The position numbers were made by a program, and so were the translations under genes. Below, piece after piece: positions 1 to 64,000 of a stretch of DNA of 64,000 nucleotides. The DNA comes from Bryum argenteum (lineage: Eukaryota > Streptophyta > Bryopsida > Bryales > Bryaceae): positions 43,730,420 through 43,794,419 of the forward strand of contig CM073321.1 of NCBI GenBank assembly GCA_037043015.1. Direction: 5' to 3'. The notes beneath the pieces are model-generated. The model was given only the letters and a program-made list of their open reading frames with translations. It was not told the origin of the DNA and made no database searches. The first letter of the stretch is position 1. Each line of letters starts with the position of its first letter.

Positions 1-221
1 AGAAACAGACTCTTGCTGCTCCACTTCCATGTCGATTTCAGGCTCGGCAGGTGCATTCGCAGCCATCTGAATAATTCTGGCAGTTTGTTTGGTTCTCGGC
101 ATCACTGTCATTCAAAAAATGAGAATCACAATGCAAGATTCACAGGGGCAGTAGAACATCGTCATTATCTTGACGATCAAACCGGAAAGAACTTTAACAT
201 GTTTAGATTAAGTGGCGAGAT

Positions 222-1107
222 CATTTAGCTCGAGTCGAGCTAAATGGGGTTAACCTGCAACAGGGCAGTAAGCCCATTTAGCTCGACTCGAGCTAAATGG
301 TCACGGACCTCAAACAAGGTCGGGCCCATTTAGCTCGAGTCGAGCTAAATGGGCTTGACCTGCTACAGGGCAGTAAGCCCATTTAGCTGGACTCGAGCTA
401 AATGGGCTTACTGCTCTGATTCAGAGTAGGCCCATTTAGCTCGACTCGAGCTAAATGGGCTTGACATCGTATAAGGTCCGTGACCATTTAGCTCGAGTCG
501 AGCTAAATGGGCTTGACATCGTATAAGGTCCGTGACCATTTAGCTCGAGTCGAGCTAAATGGGCTTGCCCTGCCACAGTGCAGTAAGCCCATTTAGTTCG
601 ATTCGAGCTAAATGAGCTTACAGCTCTGACTTAGTGCAAGCCCATTTAGCTCGACTCGAGCTAAATGAGCCTAACCTCGTATGAGGTCCGTGACCATTTA
701 GCTCGAGTCGAGCTAAATGGGCTTGCCCTACCACAGTGCAGTCACGGACCTCATTCGATATCAGGCCTATTTAGCTCGAGTCGAGCTAAATGGTCACGGA
801 CCTCATGCAATGTCAGGCCCACTTAGCTCGAGCCGAGCTAAATGGGCTTACCTTAAATCAGAGCAGTAAGCCCATTTAGCTCGACTCGAGCTAAATGGGT
901 CTGACCTTGTTTGAGGTCCGTGACCATATAGCTCGAGTCGAGCTAAATGGGCTTCACCTGCCACACAGCAGAAAGCCCATTTAGCTCGAATCGAGCTAAA
1001 TGGTCACGTACCTCAAACAAGGTCAGGCCCATTTAGCTCGAGTCGAGCTAAATGGTCACGTACCTCAAACAAGGTCAGGCCCATTTAGCTCGGCTCGAGC
1101 TAAATGG
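222..1107. repeat. Array of 17 copies of a 27-bp palindrome (array 1)
   Basis: The repeated core reads CCATTTAGCTCGA, one central C or G, then TCGAGCTAAATGG, so each copy is an odd-length palindrome with two 13-bp arms. I count 17 copies, spaced about 45-75 bp apart, starting near 222, 274, 326, 378, 431, 484, 537, 589, 640, 694, 767, 819, 872, 923, 976, 1028 and 1080. Most arms are perfect; a few have one or two changes (for example near 378, 589, 819 and 923). The spacers are themselves related, reusing CACGGACCTCA and GGGCAGTAAGCCC type words in both orientations. The same palindrome occurs beside the DUF7869 elements at 7.2-7.75, 10.83, 39.63 and 45.5 kb, so this array may be the end of another element copy. 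No coding potential is seen. Confidence 0.95.
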
Positions 1108-1149
1108 GCTTGGTGGTCTTGGAGAATTAAATACTTTAATGAAGCTAAC

Positions 1150-1220
1150 TTGGCATCGAGCTAAATGGGCATCGAGCTAAATGGGCATCGAGCTAAATGA
1201 GCACCGAGCTAAATGAGCTG
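1150..1220 (+). repeat. Half-site direct repeats of the array 1 palindrome
   Basis: Four direct copies of the half-site ATCGAGCTAAATG (the last as ACCGAGCTAAATG) follow array 1 at roughly 16-bp spacing. They look like collapsed single arms of the palindrome. Confidence 0.85.
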
Positions 1221-1339
1221 AAAGTTGAAGATGAGCAGAAAAACACAAATTTCGACGTGAAAAACACAAATCAGAAGACCTCCATTACTGAGCGAGCAAC
1301 ATTTCATAGCATTGTGCCCTGCATTGTACTGAAAATGCC

Positions 1340-1900
1340 ACGAAAATGGAACTGAATCAAAAACCTAAAACTCAAGAAGTAGCAACTTACAATGAAGCTC
1401 GTCAGGAAATGCGCTGTAGATGGAGCAATGATGCGCGTCGAAATGCAGTCGAGAAAAGGAGGAGCCACAAGCGTCCGCAGGGGAAGGAGCTCGAAAAAAG
1501 CACGAAAAGCAGGAGGGGAGCAAAAAGAAGGAGGCGCGGAAGCAACAACAAGCGCAACAACAAGCGCAGGCGCAACAACAAGCGCGGGCGCACAGCAAGG
1601 GCGAAGAGCAGAAGGATCGCGAAGGCGGAGAGCAGGAGGAGAGGCGGAGCAGGAGGATCACGAAGGCGGACAAGAGGAGGATCGTGGAGGCGCAGAGGAG
1701 GGTCGCGAAGGCGGAGGAGGAAGCTGTCGGCGGGCGGGAAGAGCGTTGGCGGAGGAGGAAGCTGTCCGGCCTTTACTGGCCCACCGCCATTCGACGGCTG
1801 CCCGTGCTGCCCCCGCTGCACGGGGCTGCCCGGCCTGCCCGTGCTGCCCGGGTTTGTGGCGTTGGTTTTTTTTTTTTTTTTTTTTTTTGAATTTATGTTT
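1340..1900. other. Purine-biased GC-rich tract ending in poly-T
   Basis: The top strand is strongly purine-rich (GGAGGA, GCGAAGGCGGAG, AACAACAAGCGC words), then becomes C-rich, and ends in a T run from about 1866 to 1889. Overlapping open frames occur on both strands, but their translations are Arg/Gly or Leu/Pro low-complexity sequence with no recognisable domain. I interpret it as simple-sequence expansion rather than a gene. Confidence 0.6.
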
Positions 1901-4614
1901 TTTTTATTTGTTATTTGCTTTTACATTGAATTAGATTCGTTCATTTCTATGGTCAAAAATTAATTTAATACATACGAAATCAAAATAAGGTGAGAAATGA
2001 TATTTTTAAATCCTAGAATAAGTATTCTATAGAAAAAGATAATGATATTCATAACATTTATAACTTCGAAAAAAGGAATCCACACGCTATGATTTTTTTG
2101 CAAACATTTCAATACGTTTAAACTTTGAATAATAAGTGAAATGTAAAATCTATATAATACAAGAATAGGATTGTTGTACTTGCATAACCCTATACCGTTC
2201 TTAGTTACAAAAATGAAATAATTTGAAAAATATCATTATAGAAGTAACGAATCTACATGTCAACATTTACAGAAACTCCTTTAAGTGTGAATAGGTATAT
2301 GATTATCATTGCTAAAATTCCTAAATAAGACCATATATTTGTGATATACGTGTTAAGAATATTATATACTAAAAAAACCTTGCGATATTAGGATCGCTAA
2401 GAAAAATTGCTCTTTTACATAGAAATATGGGAAAATTGAAATAAAATTTGAAAAAATTAAATATACAGTTTTCTATAAGTTTTATCACTTTCAGTTTCAA
2501 AAGAGATAATTTTAGACAAACTTTGAATTTAATGTAGCATATATTGCAGTTCTGTGCAATATTCACGATCATTGTTTTAAAATAGCCTCAAACCTTACCT
2601 TTTAATGAATGGTGAATTGTGAAACATGTATGCCTTCCTTAGATTTTTGAGCCAATTCTTAGGCTCTCTTTTCAGCATAAAATTTGTTGTATTGTCAGTT
2701 ATTGTTCATTTGAGTGTATGAACAAGTAGCGATCACCTGTAAATTGCAAGACAATAATTACCATTAATTTTAAATTAACAATTAATAATTCATGAAATTC
2801 ATATTTATTTATTCAATTATATTTTTTAGATCTTTGTAGATGTTCCTAGAATTTGTACATGTTGTTTAATCTTAAACTTATTTAAATATGAGAAATGGAA
2901 GCAATTTAATTGAATCAGAACTAAACATGTCAGTTATCCTTAAAGCAGCAAAGTAGACTCAAAATTTCGCATGTTTCAATTTGTCACTATAAAAGTTATA
3001 AACAATATCAATTACAAATATTTGCCTACCTGATCTAGTAAGTTACCAATGGTAAAAGTTTTGGATATATTATAGATTGATAACCATACTAATATGTACA
3101 TGTTAAGCCTGTGTTCTGTTTTCAAATGCACTTTAGGGACACCCAAGAACTGAATATGAATCCCAACTGATTCTAGAAATCTAATTTTATCATTTTATTT
3201 AAATTAGTGCATAGAACCAAAGTCCAATTAAATTTACAGATAATAAGCTTATTTATTTTTAAATATTAAATTCAAAAGACAAATCCCAATGGAATCTTAG
3301 AAATCTAATTTCATGATTTTATCAAAATTAGTGAATAGAACCAAAGTTTAAACAATTAAGATCTTATTATTTATATTTTCATTCCTGACAATCATAATTC
3401 AGGAGGAAAACTGTACGCCCAATGAAACGGGTGAGATTGTAAGATTTGAATCATACCAGAAGAACCACTTGCGCTTCTACTACATCGCTTCCTATTCCGA
3501 TTGTTTACATTCCTGAAAAGAAAAATATGAGGGACGACACGGAACTTGTCTTAAGTTTCAATTTGGTGCGTAAAGTTTGAAGCAAACACTCGAACGTTTT
3601 GCATTCTACCATGTTCAAGAATGACGGCGCTGCTTTCTCATTGCTTAGCAGCTGTTAGATCCACAAAAGTACAACGCTTTTTGTTACAAAGTTTGCGATT
3701 TCGCTGCTGCCAGAACAAATACACATGGACAAACCTAAGATTCTCAAGATTGTAAGGTACAGAATTACGGAAAAACATTTTCGATTGTTCATACACAACT
3801 CTCTTTAGTAAAACATGCTCAATGTTTGATATACACCGTTGGTGATGTAATGATTTTATAATTTACCTTTATTACATTATTATCTTCTATTATAACAAAA
3901 TTTTATAAGATCCTAAATCTATTGTAAATGTTATAATATTGTAGTTTATTGTTGATAGATTGTTGTCCATGATTGTATGGACCAAACATGATTTAGGTAT
4001 ATTTAATATATGATGGTTTAATATCACATAATTTAACATGATATGATATAATAATATTTATTCTAATATAATTTAATAAAGTAAAATAGAATATATAAGC
4101 AGTTTCCGTAATATTTAATATACATTTATAAGAAATATATTTTCATATAGTATAATATAGTAAAATAAAACATATTAGTATATTGAATAAAAATTAATAT
4201 AGTTTAATATAATAGAATAATTAATTTGATTTGATATAGGTTAAAAAAACTATAAAACTATAAAACTATAAAACTTTGTGTAAAGTAAACCGACCATTTG
4301 AAAAATTCATAGTAATTATTGAAATTCAGTACTACAAAAAAAGGGCTTCCAATGTTACAAACATTTCTTACTTGGATATTCAATGTTTCATTGCATCATT
4401 GCAAACCCCCCTCTTTCTGAGTAGTGATTGCAATACTGAAACATGAAATTTGATTAATCACATAGTTGTAAATTTGAGAAAATTCTCGCATTCTTTCCTA
4501 TACCACAACTCGTAATATACGCCTAACATTATAATAATTTTAACGTAGTTTATTAAGTGATAATTTTTTATTTAAACTTGGTTTAATTATTTTTTTTACA
4601 TTTGGTTTTAATTA

Positions 4615-4645
<31 letters not shown>

Positions 4646-6340
4646 TTATTTATTTATTTATTTATTTATTTATTCTATAAAACAATTTAATCTTGAGATT
4701 CTTAAAAAATTTACGTAATACTAATAAATACCTTTGACTAGTTTTCCTCAAAAATTATATAGTGTTCGACGACAGAAATCTAAAATTTATGTTTTTCGAT
4801 ATTTTTCCATTGATACAGATTGGAATTCAAAGTAACTACCAGGCAAGTTTATAATCTTTTATAGTGTAGTAGTTGTGATTCAAATTTAAGTATTTAGGGA
4901 TAAGGGTTTAGTCTAGAATTTAGGGTTTAGAGTTTACAAATTAAGATTTAGGTTATAGTGTATAGGGTTGAGGATTAAGGGTTAATTAATTTTAAAGATC
5001 ATGATTTAGGATTGCAATGTAAAGAGAAGCTAGATAGCAACTTTGTGGAAGAAAGCGTAGATGCGGATACATTCTAAATTTTTGAAAACAAGTTTAGAAT
5101 ACCATACTAAAAAAATCATCTTAGCATAAGAATTGAAGTAAAACTAAATATTATTAAGTTTGAATATCACACATAGAATATTAAACCTGTAAAATATATT
5201 TACTCACTGGATGTTAACAAGACTTAATTCTAAACCAATAATTATATATTTCAAATATCATATATGGTAATAATACACTTGAAAAAGCTAAGTATTAAAC
5301 TTATAATTCCTCAACTTATTCATTGTCTAAATACTTATATAATAGTATCTCACATAAATATATTGAATATAGTATTTACAATATGCATTTGTAAAATAAT
5401 ACATTCAACCTATTGAATATCATACTTAATATAGCAGACCTAATTAGGTAGAAACTAATCTTATAGAATCACATTTTAAAAAACTCAATATTATATTTAC
5501 TATAACCGTTGTAAAGTGCAAGATATTAGTCATTTAATATTACACATATTTTAGTAAGTGAGAATGTTACAATACCTCACATCACCTGTCGGTACCTTAC
5601 TGCTCTAATTTAGTATGAAATAAAATTAAGTCATTCAAGACTACATGAATCCAAGGTACACGACGAGAACACTTTGTGTTTCATCTAAACATTTAATAAG
5701 TTAGTATAAATTTCAGGTAATTTAATCATTTTCTATTATTCTCCCTATACTCTATTTAAGGTAATCTTGTAAACGATGGTTCAAATAACAAATGACACTA
5801 TCTCTTTAACAACTAGATTGAAGTTTTTTATTTTCTCGTTGTGTAGTCGGATGAATTGTGGTAAAAATTGTTTGCAACAATGGTAAAAGTATTGATATTA
5901 AAGTTATTGACTTATATAATATCAAAGGTTAAGTTAGTTATGGACTAGGGACTAGAGTTTTTCATTACGGTTTTATGGTTTGATGTAAACTTGATTAATT
6001 TTCAATAAAATAAAAGAGGTGTCTTCACTAAAATGCATTCCATTGATTCATACTTTATTGCAAGGTTTAGAATACAAACTAGACTTGATTTGGAACAATA
6101 CCCAAGTGATTTCATCCAAAACGGACCTCGGATGAAGAATATATGGCTATTGAAAGTTCTGCCTTCTATCCAAAATATCGTTTTTTGACATTCGGCGCAT
6201 TTAGGGGTTAACATTCTAGTGCCCAATATGAAATTATTTTGTTAATTTGAGTTTCGATTATCCATTTTCCTCGCGAATCCGGCTTTTTTCATTACTATTA
6301 TGTCATTTCTATTTTTAGAAATATTCCGAATTTCTCGGTG
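1900..6340. other. AT-rich region without recognisable genes
   Basis: No ORF here resembles a protein family. An ATTT microsatellite lies at about 4610-4676. A stretch near 4890-4990 repeats degenerate TTTAGGG/TTAGGGTTTAG words, like decayed plant telomere-type or interstitial repeats. The rest is unremarkable AT-rich sequence. Confidence 0.6.
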
Positions 6341-6379
6341 ACTTAACTTCAAATGATTTTTACTGGCCCAAGATGTCCT

Positions 6380-6760
6380 CGTTCCTCCCAAAGTTCCCAA
6401 GATGTCCTCGTTCCTTGCGAAGTTCCCCGTTCCTCGTGAAGTTCCCCGTTCCCCCCGAAGTTCCCAACCACATCGCTTTTACTCAAAACCGTTACTGGCC
6501 TTTTTTGGCGCCCTTTCTCTCTTGAGTTCGTGCTCTTTTTTGGCGCCATTTCTCTTCCCGCTTGCTTTGGCTCACTCCTCATTTGCGCACTATGCGCTTT
6601 CCGCTCCTCTCCTGCTCCGCTCCTGTGCTCTTTCCGCTCCTTCGGTCCTGCTCCGCTCCTGTGCTCTTTCCGCTCCTCTCGTGCTCCGCTCCTGTTGCCC
6701 TTCGCCTCACCTCCGCACCTTCGCATTTCTGCCCTTCGTCTCTGTACACTACGTTTCGCC
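6380..6760. repeat. Pyrimidine-rich minisatellite
   Basis: The tract contains tandem imperfect copies of GCTCCTGTGCTCTTTCCGCTCC-like units (clearest at about 6595-6705) after a CCTCGTTCCTCSSGAAGTTCCC-like repeat at 6370-6465. Frames stay open on both strands only because of the repeat composition. Confidence 0.75.
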
Positions 6761-7191
6761 TAAACTCCCTATTACCATTAGTGCTTCCGGTTTTGTAAAT
6801 TTTGATTAGGGTTTGGACCTCTTAGAAGCTCTGGAGTTGATGCGCGTGCTGCTTTTGAGGATGCTCAGGGCCTTCGTTGAAGTATTGCAGCTGTCAAGCA
6901 CGGCGTGAGGGTAAGTTCGATCTATATCCTCAATGTCAATGTATAACAAGAATTTGTTGTTGATTGGTCATATCTTGCCTTCATCGTGGTGCATTCCTGA
7001 TGGCAATGTGGATATCGTCGGAGTAGTTGTCCACGGAAATTGAGGCAAAAATACTGTTTTACTTGTGCACAGTTCCCAAGAACGATTCTTAGTATTTGCT
7101 CTGCACGAATATCGAGGCAGTTTCATATAACAAATGCTTGAAATATGGACAAGCTCATGAAGTCCTGTACTTCAAGATTCATTGGAAGACC

Positions 7192-7753
7192 ATTTAGCTC
7201 GACTCGAGCTAAATGGGCTTAACCTGCAACGGAGTGGTATGCCCATTTAGCTCGACTCGAGCTTAATGGTCATCCAGCTTTAACTGCGTCGTGGTGAGTG
7301 GTGAACAGTTATCTTGAAGACCATTTAGCTCGAGTCGAGCTAAATGGTCATTAAGAAAACTGTTCATCACGCTTACCTTGAAGCTGTTGAAGCTTGATGA
7401 CCATTTAGCTCGAGTCGAGCTAAATGGTCTTCCTCTTCGACATGCTTCGGGGTAAGCGTCATGTATTAAGATCTTCAAGACCATTTAGCTCGAGTCGAGC
7501 TAAATCGTCATCCACCTTTAACTTCTTCGCGCTGAGTGGTGAAAAGTTATTTTGAAGACCATTTAGCTCGAGTCGAGCTAAGTGGTCATTAAGAAAACTG
7601 TTCACCACGCTTACCTCGAAGGTGTTCATGTATTAAGATCTTTAAGATCATTTAGCTCGATTGGATCTTAATGGTCTTCAATATACACGTGCATCGTGAG
7701 TAAGTGGTGGATTCTTATCTTGAAGCCCATTTAGCTCGAGTCGAGCTAAATGG
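7192..7753. repeat. Palindrome array 2 at the 5' side of DUF7869 copy A
   Basis: Eight copies of the array 1 palindrome (near 7192, 7241, 7320, 7401, 7479, 7558, 7648 and 7728) are spaced about 50-90 bp apart. The copy near 7648 is degenerate. Spacers alternate between two related sequences in opposite orientation (GAGTGGTGAACAGTTATCTT and AAGAAAACTGTTCATCACGC types). The array ends about 100 bp before the first coding exon, so it occupies the promoter or subterminal region of the element. Confidence 0.93.
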
Positions 7754-7853
7754 TCATAATTTCTCAATGGTCTTAGACATTTCTGACTGCACGTAGATTA
7801 AGTTACCAGTGATTTCTCATGATTTTTTGTTTATTGCTGGCATTCAGGTTATC

Positions 7854-10774
7854 ATGGAATTGAGTGAATCCGATGGCGACGGTGATTTTCAGCATCTTTT
7901 TTCAAAGGTACTGGACTTACTTATTTTGCATAATACAATTTTGTTCTGAATTTATCCATTCGTACTAATTCGTCTATGTTTGTGGTCCTTTAGGACTTGG
8001 ATGGTCCTTCCGAGCTTGTTCTTCCGGACCACTTAAAAGATTGCCCCGGACTGCCCAGAAGTAAATGGATTACGAAATTTGTGACACTTCTCAACGATAG
8101 TGGGGACGTTGTTGGTGAAGGCATTTGTCAGACATTGGACGCTGAAAGAATACTTGAGAGTAATGACGAGCCCGTATGTGAAGATCAAGTAGTTGTGCAG
8201 ATCGTGAAGTGCTTGAATTTCGACTTCGTACGTGCTGAGACCATTTAGGGAACTAGGAGCTGGAAGCTCAGCCATGCTATACATGAGGGTTGGTCACTAC
8301 TTGACCATTTACGAGTTGATCAGTTCAACGTCGCTGTTTATGCCCGCGATCATCCAAAGAAGAAGGGGGTGCGACCGTATGATTTGGGAGAACGGAACCA
8401 ACGATTTGTAAAGACCAAGAGGGAGGAGGAGCTCTTGACGTTAGATTCAGTCAACTTAGTTGCAAGCAAGATTTGCTGCAGCAAGAACTGTTGCCAACCT
8501 TTCCCTCGAGAGAAAATTATGGCTCTCCGAAAGCAGATGTACAAGGCGTCGGGTTTTAAATTTAAGTTACATTTCAAAATAGATGTTCATAATCGTTCTC
8601 ATCAGGCACCGGACGACATGATGATGGTAACCACTAAAGGCATTGATGTTTGCGCGCGTGCATGGCAACATATTAGTGGAGTTCCGATTTCCACATTTTA
8701 CAGGAGGAAGGGAGAAGCTGCAGCAGGACTACGTGCTCGGCACCATGAGAATGTTGGTCAGAAGAAACCACGATTGCATGTAAAGCAAGCTGTTGCTACT
8801 TTGAAGACATTCATTGACAATGCTGCTGATCATATGCCTCACCGGTCGAAGATATTGACATCTGGTGAGAAGGTTGTCTCTCGGTCCTTGCCATCGTCCT
8901 TCAGATGGAAGGATGCCATACCCGGGATCAATGACATCAATGAGAGGTTGGGCTTGAAGTCTATTTCTCAGAGCACACTAAGCAGGATTAGGAGGTCAAA
9001 ATTTTCTGAGTATTCAAAGAAGGCGCCGAGGGACAACTTTGCTCGTTGCTCAACTTGTGACAGGATGGAGACAATGATAATGTCTATGGTACCTGATTCA
9101 TGTGAAGAGAATATGTGGATCAAGAAGCTAGAGGAGCATTTGCATCATCAAGAAACGCATGGTGAGTATTATTATTCAAATCGTTCTCTTTCTATTCAGA
9201 GGCCGAGAGATGTCCTTTGTATAATACATGACAAAATGGATCATGCAAAAAGTGCGTGCCCTGTATTTTCACATAAAACAAAGGCAAATGATGCATTGAT
9301 GAAGCTTCCAATTGATGTGACTGGCATGATTGCTCACGAGCATAGCGATGTCCGGTATGCTTATTATGGGCTCAATATTTATCCAAGTGATTGCAATCAC
9401 ACTGTTGGATCAATATTAAAGCTTTTACGAGATCTAGAAGGTGTTTTGATCTCGTATTCGAAGTCATTATCCGCAAATTCGGGGTCACTGCCTTTATTTG
9501 AAGCTGCATTGTTTGCAAAGGAAGGGTGTTTAACCTCTCTTCTACCTGAAGGTGAAGTTTCTGAGGTGGCGGAGCCGCTACCTCCTGTCTTGCATGTGCA
9601 ACTGAACAAAGCAGCTTCTGACAACAAGATTAGATTTATGTTTTGCTTTTGGTCTCTTCTGGTACACATGGGTGTGTTCCGTGAAATATATGTCAATTTC
9701 TTGTTAGTTGGACATCCCCACGAAGACATTGACGCCCTCTTTGGACGTTGGAGCATGAATCTCAAAGAGAATGACTTTCTCACACTTCCTCAGTTGATGA
9801 AGTCATTTATGGACGCAGAGTCTCTGCCGGTCATTCCTCATTTGATAGAGGAAATACCTGACTTCAAGGGTTATATCAAAGACTACATTGGTTTTAGAGA
9901 TGAAATTCTAGTTGGGCATTCGGAGGGTCAGCAGTTCAAGTTTTACAAGCATGACAATGGATGGCCCATGATGCAGTATAAGATGTTATGCACAGACAAT
10001 GAGTGGTTACCTTCTACTAATGGAGGTATAAAATTGTGGAAAGAGGACCGAAGTACGGGAAAACCATTGTTACCTACATGTGAGATGAAACCTTTGGCGC
10101 CCATTCCCATGAAGAACCGTGATGACATTGTAAAAGGCATTGGAGGGTTTATTAAGATGTGGGAGACTTCATGTGCGGAGGACATATTTGGAGAATTTGG
10201 TCGGCGTCATGAATTTGTTATTCGCTATTGGCGAGCTGTAGAGCTTGCGTTGGTTGAGCCTATAGAAGTGTCTTCATTTTTGAAGAATGGGTGTTGGCCT
10301 TGAACTCGAGTACCTACGACACGAAAATTCTTAAATACTGGCGAATTGCGAGAGGAATATGGGCGTGATCCGCACTTTATTGGACGGTTGTGTGCTAGAC
10401 CAAGGGAGTCGTTTCGGGTTGGTCGAGATGTTTTTGCTGGATATTTTGTAGCTCTACGTCCAGCTGATGGGGATGCTCGTCCTTTCTGGATTGCTACGGC
10501 TTTAACTGATTTCGATGTTGATCACAACTATCCAGGCTGTATTCAAATGCAATACTTTCAACCTGCATCGAAAAATAGTGTTGTTCAAGAAACCTATGCT
10601 GGTTGGGATACGAAGAAGACATTCAAATGGAAAGTTGAAGACACTCACATTCCGGAATGGCTTCATGCTGATGCTATTTTTACGTCATCGAAATCAAGTG
10701 CAAAACTTGGCTCTCCACGGCCGATTATTTCAATAATCGGAGCGTCGAATGGACATCATCAAACAAAGTATTGA
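7854..10774 (+). pseudogene. DUF7869-family transposon protein, copy A (two internal stops)
   Basis: Exon 1 is 7854-7907 (18 codons, starts MELSESDGDG), with a GTACTG donor and a CTTTAG acceptor. Exon 2 runs from 7994 to 10774 in one frame apart from TAG at 8246-8248 and TGA at 10301-10303. The product has a Cys-rich segment (CCSKNCC), the IIHDKMDHAKSACP motif, and the GHPHEDIDALFG motif typical of DUF7869. The final part after the TGA (FIGRL, GWDTKK) is homologous to copies B and C. The TAG is absent from copy B, so it is a recent mutation, while the TGA is shared with B. DUF7869 proteins have no established biochemical role that I know; association with a repeated element suggests a transposase-like function. 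Confidence 0.8.
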
Positions 10775-10831
10775 GCGGTTCGATGGTGGAGAGGAATAGC
10801 CTGACATCCCTAGTTTATTTGGGCATGCCAA

Positions 10832-10858
10832 TTTAGCTCTAGTCGAGCTAAATGACCT
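10832..10858. repeat. Single palindrome copy downstream of DUF7869 copy A gene
   Basis: CAATTTAGCTCTAGTCGAGCTAAATG is a diverged copy of the 27-bp palindrome, 58 bp after the gene's final stop. Copy B has the corresponding site near 39630-39653. Confidence 0.85.
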
Positions 10859-11128
10859 CAGTGCAATTTGAGCAATCAATTTATCGTGTCGTGACTTTTT
10901 GCCAATAGATTCATCTTAGAAATGCACGTAGAAGTCCTACCTCTTATCCGTAGTTAAATATTGGTACAATTGTTATGCCTTAAAGTCAACAATTCAAGTG
11001 TTTGTAAATTTTCGGAGTTGATTGTCGATTCCCAATTTAATTGAGTTAATCGTTTTATTGTGCTCTTTTTGCAAATTGCTGTCAGGATGCATTTTGCTTT
11101 TGCTACTCTCATCATCTTTTGTATTCAG

Positions 11129-11204
11129 TTTAGCTCTACCACATGCGCGTTTAGCTCTACATCACGCGCGTTTTGCTCTAAAACACGCGCGTTTAGCTCG
11201 ATAT
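11129..11204 (+). repeat. 21-bp tandem repeat near the 3' end of copy A
   Basis: Three units of TTTAGCTCTACATCACGCGCG type (11129, 11150, 11171) and a partial fourth contain the half palindrome TTTAGCTC. The inverted equivalent lies at about 39260-39332 in copy B. Confidence 0.85.
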
Positions 11205-11408
11205 ATTTGTTGAAATTTAGGTCGATTGGTTTTTGAGAGTTTGAATATTCCCATTATAACGAATTACTTGTTAGAAGCAAAATCTTGCGTATGTTTAGAT
11301 ATCGAGTCAGCTTTTACCCGACACATATATATCCATATATCAGTCCATACTATTTTATTTCAACTTGACATATGTCACACATATACATTTATATCCAGAA
11401 TGTACTCA

Positions 11409-11986
11409 CTAAGGGATATTGTTATCTTCAATACCTTCCTCTACTGCATCTTCCCAAATGGATGGTGATAGTGGAGGGTCGTAGTTCTTTGCTGTGTCAC
11501 GGAACTCTTCCCATTTCTTGGTCAATTCGGTGTACGTGCTGTTGTCACAACTGAAGCACTTCCAAATCTCTACAGCGCGTTGGATCTCTTCTACGTACTC
11601 GTCACCTTTGTTGTTTGATATACAACTAGTACACCACATCTTCGGGCACGTTCCACAACTGATCATATTGTAGTGATGGTTGAAGCACCAACTGCAGCAC
11701 TCTTCCTTCCCAGCCTCATTCTGCCGAAATCAAGTGGAACACGAATTAGACCAGTTGTGAGCGTTCAGTGATCTGAACAAACTCCGTAACAACAGACATG
11801 ACAACCACAATATATTTCATTCTGTAACATTCCTACCTTTGTCCACTTCTTCGTTGCATAGTCTGCACGACATTGACAACAAAGACCAACTGCGAGACGC
11901 AGGTGCTGTTTAAAGGAAATCTGAAACCTGGTATCCCCACAAGCAGAACAATCGTAGGTTAGACCACTGAGAGTGACTGAAGCCAT
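11409..11986 (-). CDS. Stand-alone ADD-domain (ATRX/DNMT3-type zinc finger) protein 1
   Basis: Two exons: 11986-11837 and 11720-11409, with a GTAGGA donor and a CGGCAG acceptor, phase 0. The product of about 153 aa is almost entirely a Cys-rich module of CxxC pairs: CSAC and CCQC (GATA-like part), then CSWC, CGTC, CTSC and CFSC (PHD-like part). Order and spacing match the ADD domain of ATRX and DNMT3, which in animals binds histone H3 tails lacking K4 methylation and, in ATRX, carrying K9me3. There is no helicase or methyltransferase domain. I chose Met at 11986 because a TATATA motif at 12049-12054 lies 63 bp upstream and the aligned Met exists in the paralogue at 13.9 kb; a start at 12046 is possible. 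A nuclear chromatin-reader role is inferred. Confidence 0.75.
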
Positions 11987-12048
11987 ACTAAAGAATCCCA
12001 GCGTTCTCGCAGCAACGACATACAAAAATGAACCATCCGTTGCCACTC

Positions 12049-12054
12049 TATATA
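12049..12054 (-). promoter_or_regulatory. TATA-box-like motif of ADD gene 1
   Basis: On the minus strand AAGTATATAGAG is centred about 65 bp before the chosen start. The paralogue has a similar motif in a similar place. Confidence 0.4.
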
Positions 12055-12410
12055 CTTATGTAATAAGATCTCTCAACCACTCCTTTGTCAGACAATATCT
12101 ATTTGTCAGAAGACAGATCATGATCTCCCACGAAGCCTTCTTCAATTTTCACTCGCCCTAGGTCCACAGCCTTCTACGCTGGCCCCACCAACACGCGCTA
12201 GGTCCACCGCGTTGTGCGTCGGCCCCCATTATAACTAGATGCAGGTGCTTTGATTTTGAACAGTACGAAAGTATTTTGTGGTAATGTGGCATTGAGAAAT
12301 TTTCTTTAATCACTCTAGCAGGGGTCTGTTCTTTGCTACTCAGTTCTGGTGTTCCTCAGTTTGTTCATACTAAGTCCATTTTGTGTGGTCGGCCAAATCT
12401 TGTGCACCTC

Positions 12411-13110
12411 CTACATTTCAAAATCAGTGCCTAACATCGTCTTAAATTGTGTCCTTATAGATATTCGAATTTCATTATCGCTAGATCTTGTGCATGCCCT
12501 CGGTTTGACATCATAGATCTTGACATCATAGATCTTGTGCATCGACAAGCCATCTTGTGCGTGCCCTCTGTTTGAAGAAGTTGTAGCGTCAGATTTGGTA
12601 GAGTCTTTACGCCATCGGGCTGCAGGCGCCACTCGGGAAGCATGCTATCAAAGGCTCTCGGAAGATTACACAATATCTTCGAAATCCGGGCTTGCTCAGT
12701 TAAAGTAGCATCTCCGCGACTAGCGCGTTGAGACACAATAAAATCGAGCTTGCTGAGAAAATCAGCAATACTTTCACCCTCAGTCATGGAACATTTGTAA
12801 AACTCCTCCTGCAACGAGTGTTTCTCTTGTGTATCAACATAAGTTTCTCCCATATCTCTCTGGCACTAACGCATGAGATTGTGTTTGAGAATAGACTCAT
12901 CAAGAGCTTGACACAGTAAGCTAAAAGCTTGGCTATCTCGTTTGACCCATTCAGAGATGTCCGCAGAATCAGAGCCATAGGCCGGTTTGGGTACTGTATC
13001 GTCAACAATAGGCATCAGTTCTTTACCCAACAAGATGGCTCGCATTTGAAATTTCCAAAGATGAAAATTGGTTCCCTTAAAGCGAGAAATGCCACCAAGA
13101 TCGCGAGTTC
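12411..13110 (-). pseudogene. Copia-type retrotransposon gag fragment
   Basis: Minus-strand translation gives the N-terminal gag pattern RFKGTNFHLWKFQMRAILLG, then a segment ending ALDESILKH, then EEFYKCSMTEGESIADFLSKL and ISKILCNLPRAFDSMLPEW. These are the UBN2/gag-polypeptide features of plant Ty1/Copia elements. At least one frameshift near 12840-12880 separates the two halves (SAREIWEKLMLIHK lies in a different frame from QEEFYKC). No protease, integrase or reverse transcriptase follows, so this is a relic. It sits between the two ADD genes. Confidence 0.8.
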
Positions 13111-13114
13111 TATC

Positions 13115-13560
13115 ACCGAAGGTATATTAAGTTACTGTATGTCAAATTACACATATCTCTGTACTAAACAAATCTGCACAGAGTAGACACAGCTCGCTTG
13201 ACCATACACAAACACACAAGCACACTCCTGATCACTGCTACAGATCACTGCTACTTATACTGACTCCTCTCACTCATGGAAGAGACGACACAGTTACTAT
13301 CTCCTGACGGCACTAACGGCTTAACTGATTAACCATGATTGCAAGTCGATGCTGTCAAGATCGTCTACATGGCAAGTAAGAGTGCCACCTCCACAGAACC
13401 ACAGGTCCACGTCCCAGACAAAAGTCATCACAGTGCTGAAACTACTTCAATAACTACAGATGTCAAACCTCTGGATACCAAGATTCCGACGTTCGATCAC
13501 TAAGCCCAAGAATATTTGTTTGGCAGTTACTCTTAAAATAATGTTTGTTAAATCCTAACA
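13115..13560 (-). repeat. Possible LTR/leader of the Copia relic
   Basis: Upstream of the gag fragment, the minus strand begins TGTTAGGATTTAACAAAC at 13560, a common LTR start, and contains AGTATAAGTAG at about 13260. A TGGTATCCAGAGG word near 13470 resembles a Met-tRNA primer-binding site. The pieces do not fit one simple LTR layout and no second LTR is present, so this is tentative. Confidence 0.3.
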
Positions 13561-13927
13561 AGTCTTCCACTTCATCACCTCGGAATGGATCACCTCAGAA
13601 TGGATGTGCTCAACGGAATTGCCTGAGATAGCGAGCGAGATACTCTTCGGTAAGCACTCTTGTTTCTGTAAAATTGGTTCATGTCATCAAAAAAAACTCT
13701 GGCCAAAGGTTAAGACTTTAATCACATTGCTTGATCGAATAAGCGATTACAAAGACTTGAGGATCGTCCACCAAAGGTGCATTACGAAGCAGATGATGTG
13801 GCCAGGCGCAAGCTAAAGTAGCAAGATTGAAGTCGGTAATTTGTATTCAAAAAATTCCAGCACATACAAGCCAACTTTCAATCCAAGTGTGAGTTGTGGC
13901 CATACAACTACTATAACTAGCAATCAA

Positions 13928-14365
13928 CTAGTCGTAGTTGGAATCACTCTTAGAATCAGTGCTGCTGCGATCACCAGCTTGTGAAGTGAATTCTACGAAA
14001 TCCTCCCAAATCGTCTGCAGAGGCACTATCTCATACTTGTTGCAGCTGAAGCACCCCCAATTTTTGCCCGTCATGTCCTTCAGGTAGTCGTCTCCCTTGT
14101 TCCGAGCGATACACGCTGCACACCACACCTTGTTACAATAATCACACGGGATCACAAACTGAATTCCCCCACACCAATTGCATTGCTCATCATCGTACTG
14201 GGCGTTCTTTGTGAATACAACGTCGTCCAACACAAGTTTGCACGAAATGCATATGCCAACACCGAGACGAGGATACTCCAACAAACAAGCACGGATTTTT
14301 TTCTCTCCACAGGCAGTGCAGGAATACAAGTACAAAGGATCAAAATCGCCCAAATGCCCCGCCAT
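13928..14365 (-). CDS. Stand-alone ADD-domain protein 2
   Basis: A single-exon gene of about 145 aa. CxxC pairs occur in the same order as in ADD protein 1: CTAC, CISC, CNWC, CDYC, CAAC, CFSC, with DEQCNWC and CDYCNKVWCAAC very like the ATRX ADD pattern. An acidic Ser/Asp tail follows. The paralogue at 11.4 kb has an intron in the middle of the domain that is missing here, so this copy may be a retrocopy or have lost the intron. Start chosen at 14365 (MAGHLGD), aligned to the paralogue and about 95 bp after a TATATA motif; in-frame Met codons at 14443 and 14488 are alternatives. The frame is fully open. Chromatin reading is inferred from the domain only. Confidence 0.78.
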   Translation of the reverse strand: MAGHLGDFDPLYLYSCTACGEKKIRACLLEYPRLGVGICISCKLVLDDVVFTKNAQYDDEQCNWCGGIQFVIPCDYCNKVWCAACIARNKGDDYLKDMTGKNWGCFSCNKYEIVPLQTIWEDFVEFTSQAGDRSSTDSKSDSNYD

Positions 14366-14456
14366 TTGATCCACAACAGTGCAAGAGTGAGAAGTTTCAA
14401 AAGAGAGATGGCCAACGAATAGCTTTGAGATGCTGGCTTCCATGCTCCACCGTTCT

Positions 14457-14466
14457 TGTATATAAG
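14457..14466 (-). promoter_or_regulatory. TATA-box-like motif of ADD gene 2
   Basis: CTTATATACA on the minus strand lies about 95 bp before the chosen start and about 50 bp from a tandem repeat further upstream. Confidence 0.4.
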
Positions 14467-14510
14467 GAGAGAACTCCGGATTTCCCATTTAGCCTCACCA
14501 ACCCGAGTTC

Positions 14511-14580
14511 TCATCACCGGCAGTGCCGTCAGGATCGACACACCGGCAGCGCCGTCAGGATCGGCACACCGGCAGCTTTT
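14511..14580. repeat. 26-bp GC-rich tandem repeat upstream of ADD gene 2
   Basis: About 2.5 units of CACCGGCAGYGCCGTCAGGATCGRCA lie just upstream of the TATA-like motif, in the presumed promoter. Confidence 0.8.
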
Positions 14581-14764
14581 CCAAGGCAGCTTTTTTGTAC
14601 TCTCGAAGGCACCGACATTCCAACGAATTAGAAATCGACACTGCAATTCCCTTACATTCTCATGTCAATCGACGTGAGTTCTCAGGGAGACCGTCACAGC
14701 ACTTTTCTTACATTCTCGTGAGTAGTCGAATCACTCCAACATCCTTTTCTCCCATCTCTACTAG

Positions 14765-14945
14765 CAAGTCACAATGAGCACCGACACTGCACAGCTACAT
14801 AGGACGTATTCACCCCTTAACCGACACTCCTTATCACACAACCCATCCAATCTCATGAAGTCTAACATCATAATGCATGAGCATCGACATTTTGTGCATG
14901 GGACGTATTCACCGACCGACACTCCGACACTTTTTATGGCACAAT
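14765..14945. repeat. Duplicated ATAGGACGTATTCACC segment
   Basis: Two related blocks (about 14774-14832 and 14880-14932) share GACGTATTCACC followed by CCGACACTCC. No gene is associated. Confidence 0.5.
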
Positions 14946-15491
14946 CCATTCCCATCTAGTCCGACACAGCCCAACCCATTTCCAGTACAAAAACCTGTTT
15001 TTTTTTTGTTGTACTATGAGAACATTTGGCCGGTTTTCCAAGGGCACATTTCGCCGGTTTGATCGACGAGATCAATTTTTTAGAAACGATGTGCTGGGAG
15101 CAGCCTCCACTCGGAACATATGAACTTTGTTTGAGCACAATTTTCATTGTAGGGTCAAGAGGGCTCCAAGTTCACTGTGCATGGGGTCATTAGTTGCGCA
15201 CTTTCAGTGCCCTCCACAATCATTCAGCTGAGCCCTTGTTCAATTTGTATTCCCCTAGGTCCTCACAAATCGACCAAATTTGGCAGGCTTGGCCCAAAAG
15301 GGTTAAGAGCAAAACAACAAAAAAATCCCGATTCACCACGGATGTAGGGTCTCGATTGTTATGTATCCGCAGTTTTCCCACGGCTTTAGGGGTACACAAA
15401 TATTGAATTTGTTCAAATAAAATCAACTGATATTCTCTTTTCGACCAGAATATTCCCTCAAAATCTGCTCACTGCTCATGGCTCACGGCTC

Positions 15492-15764
15492 ATGGCTCAC
15501 CGCTCACACCGTAATCACATTGCAGTTTACCATATCACAATTAGTTCAAACCCAGCATGCACATGCCCAGCGTTCAAGGATACTCTAGTCACCTTAGGGA
15601 GAAAAGGACATCCGTATAAAAATTGTAAGCACATGTACTACATCCTGATGTCGATGTGCAATCTAGATGTTGACGTGGACCTCTTTATGCATGCCCCTAC
15701 CTTCAGTTTCAACGAGGTAAAGAAGATCATTGAGAGCGGACTTCTAGACCATGTTACATCTTAG
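15492..15764 (+). pseudogene. SWIM zinc-finger fragment
   Basis: The translation contains ACTCPAFKDTLVTLGRKG and YKNCKHMYYIL, that is C-x-C, a spacer, then C-x-H, the SWIM motif found in MULE transposases and some plant proteins. Only about 75 aa around the motif are present, with no transposase core on either side, and a frame start that looks accidental. It is best read as a captured or leftover gene fragment. The start lies in a GCTCACGGCTCATGGCTCA repeat that also occurs around 48.2 and 48.9 kb. Confidence 0.6.
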
Positions 15765-15783
15765 GTCACCACACTTACATGAT

Positions 15784-15787
<4 letters not shown>

Positions 15788-15826
<39 letters not shown>
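15788..15826. repeat. (TA)n microsatellite followed by TAGA repeats
   Basis: About 19 TA units, then ATAGATGTATAGATAGATAGATA to about 15855. Confidence 0.95.
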
Positions 15827-15830
<4 letters not shown>

Positions 15831-16770
15831 TATAGATGTATAGATAGATAGATATATTGACGTACACTACATGTACGTTATGTAATACAAAATATCTACC
15901 ACTTTCTGAGTATCATTAAATATATATATAATATTGTAGTATATGTATTTTCACCACCCAATATGGCAATATTTGTTACGTTGAGACAATAGGAGCACTT
16001 TGAGACTAAAAGGATATTTTAGGTCTGTTAGATTATTACCAGGTTGAGGATAATACTTGAATGCAACCTTTGGAAAACAAAGGTATTCATATATATTGAT
16101 ATGTAAAAGCCTCAAATTATCAAAAAGATTCAATATTGAACATGTAGAACAGTTTTTCTTTATCCCTGGATAAAATATGAGTCTTCAAATTGCCGTCAAT
16201 GTAATGAATAACGCCATCAATCTTGAATTATACTACCCTAAATTCCACGGTAATGGGTACCAAGTTCCATGGTCATGGGTCAGGAATATACAAATATTCT
16301 CAAAAATATTCTCATTTTATGATTTTTATTTATATTTCTAGTATTTATTTTACTAATAATAAAAAATCATCGCTCGCAATTCTGAAAATGTACGCTCACG
16401 GCTCTGTGCTCTACGGTCTACGCTCCCATACTAGCAACGTCCATTCCTGTCTCAATGCCTACAAAATAACCGATGTCTATCCTGTGTCGACTATGCTCTT
16501 AAATAGCTGATGCGCCTGAAGTCCTTGCTGCCGTTCGGTGGCTCCTATCCTCGCGACTTGGCCGCGACCACCCTGTTGGCAACGTTGTCTACGGTAACAC
16601 GTGCAAGCAAGTAGCAACACTGAAGTTAATACTAGTCAATGCGCGAAAGGAGGGACTCGCAAAGTGTGAAAATGGAGTGTCGGTCGCCTTCTTAAGCACA
16701 GTAATATGGTGACCGGCGGTCTACAGAATCTGCACCGCCGGTCAACGTTGCTTGGTGCCACATCGGCCAT

Positions 16771-17244
16771 TTGTTTCCACACTATCGTCACGAGTTTCAT
16801 TGCAGCCTGAATAGCACAAATCTGCACTATTGCAATCACGATGAATTTGTGCAACGATGTATTGAAGTGTGGAAGTTCCTCTACGGCGGGAAGCAAGTGG
16901 TGAGCAACGAGGTTTCGTACAACATACTACAAATAGTGTACGCGGAAATAATTTTGGAGAGGCAGGTGGATTGGAAGATGTTAAAAAGAACGCCTCAAAC
17001 TACAAAGCCAACAGAACTTCAGATTCCGCGAGCCTCTTTTCCATCAGAGAATCCACGAGAAGGTCTTACATTGCCTAGGAGATACAGAGGAGGAATCCCT
17101 AATGAGGACTCAGAAGAAGGAAGGAGCGAAAGGCGCGAAGTGGATGAAGAGGAGCCAAACCAAACCATGGATGAAGATGAAGCACATTTGAATGAAGTGG
17201 GGCCAAGCCAAGTTTATGATGAAGGGGGCCCAAGCCAAGAATGA
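16771..17244 (+). CDS. Hypothetical 157-aa ORF upstream of the hAT relic
   Basis: An open frame with a mixed N-terminal half (EFVQRCIEVWKFLYGGKQ, then YAEIILERQVDWKML) and an acidic, Glu/Pro-rich C-terminal half. I do not recognise it. It is preceded by GACCGGCGG motifs (16710-16750) and followed by the hAT relic, so it may be an accessory or captured ORF of that element. There is no independent evidence of expression. Confidence 0.3.
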   Translation: MFPHYRHEFHCSLNSTNLHYCNHDEFVQRCIEVWKFLYGGKQVVSNEVSYNILQIVYAEIILERQVDWKMLKRTPQTTKPTELQIPRASFPSENPREGLTLPRRYRGGIPNEDSEEGRSERREVDEEEPNQTMDEDEAHLNEVGPSQVYDEGGPSQE

Positions 17245-17424
17245 CCGGTAGTATGTGCATCACGTTGAAATGCAATTGTTGAACAGTAGTGTACGCAATA
17301 CCAAACACTAAGTGCAATTGCCATTTTGTAAGTATACAAAAACGTTGAATGTGAATATGAAGTTCTTCTTTTGCTCAATTTAAATATTCTTGGTTAATGA
17401 ATTGTCACTAATGGATAATGTTTT

Positions 17425-17492
17425 CATGGTCTCATTGATTATAGTTGAGTCTAAGCAAATACCTAGACTCAACTTCAATGAAAGAGACCATG
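17425..17492. repeat. 68-bp fold-back hairpin
   Basis: The left arm starting CATGGTCTCATTGATTATAG pairs with the right arm ending CTTCAATGAAAGAGACCATG, and the inner arms GTTGAGTCTA/TAGACTCAAC pair around a short loop. About 26 of 31 arm positions can pair. It could be a small-RNA precursor, a MITE remnant or a cruciform. Confidence 0.7.
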
Positions 17493-17515
17493 ACGATAAA
17501 AAATTTGTCATGGCT

Positions 17516-17690
17516 AGGGCGACCGGCGGTCCAATTGGCGCAATGAATTCAGGGCTAGGGCGACCGGCAGTTCAACTGGCGCAATGAAGTCAAGGCCAGG
17601 GCGACCAGCGGTCCATATGGTGCGACAATGTTGTTGTTAGGGTGACCGGCGATCTGGCTGTAGCGACCTTGCCAAACTGCCGGTGGCCTT
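17516..17690. repeat. GCGACCGGCGGTC subterminal repeats, left side of hAT relic
   Basis: Four to five imperfect copies of GGGCGACCGGCGGTCCAATTGGCGCAATGA-type units precede the hAT coding region. The same core recurs on the other side at 21360-21670. Confidence 0.75.
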
Positions 17691-17903
17691 CTATGCGCAT
17701 TCGCCCCCGACTTACAGAAGTATGGGGTATATAAGGAGTCGGTCAGAAACTTGACGCCACTTTCCTTAATGCTTTGCCCGTTTTCTTGGGTCTCCCATGA
17801 GAAGCCCCCTACTTGGTCTTTATGTGCAAAGAGTAACTTGAGTCCTTGTAGTGTGCGTTACCATCACCAATTTCATTGCACCGTGGGGGTGCCATTCCGG
17901 AAC

Positions 17904-20057
17904 ATGGACCATTCTTCCCAATCTAACGGTGTAGCGGATAATAAAAGAGAAACTCGCAAATGGGACGATTGGCTACAATTATGCAGGGAACTGAACGACA
18001 AGCCAAATACTCGCGTGTGCGTATTCTGTGGGTAAGGCACAGTCTTTTTGAGGGCACAAGCATTTGCTCATTTTGGATATCCTCAGAATTCCCCACTACC
18101 CCGGTGTCAAAGGTTACCCCGTGGAGTTCTCGAGCTATTCCATGATTGTGGAGGGATTGTTCCAAAGAAGAACATTCCTTACGCCAATGTTGTTCATGAG
18201 TCAGGAGTGGATGCAGGCATACCGTATGTGGCAACGGAAACTATAGAGAACATAGACTCCCCTGGCATCATGTCAGTGCAAGTGCCATCCCCTAACCGAA
18301 GGTCTATTCAGATGCCATTCTCTAACATGGTGAGTCATGGCAGCAATGGACAAAGGATCTCTACACTCTCTAGCGGACGGCAACATGGGCAAAGGAGTAT
18401 AGAAGATAGTTTTGATTCCGCCACTAGGCAGAATTTGGATGCAAAATGGGCTTCATTTTTCTATGAGGCAAACATTGCATTCAATGTCGTACGACATCCA
18501 GCATTCATAAGTGCCGTTCAAGAGACACCAAACGCCGGTATTGTTGGATATCAACCACCCTTGTATCATGTTACTTGGACTACAATGCTTGATGCAAAGA
18601 AGGCAGCTGTGCAAAAGTCGGTTGAAGATCAAACAAAACTTTCTATGGAGAAGTACGGAGGAACAATATGCTCAGATGTCACAAGTAGACCACTCATTAA
18701 CATAATGCTTGTTTGCCCAGTTGGGGAGGTCTTTCTAGGATCAGTGGATACTACAGGGAAGAAGAAGGACATTGCTTATGTTGCAAATGAAATGGCGAAA
18801 TACATAGAGGAAGTTGGACCAGAAAACATTGTTCAGATATGCACAGACAATGCAAGCTCCATGTGGGGACTGTCAAGAAGTTGCATATAGACTATCCTCA
18901 CTTATATGGACAAGGTTGTGCGGCACATATTCTAGACCTCCTTCTAGAAGATTGGGGGAAAGAGGCATGGGTTAAAGATTTGGTGGAACAAGCCAAGAGA
19001 ATGTGCATATTTCATAGAGGGTCGCACGTCCCACTTGCTCTATTCAGGAAGTACTCCCCGAAGCTGCAGCTGAAGGTACCACCTCAAACCCGATTTCCAA
19101 CGAACTACTTGATGATAGAGCGGTTGTTAAAGCTACAACAACCTCTGAACAACACGGTGATCAATGCGGAGTGGCATGCGTTTGTCCAGACATTGTTTAA
19201 TTGGCAAAACAGTCACCAGTTACAGACAAAGGCAAAGAATGTGAGGAAAAGCATTAAAAGCGATGAGTCCTGGGAGAATTGTACGAAGTTTAAGAAAGTA
19301 GTTGAACCAGTACTCCTAGCTCTTCGGGAGTTTGACGGAGAAGTAGCAGCCATGCCCAAGGCATATGTGATCATGACGGACCTTAAAGAACACGTGTTCT
19401 CTTTGCATGAACCTCCATTCGAACTATCCCCCGATATAGCTACGAAATACGAGGATGCATTTCAAAAACGATGGGAAATGATGCTCACAAACCTCCACTA
19501 TGCAGCAACATTGTTGAACCCTTATTTGACAAATATGGGAGCAATTCAAAACAATGGAGAAGAAAAAAGAGCTTTAAATCGGGTCATAAGGAAGCTTAGC
19601 GCCCCTATGGGAGTAGTCTATGAAGAAGTGGTGCGAGAACTCATACAGTATGAGGAGAGGACGGGTCCATTTAACACCAATTCAGAGGCCTTTGATCCCG
19701 CTCAATGTTAGTTGTTACCACATCAATGGTGGCATCAAGTCGGGGGGAATGCCTTGCCAAAAATTTCTAAGAGGATTTTGGATTGACATGTTCAGCTTCA
19801 TCATGTGAGAGGAATTGGAGCATGTACTCTTTCGTGCACAAGAAAGTGAGGAATCAGTTGTCTACTTCCAAAGCAGAGACCTTGTGTACATCTATGCAAA
19901 CACCAAACTCGAGTCCGAGAAACGTAGAAAAGCGCAGAGAACGTCATATGAAAATTATTTAGAAGAAGAGGACTCAGACCAAGAAGAGGATATATCAGAC
20001 AATGATTGGCATGATGGTGTATTCAGGGATATCCCGGAGGCGGATGACGACAACTAA
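17904..20057 (+). pseudogene. hAT-superfamily transposase (DUF659 + hATC), broken
   Basis: In order: a BED-like region (WDDWLQLCRELN, CVFCG, then HFGYPQ) with an in-frame TAA at 18033-18035; a DUF659 domain (MEKYGGTICSDVTSRPLIN, EEVGPENIVQICTDNASSM, CAAHILDLLLED) broken by a 1-base frameshift near 18870; a helical middle; and the hATC dimerisation region (WWHQVGG, SASSCERNWSMYSFVHKKVRN) shifted in frame near 19705 and again near 19885, before an acidic tail ending at 20057. One stop and three frameshifts make it inactive. hAT transposases cut and paste elements with 8-bp target duplications; no boundary duplication could be found. Confidence 0.88.
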
Positions 20058-20114
20058 TTTAATGGCGGTAGCTAACACGACGACCTAGAGAAATGGAACA
20101 ACGACGAAGGAAAC

Positions 20115-21047
20115 ATGACTATTCATGTCAAAGGCCCATTTGAGTTCAATGACGACGAGGATGTTCCACAACAACCTCGCCAGTTTGCGGATTTCGCCAA
20201 GGACACAGAGGGAGAAGGAGTGGCAAATTTACTGCTCCAAGACAGTTTTTGCCTAGCGAAACAAGACTTGGTAAACCGGGTTGATGAAGAGAACATTGGT
20301 GCACTTAAAGACAGCCTACACTCCGACAACGACGATAAACTTGACAATGTGAAGTGTACGGCTATCTCGGCAGGAGTTGAAATGGGCCAAATTTAAGTGG
20401 AACCTGACAATGTATCCAATTCAGGTTGCATGGAAGTGGGGTCACTTAGAGTTTCAACCATTCGATCAAGAAGTACAACTCATAACGGAGATGACTCCGA
20501 TGTACGACTACAACACTTGTTCCCAAGGGTTACCCAACCTAAAGGGGCCCATACAACTCGTATGATATTGCCAAAAACGGAGGTCAAAATAGAAGCAACA
20601 AGTTCAACATGCACCAGAGCATTGGCAGTGTCACGAGACATTGGGCCATCTTGACAACCTTGCAATCGTATTACACGAGGCCGAGAGCGTTTAAGGATCG
20701 CACACGATTGACGAAGTCGGAAAGGAGCACGGGTACATGAAGAAGTCCATGCATGTATTGATTCCTCCAATAATCCGAATACACGTACAATGCAACATCT
20801 ACCACTCAACGCAAACGAGATTACTAATGCTTCACAGCCCTTGAAGCGCCTTGTTACAGTGAACAAGAAAACAACTACAGACATGGAAGTGCGCAATTTG
20901 ACGAGTGACGTTGACTGTAAAGTACGCAATAAGACAGAGGATGAGGTTGAGGATGGCGACCAAAGCACTCATGAGTCTCTAGATGAAACTGATCCAAACG
21001 CAGATGAAGTATCAAGCGACGATACGTATACATTAAAGGATACCTAA
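20115..21047 (+). other. Acidic ORF remnants after the hAT transposase
   Basis: Short open frames at 20115-20396 (Asp/Glu-rich, DDEDVPQQPRQF) and 20790-21047 (Glu/Asp-rich tail) occur in different frames. They could be decayed continuations of the hAT tail or of a second ORF. I recognise no domain. Confidence 0.3.
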
Positions 21048-21359
21048 AGACGTGTTATTAGAATTTTTATTTTGGATCAAATAAGGAAGTTAGTAGTTAG
21101 TACAATACTACAATGTACTGCAAGAAGGGCAACTATTAGTTTACAATATTTTGGTAATTTAGTATGTTTCGGAGTATAATATATATAGTTTGGTATATGT
21201 AATAGTTACATCTTATATATGAATACCATGATTATAGACATGGACAACTTTCTACTCTGAAATGCACCATTGATCTTGTTTTGCATAAAAAGGTATTTAT
21301 AAATTGCATCGGTGCTCATTTTGTACCAATATAGAATTATCTTGGTTGTTTTGTATTCA

Positions 21360-21670
21360 ACCATGGTGCCGGTCGCCACACATACGGTGGCCCAAGGCGA
21401 CCGCCGATCGCCCCTAGGTGCGTTGTCCCAGGGCGACCGGCGATCGCTATAAGCGATCGTCGATCGCCGTAGGCGATTGTCAGTCGCTCTAGGGAGACCG
21501 GCGCTTGCCTAGACGCGGTTGGTAGGGCGACCGCCGATCTCCCTAGAGAGACCACCGATCACCTACGCGCGGTAGCTCAGGGCGATCGGCAATTGCCATA
21601 GGCTGCCATTGATTGCACAGGGCTACTGTGGGTCGCCTACCCAAGCTCGTCGACTGGCGATCGCCTACTT
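21360..21670. repeat. GCGACCGGCGATCGC subterminal repeats, right side of hAT relic
   Basis: About ten imperfect copies of a GCGACCGGCGATCGCCCTAG unit in both orientations, many overlapping the palindrome GCGATCGC. The core matches the left-side repeats at 17516-17690 and isolated sites at 16710-16750 and 27083. Confidence 0.8.
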
Positions 21671-21889
21671 TGACTAATATTCCATTTTCCACGTCATTAT
21701 CGACCCCTACGCCACGTATGAAAATAGCTTTTTACCTGAATGTCAATCTACAAAACCCTCAACAAGTTTTTACCACGCAATTTGTAATATAATCGACATT
21801 CCCGTCGAATCGGGCGTCAGACAAACATGTCGAATACGGACAATTCAGACAGACATTCCGAAAAGTGTGTCACATAAGACAACCCTGAT

Positions 21890-22905
21890 TGTAGGAGTAT
21901 CGACAACAAACAATGGTAGTGGAAGGACTTCCAGAGTTGAGGTTGTTGGTGCGTAGTATATAGTAGTTGTTGACAGGTGTATTAGTGAATACTTTAGTTT
22001 TGTATTATCTGAGGTCCTAATCACCTAAGCAATATATGTACGGTTGACTCACACTTTTTGATGTGACAATGTTTAGTTTTCATGTTATGTAAGACGTTAG
22101 TGGTTTACGGTTCTGATGACTATAGAAACATCTATATATGTCATTCCAGATGTCCTCTAATATGCCCAGAAAACATCAATAGTAACATTTTTGCAAACAT
22201 GACCACAACACAAAACGTTTACATCAATGTCCAACAAAATGTCGCTACAAACATCTGAGCAAACATCACAAATATAACAAAGGCATCAACCTAGACATCA
22301 TTTGAGACACTAAAGACATCAATCTTGACATCAATCTAAGCACTATAGACATCAATTTTTGACATCATCTCATCTACTAGAGACATTAAGCAAGAGACGT
22401 TGATGTTTAACGTAATGTCTAACAACAAGGTCATTTGACCCTAAAACCTCCCAAAACATTGCTAACGTAGCATGCCACGTCATTTTCCCGGATTCCGCGT
22501 CGGATATCTCGGCTGCCATGTCAAATTTCCTGGGTGCCATGTCCAATTTCTCGGGCCCCACATCAGATTTTCCCGAGTCCACGTAGGATTTTGGCGCCGC
22601 CACATCACATTCTAAGGGAGCACCGAAAAGTCCTTATCAGGGTGAAATTTGCTACCATGTGACACTACCTGTCCACATGGCGCTGATGTGTCACCTAAGT
22701 GGCACACGTTTTATCCTCCCAAATTTACCTCAATTCACCTGATGTCTTCAGATATTTTAGATGTCTAACTGGATGTCTTTGATGTCTGAGAATGTCTGAG
22801 GATTTTAAAATATCCGACATCCACTTGCTAGGCATCAACGCGTTAGATTTAGGAATCAAACACATCAGATTTAGACATCCAAAAGAACACGGTTTTTTTA
22901 CAGTG
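21890..22905 (-). mobile_element. CACTA-type element fragment (copy 1)
   Basis: Reversed, this matches the first ~1 kb of the complete CACTA element at 40028. The end is CACGGTTTTTTTACAGTG (22905), and the CCACATGGCGCTGATGTGTCACC, TGTTTGCAACA and TATTTACTAATACGCCTGTCAACAA-type segments are shared. Homology stops near 21890 beside the hAT region, so it is truncated there. No transposase is encoded. GACATC/GATGTC words recur throughout, as in copy 2. Confidence 0.75.
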
Positions 22906-25198
22906 CCTCTTAGGGTGAGGTCTCAGTTAGGGCCTTCTAAGTTAGCAATTCAAAACTCACTACCAGAGTTATTAACGCCCTTTTTCCATCCAAGCTTGCA
23001 GACCAAAAATAAAAATTTAAGCATCTCTAGTCAATAGTTTCATTCGAAGTGAGGTCTATCCGTAAAAATAAATTTGTAAAGAGGTCTGTGTGCGTTAATA
23101 GACCTAATGAATTTGGTGAACTAAAAGCAAAAATCTAATTAAAAGAATAGTTAATTTTAACACTTTTTGTTTCTATAAAACGGGCTGTTGAATGTTGGTA
23201 AAGTAAAAGTAAAAACTCAATTATAAAAGAAACTAAAGAGAATATTTCTTTAAATTCTAGATGTTTTTGATGTAAGTATGCACAATTTATTATTCAAAAC
23301 AAGACGTGCATATGCTACATACTTTGTACGTGCATATGGAATGTACATACTGGAAAAATACATCTACCAAAATGAATAGAAAAAACTCACACAATTTGAA
23401 TATGCCGAACGACTTACAGCCAAGGTGTATAACTTTTGTTGAATAAAAGTAACAAAGACCAGTAACGGTAAAACTCGATCTTCTAATTTTTTGTACCAGT
23501 TTGTATCTTATATCTAGCTCCCGCCACAAGTTCTTTTCCTCTAGTTTCAAAGTAGTTTTTCACATATCCATTATTGTTATTGTGTACGTCATTAAATATG
23601 TCCATAAGACTATTTGTCATTTTGGACAAGGAGTCTCTAGTCTTTTTTGTGACATTTTTTATTAGTGAGCATTTCTTTTATCCACCTTTGGAGCTTACCT
23701 TCATTCGTTGATAATCTTGTTTGAGTACAAATACATCACAACCTTGTAACGGTGAGGAATGATGACTCCATCTGAAGAACATCCAATAAATTTACCACAA
23801 GATTATACAATTTAGATCTATTTTTTTAACCTTCAATTTCAATTATGGCACTCCAGAGAGTACTGTGCTTTCACACGTAAGATAGATCAGAACATCTAGG
23901 GGTTACGCAGCACCATCAGTTAGCATCGCAAGCAGGAAAAAAGCAAACATCAGCTTCACTTATGGCAGGGTGCTAGAATCTCAAAATACTTGGAATGGCT
24001 AAATAACTGATGGGGCTGAATCACGGTCATAGGGCCAGAGGCATCAGCGGCCGAATGATGACCAAGGCTCCACGTATGATTACGCGCAACGAGTCATGAT
24101 GGTGACCCCGCCATTACACGAAAGTGATTTGAGAGTGCGGCTGACCACTCTAGACGATTGTCGTCGAAGTTGTGACGCGCCCGCCCCGTCCGTCAAAGCC
24201 ATCTGCCACTTCGGCGATCTATCGGACGGTTACCATGTTTTCACCCGATCGACGGCTCAGGGGCTTCGATCGGGGGTACCAAAGCAGCGCCCGTCGCTCA
24301 TGGAAACGGCTGTATATTGCAGCTGTGCAGATTGATGGAAGCTCTTCAGTCTTGTGCGAAGCTGGGATCAAATATTCCTTGCACTCTCATTTTGAAACTC
24401 CGTCCCAGGGTAAATCTTACCAAAGACTTTGGTGCTTCATGACGAAATTCTGATCGCATGAACACGAATTTGATCGATCGGTACGTTTCTGTGTAAATAC
24501 TTCTACACTGAGAAGATTCCGATTCTGATTTTGTCGTAGAAGTGCGGGTACCACGAATCGTATCTGTGTACTCTCGAGGGCGTCGGAACTCGCCATCACG
24601 AAATGTCTAGAGCATCTTGTGTGCATCTCCTCTGGACTATGCTTCTCGACAGCGCTTTCATGTCTTCTTGTCTTCATTCGCAGCGGAGTGGAACATAACC
24701 GATCTTTCCTATCGTTTATATCTTTTTGAGTGTCAGCGCCTTGCCATGAAGTGGTGGCTCATTGTCTTATACGAAATAATCTGGATGAGAGGGAAGATGA
24801 TGCAGGAGAATTGTGGTTCAAAATGATGTCTACATGTAAGCTCATTGGTTTGGTGCTGCAAGTATCAGTGTTGAACTTAGGCGACGCGTTTAAGTTGACG
24901 AGTAAGAATAATTTCTTAGTTTATCACCTTCATTAGCTTATCTATGTTCCAATAAGCAGGTTATGTCTTCAGTTTGGTTCACTTTTATCGAGCAATTTAA
25001 TCCCAAAATGGACATTAAGAGTGCTGTGATAATAAGCTCATGGCCTCGCTTGACAATTACGTTAAGTATGATGTCGCCAGGTTGCTGAGCATGCTAAGTT
25101 TGTTGTTGTTGCAGTTGGTAGTTTACGAAGATTTCTTGAGTTAGTTTCTTGAGCTTCGATGAATTTATACCAGTCAAAGGGCATCGGAACTTACAGGT
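22906..25198. other. Intergenic region before the CCCH gene
   Basis: AT-rich to about 23950, then more GC-balanced. Short ORFs at 24096-24826 show no recognisable domain; this part may hold promoter and 5' UTR sequence of the CCCH gene, but no core promoter was identified with confidence. Confidence 0.4.
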
Positions 25199-26978
25199 AT
25201 GGATAGTCTCAAGAACCAAGGACGAAGGCTCAGTAACGTCGAATCCTGGTCTCCACCACCTCATGTGCCATATCATCCATTGCGAGTTTCACGCTCTGTG
25301 ACACAATTAAGTCTACCTTCGCTGGACAACTCTCGTTTCAGCCGGGCGCTCAGTAATGACTGCCGGACTTTATCGGATGCTGGAGGCTTCGTCGCCGTAG
25401 ATGATGACAACGACTACCCTCTTGAGGATTCCCTTGTAGCAATGGACTCGGCCGTGCGGACCCTCTGCAGCTGTAATCAAAAGCCATCAGAGGTTTCTTG
25501 CCCACGAAGATCTCGATCATTTCTTGGATACCTACCAGAAGTAGAGGAAGAGGAGATCGTTCCCTTTCCTCTAGAGCTACAAGGGAATAGCACTGTACCT
25601 CCAAACGAAAACTACTGCTACGGTTACAGTCGTCCTCAGACCAATTTTGACTTTATCTACTCAAATTCTTCGAGTTTGGAGACTTCTCGCGGTGTGTCGT
25701 ATTTCTCGTCTACTGCCGACGAAAATGTCCACCGCCTAGAGGAAGAGATTCTGATGAGCTCCGCCTTTACGCGGTGCAATCTCGGCCATACGCGACATCG
25801 TGATGAGAGGAGAGTGTTATTATCCGCACCCGAAAAAGTCCGCTGCATGAATCAAAAGAGCTCAGATATTTTCAAGAGTGAAATCTCTTTCCGCAATGTA
25901 CGAGATAATGGAACGCAATCGCCTGGCTACGAAGTCCAACTTCGCAATGGACGTGGTGCATTTGTGCCGAGCATCATCCGGCCCAAGCAACCGATGAGTA
26001 ACTATCCCTCAGAAGTACCTTCAAGCACTTCTCTATCTGTTTCCTCCGACGAAACGGAGCATCAGGGGGAGCATTCGCAACTCAAAGTTGGTTTGTATAA
26101 GACAGAGCTCTGCAGATCCTGGGAGGAAACCGGATTTTGTAGATATGGTGCGAAGTGCCAGGTATGTCAGTGACAGTGTGGGTTATGCCGTCATTAGCAA
26201 TTAAATAATTCTGATATGACTTATCAACCTGCAAGCTGATGAATAATGCTATAAAATTGTCATGCTTTATTCATTATATTTTTCGCAGCAGTAATGCAGA
26301 GTTTCTTTTTATTGTCTTTAGCGTCCCATATCTCAATGCTATTTCAACACAAAGGTGTTATTGACTTGTTCCGTAACGTTTTCGTCGTACACATCTGTTA
26401 TATGTATATACTATGTGGGCATATTTCATTGTGCTGTGAACTCTATGATTTTCTATTATGCAGTTTGCGCATGGAAACGATGATCTTCGCCCAGTTCCTC
26501 GACACCCTAAATATAAAACGGAGGTAACATATATATGGCTCAGCGTCCGAACATGTTTTGAATGTCTTTGCGCTTTAGTTCCTGTAAGCTTGCGGAAAGA
26601 ATTCTGTGAACAGCACTGTGAGCAAAGGTGTCATAATCACCATGAATCCGACATTCGGCAGGATGCTGAAGGTCAATTTCGTTGCAAGATACGACGCCTA
26701 GTTGAGTATCCTCTGACGTACTGTATGAGGATCCCCATATCTTGTGCGCCTTACTTCACGTGATCACGAAGTGACACAGAATTCATATGCAGTTGTGCAG
26801 ATCTTTCACGGATACTGGGCTTTGCAGCTATGGAAAACGATGTCGTTTCGTCCACAGCTCAACTACTCTATTGCAAGCACGTTCGAGGTCGAGCGACGTG
26901 GAAATAAAGAGCTCAAGAAGATTGTCAATATTTCAGCAATTATGCGGCGCTGGTGAAAAACCCCCAGGACAGCCCTAA
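25199..26978 (+). CDS. TTP-type tandem CCCH zinc-finger protein
   Basis: Three exons: 25199-26161 (GTATGT donor), 26464-26523 (TATGCAG acceptor, GTAACA donor) and 26793-26978 (ATGCAG acceptor, TAA stop), giving about 402 aa. The C-terminal part has two C-x8-C-x5-C-x3-H fingers, CRSWEETGFCRYGAKCQFAH and CRSFTDTGLCSYGKRCRFVH, each preceded by YKTEL, with an 18-residue linker. This is the animal tristetraprolin-like layout, known in plants for the C3H14/C3H15 type; such proteins bind AU-rich mRNA elements and promote decay. Each finger is split or flanked by an intron at a sensible phase. The N-terminal 300 aa are Ser-rich and low in recognisable domains. All splice sites and frames are intact, so this is probably a functional host gene. 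An upstream non-coding exon may exist because ATG directly follows an acceptor-like TTACAG. Confidence 0.85.
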
Positions 26979-28297
26979 AATACTCAGCCCCAATCGGGCA
27001 TTACGAAGGCTTTATTGAATATCGACCCCAAGAAGGAAAACCATCAGTCTAATTCCAGTATTCAGGAGTCAGCCTGATATAGTGACCGGCGGCACTGCAT
27101 TTCTTGAACCAGAAATGGTGTGGTCAGAAACTTACTCATACTTCAAATTGTTGTCTTCGTAGGGCTAAAAAAATTCTAAAAGTAGGAAGCTCTCAAGGTA
27201 AAGCGCAGAGTGCTCAACTTGTCTTTGTGTTGGGATTACCCTCTTTGTGTTGAGATTACAAAATAAATAATCCTCAAATAGGCACATGTGAACTCTCGCC
27301 CAGCATTAAAAGCTGGCGCACGAAACGTGCTGTCATCCACAAAAGTCGCTAGTCAAATGTTCTGTGAGGACCACCAGGTTGAGTAATGGTAACAGTCAAA
27401 ACTTTGAAAAAGCGGTCACATACAGTACCGGTTGTCTGCTTGAATGGCCATATTCATTGAGACGACTTTATACCTCTAGGGCACTTACTATGAAGAAGTT
27501 TAAAGACTATTTGCAGATAGAAACCAAAATCTCTACTTGTCCATGACTATGCATACTGTTATCCTTATGTCTAGAATACATCTAGAAGCAGTAAGGAGAT
27601 CAACCACAAACATGATATATCAAACCTTCCAATCATACCAATCATGTTTGATGGAGCTATTTAATGGACGTCATTTAAGGAAGGTTTGTACCAACAAATA
27701 AATGTAAATGTTTAAATGGAACTAAGGGATGCTTTACATGGAGAAGTTTTAGATTGTTTAAAGTACTACGACAACTCTCAATAAAGAACGCCTTACTTGA
27801 GGAGTTAAGGCCATCAAATCTCCAAGCCATTTCACCAAACTTTGAGCTCAAACGGCACAATGAGCCACTTGGAGAACACATCATAAACTTTGTAAAGGTC
27901 ACTTATCCTATGTGTAAAGTATTTGAAGTTGTTGTTGAAAGAAAACAAGGCGGTCGGCCATTTGTCGATTTTAGTTATCTTCCTTGGTAATGATTTAATA
28001 CCCTGAATATAACCATATTTTATTGTAACAACACTTCTAATGAGAAAATTAACCACTGAAGGCATTAGCGGCATTATTGGTCCAACTAGAGACTTTGAAG
28101 CTTTACCGCATCCAAACTATGAAGGGTTCTGAAGAAAGGCTTCTTTGGGAGAAATGTTCAGTAATTTGGCTACTACATGTAATTTACAATCATTCATTTA
28201 AGTATGTAGTTTATGATTTATACGTGGGGCATAAAAAATTTTATAAACAATCTTCAAACTAATCAGCTTTGAGTATCGGCATTCCATGGGCAACCCC
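26979..28297. other. Intergenic region with an unclassified ORF remnant
   Basis: A GTGACCGGCGGC motif at 27083 matches the hAT-flanking repeats. At 27754-27990 an open frame (LRQLSIKNALLEEL, then NFVKVTYPMCKVFEVV) has a protein-like composition but no family I can name; a LETLKLYRIQ stretch follows at 28080 in another frame. They may be one decayed gene. Confidence 0.3.
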
Positions 28298-29100
28298 TTG
28301 TGAGCACAAAAACCAGCACGGAGGTGGAAATTGGTCACAAGGAGTTTACAAGAACAAGATTACATGAAGGGAAGAGAAAGAGACAAGACGAGACAAGGAG
28401 AAGACGAGGAGCAAGGAAGAGAAGAACAAGAATATCGCAACCGGTTTCCCTTTGAGCTCCTTCCGGCTTTTGGACCGCCATTTTCCCATCCTAGCTCCGA
28501 TTGGGGCGTGCCTTAGCTTTTTGGAAAGCTACCCCCATCATACATCCACCCCTGAAATCTCAGAAGCATAAGACTAAAAACCTAGGACTGATTTCCAAAC
28601 AACTGAGGCTGTTTTTTCACTGCCAGCGGAGGAAACCCCTTTGACACCGCCAACTTTGGAGACTCATATCTCCCTCCCTACAACTCAAAATTGGACATGC
28701 TTACGACCATTGGAAAGCCACCAAAGAGTTCTAAAACCACCTAAAATCTTGATCGGTTTGAACAAAAATTGAGGGACTAATTGCCAAACAACTGCGACCA
28801 ACTTCTTCTACGGCCGGGGGAGTAAACCTTCCAACACCCTTGACTTTGGGAGGCCATTTCTCCCTTCGGAATCAAACGAGCTATATATCAATAGAAATCT
28901 CTTGAAGAAATCTACCATCATCTCAAATTTTGATTTGTTTCAATAAAAACTAAGGGATAGATGGGGAAAAGACTATAAGGCATTTAATGGGGGTTGAAGG
29001 AAGATAGTACTTGATATTTGAGTACAAGCAAGTACACTACCAATTGGAAAGGAGATCAAGAACAGAGAAAAGGAGCCCATGTCTTTCTTCTTCTCCTACC
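28298..29100 (+). repeat. Left arm of a ~0.8-kb inverted repeat
   Basis: Begins TTGTGAGCACAAAAACCAGC and matches, in reverse complement, the segment ending at 34663. Shared landmarks in order include TTGGTCACAAGGG, AGATTACATGAAGG, CTTTTTRGAAAGCTA, GCCRGGGGRA, ATATCAATAGAAA, CTACCATCATCTCAAAT and GGCATTTAATGGGG. The arms are diverged. The outer ends are near-identical, suggesting a long terminal inverted repeat. Confidence 0.8.
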
Positions 29101-29193
29101 AAATAAGCAACTAAGGGTGTATTCATTAGATTGAGACAATTTGCAATCTCAAATTCATTTGACGGACATAATCTTTTGAAATGTATGTCAAAT

Positions 29194-29244
29194 AAAATGA
29201 GACGATTACTAAAATGAGACGATTACTAAAATGAGACGATTACT
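29194..29244 (+). repeat. 17-bp tandem repeat (3 units)
   Basis: AAAATGAGACGATTACT is repeated exactly three times. An ACCAATTAAATTGAGAC duplication follows near 29325-29362. Confidence 0.9.
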
Positions 29245-29635
29245 AAAATTAAACTTACCAATGTAAAATTTAAGTTGCACCTTCGATATTAGAACAGAGT
29301 ATAAATATAAACAATGTCTTTTATAACCAATTAAATTGAGACACCAATTAAATTGAGACAACACAAACATTGAGACAACTTTAGATCATGTCATTCTTGG
29401 ATACAAAAGTTAAAGAAATAGATAAAATTTATAGAATTGCACCTTTCATATTCAACCATACTTAAAATATACGCATGTCAAAGTACAACCATATCTATTC
29501 ACGCATGTCAACACTATAATATTAAAACAATGACATAATAGAGGCTACTACTCTAAGAAGCTAGGAGCATAATTAGGTCTCTATGTAATAATAAGGAAAG
29601 CTTAAGGTAATCACAATAAAAGTGATGGCAACAAA

Positions 29636-32460
29636 TTAGTCGAGAAATTCCGTAAGTGAATCTTTGATCACATTGATTTGTGTTGTCGGTATGGACATCT
29701 TCGGATTCATGGTACCGGAATGAAATCTTGGTTTCCAAGCTGTCGTAATGGAAGTAGTAGCCATCCAAATTGGTGGATACTTTGTGTCCATCAACCAAGA
29801 GTTACCTTTCTTTGTGTCCCACCCTTTGTAAGTATCAGGGTCCACATGTTTATAAGATGTTGGCTTCCAATACTCTAGCAAAATTGAATCAGGGTGCTCC
29901 ACACTATCATGAGGGTTGCTCAAAGCTCGGGCGATCCAAACCTTCTTAGTATCTTCATCAGCTGGACAAAGGGCAAGTAGATATCCCTCATAGCAATTGC
30001 GGATAACTCTAAATGACACGTTAGGACGGTCTCGCCTTTGTCCTACAAATGGAGGATCATTAGCAAATTCCTCAAGCAATTCTCCGTTGTCTCCAAATTG
30101 ATCCTCTTCACTCGGAGAGAACTTTGGTGTTGGCCAGAATCTATCCCTAAACGCAGAAGGAGTGGAAATAGGCAAGTCTAGAGTCTCGCGAATAGACTTC
30201 TAATAGTAAATAAATTGCTCGTGTTGCCTACAATAATCCCCAGATGGAACAGCATCCGCCAATGACTCCCACATGTTCACAAACCCACTGATGCCCTTAC
30301 GAATGTCGTCAATATTCCTCATCTCATTTGGAACCACCAATGTTGGCTCTCCAAGAGGAACCTTGAGTTGACCACTAGGTAATACTTTCCACAACCTAAT
30401 TCCAGCACTGTCTTTCGGGAGCCACTCACTATCCGTACAAAGAATTTTGTATTGCATAAGAGGCCAGCCGGATGTATCTTTGAAGAATTGGAATTGTTGT
30501 GCACTTGTATGGCCCGATAATGATTCGTCCCCATCACACAAGTAGCCTTCAAGAAAAGTCTTGAAGTTTGGAACTTCCTCAATCATGTGACGAATGACTG
30601 GCATTTCCTCCGTATCCATGAATGATTTCATGAGAAGGGGTACAGTGGGGTAACTCTTGCTCTTCAACTTATTGCTCCATTTCCCAAAAAGAGCGTCAAT
30701 GTCTTCATGAGTGTGCCCAACAATGAGGAAGTTCAAGTAAACTTCCCTAAAAACGCCCTTATAAAATAGAAGGGAAAAGAACGCAAATACGAATAGGTTC
30801 TTGTTAACTCTACATGCATTATTGAGCTGCAAAGGCAACATCGGTGATAGTGATTTAGCAGGGATTGGTGCCTCCGGTATAAGACCAAGCAAATCCAAGC
30901 AAATGTTGGCACCATCCAAAACTGCTTCAGAGAGGGGGCTAATCCTGCCTCTGATAAACAATTCCTTTGTAAAGCATTTTGGTGGAGATTCCAAATCTCT
31001 AAGTAGTTGAGCAAATGATCCAATCGTATGATTGGAATCCGTCGGGTAAATGTCAAGGCCATAATGTGCATAGCGTACGTCACCGTGCCCATGCGCAATC
31101 ATGCCCGTGATCGAAACCGGAAACTTCATAAAGGAATCTGTTGATTTGCTCTTGTGGGAGAATTGTGGAGAGGCAGTCTTTGAATGATCCATTTTGTCAT
31201 GTATAATACACAACTCCTTCTCTGGGTATGACTTTGGCGACTCGCGGTTGGCGTAGTACAATAGCCTATGCGACATTTGAGATGTGTTGTGTTTTTTGAA
31301 TCTGGCATTGTGAAGAGCCTATGCACGACTACCAGGCGTACTAGACGCTCGAAGTTGCTTGATCTTATCACGTTCACCACAACGAGCAAATGTGTCACCC
31401 TTTGGCTTCGCATAATACTCCAAGGAACTTTCTTGTCCTATTGTGCTCAAAGATGAATGCGATATGGGAGACAGGCCATTCGTGGCGTTCACGACATTCA
31501 CTTGTAGTAAGCTATCTCTCCAACGGTAGGAGGAGGGCAAGCATGTTGATACTACCTTCTCGCCTGTAGGAGTTGTTCTAGTTCAATGAGGCATGAGGTC
31601 GGCCGCATTTTCCACAATAGCCTTGAGGGTAGCACTTTCTTGCACCATGTGAATACGAGGCTTCTTGGAACCACGATTTCCATAATGGTTTGCTTGTGCT
31701 CCGTCTCGGTAAAGAGATCTGTACCGGGAGAACGTGGCCCATGAAACACCCATAATGAAGGCCCATGCAATGCAACAGACCTCAATACCCTCCAAGGTTA
31801 TCATATCGATTTTGTTTGTATTTTCATGGACTTGGCCATGAACGTCTAGGAAATGATGTTTTCTAAAGAAAACGTCTCTAGTCACATAGAATTGTGTCCT
31901 AAGATCTTTAATCTTTCCTCGATGGAAGGGCTGAACACAATTCTCCGAACAACAAGCTTTGGTTGACACATAGTTGATCGACGCAAATGTCAAGTGATAT
32001 TGTTTTTTTGGTGCTGAATTACGAGGACGCCTTTCACGGGTACTCTTGTACTCGCGAACGCCATTCCGAGGAGGTCTTCCAAATGACTTCATTGCTGCAT
32101 TGTATATGGCGCATTGGTCATGATCGTAAAGGGTGGCACCATTGAGAATGACACGTTTGATTGGCCATGCACGCAAGGAGTAAATCCATCCAAACGGAAC
32201 AACAGATTTCACCAAAGACTCTACTATTTGAACACAGACGAAGTCTGTGCCCAGTGGTCCACCATCTGTCTCCGGAACAAGAGTTTAGTCGACGGACCGA
32301 CACACCGCCCACATCGTCTCCACCTTCATTCAAGAGTGTGACTCGTTTGGACATCCAGGAGGATTGTCTAAAACCTTCACATTGAGCAACATCATTCAAA
32401 AGCACAAGAGGCCGAAAGTCCACACTATTGATGACAAAGTCACCCATTTTGCAAGCATTG
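29636..32460 (-). pseudogene. DUF7869-family protein, copy C (nonsense-broken)
   Basis: A diverged homologue of copies A and B. Landmarks: SSWMSKRVTLLNEGGDDVGG, CCSENCVQPFHRGKI, CIIHDKMDHSKTASPQFSHK, NFLIVGHTHEDIDALFGKW, and a C-terminal GWDTKKGNSW segment. From 32215 to 29636 the frame never shifts but contains three in-frame stops, at 31583-31585, 31319-31321 and 30200-30202; a frameshift lies upstream of 32215. One stop (30200) corresponds to a TGG Trp codon in copy A. Unlike A and B, no 27-bp palindrome lies nearby. It is bracketed by the long inverted repeat at 28.3 and 34.66 kb. Confidence 0.82.
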
Positions 32461-33879
32461 ACAAGTGTGAGTATCATAATCTGAAAGAGGATGTGAAACA
32501 CCTTTGATGAGAAAGATCCTACCAGTAATACCCTTGAAAAATGACAACAAAAACAATTAAGGTTCAAAAACGCCTGCAACCATGATTAATTATCCCCAAG
32601 TTGGAGATAATTCCATAGTAAGAGCAGATTGCAATCCAAGCGATTATCTCCGGCTCGGGGTTGATTATGACCAGCAAGAGATTCTATATCCTATAGTGGA
32701 CAATTATTATTCCTGGCTTGGAGTTAATCACTTATAAATCGATAACAAAATGACGATTTAAGTGAGCGAAGATACATATCTCCGATCTAAGGATAAATAT
32801 AACTAACTGTACATATCCCCAAAGTAGGGATAATTAATCCACTATTGCATGATAAATTCAACTTGCTGTAGCTAATCTTGAACATGGAAACAGTCTTCTC
32901 CTAGCCATGCATAAACTTTGGTGGGCATTTTGAACAGGGTCCGGAGATATATGATGACGGGAAACCAAAGTATCTTTAATAATTTTTGCATTATCGGGAA
33001 ACCATTTCCGAAGTAACCATATTTTAACGGAAAATCCATATACAATTGTGCAATTTATATTTCTTATTACTTTTTTGTAATAAATCTTTACAAAATTCTA
33101 ATAAAAGAGAAATCTTACAATATATGTGAGAGCTCGTAGTGGCTCTCTTGTTTTTGTTATTGATTATTTGTTACCTTTATGAATGTAATGTCAACAAGCA
33201 ATGCCTTTATGAGGTAATTTGATGAAATTTAAGTTAATTAAGTTGTGAATACAATATGCATGTTAAAAGATGGTTGTTGCAAGGCCATAGATAGGACGTT
33301 TGGTACTACTTTAAGGTTTAGATTAGATTTAGTATGGAAGGACTAACGGAGGGAAGATCCCCCCCTAATAGATCCAATTGATCATGGAGAAGGACAAGAA
33401 GAGGGAAGATCCCCCTAGTGAATCCTCACATTAAGAATATGGTTAGTTGCTTAATTTAGGATTGAGTGTTTTACCATGGGCCTTGCGCAATTAGCTTTTG
33501 ATGTTCATGTTTGTTTTTATAGCTTGATTGTCTTGGTTTTGTTCATTTAACTTCGTGGAGGTAGTTGTGAGTTACATCTACTTGTGAAGGTTCTTCAAGA
33601 TGGAACGCCGTGGAGGAGCACCATTCATCCATAGAGGCCTAGTTAGGGCTTGAGCCTTAGTTAGAGCTAGGGTGAGCCGTCTCTTTGGCGGCTCCGATTT
33701 TGTACTTAATAGCTTGTTTCCAAGCTATCTTGACCACTCAATCTAGTTAGAGTAGGAGAAAGAAGGCCATGGGCCTCCTTCTCCTCCATCTTGTTTGTCT
33801 CATCAATCTCTTGTTTGTGTACCTCTTCTTCTTTGTAATGCTTAGTTAGAGTAGGAGTAGGGAGGTAGGTGGACTACCC

Positions 33880-34663
33880 TCTCAATTTTGTTTCTTTTGA
33901 ACTCTTCTTGAATTGCTTAGTTGTTGGTAGAAGAAAGAGGCCGTGGGCCTCTTCTATCAAGTCTCTCAATCCCCATTAAATGCCGCTTAGTTTTTCTGCC
34001 TCAGTACCTCAGTTTTGTCCAATTACTTCAAGATTTGAGATGATGGTAGATCTCCTCAGTAGCTTTCTATTGATATATGGCATGCCCAAATCCAATTTGT
34101 AGAGAGGGAGAAATAGGCTCCCAAAGTCGGGCTGTTGAAAGAGTTCCTACCCCACCAGTGAACAAATCAGCGGTATTCAAATGACAATCAGTCACAGACT
34201 TTTTGTCCAATGCTTTTGAGATTTCTAGTATAGGTAGAGCTTTGAGAGAGCTTTCTAGGGGTATATGGCATGCTCCCATCCGATTGTTAGAGAGGGAGAA
34301 ATCGGCTTCCAAAGTTGGGGTGTTGAAAACGGTTCCCCCGGCAGTGGCGAAAAAGAGCCACAGTCAAATGGCAATCAATCCTCGGTTTTTAACCCTATGC
34401 TTTTGAGATTTGAGCGGTGCATGCAAAATGAAGTTAGCTTTCTAAAAAGTTAAAGCACGTCCCATTTGGAGTTACGATGAAGAAATGGTGATCAAACGAG
34501 TAGAGGTCACTTCCAAGGCATCCGGCTGGTGGTTCTTTCCTTCTTTCCTTTCTCCCCTTCTCTTCTTTTCTACTCTTCTCTCTTCTTCTTTCCTTCATGT
34601 AATCTCGTTTCCTAAAATCCCTTGTGACCAAAGGCCACTCCATGGTGGTTTTTTGGCTCACAA
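33880..34663 (-). repeat. Right arm of the ~0.8-kb inverted repeat
   Basis: Counterpart of 28298-29100 in reverse complement. Its outer end GGCTCACAA (to 34663) mirrors TTGTGAGC at 28298. An internal block is partially duplicated (two AGAAATC-TCCCTCTCTAACAAT-like segments at about 34080-34200 and 34240-34400). No clear target-site duplication flanks the outer ends. Confidence 0.78.
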
Positions 34664-34689
34664 TATATATTGAACATTATTTAACTATA

Positions 34690-34925
34690 CTTAAGTAAGG
34701 ATTTAAGGTTCAAAATCAATGCTTTAGGGTTTAAAGTTACTAAAAGGATTTTGGATCTAAAGCTAATATATAGGGTTTAAAATTTAGAATTTACGGTTTG
34801 AGGTTTAGCGTTTGAATTTGGATCTAGGATTTTTAGACTAAGCTCTAGAGTTTAAGGGTATGTTTAGGGTTGAGGAAATAGAGCTAAGATTTATGGTTTA
34901 GAGTTTACTTATATTTTAATTATAT
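34690..34925. repeat. Degenerate TTTAGGG-like sequence
   Basis: Words such as TTTAGGGTTTAAAG, ATAGGGTTTAAAA, GAGGTTTAGCG and GTTTAGGGTTGAGG recur at about 15-30 bp intervals, similar to the 4890-4990 tract. It resembles decayed telomere-type repeat but is too diverged to be certain. Confidence 0.45.
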
Positions 34926-37900
34926 ACATATAAATATATAAACTATTTATACTTCATGTATTGTTTTCAATGAATTGACTTTTGGTTATTTCAATATTGT
35001 GATTAATTTAATTAATTTGATTCTATTTAATATTTTCCTAGTTCAAATTTAGAAGTATTTATCAATTTATCCAAAAAAAGGTGGTTCTTATGTATTCTAA
35101 GTAACATTATGAGTGACCAACATGTAATTTTAGGTTCAAAATTGATTATGCAAAGTGTATGGCTATTGAATGAGATATTCATTACACCAGTAATACTTTG
35201 AAAATATTAAGTTTCTTATATGGATATATCTTTTTAGCAATTCAACTTGAGAACTAACAAAAGAGAATGCAAATTTTGCTTGGTTATTACTTACGTAAAT
35301 CCAATTATGATCACTTTAAATTGTTAAATAGGATAACATTCAACATCATGAAGAATCTATTACAATCAACGTCATGAGGTTGTTCGAACAACAAGATAAA
35401 CGTAAGAAGAACTTAAATTTAAGAAGTATGGTCCAAATATAGACGATGTTCAATATTTAGAGGTTAAGTTTAGGAAATTACGAGCTTTGAAAACATCATA
35501 CAAGTGAGTTGAAGTTGTAAGATTACTCAATTTATTCATAATTTTGTTTTTTTATAACATGTACATAAACATAGGCATGCCCTCATCATAACCTGACCTA
35601 TCATCATGAATAGGCCAAATGACCTCCTTTGCCGTCATTCATTCCCTTGAACACTCAATTCCATTTCCTTGCTCGCAATTTTCAATTAATTTGCTCAATT
35701 CTCAAATAACTCAATTCTAATCTTAGAATACTACTTTGAGAATATTTGAGTACTAAACTTAGAATACCATATCAAATTACGTAAATAATCAAATTAGAGT
35801 TTTTGTTCACAGTCCCAACAGAAAAAAATATATATATACAAAAAGGTTGTCGCCACATTTAACCTCTAATATCCCAAATCCTAATTGCCCATAGCCTTGC
35901 CAGTGAAAATTTGATGAGTTTCAATGTTTCATTTGCATTTCACATAGTCTTATTTGGCCTTTTAATTTAGTTTACAAGCACCAAAGACAAATACGGTGCA
36001 AATTATTTTCCATGGATGTTTTTAAGTGCAAATTACAAACGAATAAGATTACAGTATACGTATGAAATACGAAGCAATCCCATTTACCAGTCATAAAAAT
36101 ATTATAAAAGAGCTAGGAGGGTGTAAGAGTCACTTGAGATTCTCTTATTCAATCCCAAGTAATCTCTACCAAAGAAGTCTTATTTTATCTAGTGTGATAT
36201 TGTTTCAGGTGTAGGTTATAGTTTTGAATGGTCGCTTTTTGGTTAATTTATATTAAAGTAAAATTCAAATGAAGGGTCCCTTCAAGCAACCTTTATTTTG
36301 ATCTTGCCAAATTATTGCCATGCTCTCAATTTCATTCATAAAGAGATGGGGTTTTCAATAACTTCACCTATTGTAAGCCTCACAAATGAATTTGTTAAAC
36401 TTCCAATGCTTCAATAATGAAAAGGAGTGTTGTAGGTAACCATATTTTGCACCATTTTTTGGCAAGCTCAATTTCAACAAGCTTGATAACTTTCCCTTCG
36501 CCATTAAACTCATTGATCTTTTTTTGCCACGCAAGAAGAGGAGAATTCAAGGCAAGGGTTTGCATCAATTAGTATGATTGTTGCAATCTCCCAACTGCTA
36601 CATCTAATTTGCTAAACTTCATATTATGCATGTACCATGTGTAAAGGTAGGCACATTTGTTGTTGTAAGCTACCAAAATACTTCAAAAGATTTGCATGGA
36701 AGCGATTATTTCTACACCCCAAGTAGTAAATATATAAATTAATCACTAAATAAGAACACCAATTCCTTTAGCAGTTGATGTGAATAAAATGACATAATAA
36801 AATATTCATTCAACCTACCCTTGATAATATGCCTACAAAACACAGTAAACATACATACATCAATCCAACAATAAACACATACACATCAATCCAACAATCA
36901 ATTGTACTGTTATGTTGGCTTTAGTATAATCATTAATATTTTACATGAAGGAAGCTTACTCTATTCTATCAAGTGAGGAAGTTTTTTGTGGGAGAAGAGT
37001 CATAGATAGCATGTATTGAAATACACCGCCACTTTGACGATGTGTTACAGAAGAGCCGCCTAATTGGACTACGACATATTGCGGACTTTAGAACCGTGTC
37101 TCGGTGCTTATATGGAAGAGAAGGACACGAGACAGAGAAGCACTATACATGCTTCGTCAATCTCATCACCTGGAGGCGTGAATCCTGCGGAGAAAGGGAG
37201 ATCTGTTGAGACTGCAGCAAAGAATGATACTCGCATCAGTGAACCAAACGATTAAAGTCTAAAAGGGTGTTATAAAGACATATTTGTACAACATTCTAAT
37301 TGATTCGGTCTCAATATGCCCAGATGAGAATAAGTTCTGTCGTGAAGTAGCTCGTCCATCACCCACTCACAATCAACAATATCAAGAAGGATGCCTCGTT
37401 GGGATGAGAGCGGTCTCTTGATTCACCTACCTTGCAGGGTGATGGTATCAAATAAATATTTCTTATCAAAGCTCGATGAAACACCAAGAGATTTCCAAAG
37501 GCAACATATGGTCATGGCGCAACAAGAATCACAGAAACTTCATCATGATCTTTAGCAATGAATTACGCGAAGATGGCCTGTAACACAAATGTACGAGAAG
37601 GTTGTCTAAACGATCACCACTCGATAATATTAAAGATCGGAACAACAGGTCTCACACTAAACCTTCGATGAAACCCTAGAAGTACATTCTGAAAACGCAA
37701 AACCCAGCGTTCTCGAAAAAACTAGGTTTGTAGAGCCGAATTGCGTCGATGCGCCCTTCGCACAAATTGTATTGCTAGCTTCCGCCGACGTCTCGTCGGA
37801 AACTACTCTGTTCTGAAATTCTCAACTAATCAACTGATTCTAAGCTGATAACTCTCTCTAGAAACACCACAAAGCGGTAACTAACCTCTGAATCATCTCG

Positions 37901-38040
37901 TTCGTTGTAATAGCCTTCTTCCGATTCGGCAACAACAACATTGCTCTGTGATAACGAGTAGATAGTGTCAGTTGTCATCAGTGGAAGCAATCGAAGATTA
38001 TAAATGGAATTCAAACCGTCTCTCTCACCTCCTCCTCCTC
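34926..38040. other. AT-rich intergenic DNA, no gene recognised
   Basis: Short frames such as 37064-37255 show no domain. From about 37000 composition becomes less AT-rich and may contain small captured fragments leading into the ESF1/RPS19 fragments. Confidence 0.4.
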
Positions 38041-38362
38041 ATGGTGAGCGTCGCCGACTTCAGCAAGGACAAGCTGGCGGGCGTGGTGCTACAAGTCGCG
38101 ACGGCCCTGTTTCTGTCGGTGCAAGGCGAGCTCTCGCCACTTTTTCTGATCCGAGATTGTGCGCTTGTGGTGCCGGCTTAGTGGCGCCTGCGTTGTCGTT
38201 GTCGTTCCCGCCATAGCAGCAGCAGTCCAGCAGCTTTACGGCGCCATCCTCGTTGTCCTTGTCGAGCTCATTCTCCACTCCCGACGACCATCTTTCCAAG
38301 CTCACCTCCGCTGCTGGCGTGCTCAGCGTCGGCTCCTTGGCTGCTTGGTTCTCCTCCGTCAT
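38041..38362. other. GC-rich segment with opposed short ORFs
   Basis: Minus 38362-38060 encodes a 100-aa frame (MTEENQAAKEPT...) directly after the ESF1 fragment; plus 38041-38181 encodes MVSVADFSKDKLAGVVLQVA, which looks like a protein N-terminus with a hydrophobic start. I cannot assign either. Composition differs sharply from the AT-rich surroundings, which suggests captured coding DNA. Confidence 0.35.
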
Positions 38363-38374
38363 AGCTTACGAGTC

Positions 38375-38938
38375 TTAAAAAAATCCAATTCGGAATTTAA
38401 CCTTGACGGTCTTGCTTCGCTTCTTCTGTGATTTCTTCTCCTTCTTTTTGCGTAAATAAGCCTCCTCGACAGTCTCGTCGCCCCGTTTCTTGGCCTCCTT
38501 TTGCTGCATCAGTTTCTCACCTAGCTCCGTCAAGTCTGAGTGGAACGTCACCTCCATGTCCATGTCGCCTTTCTTTCTCTTCTGGCCAGGTAGCTCCACA
38601 TCTTCAGTAGTACCACCGAACAGCAGTGAACGATACATGGCCTTTTTTGACTTTGCTCCATCTCCGTCTCCTTCTCTTTCTGGACTGCTTGGCCTCTTGT
38701 CATCTTCGTCATCGCCCACTTCTTCTTCCGAAGACTCTGACGCAAGATAAGCTTTCGAAAAATAAAATGAAGCTTTAGAATCTCGGATAAAAAACGCGCA
38801 TACGTCAGACTGTTGCAAAGAAGGGTACGGTTTATGCTAACGACATGACAGATAGTCACGAACTTGAAGTCCATTTCATTCAACTCGTCGGCATTATACT
38901 TTTTACGCAACGCTTTCACTCGAGTTGGCTCATTGTCT
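38375..38938 (-). pseudogene. ESF1-like pre-rRNA-processing protein fragment
   Basis: One exon at about 38938-38872 encodes DNEPTRVKALRKKYNADELNEMDFK, broken across an intron. A second at about 38752-38375 encodes YLASESSEEEVGDDEDDKRP, then SLLFGG, then LTELGEKLMQQKEAKK and a Lys-rich end. This is the conserved C-terminal region of ESF1, a nucleolar factor for 18S rRNA processing. The N-terminal RNA-binding part is absent and the C-terminus ends early in FRIGFF and a stop. The donor after MDFK is not a clean GT. An RPS19-like exon lies directly upstream on the same strand. I interpret it as a captured or truncated copy of a host gene. Confidence 0.72.
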
Positions 38939-39032
38939 TGTAAAATTAAGTGCGCATATGAATGAGTACGGGCTCAAATTGCTCCCAAGTCATTACATTG
39001 ACATATGCAAGATAAATGCAATGCATACATAC

Positions 39033-39123
39033 CGGTTCGGATGTAGAACCAATCAGCGTCGGAAGGCGCCAACTCTTTGAAGGTGGCTGTCTTCACAATA
39101 TCGGCCCATACTAGAACCTCAAT
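39033..39123 (-). pseudogene. Ribosomal protein S19 (eS19) exon fragment
   Basis: Minus-strand 39123-39033 encodes [20 protein letters not shown] and DWFYIRT, the conserved N-terminal eS19 sequence (normally ...KELAPYDPDWYYIR). It is flanked by a GCGCAG acceptor and a GTATGT donor, so exon boundaries are preserved. No other S19 exons are found. The phase-1 donor would splice in frame into the ESF1-like exon beginning with AC-AAT-GAG. Confidence 0.8.
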
Positions 39124-39708
39124 CTGCGCCAAAAAGATTCAAATTACACTCACGCGCTAATCTCTAAACCATAATTCCATCCAACCACGCTAACACGTAA
39201 TTTGTTATAATGGGAATATTCAAACTCTCAAAAACCAATCGACCTAAATTCCAACATATGTATCGAGCTAAACGTGCGTGTTGTAGAGCTAAACGCGCGT
39301 GTTGTAGAGCTTAACGCGCGTGTTATAGAGCTAAACTGAGACAAAAGATGATGAAAGTAGCAAACGCAAAATGCATCCCAACAGCAATTTGCAAAAAGAG
39401 CCCAATAAAACGATAAACTCAATTAAACTAGGAATCGACAATCAACTCCGAAAAATTACAAACACTTGAATCGTTGACCTTTAAGGCATAACAATTGTAC
39501 CAATACTTAACTACGGATATCAAACGCTAGCAAAGATAAGAGGTAGGACTTCTACGTGCATTTCTAAGATGAGTCTATTGGCAAAAAGTCACGACACGAT
39601 AAATTGATAGCTCAAATTGCACTGAGGTCATTTAGCTCGACTAGAGCTAAATTGGCATGCCCAAATAAACTAGGGATGTCAGACTACTCCTCTCCACCGT
39701 CGAACCGC

Positions 39709-42700
39709 TCAATACTTTGTTTGATGATGTCGATTTGACGCTCCGATAATGAAATAATCGGACGCCAAGAGCCAAGTTTTGCACTTGATTTCCATGACGT
39801 AAAAATAGCATCAGCATGAAGCCATTCCGGAATGTGAGTGTCTTCAACTTTCCATTTGAAAGTCTTCTTCGTATCCCAACCAGCATAGGTTTCTTGAACA
39901 ACACTATTTTTTAATGCAGGTTAAATATATTGCATTTAAATACAGCCTGGATAGTTGTGATCAACATCGAAATCAGTTAAAGCCCTAGCAATCCAGAAAG
40001 GACGAGCATCCCCATCGCTTGGACGTACACTATATGAAACCTGCGTTTTTAACGATGTTGTAAATGATGTCTAAAAAGACATCGTAGACATTAATTCGGA
40101 TGTCTTATAGACGATAAGACATCCTAGACATGACAAATGTCTAAGCAGACGTCTAAAAAGACAGGAAGATGTCTTAAGATTGAAGATGTCTTAAGGTAAT
40201 TTTGGAAGGGTAAAAAGTTTGCCACGTAGGTGCCACGAAGATGACACATCACCTAGAAGTGGACGAGCAGTGCCACATGGGGATGAAATTCATCGTGATG
40301 TGGAATTTTACATGGTTCCTTGAAAGATGACATGGCGGCGGCAGAATTCCACGTGGACCCAAGAAAAACCAACGTGGTACCCGGAAAAATCCGACGTGGC
40401 ACTCGGGAATATCCAACGTGACACGCGGGAAAAGTTGACGTGGACTCGGGAAAATGACGTGGCATGCAACGTCAGCATATTGCAGAGGTTTTATGCTCCT
40501 ATCATGATAGTTTTAGACATCAGTTAAGACGACTTAAATGTCTTGCAAGACATCTTAGATGTTGTACAAGATGTCTTGCAAGACGTATGCAATGTCATAC
40601 AAAATATATTAGAAGACAATTTTTATGTCTTATAAGATGTTTCTAGTGCGTAGAATGATGTTTAGGTTGATGTCCTTATTAAATTTGTGATGTTTGCTCG
40701 GATGTTTGTAGCGACATCCCGTAGGACATCAGTATAAACGTTTTGTGTTTAAAATGATGTTTGCAACAATATTACTATTGATGTTTTTTGGGCACATGAA
40801 AGGACATCTAGGATGACATTTTAAGATGTTTATATAGTCATCAGATCTGTAATCCACAGACGTCTCACATAACATCAATTGTAAACCTCGTCACATCAAA
40901 AAGTATGAGTCAAACATATATTGCTTAGGTCATTAAAACCTCAGATAACACAAAACTAGAGTATTTACTAATACGCCTGTCAACAACTACGACATACTAC
41001 GCACCCACAATCTGAACTCTGTAAGTCCCTCCACTATCATCGCTAACCTTGCTGTCGATACCCGTATGGTCATGTGCATCTCCCGCCGCTACACATATTC
41101 AATAAGCCAATATCAATTGCATTTAAAGAAGGGTTTGTAAAGGTAAAAATTTCTGATTTAATTACATTTAATTGCACTACCTAGGTTGAGATGGTTTACT
41201 TCCTAACTTCAAGATATCGACACAGTTAGACATTCTTGCAAACATCTGCTTAGACATTTCTTCAAACATCCTTCTAGACATCAATAAAAACAACGTTATA
41301 GACATCTATGCATACATATGTTCCACTCACCTACAAACACGCATGTCGCTTCGCGGCCTCAGATCGTTTTCGCTGCCCCCACCCCTTATGTCCCACCTTC
41401 CAAAATAGAATTCCATCAACACATTTAGACATCTTCATAGACATGCTCTAAGACATCTTGCAGACATCATCATAGACATCTTCTACAACAAATCAAATAC
41501 TACAAGTACTAGGGTTTCCTTCACAACAAATCAAATTCTACATGTCCTAGGGTTTCTTGTACAAGATGCTTTTGAAATCCAGTACCTCTTAAGTAACAAA
41601 TCTTAGCCACATGAAGAAGGAAACCTACTCTTGAGAGCTATTGGATTTCTACAAATACTATTCTTTTATTGTAGTTAACAATCATTCTGAAACTGAATGG
41701 AAAAAATTTCGAAATCCTCTATACTTTAAACACAAACTCTTTGGAAAAACTAAGGCAAAAATGAGCTTTGTAATTTCATTTGAAGATTTCATGACCTAAC
41801 AATGGCGGCGGCAACAAACCCTAGCCACATGAAGAAGCAAACCTTAGCCTCTACACTCCAAACACTAACTCTTTGAAAAAATGGAGGCAAAAATGAGCTT
41901 CGTGCGGCCTCTAATTCTACTGAAAGGTCTCATGACCTAACTATGGCGGCGGCAGCAAACCCTAGCCGCCTCTGTTCATCCATTGAAGTCAATGAAAATC
42001 ATCCCTGTAGATGGTTCTGGATGTTGTCGTAGATGTCATCTTCGACATCTTCATAGACATCATGTTAGACATTTTCATGAACGTCATCTTAGACATCCCT
42101 GCAGACATTATCATAGACATCTGATGACCTCTTCACGGTTTCAATCACAACATACTAACTATAAAAGGTCTTTTGTTTTCCCTCACAACAAATCAAATAC
42201 GAGATGCTTTAAAGTTCTTTCCACAACAAAGCACATATTGTAAGTCTTAGAGTTTCTTCCACAACAAATCAAATAAACTTTATTGATAGAAAAAGTGTGG
42301 AATTACAATCATGAGACTATTTGTAGTCTTCCATGGTGATAGGCTCTCTTTTAAACTCTCAACTACCTTTTATTTCTACCCTAACTAACTTTCCAACTTT
42401 CTTGATACTAATTCTATTCTAGAATTGTCTTGTAAACTGTATTAAATAGCTACTTTCATAAATTCATATTTCTTGTAAATTTGCTTTAATTTGTATAATA
42501 TTGGTTTTTGATCATGGAGTAATGTATAGTCTTGCCATTAGACTATAATAATATAATCTACAAGTACTAAATAATATTCAATTCCTTCTTGAAGTAAGCC
42601 AAAAAACACTGTTTATTGTTTTTATTTTCTTTTTGTATTTTCTTTAAGTATTTGAGGATTACCCTCAATCAGAGACCTGCGCCAATGGAGGGCAAGCAGT

Positions 42701-45387
42701 AAGAGAAAAAGTTGATATTATTCTAAAAAGACCCTTAAGTACTATCGCTTTTTAGTAAATGACGTCTAGGAGGATGTCGTGCAAAACATCTTCATACACA
42801 TCCGAGTAGATGTCTACGTGGACATTCATGCCTGATTGTAGTTATGGTAAGTTGGACATCGTGTTAGACATCCAACTAGATGTTGAATGACTTGTCAACT
42901 GGTCCGACGTGGAGTTTTTGTTGCCATGTAGATAAAGAGCTGTAAATAACTTTTTAAATCTATGTCCACGTGTTTTTTGAGGATTAAATATCCACGAAAT
43001 TACTTTTACTTTTTTTTTCGACACCATTGTTATCTTATAGATATTATATTTCATATATAATATTTTTTAAATATTTAAATATTTTTAAATCATAAAAAAT
43101 TACAGAATTATAATATTCTAATTTTTTTGAATATAATAAAAATTTACAAAATATATTTTTTATTGAAATATAATTGTATATTATAATTTTTTTTTAAAAA
43201 AATAGACCAATGAAAAAATAGTGAGAATAGCCTGAAATTAGTATTTTCAGTATTGCCACGTCACATAATGATTTAGCATTAAAAAAAAAAAAAAAAAAAA
43301 GTGTGATGTTTTTTTCTACTTTTGAAAAACCGCCCATTCACCTACTCTTTTAACATCGTAAATGCTTTTTACCCCTGTCCTTTGAGAAATTTTGGTCGTT
43401 TTTACCTTGCTGGTCCAAAATCTCTTGCCAACGTGGCAGTTTGATGTTTGTCGAGATGTCTTCAAAGACATCCATGTCTTCACCAACATCTTTTTGATAG
43501 GTGATGTCTTCATGCCCCTCCAATCCAAAATGTGCCCGTTAGACGTACAGACATCCTCTCGTCTTTGAAGACATCTTTTAAGACAGTAAGACATCACAAA
43601 ATACATTAGACATTACACAAGACATCACAAAAAACAGGGTTTTTTTATAGTGGTAGAGCTACAAAATATCCAGCAAAAACATCTCGACCAACCGGAAACG
43701 ACTCCCTTGGTCTATCACACAACCGTCCGATAAAGTGCGGATCACGCCCATATTCCTCTCGCAATTCGCCAGTATTTAAGAATTTTCGTGTCGTAGGTAC
43801 TCGAGTTCAAGGCCAACACCCATTCTTCAAAAATGAAGACACTTCTATAGGCTCAACCAACGCAAGCTTCACAGCTCGCCAATAGCGAATAACAAATTCA
43901 TGACGCCGACCAAATTCTCCAAATATGTCCTCCGCACATGAAGTCTCCCACATCTTAATAAACCCTCCAATGCCTTTTACAATGTCATCACGGTTCTTCA
44001 TGGGAATGGGCGCCAAAGGTTTCATCTCACATGTAGGTAACATTGGTTTTCCTGTACTTCTGTCTTCTTTCCACAATTTTATACCTCCATTAGTAGAAGG
44101 TAACCACTCATTGTTTGTGCATAACATCTTATACTGCATCATGGAGCATCCATTGTCATGCTTGTAAAACTTGAATTGCTGACCCTCCGAATGCCCAACT
44201 AGAATTTCCTCTCTAGAACCAATGTAGTCTTTGATATAACCCTTGAAGTCAGGTATTTCCTCTATCAAATGAGGAATGACCGGCAAAGACTCTCCGTCCA
44301 TAAATGACTTCATCCCAAGTATAGCATCCTTTCATTTGAACGACGACGGCAAGCACCGAGACACAACCTTCTCACCAGATATCAACATCTTCGTCCTGTG
44401 AGGCATGTGATCAGCACCATTGTCAATGAATGTCTTCAGAGTAGCTACAGCTTACTTAACATGCAATCGTGGTTAATTCAGGGCAACATTGCAATGGTGG
44501 CGAGCACGTAGTTCAGCTGTAGCTTCTACCTTCCTCCTATAGAACGTTGAAATCAAAACTCAACTTATATGTTACCATGCACGCGCACAAACCTCGATGC
44601 CTTCAGTGGTTACCATCATCGTGCCATCAGGTGCTTCATGAAAACGATTATCAACATCTAACTTGAAATGTGACTTAAATTTAAAACCCGACGCCTCTCT
44701 ATATCTGCTTTCGGAGAGCCATAATTTTATCTCGAGAGAAAGGATGACAACAGTTCTTGCTGCAGCAAATCTTGTTTGCAACCAAGTTGATTGAACTTAA
44801 CATCAGGGGCTCCTCTTCTCTCTTGGTCCTCAAGAATCGAGAGTTTTGTTGTTCCAACTCATACGGTCGCACCCCCTTTCTCTTTGGAAGATTGCGGGCA
44901 TAAACAACGACGTTAAATTGATCAACTCGTAAATGATCAAGTAGTGACCAACCCTCCTGGATAGCATGGCTAAGCCTCCAACTCCTAGTTGCAAATATGG
45001 TATCAGCAGGTATGAAGTCAAAATTCAAGCACATCACAATCTGCACAACTACTTGATCTTCACATACAGGCTCGTCATTACTCTGAAACATTCATTCAGC
45101 GTCCAGAGTCTGACAAATGCCTTCACCTACAACATCCCCTCTATCGTTGAGAAGGGTCACAAATTTTGAAAACCATTTGCTTCTTGGCAGTCCGGGGCAA
45201 TCTTTTAAATGGTCCGGAAGAAAAAGCTCGGAAGGGACATCTAAGTCCTATGAGACCACAAACAAAGACGTATTAGTACCAATGGATAAACTCTAGAGAA
45301 AAATATATTAAGCAAAATTAGTAAATCCACAAACTCAGAAAAAAGACGCTGAAAATCTCCGTCGCCATTGGATTCACTCAATTCCAT
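39709..45387 (-). pseudogene. DUF7869-family protein, copy B (deleted and interrupted)
   Basis: Starts at 45387 with MELSESNGDGDFQRLFSE, like copy A. Segments CCSKNCCHPFSRDKI (about 44750), a deletion that removes the HEDIDALFG core, and MKSFMDGESLPVIPHLIEEI to KNGCWP (44313-43807) are recognisable. TGA at 43807-43809 is the same stop as in copy A at 10301. The last part resumes at 40020 beyond the CACTA element and ends at 39709. Several frameshifts are present between 44310 and 44790. Confidence 0.8.
40025..43655. mobile_element. Complete non-autonomous CACTA element with GTA target duplication
   Basis: The element proper is 40028-43652 (3625 bp). It starts CACTATATGAAACCTGCG and ends CAGGGTTTTTTTATAGTG, an imperfect terminal inverted repeat beginning CACTA. 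It is flanked by GTA at 40025-40027 and 43653-43655. The empty site in copy A (GGACGTAGAGCTAC near 10455) confirms a 3-bp duplication. Subterminal regions are packed with GACATC/GATGTC words, typical of transposase-binding subterminal repeats. No tnp2-like transposase is encoded, so it would need help in trans. A fragment of the same family lies at 21890-22905. Confidence 0.93.
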
Positions 45388-45489
45388 GATTACCTGAATG
45401 CTAGCAATAAACAAACAATCATGAGTAATCAATGCTAAATTAATATACCTGCACCCCGAAATGTGTATGACCATTAAGGAAATAGTATG

Positions 45490-45516
45490 GCCATTTAGCT
45501 CGAGCCGAGCTAAATG
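45490..45516. repeat. Palindrome copy at the 5' side of DUF7869 copy B
   Basis: GCCATTTAGCTCGAGCCGAGCTAAATGG; a degenerate half-site ACTATTAAGCTCG lies at about 45567, just before the methyltransferase-like sequence. Confidence 0.9.
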
Positions 45517-45577
45517 GTCATCAAGAAAACTATTCATCACGCTAACCTCGAAGCAGTTGTATGTCAATGACTATTAA

Positions 45578-47564
45578 GCTCGAAACCTCGGTTCACTTGG
45601 AGCCGACGATGCACCCATGGAAATCGATGATGACGACGACGACGACCTCTCGATTCTGCCAACCGCACCTGTCTCAAGTTCTCCACCACCATCTCCGGCT
45701 GCACTGCCTAAAGCTCGAGGAAAGAAGAAGCGACGCAACGCTGCTGCGGACGATGTAGAAGATGTTCAACAACATTCCGGAGACATTGCTCCTCTTTAAC
45801 TCGAAGGTCTCCAGGAACCTGATCTTACTCAAACTTCACATGGTGCGACAGTCAATGTCGTTCGACGTGGTGCACGACTGACTCAGGTTTCCGGAGGTGG
45901 ACTTACGAATGCGGGATCCCCTCCCGTGTCCTTTACCGTTGACCACAACTCCCCGCGGTCGCCTCGCCGTCTCAGTCAGCCAAAATTCGCCAAACGCCCT
46001 CTTCCGAAACCCAATCACATTGGTAGCAGCTCGTCGTCGAAAATTACAGTCACTCTGCCTATGTATCTCAAGAAGGGCAACATTGGAGATTTGGTTCATC
46101 AATCGTCGAAGACTGCAAAATGGGATCCGCAAATCCTTGATATCATTGAGCACATCAAGAAGGTATTATTTCATGCATTAGTCATTTATAATCTTCTTAA
46201 TTACGTTTTGTAATCGTAAATCTATAAGCCACTATCTAATTATTGCCTTGTATTTCAGATTGGAAAAGACCGAAGGTACCCGTGTTCGGTGATGGAGTAT
46301 GATCCCAAGCATCCAGGGATTGATCTCATTTTTGAAGATGCTCCCGAGAACTTGCCTGTTCCGGGTGTGTCTCCAACAGAAATTCCTTCCTGGAACCGGC
46401 GTAATAAAAATTACTTTGAAAGTCTTTTTATCTTTGCCGCATACCACTTGACAGACGTTGGAGCGATTCTTCTGATGCATCCCAAATGTCGTAGAATTGA
46501 GCGTACTCTTGATTCCAAATCCCATATATATGGTTTTCGTGTTGTTCGGGATTGGTGGGGATATAATCCACTCCCAATGGCCTCTACCGTACCGCACCCA
46601 AAAGAGGTACGGAGCAATTTGTAGTCTCCATTCTCACAATTTATGATTAATGTCTTCTATGCTTTTATGTTAACGTATTTGTACTTGTGTTTTCCAGACT
46701 CACTGCTTCCATATCAAAGTTTATGTTCGTAAAGATTGTGTGTCGAAGTTCCAAACTCGGCAAGTGGCACATGCATACGCGGGTCTGGCAATCATACGGG
46801 ATGAGGAAGAGCACCTCTCAAACTTTGCAGACAAAGACACATTGCGTACTCGGCCGGACGGTACGCCATGGCGAGGCTTACGAGAGAAGGACCCCTCCTT
46901 CATTCAATGTTTTGTAGATTGTCTCACGGACGACGGGGGTATAGTCTTCGACTGGAGCGCAAGTACAGGTAACGTATTCGTAAACGCAACTTTAGAATAC
47001 ATTTCGGATTTATAGATCTCGAATTTCTTACGTGGGCTTCTGATTTTCTAGGTGCATCTGTAATTGCTTGCGCGCGCTCTAACCGACACCTCATCGCCAT
47101 GGAACCTGACGAAGAAATCTTTGATGGAGTACTAGCGGATTACAAGAATGGTCCTCCCGGTGATGAAGAAAGTGGAGAATCGGCCCCACCTGCAGATTAT
47201 GACTCTGACGAACCGCCCTTGAAGAAGCCACGGAAGTTTATTGGTGCGTAGTTACTTAGTCTATTTTTATATGAATATCCGTATTCTGCTCTTACAAATG
47301 TACTGTACTGACTTTTTTTGTACTTTTAGCATCGCAGGTCTGAAAGAGCGATTGACTCGCAACGCTCATCTCTACAATAGCCCTCCATCGACGTTCACTC
47401 TTCCTTCCTACGCTGAGCGTCTTGCTCAAGAGTTTGTTGAAGCTCCATCTCCCATCTTGTCTGACACTACACGTCTACGTTATAATAGTAGTGTGCTTAA
47501 GTATATAGACTTCGAGGCTGATGAGTGTGACTTGCACTTCAATGGTACGACACCTTCAGCGTAG
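45578..47564 (+). pseudogene. N4/N6 DNA methyltransferase-like gene, short copy (5' truncated)
   Basis: Homologous to the 3' half of the gene at 49.8-54.2 kb. Exons: 45578-46162, 46259-46606, 46698-46968, 47052-47243 and 47338-47564, with clean GT-AG sites. Internal exon lengths 348, 271 and 192 equal those of the other copy. The domain has beta-class order: DLIFEDAPENL (motif IV position, DAPE at 46337-46348 instead of DPPY), a FAAYHLTDVGAILLMHP strand, then VFDWSASTG and VIACARSNRHLIAMEPDEEIF (motif I, SAM-binding position). An Asp-run and proline-rich segment precedes it. TAA at 45797-45799 interrupts the first exon; everything after is open. The 5' end abuts DUF7869 copy B, so the ParB-like part is missing. 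Catalysis is doubtful given DAPE. Confidence 0.75.
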
Positions 47565-48160
47565 TATGTGCTTTGTTTTTTGACAGGTGCTCGACTTGGT
47601 AGCGCCATGTATTCGTGTTGCCATAATATACTCTTTATTTATATGTTTTTGAAGTCGGTATTGAATTATTACTTATCGTGATTATCGCTGATATCTAAAC
47701 ATACACTAATTGGTTCACGAAAGAAAATACTCAACAATGGAAATGATGACGTCAGCCCTAATTCTAAATTTCTAATGGAAAAACAATACTCCAAATTAAA
47801 TGTCGCTGAATAGAATATAATCCTAATCCCGCAATTCAAATAAAAGTGTGTAAAAAATAAAAAACTATATCGAGAGACAATGGTGACCTCCAATTTCATA
47901 TGATTTTGGAACGATGACGTCAGCCCTAATTCCTACACGACAAGAAAATACGGGGCCAAATTTCGCTCCTTAATGATCTGTAAAATGGAGCGATAATCAC
48001 ATTCACATGGAAATAGGAACTAAATCCACGGATTTGGGGTACTCAATTGGACAAAAGTAATCTTTACAAATTTTAAAAACGCTTAAATCAATGGTCATAG
48101 GGTCCCTATCTTTCACAGAATTTTTTAAAAATGTTCTAGTCCACCGATGCCATCTTGGAC

Positions 48161-48891
48161 CTCACCGCTCACCGCTCACACCTCTACATTCCCCATAGGA
48201 CATCCGGCATATCCTTTCTCAGATTGACCAGAAATTAACGTATATGTAGGATAATCATTGATTGTCCATATTAGCATTCCACGCATTTTGAAATTCCGAT
48301 TTGGTCCAACTGGTTCAGACATGTCTACAGCATCAACCCCCATCCACAGTTTCTTCAATTCATGTACTAGAGGCTGTAAATATACATCAATCGTCGCCTC
48401 AGATGGAGAACTCGGCCCCGGTATAATCATAGATAAACAAATGAAGAAACGTTTTGTAAGTAGGTACGGCGTAAGATTGTATAACACTATCATGACGGGC
48501 CAAATGGAATGCCTGGAAGACTGTAGACTATGTGGGTTTACTCCATCTAGCGCAAGGCCCATTCTAATATTTCTGTCCTGCTTGCTAAAGCTAGGGAATC
48601 CTTCTTCAATGAATTGCCATTGTTCACTATCAACCACTGATTTCATTTTCCCGTCATGTGAATGATTTTCTTCGTGCCATCTCATATGTTTCGCTAGTTC
48701 CGGAGAACGGAACATCCTTCTCAATCTTTTTATGATTGAAGAAAATTGCAAAACTTTAACGGAAACATTACTTGACCCTGGGATATACCTACATTTATGG
48801 CATTCAGGACATGCATCTAGGTTGGCATTTTCTTTTCCAGTACAAGGTTTTCCTAGAAGAAACCACCGGTGTGAGCGTTGAGCGGTGAGCG
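48161..48891. repeat. Inverted CTCACCGCTCACCGCTCACACC pair around tnp2 fragment
   Basis: The left copy at 48161-48182 and its reverse complement at 48869-48891 (one mismatch) bracket about 690 bp of tnp2 sequence. Related GCTCACGGCTCATGGCTCACCGCTCACACC sequence lies at 15473-15511 beside the SWIM fragment. Confidence 0.85.
48183..48868 (-). pseudogene. CACTA transposase (tnp2/Transposase_21) fragment
   Basis: Minus strand encodes MRWHEENHSHDGKM, FSKQDRNIRMGLALDGVNPH, SIWPVMIVLYNLTPYL, IIPGPSSPSEATIDVYLQPL and MLIWTINDYPTYTLISGQS, all conserved landmarks of the plant CACTA tnp2 transposase. Only about 230 aa of the central domain remain, with both ends missing. It is exactly enclosed by the inverted CTCACCGCTCA repeats, as if carried as cargo. 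It could not be functional alone. Confidence 0.88.
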
Positions 48892-49819
48892 GTAAAGTTT
48901 GAGCGGTAAGAAAAAAAAAATTGAAGTTAATGGCCCTATTACCATGGAATGGGTGGTTCTGAAATTTTGAAATGGTCATTTTTAGGCATAAAAGCACCCA
49001 AAACCGTGGACATAGGTCATACAATATTTCATAAATTATCCACACATGCAAGTTTAAATAAACGTTAATTAAATTATGGGCCGGCATCATCATGTGTAAC
49101 CAATACAATTCAAATCATATCCAAAATATAAACTGAAATTAGGGGTGACCCATTTAGGTAATCAATAAGTATAATTTATCGATATTAAGATTTAGAGACT
49201 ATTTAGGGCTGACGTCATCAATTTCCTATTACACTTGTCAGAATTATATGTAAATGCTTCGGTTTATATAATCTGAAATTTACAACTACAGGTCGTCTTT
49301 CCGTTTCTCCTTGTAAGGTGTAGAGGAAGACATTCGCGTGGCGTTGTAGTGGTCCGAGTTCGATTCTCCTTGGCCTTGTTTGAGCGTTGCACTGCGTCTT
49401 GAAGCCGCTATCCTGAGCTATACAAATACTGGATTGTAGCCCCTACCAACATTGGCAAGATTCAATCACTCCAAAGGAAATAAAAAAAGACCTTCTCAAA
49501 CTTTTAGTCTGCATTGAATTTTACACTTAAACATTTACATACACCGATGCATTGAAATTGGAGTTGAAGAAGATACATCAAAATTAGGGCTGAAGTCACT
49601 ATTAAAGGCAAGCATGGCTATAGATTACATTGTATTGAGATACTTAGAGTAATACTTGAAGCACTTAGTGTAGGTTAAGCTATAAAAGCTAATCACAATA
49701 AATAAATATATAAAACCATATATATTGAAAAACACAAATACATAGTATAGCTGTAATAGATGAAGGTAAACGAATACTCTAGTACCATGTCCAGTACCTA
49801 TCAGAAAACAAATCTCACC

Positions 49820-52800
49820 CTAGGCAGAAGGTGTAGAACCATTAAAGTGCTGATAACACTCATCAGCCTCAAAGTCTATAAACTTAAGCACACCATTGGT
49901 ATAACTCGACGTGGAGTGTCAGACAAAATGGGAGATGGAGCTTGAACAAACTCTTGAGCAAGACGCTCAGCGTACGATGGTAGGGTGAATTTTAATGGAG
50001 GGCTCTTGTAGAGATGAGCGTTGCGAGTCAATCGCTCTTTCAGACCTGCGATCCTAAAAGTACAAAGAAAGTCAGTCCTACCGATTTGTAAGTGTGTAAT
50101 TTAAAATTGAGAAAGAGAATAGAAGATGTAATTACGCACCAATGAACTTCTGTGGCTTCTTTACGACCGGTTCATCAGAATCATAATCAGCGGGAGGCGC
50201 TGATTCTCCACTTTCCTCATCACCGGGAGGACCATTCTTGTAATCCGCTAGTACACCATCGAAAATTTCATCGTCAGGTTCAATTGCGATGAGGTGTCGG
50301 TTCGAGCGCGCGCAAGCAATCACAGATGCATCTAAAAAAATCAGAAGCCCACGTTAGACATGAAAAATGTATAAACGAATTCTATTGTAGAGTTGACGGT
50401 AACATTACCTGTACTTGCGCTCCAGTCGAAGACTATACCCCCGTCGTCCGTGAGACAATCGATGAAACATTGAATGAAGGAGGGGTCCTTCTCTCGTGAG
50501 CCTCGCCACGGCGTACCGTCCGGACGATATCGCAAGGTTTCTTTCTCTGCAAAGTTACAGAGGTGGTCTTCCTCATCAGGTACGATTGCCACACCCCCGT
50601 ATGCGTGTGCGACTTGCCGAGTTTGGAACTTCGAAATATAATCTTTAGGAACATACACTTTGATATGGAAGCAGTGAGTCTGCAAAACACAAGTACAAAT
50701 ACGTTAATATAGAAGCATAGAAGTAAATATTAATGAATCGTGCAATTGGAAACTAGAATTTGTTCCGTACCTCTTTTGGTTTGGGTACGGTAGAAGCCAT
50801 AGGGAGGGGATTATATCCCCACCAGTCTCGAACAAGACAAAAACTATATGTATGCGACTCAGAATCGAGAGTACGCTCGATTTTACGACATTTGGGATGC
50901 ATCAGAAGAATGGCTCCAACGTCCGTCAAATGATACGCGGCAAACACGAAGAGGCTCTCAAAGTAGGTTTTCTCCCGCATGTTCCAGGATGGAATTTCTG
51001 TTGGAGACACACCCGGTACAGGCAAGTTTTCGGGAGCATCTGCAAAAATGAGATCAATTTTTGGATGCTTGGGTTCATACTCCATCGCCGAACATGGGTG
51101 CTTACGGTCTTTGCCAATCTGAGATACAAATCAGAATTTAGATAGTGGCAAATAGATTTACAAGTAAGATTTGTAAGTAGGGAGATTATAAATGACAAAT
51201 GTAAGAAATCATACCTTTTTGACGTGCTCGACGATATCGAGGATTTGCGAATCCCATTTTGCAGTCTTCGAGGACTGATGAACCAAATCTCCAATGTTGC
51301 CCTTCTCGAGATACATTGGCAGAGTGACTAAAATTTTTGACGACGAGCTGCTACCAATGTGATTGGGTTTCGGAAGAGGGCGTTTGGCAAATACTGGCTG
51401 GCTGAGGCGACACAAGGACTGCTGAGAGTTGTGGTCAACGGTGAATGATTGAGGAGGGGACCCAACATTCGTAAGTCCACCAGTAGAAAGTTGAGTTAGT
51501 CTTCCACTGCGTCGATTTGCATTGTTTGTCGCTCCCTCTGAAGCCTGAGTCAGATCAGCATCTTCTGGCCCTGCAATGTCCTCTGGGGAGGAGCAATATC
51601 TTCCAAGTCTTCGTCTACTTCAACAACAGGCTCTGCAACAACGTTGCGACGCTTCCGGTTTGCGCGAGGCTTGGGCACTGCAACTGGTGAAGAAGGAGAA
51701 GAGATTGGATCGGATGCGACTGGTATAATGGATAGGTCGTCATCGTCGTCGTCGTCAATCTCCATTGGTGCGGAGTCAGCAGGGTTTGAAGCCAGGTTTC
51801 AAAGAAGATGCTTCTCCTCTTTGTGCACGTAGTTGTCGTCGCACTCTAAGAACCATCCACCGGTCGTCAATTGCGAGTTTGTAAACCGCTCTTGTTGGGC
51901 TGAGGAGAAAAAACTGCGGGGATCATTCGTCACTGCAACGTCCTCGAACTCCATTGGAATGGAAAACGAAGGTAATGCTCCCTTGGCAATGAGTTCCTGT
52001 TTTAAATACCTACAACAAATTGAACAAATTAGATAGGGAAAATTGAGTACGTTGATCCACTTTCAATAATATTTAGTAAGAAATGAAATACATACCGGAA
52101 TAAAAGTCGCTTAATTGTAGCTTTGCCTCCAGTAATCTTGCGAAGATCCGAGCCTTTAATGAACTTCGAACTTGCAGTTGGAGCAAGATAGTTTCCGAAT
52201 GCCTTCTCCCATAAAAGCAAGCTCCACTTCTCGATATATGCAGATGGCTTTAGGACAACACTAGACCACTCAATATTGAGGTTCTCGTTGTCTACCAGAT
52301 TCTGCAATTCACTTTCAAGTGATTGCTCAAGCTGAAAATACAGGAGACATGTTAGTATTAAAAGTAACATATAATCTCAAATAATGTAATCACAGAACGA
52401 ATATGCAAGTTACCTGTGCCCAAAGAGAAGCACGATGTAGAAATGAAACCAAAGCTTTGTCTTCCATCGGGCGTTCCTCTTGGAATCGAAATGAACGTCG
52501 AACTTTGTTTGGTGAGTTCCACCACTGTAGCCACTTTGCCTTGAAATCAAAGTGAACATTGCTAGTGGCTACCATATGTAAGCGTTCAAGCGTCATGTCG
52601 GGTTTCATGTTTTGGCTGTAATGAGAATTAATCTACATATCGGAATCACAGTTTTGATTAGTGCAGTTGAACGTAAAGTCAGAAAAAGTGTCATAAATCG
52701 CGGTACCCAGGCAGCAATACCTCTCTCGCAAAGACTTTCCTGAGTTTGATATTGGCCACCGCGACCATTTTGTCAAAATTCTTGCCACGTATTACTTTGA

Positions 52801-54165
52801 TTTCAGCCTTGATGGCGTTATCCATGGCACTCTATACTCCCGGTCCAGTTTGTTTATCTTTTGGAACCGTGGCGTAGTACGTAGCTTCAGCATCGTCGGA
52901 TTTTTTCGCTAACCTCCTCTATAAAACAACAAGAACACAAATGAGAAGTTGTTACAGGTAAATTTGAAGAAAAGGAGTCGATAACATTTATAGCGAACGT
53001 ACCGCGTATAGAAATTTTACAAAAACGTCTATTGTCACAGGATACCACGTCTCTTTTTTTGCTTTGGCGTTCTTACAGATCCTGTAATCTTCGGGAGAAA
53101 TGAGGTCTTTGAAATCTTCGAGTTTCAATTTTCCAAACTTCCTCATGCGTTGCAGTTTCGCACACAAACTGTCTTCGACATGATCATGTTCAGTGGACCT
53201 ACAACATAGAACGAAAGATGAGAAAAATTGTATATGACACAATCATAAAAGAACATGATATTAATGAATGACGCATTTCCTTACCAGTTTATGTCGTTCA
53301 TAGCATCAAGGAGAAGATTGCTTTCTCCACGAGCATCGAGTACGATGCAGTCAACCGAAATGTACCACGAGGGATCAATCTTGTGGTATCTCTCGATATG
53401 GCGCATCCACGCTGTAACACGGTGGTTACCTTCGTAGACATAGAAATATTTGTCACAAAGGCTATGAAGATCTGGATCGGACCGCAGCGTACTCTCGAAC
53501 TCTTCATTGGCGGCTTTCCAAAGCGGGTTCGTCCAAAGTACATCTTGACTGTCAACGGTTCCTTCTCGGCCTTTTCTATCAAAGGGAGACACGTACATTA
53601 CCCGATCGCCTTTGCGGTAGCCTTTGTTGAACTCATTCTCCAGTTTACGGACGTCTTGTTCAGAGGTCGGCCGAACCTTCGGATAACAGACGAGGCGACA
53701 AAGTGGAATTAGCATACGAGACTTCTTAACAGGTTTGTAGCGTAACCTGTTGATGATTGCTATCGAATCACTCTTGTGGAGCATTCGCATCTCGTTAGCA
53801 CTCCATGCGGGGTCCTTGTTTTAAAGATGTGTGGGCATGTGAATCATTCCAACGTTGACACCTTCAGACAATGTAGATTCTTCATCATCCGAGAGGGATT
53901 GGTGTCCATCATGGTCTTGCGTTGGTAGGTGAATATCTGCAGCTTCAAGAGGATCGTCACTTGAAACTGCATTGCATTCGCCTTCCACAAGTTGGCGATC
54001 AGTTTCCGAAGGACTCTCTTGCAGAACTCCACTTCTGAAGTCATCAACATTTCTCACACTATCAAGTATGAGTTCATCTCCGACGGAAGGTACAGTTTGT
54101 GGAGGATTAAGATGAGGCGGGATCGCTTCTTCATCTGGAATGAGATGGTCTTGAGCTATGCTCAT
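49820..54165 (-). pseudogene. ParB-like / N4-N6 DNA methyltransferase-like fusion gene (long copy)
   Basis: Ten exons with GT-AG sites: 54165-53285, 53198-53003, 52918-52721, 52632-52414, 52331-52096, 52009-51215, 51118-50771, 50679-50409, 50331-50140 and 50045-49820; about 1190 codons. Exon 1 has an acidic leader, then a ParB/Srx-like domain: RPTSEQDVRKLENEF, and YEGNHRVTAWMRH (GNHR at 53430-53419). The middle 400 residues are unrecognised. The C-terminal domain follows beta-class methyltransferase order: DLIFADAPENL (DAPE 51040-51029), GAILLMHP, VFDWSAST, VIACARSNRHLIAIEPDDEIF. Defects: TAA 53821-53823, TAG 52832-52834, TGA 51799-51801, a frameshift near 51590, and a 1-base deletion near 49880. 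ParB-methyltransferase fusions are known from phages and bacteria. Either a pseudogene or an unusual multi-product locus. Confidence 0.72.
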
Positions 54166-54305
54166 CTGGAAATCCAAGAAATCAAATACAACACACCACA
54201 ATAAGCATAAGATAGTATAAAATGAATAATAATATATAAAAAGTAGTACATAACCTTATTGTAACTTAGTATATGCTAAACATATCATATAATGTTCCGA
54301 TAAAA

Positions 54306-54640
54306 CTAAGGAGATTGCATCTTCGCAGCAAGTCGCGGAGAACGTCTAGGTGCAAGTCTAGCAAATTCCTTTTCCTGGAGACGACGAGCTTTGGCCTCAT
54401 GCCTTTTTATTCGCATGTTAACAGCTCGTGCAACCCGATCAACGTCAACACTTAAAGTGTGACGGACAGGAGAGGCAGAAGGTGGCGTTTCCGGAACCGA
54501 AGACAATGCTACAACTAATCGACGGGACTCCACTATAGCCAACACATGGTCTCTCAAAGCGGAGAAGTCGCTATCCGCATCGGATTCCACTTCTGTTTGA
54601 ACTCCATGTAGCTTCAAAGGATCTTGCAAAAACACCACAA
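54306..54640 (-). other. Exon-like ORF upstream of the ParB-like gene
   Basis: An open frame of about 110 aa preceded by an acceptor-like TTTTTGCAAG. It contains SDADSDFSALRDHVLAIVES and a basic end (RRLQEKEFARLAPRRSPRLA) before a TAG. It could be the last exon of a separate basic protein or a 5' exon of the ParB-like gene cut off by a stop. Satellite DNA begins just upstream. Confidence 0.4.
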
Positions 54641-54879
54641 TCCCAACAATCAAATACCAAACAACGAAAACCTAACCCAAGGAAAAACTAAACTAAACTT
54701 AAGAATTCACGTTTCATCAACCATTTCAGAATGAACCATCTAATAAAATATTAGAACTCAAAACGCACTCAACAAGGACGTTTCCAGGCTCAACAAGGAG
54801 CTTAATCGGCGGGTAAAGGGCATATTCCAGCCTCATTGCCGAACCCACAAGCACGATTCGCACCCTCTGAATGAGATGT

Positions 54880-57650
54880 TGGTCCCCCCCACAAGCCCAA
54901 GAGCTCATCAATGACCCAACAGAGCAACCAACAAATAATAAAGAAAAAAATCGACAGTTGAGTCGGGCGAGAGTCACCAAAAAGCAAATACAATCGAACA
55001 CAATGTCCACAAGGCTGGGAACCGAGCTCAGCAAGCTGCTTCATAGCCCGGCCTCAGAGCGGGCTCGGTCTGGTTTCAAACACTACGAGCACGAGCTCTG
55101 TTTGCAAGAGAGCGTGGCAGCCACCCCCACAGCGAGCCCAAGAGCTCAACAATGTTTCAACAGAGCAACTACCAAGTGATTTGAGTAAAAAAAATAAGAA
55201 TTTGATCGCACAAGTGTCAGACTTGCGTCGACGCAAGTCTGACACTTGTCCGATCAATTCCAAATACCAAAACCACCATTCCACATTCAAGCATCCAAAA
55301 AAGCACATCCAATTGAACACGAAGTCAACAAGGCTGGGAACCGAGCTCAGCAACTGCTTCATAGCCCGGCTTGAGGGCGAGTTCGGTATGGTTTCCACCA
55401 ACACGAGGACGAGCTCAATGTGCACGAGCTCAGCAAGGTGCTTCATAGCCCGGCTTCAGAGCGGGTTCGGTCTGGTTTCAAACACCACGAGCACGAGCTC
55501 AGTCTGCAAAGAGCGTGGCAGCCCCACCCCCCCCCCCGCAAGCCTGTGAGCTCAACAATGTTTCAAAAGAGCAACTAGCAAGTGATTTGAGAAAAAAAAT
55601 GAGAAATTGATCGGACAAGTGTCAGACTTGCGTCGACACAAGTCTGACACTTGTCCGACCAATTCCAAATTCCAAAACCACCATACAACATTCAAGCATC
55701 CAAAAAAGCACATCCAATCGAACACAAAGTCAACATGGCTAGGATCCGAGCTCAGCACCGCGAGCCCGCGACCTCAACAATGTTTCAAAAGAGCAACTAG
55801 CAAGTGAATTGAGAAAAGAAATGAGAATTTGATCGGACAAGTGTCAGACTTGCGTCGACGCAGGTCTGACACTTGTCCGACCAATTCCAAATTCCAAAAC
55901 CGCCATACAACATTCAAGCATCCAAAAAAGCACATCCAATCGAACACGAAGGCTACAAGGCAGGGAATCGAGCTCAGCAACTGCTTCATAGCCCGGCTTC
56001 AGGGCGGGTTCGGTCTGGATTCAATCAACACGCGCACGAGCTCAGTCCGCACGAGCTCAGCAACTGCTTCATAGCCCAGCTTCAGGGCGGTTCGGTCTGG
56101 TTTCAAACACTTCGAGCACGAGCTCAGTCTGCAGAGAGCGTGGCAGCCCCTCCCCTCCCACCGCGAGCCCGCGAGCTCAATAATGTTTCAAAAGAGCAAC
56201 TAGCAAGTGAATTGAGAAAAAAAAATGAGAATTTGATCGGACAAGTGTCAGACTTGCGTCGACACAAGTCTGACACTTGTCCGACCAATTCCAAATTCCA
56301 AAACCACCATACAACATTCAAGCATCCAAAAAAGCACATCCAATCGGACACGAAGGCAACAAGGCTGGGAACCGAGCTCAGCAACTGCTTCATAGCCCGG
56401 CTTGAGGGCGAGTTCGGTATGGTTTCCACCAACACGAGGACGAGCTCAATGTGCACGAGCTCAGCAAGGTGCTTCATAGCCCGGCATGAGAGCGGGTTCG
56501 GTCTGGTTTCAAACACCACGAGCACGAGCTCAGTCTGCAGAAAGCGTGGCAGCCCCCCCTCCCCACCGGGAGCCCGCGAGCTCAACAATATTTAAAAAAG
56601 AGCAACTAGCAAGTGATTTGAGAAAAAAAATTGAGAAATTGATCGGAGAAGTGTCAGACTTGCGTCGACGCAAGTCTGACACTTGTCCGACCAATTCCAA
56701 ATTCCAAAACCACCATTGCACATTCAAGCATCCAAAAAAGCACATCCAATTGCACACGAAGGCCACAAGGCCGGGAACCGAGCTTAGCAACTGCTTCATA
56801 GCCCGGCTTCAGGGCGAGTTCGGTATGGTTTCCACCAACACGAGGACAAGCTCAATCTGCACGAGCTCAGCAAGGTGCTTCATAGCCCGGCTTCAGAGCG
56901 GGTTCGGTCTGGTTTCAAACACCACGAGCACGAGCTCAGTCTGCAGAGAGCGTGGCAGCCCCCCCCCTCCCACCGCGAGCCCGCGAGCTCAACAATATTT
57001 CAACAGATCAACTAGCAAGTGATTTGAGAAAAAAAAATAAGAATTTGATCGCACAAGTGTCAGACTTGCGTCGACGCAAGTCTGACACTTGTCTGACCAA
57101 TACCAAATTCCAAAACCACCATTGCACATTCAGGCATCCAAAAAAGCACATCCAATCGGACACAAAGGCAACAAGGCTGGGAACCGAGCTCAGCAACTGC
57201 TTCATAGCCCGGCTTCAGGGCGAGTTCGGTATGGTTTCCACCAACACGAGGACGAGCTCAATCTGCATAAGCTCAGCAAGCTGCTTCATAGCCCGGCTTC
57301 AGAGCGGGTTTGGTCTGATTTCAAACACCACGAGCACGAGCTCAGTCTGCAGAGAGCGTGGCAGCCCCTCCCCCACCGCGAGCCCGCGAGCTCAACAATG
57401 TTTCAACAGATCAACTAGCAAGTGATTTGAGAAAAAAAATGAGAATTTGATCAGACAAGTGTCAGACTTGCGTCGACGCAAGTCTGACACTTGTCTGACC
57501 AATACCAAATTCCAAAACCACCATTGCACATTCAAGCATCCAAAAAAGCACATCCAATCGGACACGAAGACAACAAGGCTGGGAACCGAGCTCAGCAACT
57601 GCTTCATAGCCCGGATTCATAGGCTGTTTCGGCTTGTTTCAGACACCAAG
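54880..57650. repeat. 405-bp satellite array with a 40-bp palindrome in each unit
   Basis: Seven palindromes start at 55210, 55615, 55837, 56241, 56647, 57053 and 57455: spacings 405, 222, 404, 406, 406 and 402 bp, so one unit carries a deletion of about 180 bp. The palindrome half is ACAAGTGTCAGACTTGCGTC followed by its exact reverse complement, perfect in four copies and with one change in the others. Each full unit also contains two diverged copies of CTTCATAGCCCGGCTTCAG-type sequence, an A-run of 7-9 bases, and a C-run of variable length. A diverged partial unit lies at 54880-55020. Open frames of up to 240 codons cross the units because 405 is divisible by three. Confidence 0.95.
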
Positions 57651-58055
57651 AGCACGAGCTCAGTCTGCACGGGAGCCTGGCCAATCCCACGCGAGCCCGC
57701 GAGGTTACCGACGATTCAACAGAGGAGACAGAGCCCTCGTGCTCAGCGAGGATTCAACCGAGCGGACAGCTTCCTCGAGCTATGCGACAACTCTGGTCAA
57801 GGAGCTAAACCCGCTTTCTCATCACGCTTCTGAAGAAGGGTCTAAGAACAAACAGGGACACGGCGGGAAGATCGATTGCAGAAAAAGTGATACCATTTTA
57901 CGGAGGACACCTACTTTCAAAGCCTCGGCATCTGCGACACATTGACAGTGTTTGCAGGAAGCTGCCACTTCTCTAGAAGTCTCTCTACGAATTAGGGTTT
58001 TCATATATCATTCAATCTTAGGTATCAGTAAGATTTGTGGAATATATACCTTGAA

Positions 58056-58243
58056 ACCTCTGGAGTACAACGCCTCCAATCCGCTCTAGTCTTGATTGCT
58101 TCTCCAGGAGCATATTGATGCGACCTGTAAAATTCGGCGAAGAGACTAGACTCTGAAGTATTCGAACTCACATTTTCCAAGGCTTCTTCCACGTGCACTC
58201 CAGCTCCTCCCGTTGCCACCTCTATCTCGACCGAATTCGCCAT
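58056..58243 (-). CDS. Hypothetical first exon (MANSVEIEVATGGAGVHVEE)
   Basis: Minus-strand ATG at 58243 with a normal-looking N-terminal sequence and a possible GTATAT donor after TTTCAAG near 58056. The downstream exon is uncertain (perhaps from about 57972). No family is recognised and it lies between satellite and minisatellite DNA, so it may be a fragment. Confidence 0.3.
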
Positions 58244-58589
58244 TCTCTCTTCTTCCTAGAATTTTTTGACAACACTCAAACGCCTCATCAAAATGCAACC
58301 TCTCATGGTATGTAAACTGAGGATCCCATTTTGTCAGAAAACTCTCATCACTGATTCTATTTTTAGTGTAATGCCGCCGAGCGCTTCGGCGATCCCTCCC
58401 TGCATCGGCGTATCTAAATGGAACATGACGACAAGACGCGACGAGAGGCAGAGCTGGGTCCAGCGATTCCTGCCGCACCGGTGTGCCGGCGACATTGGGA
58501 TTTCGTCGGAGGAGGAGCTGGCGAACTTCCGGAAGGGAGCGGGCTTCGGCTACAAGCGCCGACGAGCGGGCTTCGGGGACTCAAGTCAA

Positions 58590-58885
58590 TGCGTGGGCTT
58601 GGGTCCTGTTACTAGCGAGCGGGATTGGGTACTGCTACCGGCAGCGCGGGCTTCGGCTCCCGGCTGGGCGGGCTTAGGGTAGAGATACCGGCGGGGGGGT
58701 TCGGGTACTGCCACAGGCAGCATGGGCTCCTACGGGCTGGGCGGGCTTGGGTACTGCCACTGGCAGCGCGGGCTTTGGGTACTGCCACCGGAGGGCGGGC
58801 TTCGGGTACTGCTACCGACAGGCGGGCTTCGGATACTGCTGCACTGGCAGGGCGGGCTTCGGGTACTACCGTAACCTTATACACC
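58590..58885 (+). repeat. GC-rich ~27-bp minisatellite
   Basis: About ten imperfect units of GGCGGGCTTCGGGTACTGCYACCGGCAG. The frames are open on both strands for compositional reasons only. Confidence 0.85.
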
Positions 58886-59241
58886 CTCATGGGCATGCCG
58901 GCCCCATGGGCGTGCTTGGCCCATAGGCGTGCAGTCCCCCTTATACTAGCCCCATTTGCAATTGAATTATTTTTATTCCCTATGTATAAAATACTGTACA
59001 CTGTATAACATATATACTTTATTACATAAAAAAATTTATACATTAACTTCAATATCATTGTCATTAGTCACATATTCTGAAGGTACGAACTTCGGAGCCA
59101 AAATTTCCGAATTGGATCCGGCAAGTAGGAGTTTACGACCGGAAACATGAGACACTATTTTCACTATAAAATCACAATAAAAGATATTCTGAATCTTGGC
59201 TCCGTATATGTCATGCAATTATATCATGTCAAATGTCCAAA

Positions 59242-59976
59242 CTACATCGAATTGAAGAATGAATTCTCGTTGATTGTATACTTAACCAACCCTAGGTCCT
59301 CCCAGTAAACCAAGAAATAGGGTTTCTCGTGTACCTCCTCTAATTCTTCAGCACTTGTCTCAAATCCATCCTTTTCCTCATCTTGTGTTTCCAGAGGATA
59401 AGAGGCTTCTGCTCTTCCGCCCGTATCTGTGACTCTTTTCTCCTCAAACATTGCTGCTTCATCCTCTGATCGCTCATCTTCCTCTTCCGATCCTCTGCGA
59501 CCCTGACGACAACACATGGTAATCTTGATTCATATATGTATCCAGAAATAGTTTGACCTTTACGAATATTAAAATAGTTGTAAAATAATCTGCTTCATTA
59601 CCTCATGTGTAGAGTCCACACCTCCATTGTCATCCCCTTCCACGAAATCAAACCCGCTAGACGTCCTGAAATGCCTTGTACTCCCTTCTTCCTCCTCTGC
59701 TTCAGCTTCGTCAGTCTCGACACTCTCGGGAACACTGTCGAGGTTGAGCGTTCGCATCTTAATAGTCCGCCTAAATGGCGGTAGCACATCGTCGTCGATT
59801 AGAATATCGTACCCGTCCGGCTCTCGATCATCGCCGCTACAGCTTCTCCCATCACGCTTCCGCAAAGCACTACGCCTTTGTGCTTTAGAATTAGTGAACT
59901 TCGTTCCTCCCCTTCGCTTCTTCTTCTTCTGACCTATGTCCTTTCCTCTCTCACTACCGCTAGCGGTTTCGTCCAT
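59242..59976 (-). CDS. Two-exon hypothetical charged protein
   Basis: Exon 1 59976-59602 and exon 2 59502-59242 join in phase 0 (ATGAG|GTAATG donor, CGTCAG|GGTCGC acceptor), giving about 211 aa. The N-terminus is Lys/Arg-rich (GQKKKKRRGGTKF, nuclear-signal-like). The middle has FRRTIKMRTLNLD, then acidic runs (EAEAEEEEGS). The C-terminal exon is Glu-rich and ends PYFLVYWEDLGLVKYTINEN. I do not recognise a family. Met at 60015 adds 13 residues and is an alternative. Frame and splice sites are intact, so it may be a real gene; a region of 0.5 kb separates it from the divergent MULE-like gene. Confidence 0.5.
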
Positions 59977-60506
59977 GCTGCTTGTTTGAAGATAACTTAT
60001 CACACGTTCTACCAAAAGAGTCCAGGAGTTCTCACTGCAAATGAAGAGGTTGGACTACTGTTTTCAACTCCATTATATGAGATCCCACGTGTGGCTAAGA
60101 AACCCTAATCAGCGAACGCGTATTTCCTAACATACCGCTATGACCGTGTCTGACAATCCATAATAAGTTATCTTTTAAACGTATCTAAAATCCAACGCAT
60201 CTAATTATCTGACAATGACGGCCGCCGTCACTTTACCTTCTACACCTACTTATTTTATCGAGGGATCTAATATTTTTAATCCAAACCATTTAATGCAATT
60301 ATGTCAGTCCAAATATTTTAAGCATTATAAGTAACGTGCTTTCAAATTATCTTGCTCACGATTAAGAGTATCACGTACCTGTACAAATTTTTAATATGAA
60401 ATTTCGTCTAGTAGGTATTCAATACGTATACAAAAGGCCTACACCAATTCTTTGTATTTGAACATTCGAAACGCACCTCAGACTCTCTTTCTCTGCGCAC
60501 TTGTTG

Positions 60507-63500
60507 ATGTTGTCTTCCTCGCCTGCGTCTATCATGGCATCCTCCGCTCCCCTACCTCCCGCTCCAAACGTCATTGCCATTAGGTCTGAAGACATAAGTC
60601 CCCCTATCTGCATTCCTCTGGGGTGGATGGAGTGGCAGAAGTCACTCCGTCCTGGCTAGCAATTCGTTTCGGGTTTGATGAGTCCTCTCTATGGTTAGAG
60701 AAACATGTCTTGGATCCAAACTCAAATCTTGTTCAATACTCCGTCCTTGTTGAACCAGTCGACCTAGAGAGTAATTGTAAAATGTATAAGCTACAGCCTG
60801 GACAATATCGACTCTATGGCCTGACAGAGTCCGTCATGAACGCCTCCACCGTGCTCCTCACTCCTCGTAGTTCTTCTACCATCTCCACAATTGTTCCAGT
60901 TCTTGCTCTTGTCAAGGTCGAACCCGGACTCGAAGTCCGTATTAAAATTTTTGATTCATCCGACGATGAAAGAAAAGCGTCCATCCAGTCTTGCCGACTA
61001 TCATCGAATTTGCCACCCCCTCCTATGAATTTGAACAGAGTCTCAGAACCACCCCCTCTCCTCTTCCCGCGTCCAAAGTCGTAAAACTTAAAAGCATTCT
61101 TTCCTCGCTCCGTAGACTTGGTAGTATGTCTCGCAACAAAACTATACTCAAAAAAATAGATTTCCATTCCATTCGTACTCACAGCGTCTCTTTCCTGCCC
61201 CCCACTTTCAATGGTGATGTCCTGTACATTTTACCTCCCGTTCTACCAACTACTGCTGTCAAGGTAGCCAAATCTATGGACGGGATGGATAAAAGATACG
61301 ACGGTCATGTGTGGACGAGGACAATGACTACTAACATCAGTAACAACCTCGGTTTGTCATTCCGCTACTCTAATTGTGTAGGTCATCTTCAATGCCACAA
61401 TGAGAACTGCGGCTTCTTGCTACGACCTGACCGCAGAGCACAAGTCAATGAGGTGGAGTTTGAGGGCTTTACCAAGGACCCGTTCTCTGTCGGCCACGCG
61501 CCTCCTCCTTCTTCAACACTGGTCTGTAAGATCTGCAAAGAACCTCCCATCTGTGTTGCACTATGCCCTTCTAAAATATTTTACGTATTCGGAGAGGAGA
61601 GTCAAGAGCGGGCGTGTGTGCATATCGGTACCCACGAACATCCTGTCAAAGTCGGAGACTACAGATGTGCACGTAAAATAATTGATGAGTTAATAGAGGA
61701 GCATGTAGAACGTAACCCACAAGCTACCACGTCCAAAATAGTCATGGAGGCCAGCAAGGGCTTACTCGGAAACTTACTTTTCCGTGAAGAAGGTAACCCT
61801 GTAACCTCCAAGCTCACCCTCCATGAGCTAGAACCTATCTTCGATCAGTGTAAAGAGCTGAACTCTCCGAGCGTCAGAAATCGTATTACCACTTTTAAGC
61901 ACTTGCGTAGATACGGTGTTCTTGATGGGATCACCAAGCTTCGAGGCCTCAGCAACTGGGCTTACATCCAACGTAACCAGTTCCCCGGCCAAGGAGATGA
62001 AAGTGACAAACTGTTCATTTTCAAGATGTCCGAGGTCGGCCCCGGAAGCGGTGTTGACCTTGTTCGTCGAATGCAATCCGGAGGCGACCTGTCCCATGCG
62101 TGGATGATGTTCGACCACGTCAAGCGTGTCAAGAACTGGACCACCATGGCGTGCCACGTTTATGACTCAAAAATCTACCGCATTCTAACTATTGCATGTT
62201 GTGATTTCCAGTCTGAAGACGGAGAAGCTCAAATCGTCTTTTGGAAGAACCTAAACCACGTCATGGGCAGGAACGGAGTGGAAGCACCGCAGTTTAAAGG
62301 GTTCATGGCCGACAGTGCGCAAGCCAACTGGAACGCTGTGCGGATCATTTACGGCTCCGGAGACCCTAAAGTGCCTATGGAAGGCCGCGAGCGGACTTGC
62401 TACTTCCATTGGACGCAATCTCTAGAGAAACACACCAAACAATATGTCGTGCACGAGCTGCAAGATCAACATCGACATCTTTGTAAACAATACAAAGATG
62501 CACGTACCATGGCTGAGGCGGAGACAAGATACTGGGCGATCCGAGCGTGGTGGGCGTCGGCACAGGCCACCTCCGACGTTGGATTAGGTCACCTCGAACA
62601 CTGGCTTGCATTCTGGCATTTCCGATATAGGCAGTGGGGTGGCTTCATGGAATTGGTGAGTCACAGTAACTGTAGCAATTATGTAGAGGTGCATGTAAGT
62701 CTAGTATCTCTGTAAAATTTATTTACTTTTTCAGTATAGAATATTCTACTTTTTTGAATTTTTCCAGTAACAATTATCTAAATTTTTTTTATTAAAAAAT
62801 CTATTTTTAGATCAGACTTGCGGTGCAGCAAGTCTAACCCGCTCTAGATGTTGTGATCAACTTCTTTTGTTACTAAGTCAAAAGTCTTTGCACCTTGCAG
62901 GAAAATAAATATTCTGCGGAGGAGTTAGCGGAGATGCCTTCATGTAACCTTGCGGAATCTATCCATAACAAATGGTTACAAGCGTCCGGCAACAAGGGTG
63001 GGGACTTGAACGTTGCAGCTGTTGATGATTATGTTCGTGCTTTCCTCCAAGTAGTGGGTTACCACAACTTCAACAGAGGTGGCAAGGGTGGTAGTGGACC
63101 AACATCCGAAGAACTATTGCTTCGTGTTGCCCATAAAGCTCAACGAACCGGCGATCCATCAGGCCTCACAAAGGCAGTTTCTGACTATCTAGGAGCTGAA
63201 AAGATTTGTACCCGCGACGCTCACCTTGAAGGGCTAAGGTGTTTGGATCCTAGAAATGTAAGGCTCATGCTCCAATTGGAGCTGATGATGAAACGCATAG
63301 ACCTGACACCGTGAGCTACTCACGTCCTCGAATTGGGAGAAGGGTTACTCGAGCATGTGCTGAAAATCTGAGTACTATCCATGAAGAGGATGAAGTTGAG
63401 GAACCACCGACTAAACCATCCACTTTTGTTGGACGTAGTATTGAACGTGTGACCGCTGTTCAGGAGACTAAAGTAGACGAGAGGTTTTGGCACATTGCCC

Positions 63501-64000
63501 GTTTGAGGGAGAATTCTGCCAAGGCTTGTTGGGGTATCATGCAAAAGAGTAAAAAAAGATGTGACTCACAAATTATTCAAAAGGGGAAGGCGACCGCAGC
63601 TCCAACTTACACTGGAGTATGGCAGCGCCCTCAAGAACGTCAAAAAAAAACTGATCAGTTCTTTTTTTGTGCGGATGATATACAGAGGTGTGTTGTGGGT
63701 CATCGTCGCAAGTGGATTGAGCCATTCTCTCTAAGCCAGGAAAGACCCCCTATTTCTTCAATATGGCATGTAGGGACTAACCTTACACGTGATGAATTGG
63801 AGGCATTTGAGAATAGGGATTTTGACTACCACAAAAACAACAGCTTCCTATGAATCGCACTTTCAATAATGTTGCCCCACCAAGAGACTTGTCCCATATT
63901 CCAGTCCCTGAGAAGCCGGACGTGTTCCCTAGGTCAAGGAGATCGAAGAACATGAAACGCATTCTAGCTATGACTTCAAAGCACATAAAGAATATTGAGT
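60507..64000 (+). pseudogene. MULE-like transposase-derived gene, frameshifted, runs off the window
   Basis: Starts at 60507 (MLSSSPASIMASS, PICIPLGWMEWQKS), then needs frame changes near 60650 (to LAIRFGFDESSLW), near 60990 (to LPTIIEFATPSYEFEQSL), near 63310 (to SYSRPRIGRR) and near 63835 (to MNRTFNNVAPPRD). The long frame to 62654 holds a Cys/His cluster (GHLQCHNENCGFLLR, VCKICKEPPIC) and a transposase-like core (KGFMADSAQANWNAV, RTCYFHWTQSLEKH). A GTGAGT donor at 62655 and a CTTGCAG acceptor join the exon starting 62902 (ENKYSAEELAEM, CNLAESIHNKWLQ). The family looks like plant MULE-derived proteins known to me mainly from bryophytes; that is memory, not a search. Four frameshifts argue for a pseudogene, though each is a single-base event. 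Confidence 0.65.
62814..62835. repeat. Palindrome in the MULE-like gene intron, resembling the satellite dyad
   Basis: AGACTTGCGGTGCAGCAAGTCT has 8-bp arms identical to the inner AGACTTGC/GCAAGTCT arms of the 40-bp satellite palindrome, around a different 6-bp centre. Confidence 0.7.

Follow-up and report, generated by a model that had tools for sequence, protein, structure and literature searches.

In the moss Bryum argenteum, a gene with a ParB-like and a methyltransferase-like part is cargo of a large and very abundant DNA transposon, which carries a diverging transposase gene alongside. The gene was analysed in a window of 64,000 nucleotides (the whole stretch of DNA studied, from contig CM073321.1), where an earlier note had presented it as an intron-rich plant gene. 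That description does not hold in the host sense: the gene belongs to a transposon and has more than a thousand candidate places. Searching the genome yielded 1190 candidate places for exon 1 and 1168 for the transposase, and the best 150 of each, which were scored, all matched; with its exons recurring at 150 of 150 scored places and a transposase gene adjoining, an ordinary host gene was rejected. The presence of this gene beside the transposase gene and rows of a conserved palindrome suggests that the element may make its own DNA-marking or anti-silencing factor. Few factors by which transposons counter host silencing are known; such factors show how selfish DNA escapes epigenetic control. 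Our main reading, with a probability of about 0.52, is that this would be the accessory gene of a Mutator-like element, encoding a palindrome-reading factor of its own that is comparable to VANC and made of different parts.

The gene comprises ten minus-strand exons, from 54165 to 49876, with GT/AG borders and joining in phase:

53285..54165, minus strand: exon 1, ParB-like, GNHR box at about 53420; in-frame TAA at 53823-53821 in the window copy
53003..53198, minus strand: exon 2
52721..52918, minus strand: exon 3; in-frame TAG at about 52834-52832 in the window copy
52414..52632, minus strand: exon 4
52096..52331, minus strand: exon 5
51215..52009, minus strand: exon 6, acidic linker; stop at about 51801-51799 and frameshift between about 51619 and 51550 in the window copy
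50771..51118, minus strand: exon 7, methyltransferase-like, degenerate motif IV (DAPEN)
50409..50679, minus strand: exon 8, methyltransferase-like, first part of motif I
50140..50331, minus strand: exon 9, methyltransferase-like, remainder of motif I and next strand
49876..50045, minus strand: exon 10; a start at 50045 keeps the phase

The exons proposed in the earlier note are thus real, given their borders and in-phase joins, and they recur across the genome far beyond chance. Splicing them does give a continuous phase, but not an intact gene in the window, where the copy is broken by three in-frame stops and one frameshift; the stop in exon 1 sits just ahead of the ParB-like stretch. From the phase and the constant exon spacing, we infer that both halves probably belong to one transcript: the distance between exons 1 and 7 was 2682 to 2713 bp in all 14 same-strand pairs less than 6 kb apart among the listed C1 places. 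Two loci (L033 and L034) considered as processed, intron-free copies proving a single transcript were rejected, as they keep introns and contain other deletions. On the best reading, the encoded protein is about 1,170 residues long. It would begin with a ParB-like domain at the N-terminus, followed by a long middle region and an acidic linker, and its methyltransferase domain is probably inactive.

The element carrying this gene could be delimited at both ends, and the following features were located:

48856..64000 plus 2289 bases past the window end (locus L074), no strand assigned: transposon copy 1, 17,434 bp, ends and target duplication located
48846..48855: target site duplication, left copy, 10 bp
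48856..48895, minus strand: terminal inverted repeat on the ParB-gene side, with 7-bp repeats inside
60970..62712, plus strand: transposase exon A; in the window copy its initial part (about 60590-61081) lies in a different frame
62877..63850, plus strand: transposase exon B, frameshifted in the window copy; extends into L074 with a CxCx(n)CxH motif
54306..54671, minus strand: small basic open frame, in a region that recurs in other copies
59242..59976, minus strand: small acidic gene belonging to the element, with probably two exons whose borders were read by eye

The right copy of the duplication directly follows position 2289 of L074 and is identical to the left copy at 9 of 10 bases. A 10-bp target duplication occurred in all four copies read at both ends (three exact, one with one mismatch), a length within the 8-11 bp of Mutator-like elements. 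Terminal inverted repeats are also present and partly alike, with an inner 27 bp (GTGTGAGCGTTGAGCGGTGAGCGGTAA) common to both ends and an outer 13 bp that differ. Their motif consists of ACCGCTC repeats, unlike the palindrome core described below. Searched genome-wide with up to 2 mismatches, the end pattern gave 120 forward and 133 reverse matches, and the reversed control none. Among six element ends fetched, one had no visible end (L068) and one had diverged (L065); two copies measured were 14.6 and 17.4 kb long, and copy 1 shares homologous stretches of about 96% identity with L069 and L070. The best reading of these features is a Mutator-like DNA transposon. PMC6446971 describes for such elements 8-11 bp duplications, inverted repeats, a SWIM-like motif (here a candidate seen by eye) and extra genes; the present element differs from that description in its transposase unmatched by any Pfam model, in inverted repeats that are only partly alike, and in its length.

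Neither transposase exon matched a Pfam family up to E 10. Read by eye, the translations contain candidate motifs of a DDE core with CxxH, a zinc finger and a SWIM motif, while the structure model was too poor to be of use. The small basic open frame had no Pfam match better than E 0.13, and the first exon of the small acidic gene none. The two main genes are constantly associated: among the 150 best places of each, 57 pairs of exon 1 and transposase lay head-to-head within 20 kb, against 0 converging and 4 same-strand pairs, and random placement of the transposase places (using rounded lengths for four contigs) gave a mean of 1.2 pairs and a maximum of 5 in 1000. With its ends, 10-bp duplications and transposase, the locus is defined as mobile, in agreement with the spread as part of a mobile locus put forward earlier.

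The gene is under purifying selection in the fetched copies. Median dN/dS was 0.072 for exon 1, 0.089 for exons 2-5, 0.122 for exon 7 and 0.180 for exons 8-9, while exons 1-5 were free of stop, gap and truncation in 17 of the 30 copies retrieved with exon 1, and exons 7-9 in 13 of the 28 retrieved with exon 7; as best protein matches these copies are a non-random sample, which biases both dN/dS and intactness. Exons 2-5 lie outside the part used for selecting the copies, yet are linked to it.

A spacer-less palindrome, AGACTTGCGTCGACGCAAGTCT, is repeated between the diverging genes and occurs 703 times in the genome. In the window, its sites are as follows:

55023..57671, no strand assigned: tandem array, unit 406 bp, between two diverging genes
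55219..55240: palindrome core, exact
55624..55645: palindrome core, 1 mismatch
55846..55867: palindrome core, 1 mismatch
56250..56271: palindrome core, 1 mismatch
56656..56677: palindrome core, exact
57062..57083: palindrome core, exact
57464..57485: palindrome core, exact
62814..62835: variant of the palindrome, lying in the transposase intron, with 4 mismatches at its centre

Allowing up to 6 mismatches, 29 of the 30 copies have the palindrome upstream of exon 1, 18 of them in exact form; the remaining copy (L022) had none within 1.5 kb upstream. Its 22-bp core is strongly conserved and is kept where the repeat backbones differ (L071, L073). Symmetry is maintained through change: 17 of 25 symmetric position pairs were changed on both sides, in a pair count covering 26 of 29 sites (the cut-off L024, L009 as a near-duplicate of L008, and L020 as the same as L017 were left out). 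Covariation, counted with G-T as a pair and with strict counts made separately, reached 0.237; it was 0.123 in shuffled sites, none of 500 shuffles attaining the observed value, and 0.056 to 0.081 after sliding. In the element represented by L011 and L072, the array site and the transposase-intron site, 5.3 kb apart, carry the same change on both arms; asymmetric sites were L014, L027 and L029. Outside the core, the arms are often symmetric but arbitrary in sequence, a pattern for which a simple binding site does not account. The lists contain a small fraction of the element candidates; in the portion of C1 that they cover, 11 of the 21 palindrome clusters had no listed element match within 12 kb, and one of the 10 that did had it on the unexpected side. 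It could also be the transposase or a host factor, instead of the cargo protein, that uses these palindromes.

The methyltransferase-like half of the protein was recognised by profile comparison as N6/N4-methyltransferase-like, in line with the fold predicted from the sequence earlier. It matched four phage enzymes directly at 90.7% (pairwise E 1.2e-6, 56 columns; control 0.2%) and a sister family of the same genome (L001/L002) at 98.7% (pairwise E 2.8e-16). The sister family passes the PF01555 cut-off (E 1.9e-7) and matches phage methyltransferases at E 3e-4, among the 10 listed of 390 records; direct Pfam matches of the PF01555 type stayed below the cut-off (E 0.0093 to 0.04). Exons 7 to 9 do carry landmarks of the enzyme in the right order, with a degenerate motif IV. 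In N6/N4 methyltransferases, catalytic motif IV reads (D/N/S)PP(Y/F/W) and motif I carries a glycine loop. Of 33 exon-7 matches, one was out of frame; the 32 readable ones had D-[A/V/I]-P-[E/K/Q]-N (31) or H-A-P-E-N (1), so that E, K or Q replaces the aromatic residue in every one. Because this catalytic residue is lost in all readable copies, the domain is probably inactive. In motif I the first glycine is replaced; of 26 readable copies, 24 keep the second (DWSASTGAS), like the sister family (DLTASTGAS); the codon split across exons 8 and 9 encodes G in these 24 and D in the window copy and L061. An active enzyme that would place N6-methyladenine or N4-methylcytosine in the palindromes, whose centre is GTCGAC, and so mark the element as exempt from silencing or ready to move, accords with the fold homology, the retained second glycine, and a palindrome centre containing TCGA, which we take to be a plausible methyltransferase substrate. 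Such activity is nonetheless quite unlikely, as the motif IV aromatic residue is gone throughout, one copy also lacking the D, and motif I no longer has its first glycine.

The identity of the N-terminal part as a ParB/Srx domain is suggestive. Exon 1 does contain RPTSEQDVRKLENEF and YEGNHRVTAW, as claimed, and GNHR is present in 30 of 32 exon-1 matches; the two exceptions are fragments that lack this stretch. A single-sequence model of exon 1 (pLDDT 38) predicts the order strand, helix, strand-GNHR-helix, strand, helix, which is the order of the ParB/Srx fold. Ten of 10 copies, closely related and thus non-independent, matched PHROG 1033 'ParB-like' with a best E of 0.0013. These points favour the fold, but further profile searches did not: no ParB family was among the Pfam or NCBIfam matches of the 10 copies, hhalign comparison with ParB domains of YbdM type and of phages reached 1.6% and 0.7% probability, nothing significant, and the real sequence was placed 134 of 1487 scored, the rest being its own shuffles, which it did not exceed. 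A PDB fold search with the exon 1 model returned nothing at or below E 0.001, and exon 1 had no PDB sequence match. Pfam matches to TAZ1_RBM, Leader_Erm and SGNH were judged to be chance. Searches with the ParB-like exon found no close relatives on viral contigs, no relative on plasmids up to E 10, and two phage records, both at E 3. As to the ancient transfer from a prokaryote or large virus put forward in the earlier note, the sister family's matches to phage methyltransferases would fit such an origin, and these searches with the ParB-like exon lend it nothing. An unrelated domain in which the GNHR box is coincidental therefore has a substantial chance, short of even, of being the right description: the hhalign probabilities, the rank among shuffles and the unmatched low-confidence model favour it, whereas the PHROG match and the predicted order of strands and helices do not. 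A bacterial fusion of ParB and methylase parts also speaks against it, being on record in PMC5512222.

Under the main reading, a protein dimer would recognise the clustered spacer-less palindromes between the diverging genes and in the transposase intron, and this recognition would keep the element expressible. It might do so by antagonising silencing locally, as VANC does for VANDAL elements, or by controlling transcription of the element directly; binding to the palindromes, with either outcome, is what we infer. More doubtful is a module resembling ParB-parS, in which the ParB-like protein with its inactive methyltransferase would load on clustered element palindromes and protect or activate copies in trans, the VANC principle reinvented from prokaryote-style parts. 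The arrays may also be transposase sites, have a replication or excision function, or form a cruciform, with the ParB-like protein doing something unrelated. Arms that are symmetric but variable would be expected where structure matters, and a variant site lies within the transposase intron; however, the strong conservation of the core and the different motif of the terminal repeats, the presumed place of transposase binding, make these roles unlikely. Mutator-like elements tend to acquire host gene fragments, according to PMC6446971, and the window copy is itself broken; passive carriage of a captured host or foreign gene with no function for the transposon is nonetheless very improbable given the low dN/dS, the intact copies and the constant association with the transposase.

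In the ParB-parS partition systems of bacteria and plasmids, the parB gene lies near several palindromic parS copies. Here too a ParB-like gene stands beside several copies of a perfect spacer-less palindrome, but the palindrome is longer, no ParA was seen in the element, and both the ParB fold and binding are putative. Likeness to the VANDAL elements of Arabidopsis and their anti-silencing protein VANC, as described in PMC5735166, extends to a Mutator-like element with a transposase and an accessory gene, and to short motifs accumulated in non-coding tandem repeats that differ between families, where VANC binds them. Motif arrays in element non-coding DNA, varying by subfamily, were likewise found here. 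VANC motifs have 8 or 9 bases and are non-palindromic in that text, in contrast to the 22-bp palindrome core, and the accessory protein has ParB-like and methyltransferase-like parts, Pfam scans revealing no VANC-type domain. Bce_0392 of Bacillus cereus likewise unites an adenine-type methylase with a ParB-like domain in a single protein (PMC5512222); the present gene differs in being eukaryotic, with ten exons, a long middle region, a degenerate motif IV and many transposon-borne copies. No description of such an element was found among the open-licence papers listed, and the portion of PMC12695648 consulted mentions neither ParB nor moss. If the main reading is true, this would be a second, unrelated anti-silencing lineage with its own palindromic target code, hence a convergence, as well as a new sequence-specific DNA-binding module and a case of prokaryote-style ParB and methyltransferase parts at work in a eukaryotic mobile element.

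The window also contains a further copy of the gene, facing copy 1:

45611..48194, plus strand: second copy of the gene and element end, diverged and truncated; end read by eye

It shares 81% identity over 2131 bp (45611-47717).

The ParB-like/methyltransferase-like gene of the window is a transposon gene. Homology past exon 10 stops exactly at ...CGCTCACACCGGTGGTTTCCCC in four of the six fetched copies compared; this end is diverged in the copy L065, was not found in L068, and occurs in the window with two bases changed. Four copies were read at the opposite end, which is ...CGCTCACACGGTAGCAACGTCC; inverted repeats of 27 bp are common to both ends. All four copies read at both ends are bordered by 10-bp target duplications, exact in three and with one mismatch in the window copy. 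The element spans 17,434 bp in the window (14,598 bp in another copy) and is inserted within a tnp2 transposase gene (PF02992, E 9.2e-49) that belongs to another element; the corresponding empty site was also identified. The intron-rich gene claimed in the earlier note was confirmed in its ten-exon structure, with GT/AG borders and in-phase joins, but is not intact in the window, where it carries three in-frame stops and one frameshift. The window contains two copies of this gene:

54165 to 49876, minus strand: ten-exon ParB-like/methyltransferase-like gene, exon 10 starting at 50045
45611 to 48194, plus strand: second, diverged copy of the gene, facing the first

Exon 1 has 1190 candidate places in the genome, which comprises 258.8 Mb in 25 contigs. 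The best 150, including the window copy, were scored and all matched, with 82 to 100% identity, the matched stretch being stop-free in 128 of these places as counted by eye. A search with the methyltransferase exons yielded 2052 candidates, 142 of which were scored. Among the places listed on contig C1, exons 1 and 7 are separated by 2682 to 2713 bp in 14/14 same-strand pairs lying less than 6 kb apart, a spacing that fits a single gene. Among copies fetched as best matches, exons 1 to 5 are intact in 17 of 30 and exons 7 to 9 in 13 of 28, with a median dN/dS of 0.072 for exon 1 and 0.089 for exons 2 to 5.

The ParB-like gene is paired with a diverging transposase gene, whose two open stretches span about 735 and 485 codons. 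A genome search with this second gene produced 1168 candidates, the best 150 of which were scored and matched without exception (86 to 100% identity). When the best 150 places of each gene were combined, 57 head-to-head pairs were found within 20 kb versus 1.2 expected under random placement, along with four one-strand pairs and no converging pair. Inspection of the protein by eye revealed a C/H-rich finger, a D...D...CxxH core and a CxCx(n)CxH SWIM-like motif, which are features of Mutator-like transposases; the Pfam model search returned no match. Duplications of 8-11 bp and, often, SWIM motifs are described for Mutator-like elements in PMC6446971. We call the element Mutator-like by anatomy, not by profile. 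Although C1 makes up only 17% of the genome, 62 of the 150 best exon-1 places lie on it, as do 59 of the 150 best transposase places; it may be a chromosome rich in repeats or a sex chromosome.

The ParB/Srx domain proposed for the N-terminal half was weakly supported. A GNHR box occurs in 30 of 32 exon-1 matches, the remaining two being fragments, and PHROG 1033, a ParB-like partition protein, matches ten of ten closely related copies (best E 0.0013). A low-confidence structure model of exon 1 is compatible with the strand and helix order of the ParB/Srx fold. On the other side, sequence searches of Pfam, NCBIfam and PDB with exon 1, and its comparison with YbdM and phage ParB domains, provided no ParB support. 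Overall, this half is probably ParB-like, with odds of about two in three. Its probable union with a methylase part resembles that in Bce_0392, a bacterial ParB-methylase fusion described in PMC5512222, in which the ParB domain nicks DNA.

For the methyltransferase domain, fold homology held in profile comparisons, but catalytic motif IV proved degenerate. Direct Pfam matches of this half were weak and under cut-off (E 0.0093 to 0.04). The family profile matched a sister family of the same genome (L001, C4:20498341; L002, C7:9878472) with 98.7% probability (pairwise E 2.8e-16), and this sister family lies above the PF01555 cut-off (E 1.9e-7) and shows tblastn similarity to phage DNA methyltransferases (E 3e-4, among the ten matches listed of 390 records). 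Compared with four phage enzymes, the family profile reached 90.7% (E 1.2e-6) across 56 columns that surround the SAM-binding motif, versus 0.2% for an unrelated control profile; with some residues assumed, the figures of these profile comparisons come out almost unchanged. Motif I reads DWSASTGAS or a near variant. Among 26 readable copies, 24 retain its second glycine, and the remaining two, the window copy and L061, have D at this position. Of 33 exon-7 matches, one is out of frame and 32 are readable; in 31 of the latter motif IV has the form D-[A/V/I]-P-[E/K/Q]-N, the last one showing HAPEN. Because of the state of both motifs and a dN/dS of 0.12 to 0.18 across the methyltransferase exons (copies fetched as best matches), the domain is considered to be kept and SAM binding possible, with catalysis doubtful. 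The sister family methyltransferase is better preserved (D-T-P-F, TASTG), and a similar stretch was seen by eye upstream.

Between the ParB-like and transposase genes are tandem repeats (406-bp unit in the window) containing a spacer-less palindrome with the core AGACTTGCGTCGACGCAAGTCT. The window array has seven palindromes, of which four match the core exactly; the transposase intron holds a variant. The core remains constant while repeat backbones differ among subfamilies (eight sites in L071, five in L073). Of 30 copies, 29 have it in the 1.5 kb upstream of their exon-1 match (up to six mismatches; exact in 18). Genome-wide, 703 core sites were found with up to two mismatches, and the reversed core pattern gave none. 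On the listed part of C1, 10 of 21 site clusters fall within 12 kb of a listed element match versus 1.6 expected, one of the 10 on the unexpected side. Across 26 sites, 17 of 25 symmetric position pairs were changed on both sides, and covariation was 0.237 versus 0.123 in shuffles (0/500 as high) and 0.056 to 0.081 with slid partners. One element carries the identical change on both arms of its array site, AGACTTTCGTCGACGAAAGTCT, and of its intron site, AGACTTTCGGTGACGAAAGTCT, at positions that are GC in the window and L070. The proteins of L025, L027, L029 and L031 are similar by eye, and these copies have other site variants; full symmetry is lacking in the palindromes of L014, L027 and L029. 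Since site and protein variants are located on one element, their co-occurrence is expected from linkage alone. Palindromes of up to 62 bp were observed at window 55202-57502 and in L012, L013, L021 and L030, with arms outside the conserved core that are symmetric yet of arbitrary sequence.

Most likely, a protein encoded by the element would read the palindrome as a dimer, resulting in anti-silencing, transcription control or partition-like clustering, among which the sequence does not discriminate; such reading would not account for the long symmetric arms. ParB-parS systems involve perfect palindromes, an analogy that those of the moss element fit. The nearest working model is VANC, which, according to PMC5735166, binds short motifs arrayed in VANDAL tandem repeats, much as the palindromes are arrayed here, and causes loss of DNA methylation there. 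Searches of an open-licence literature library brought up no description of such an element and, within their reach, the gene type and its palindromic target code are new; Mutator-like elements with accessory genes are already known.

Other features of the window

8249-10300 and 30203-31318: one DUF7869 protein each (E 5e-39 and 1.8e-39), probably members of another mobile family
18036-19708: DUF659 match divided between two frames (E 5.4e-19 for one; 1.1e-6, under cut-off, for the other), probably from a decayed hAT-like element
25163-26170: open frame with a CCCH zinc finger (E 8.6e-8), likely to be an ordinary host gene
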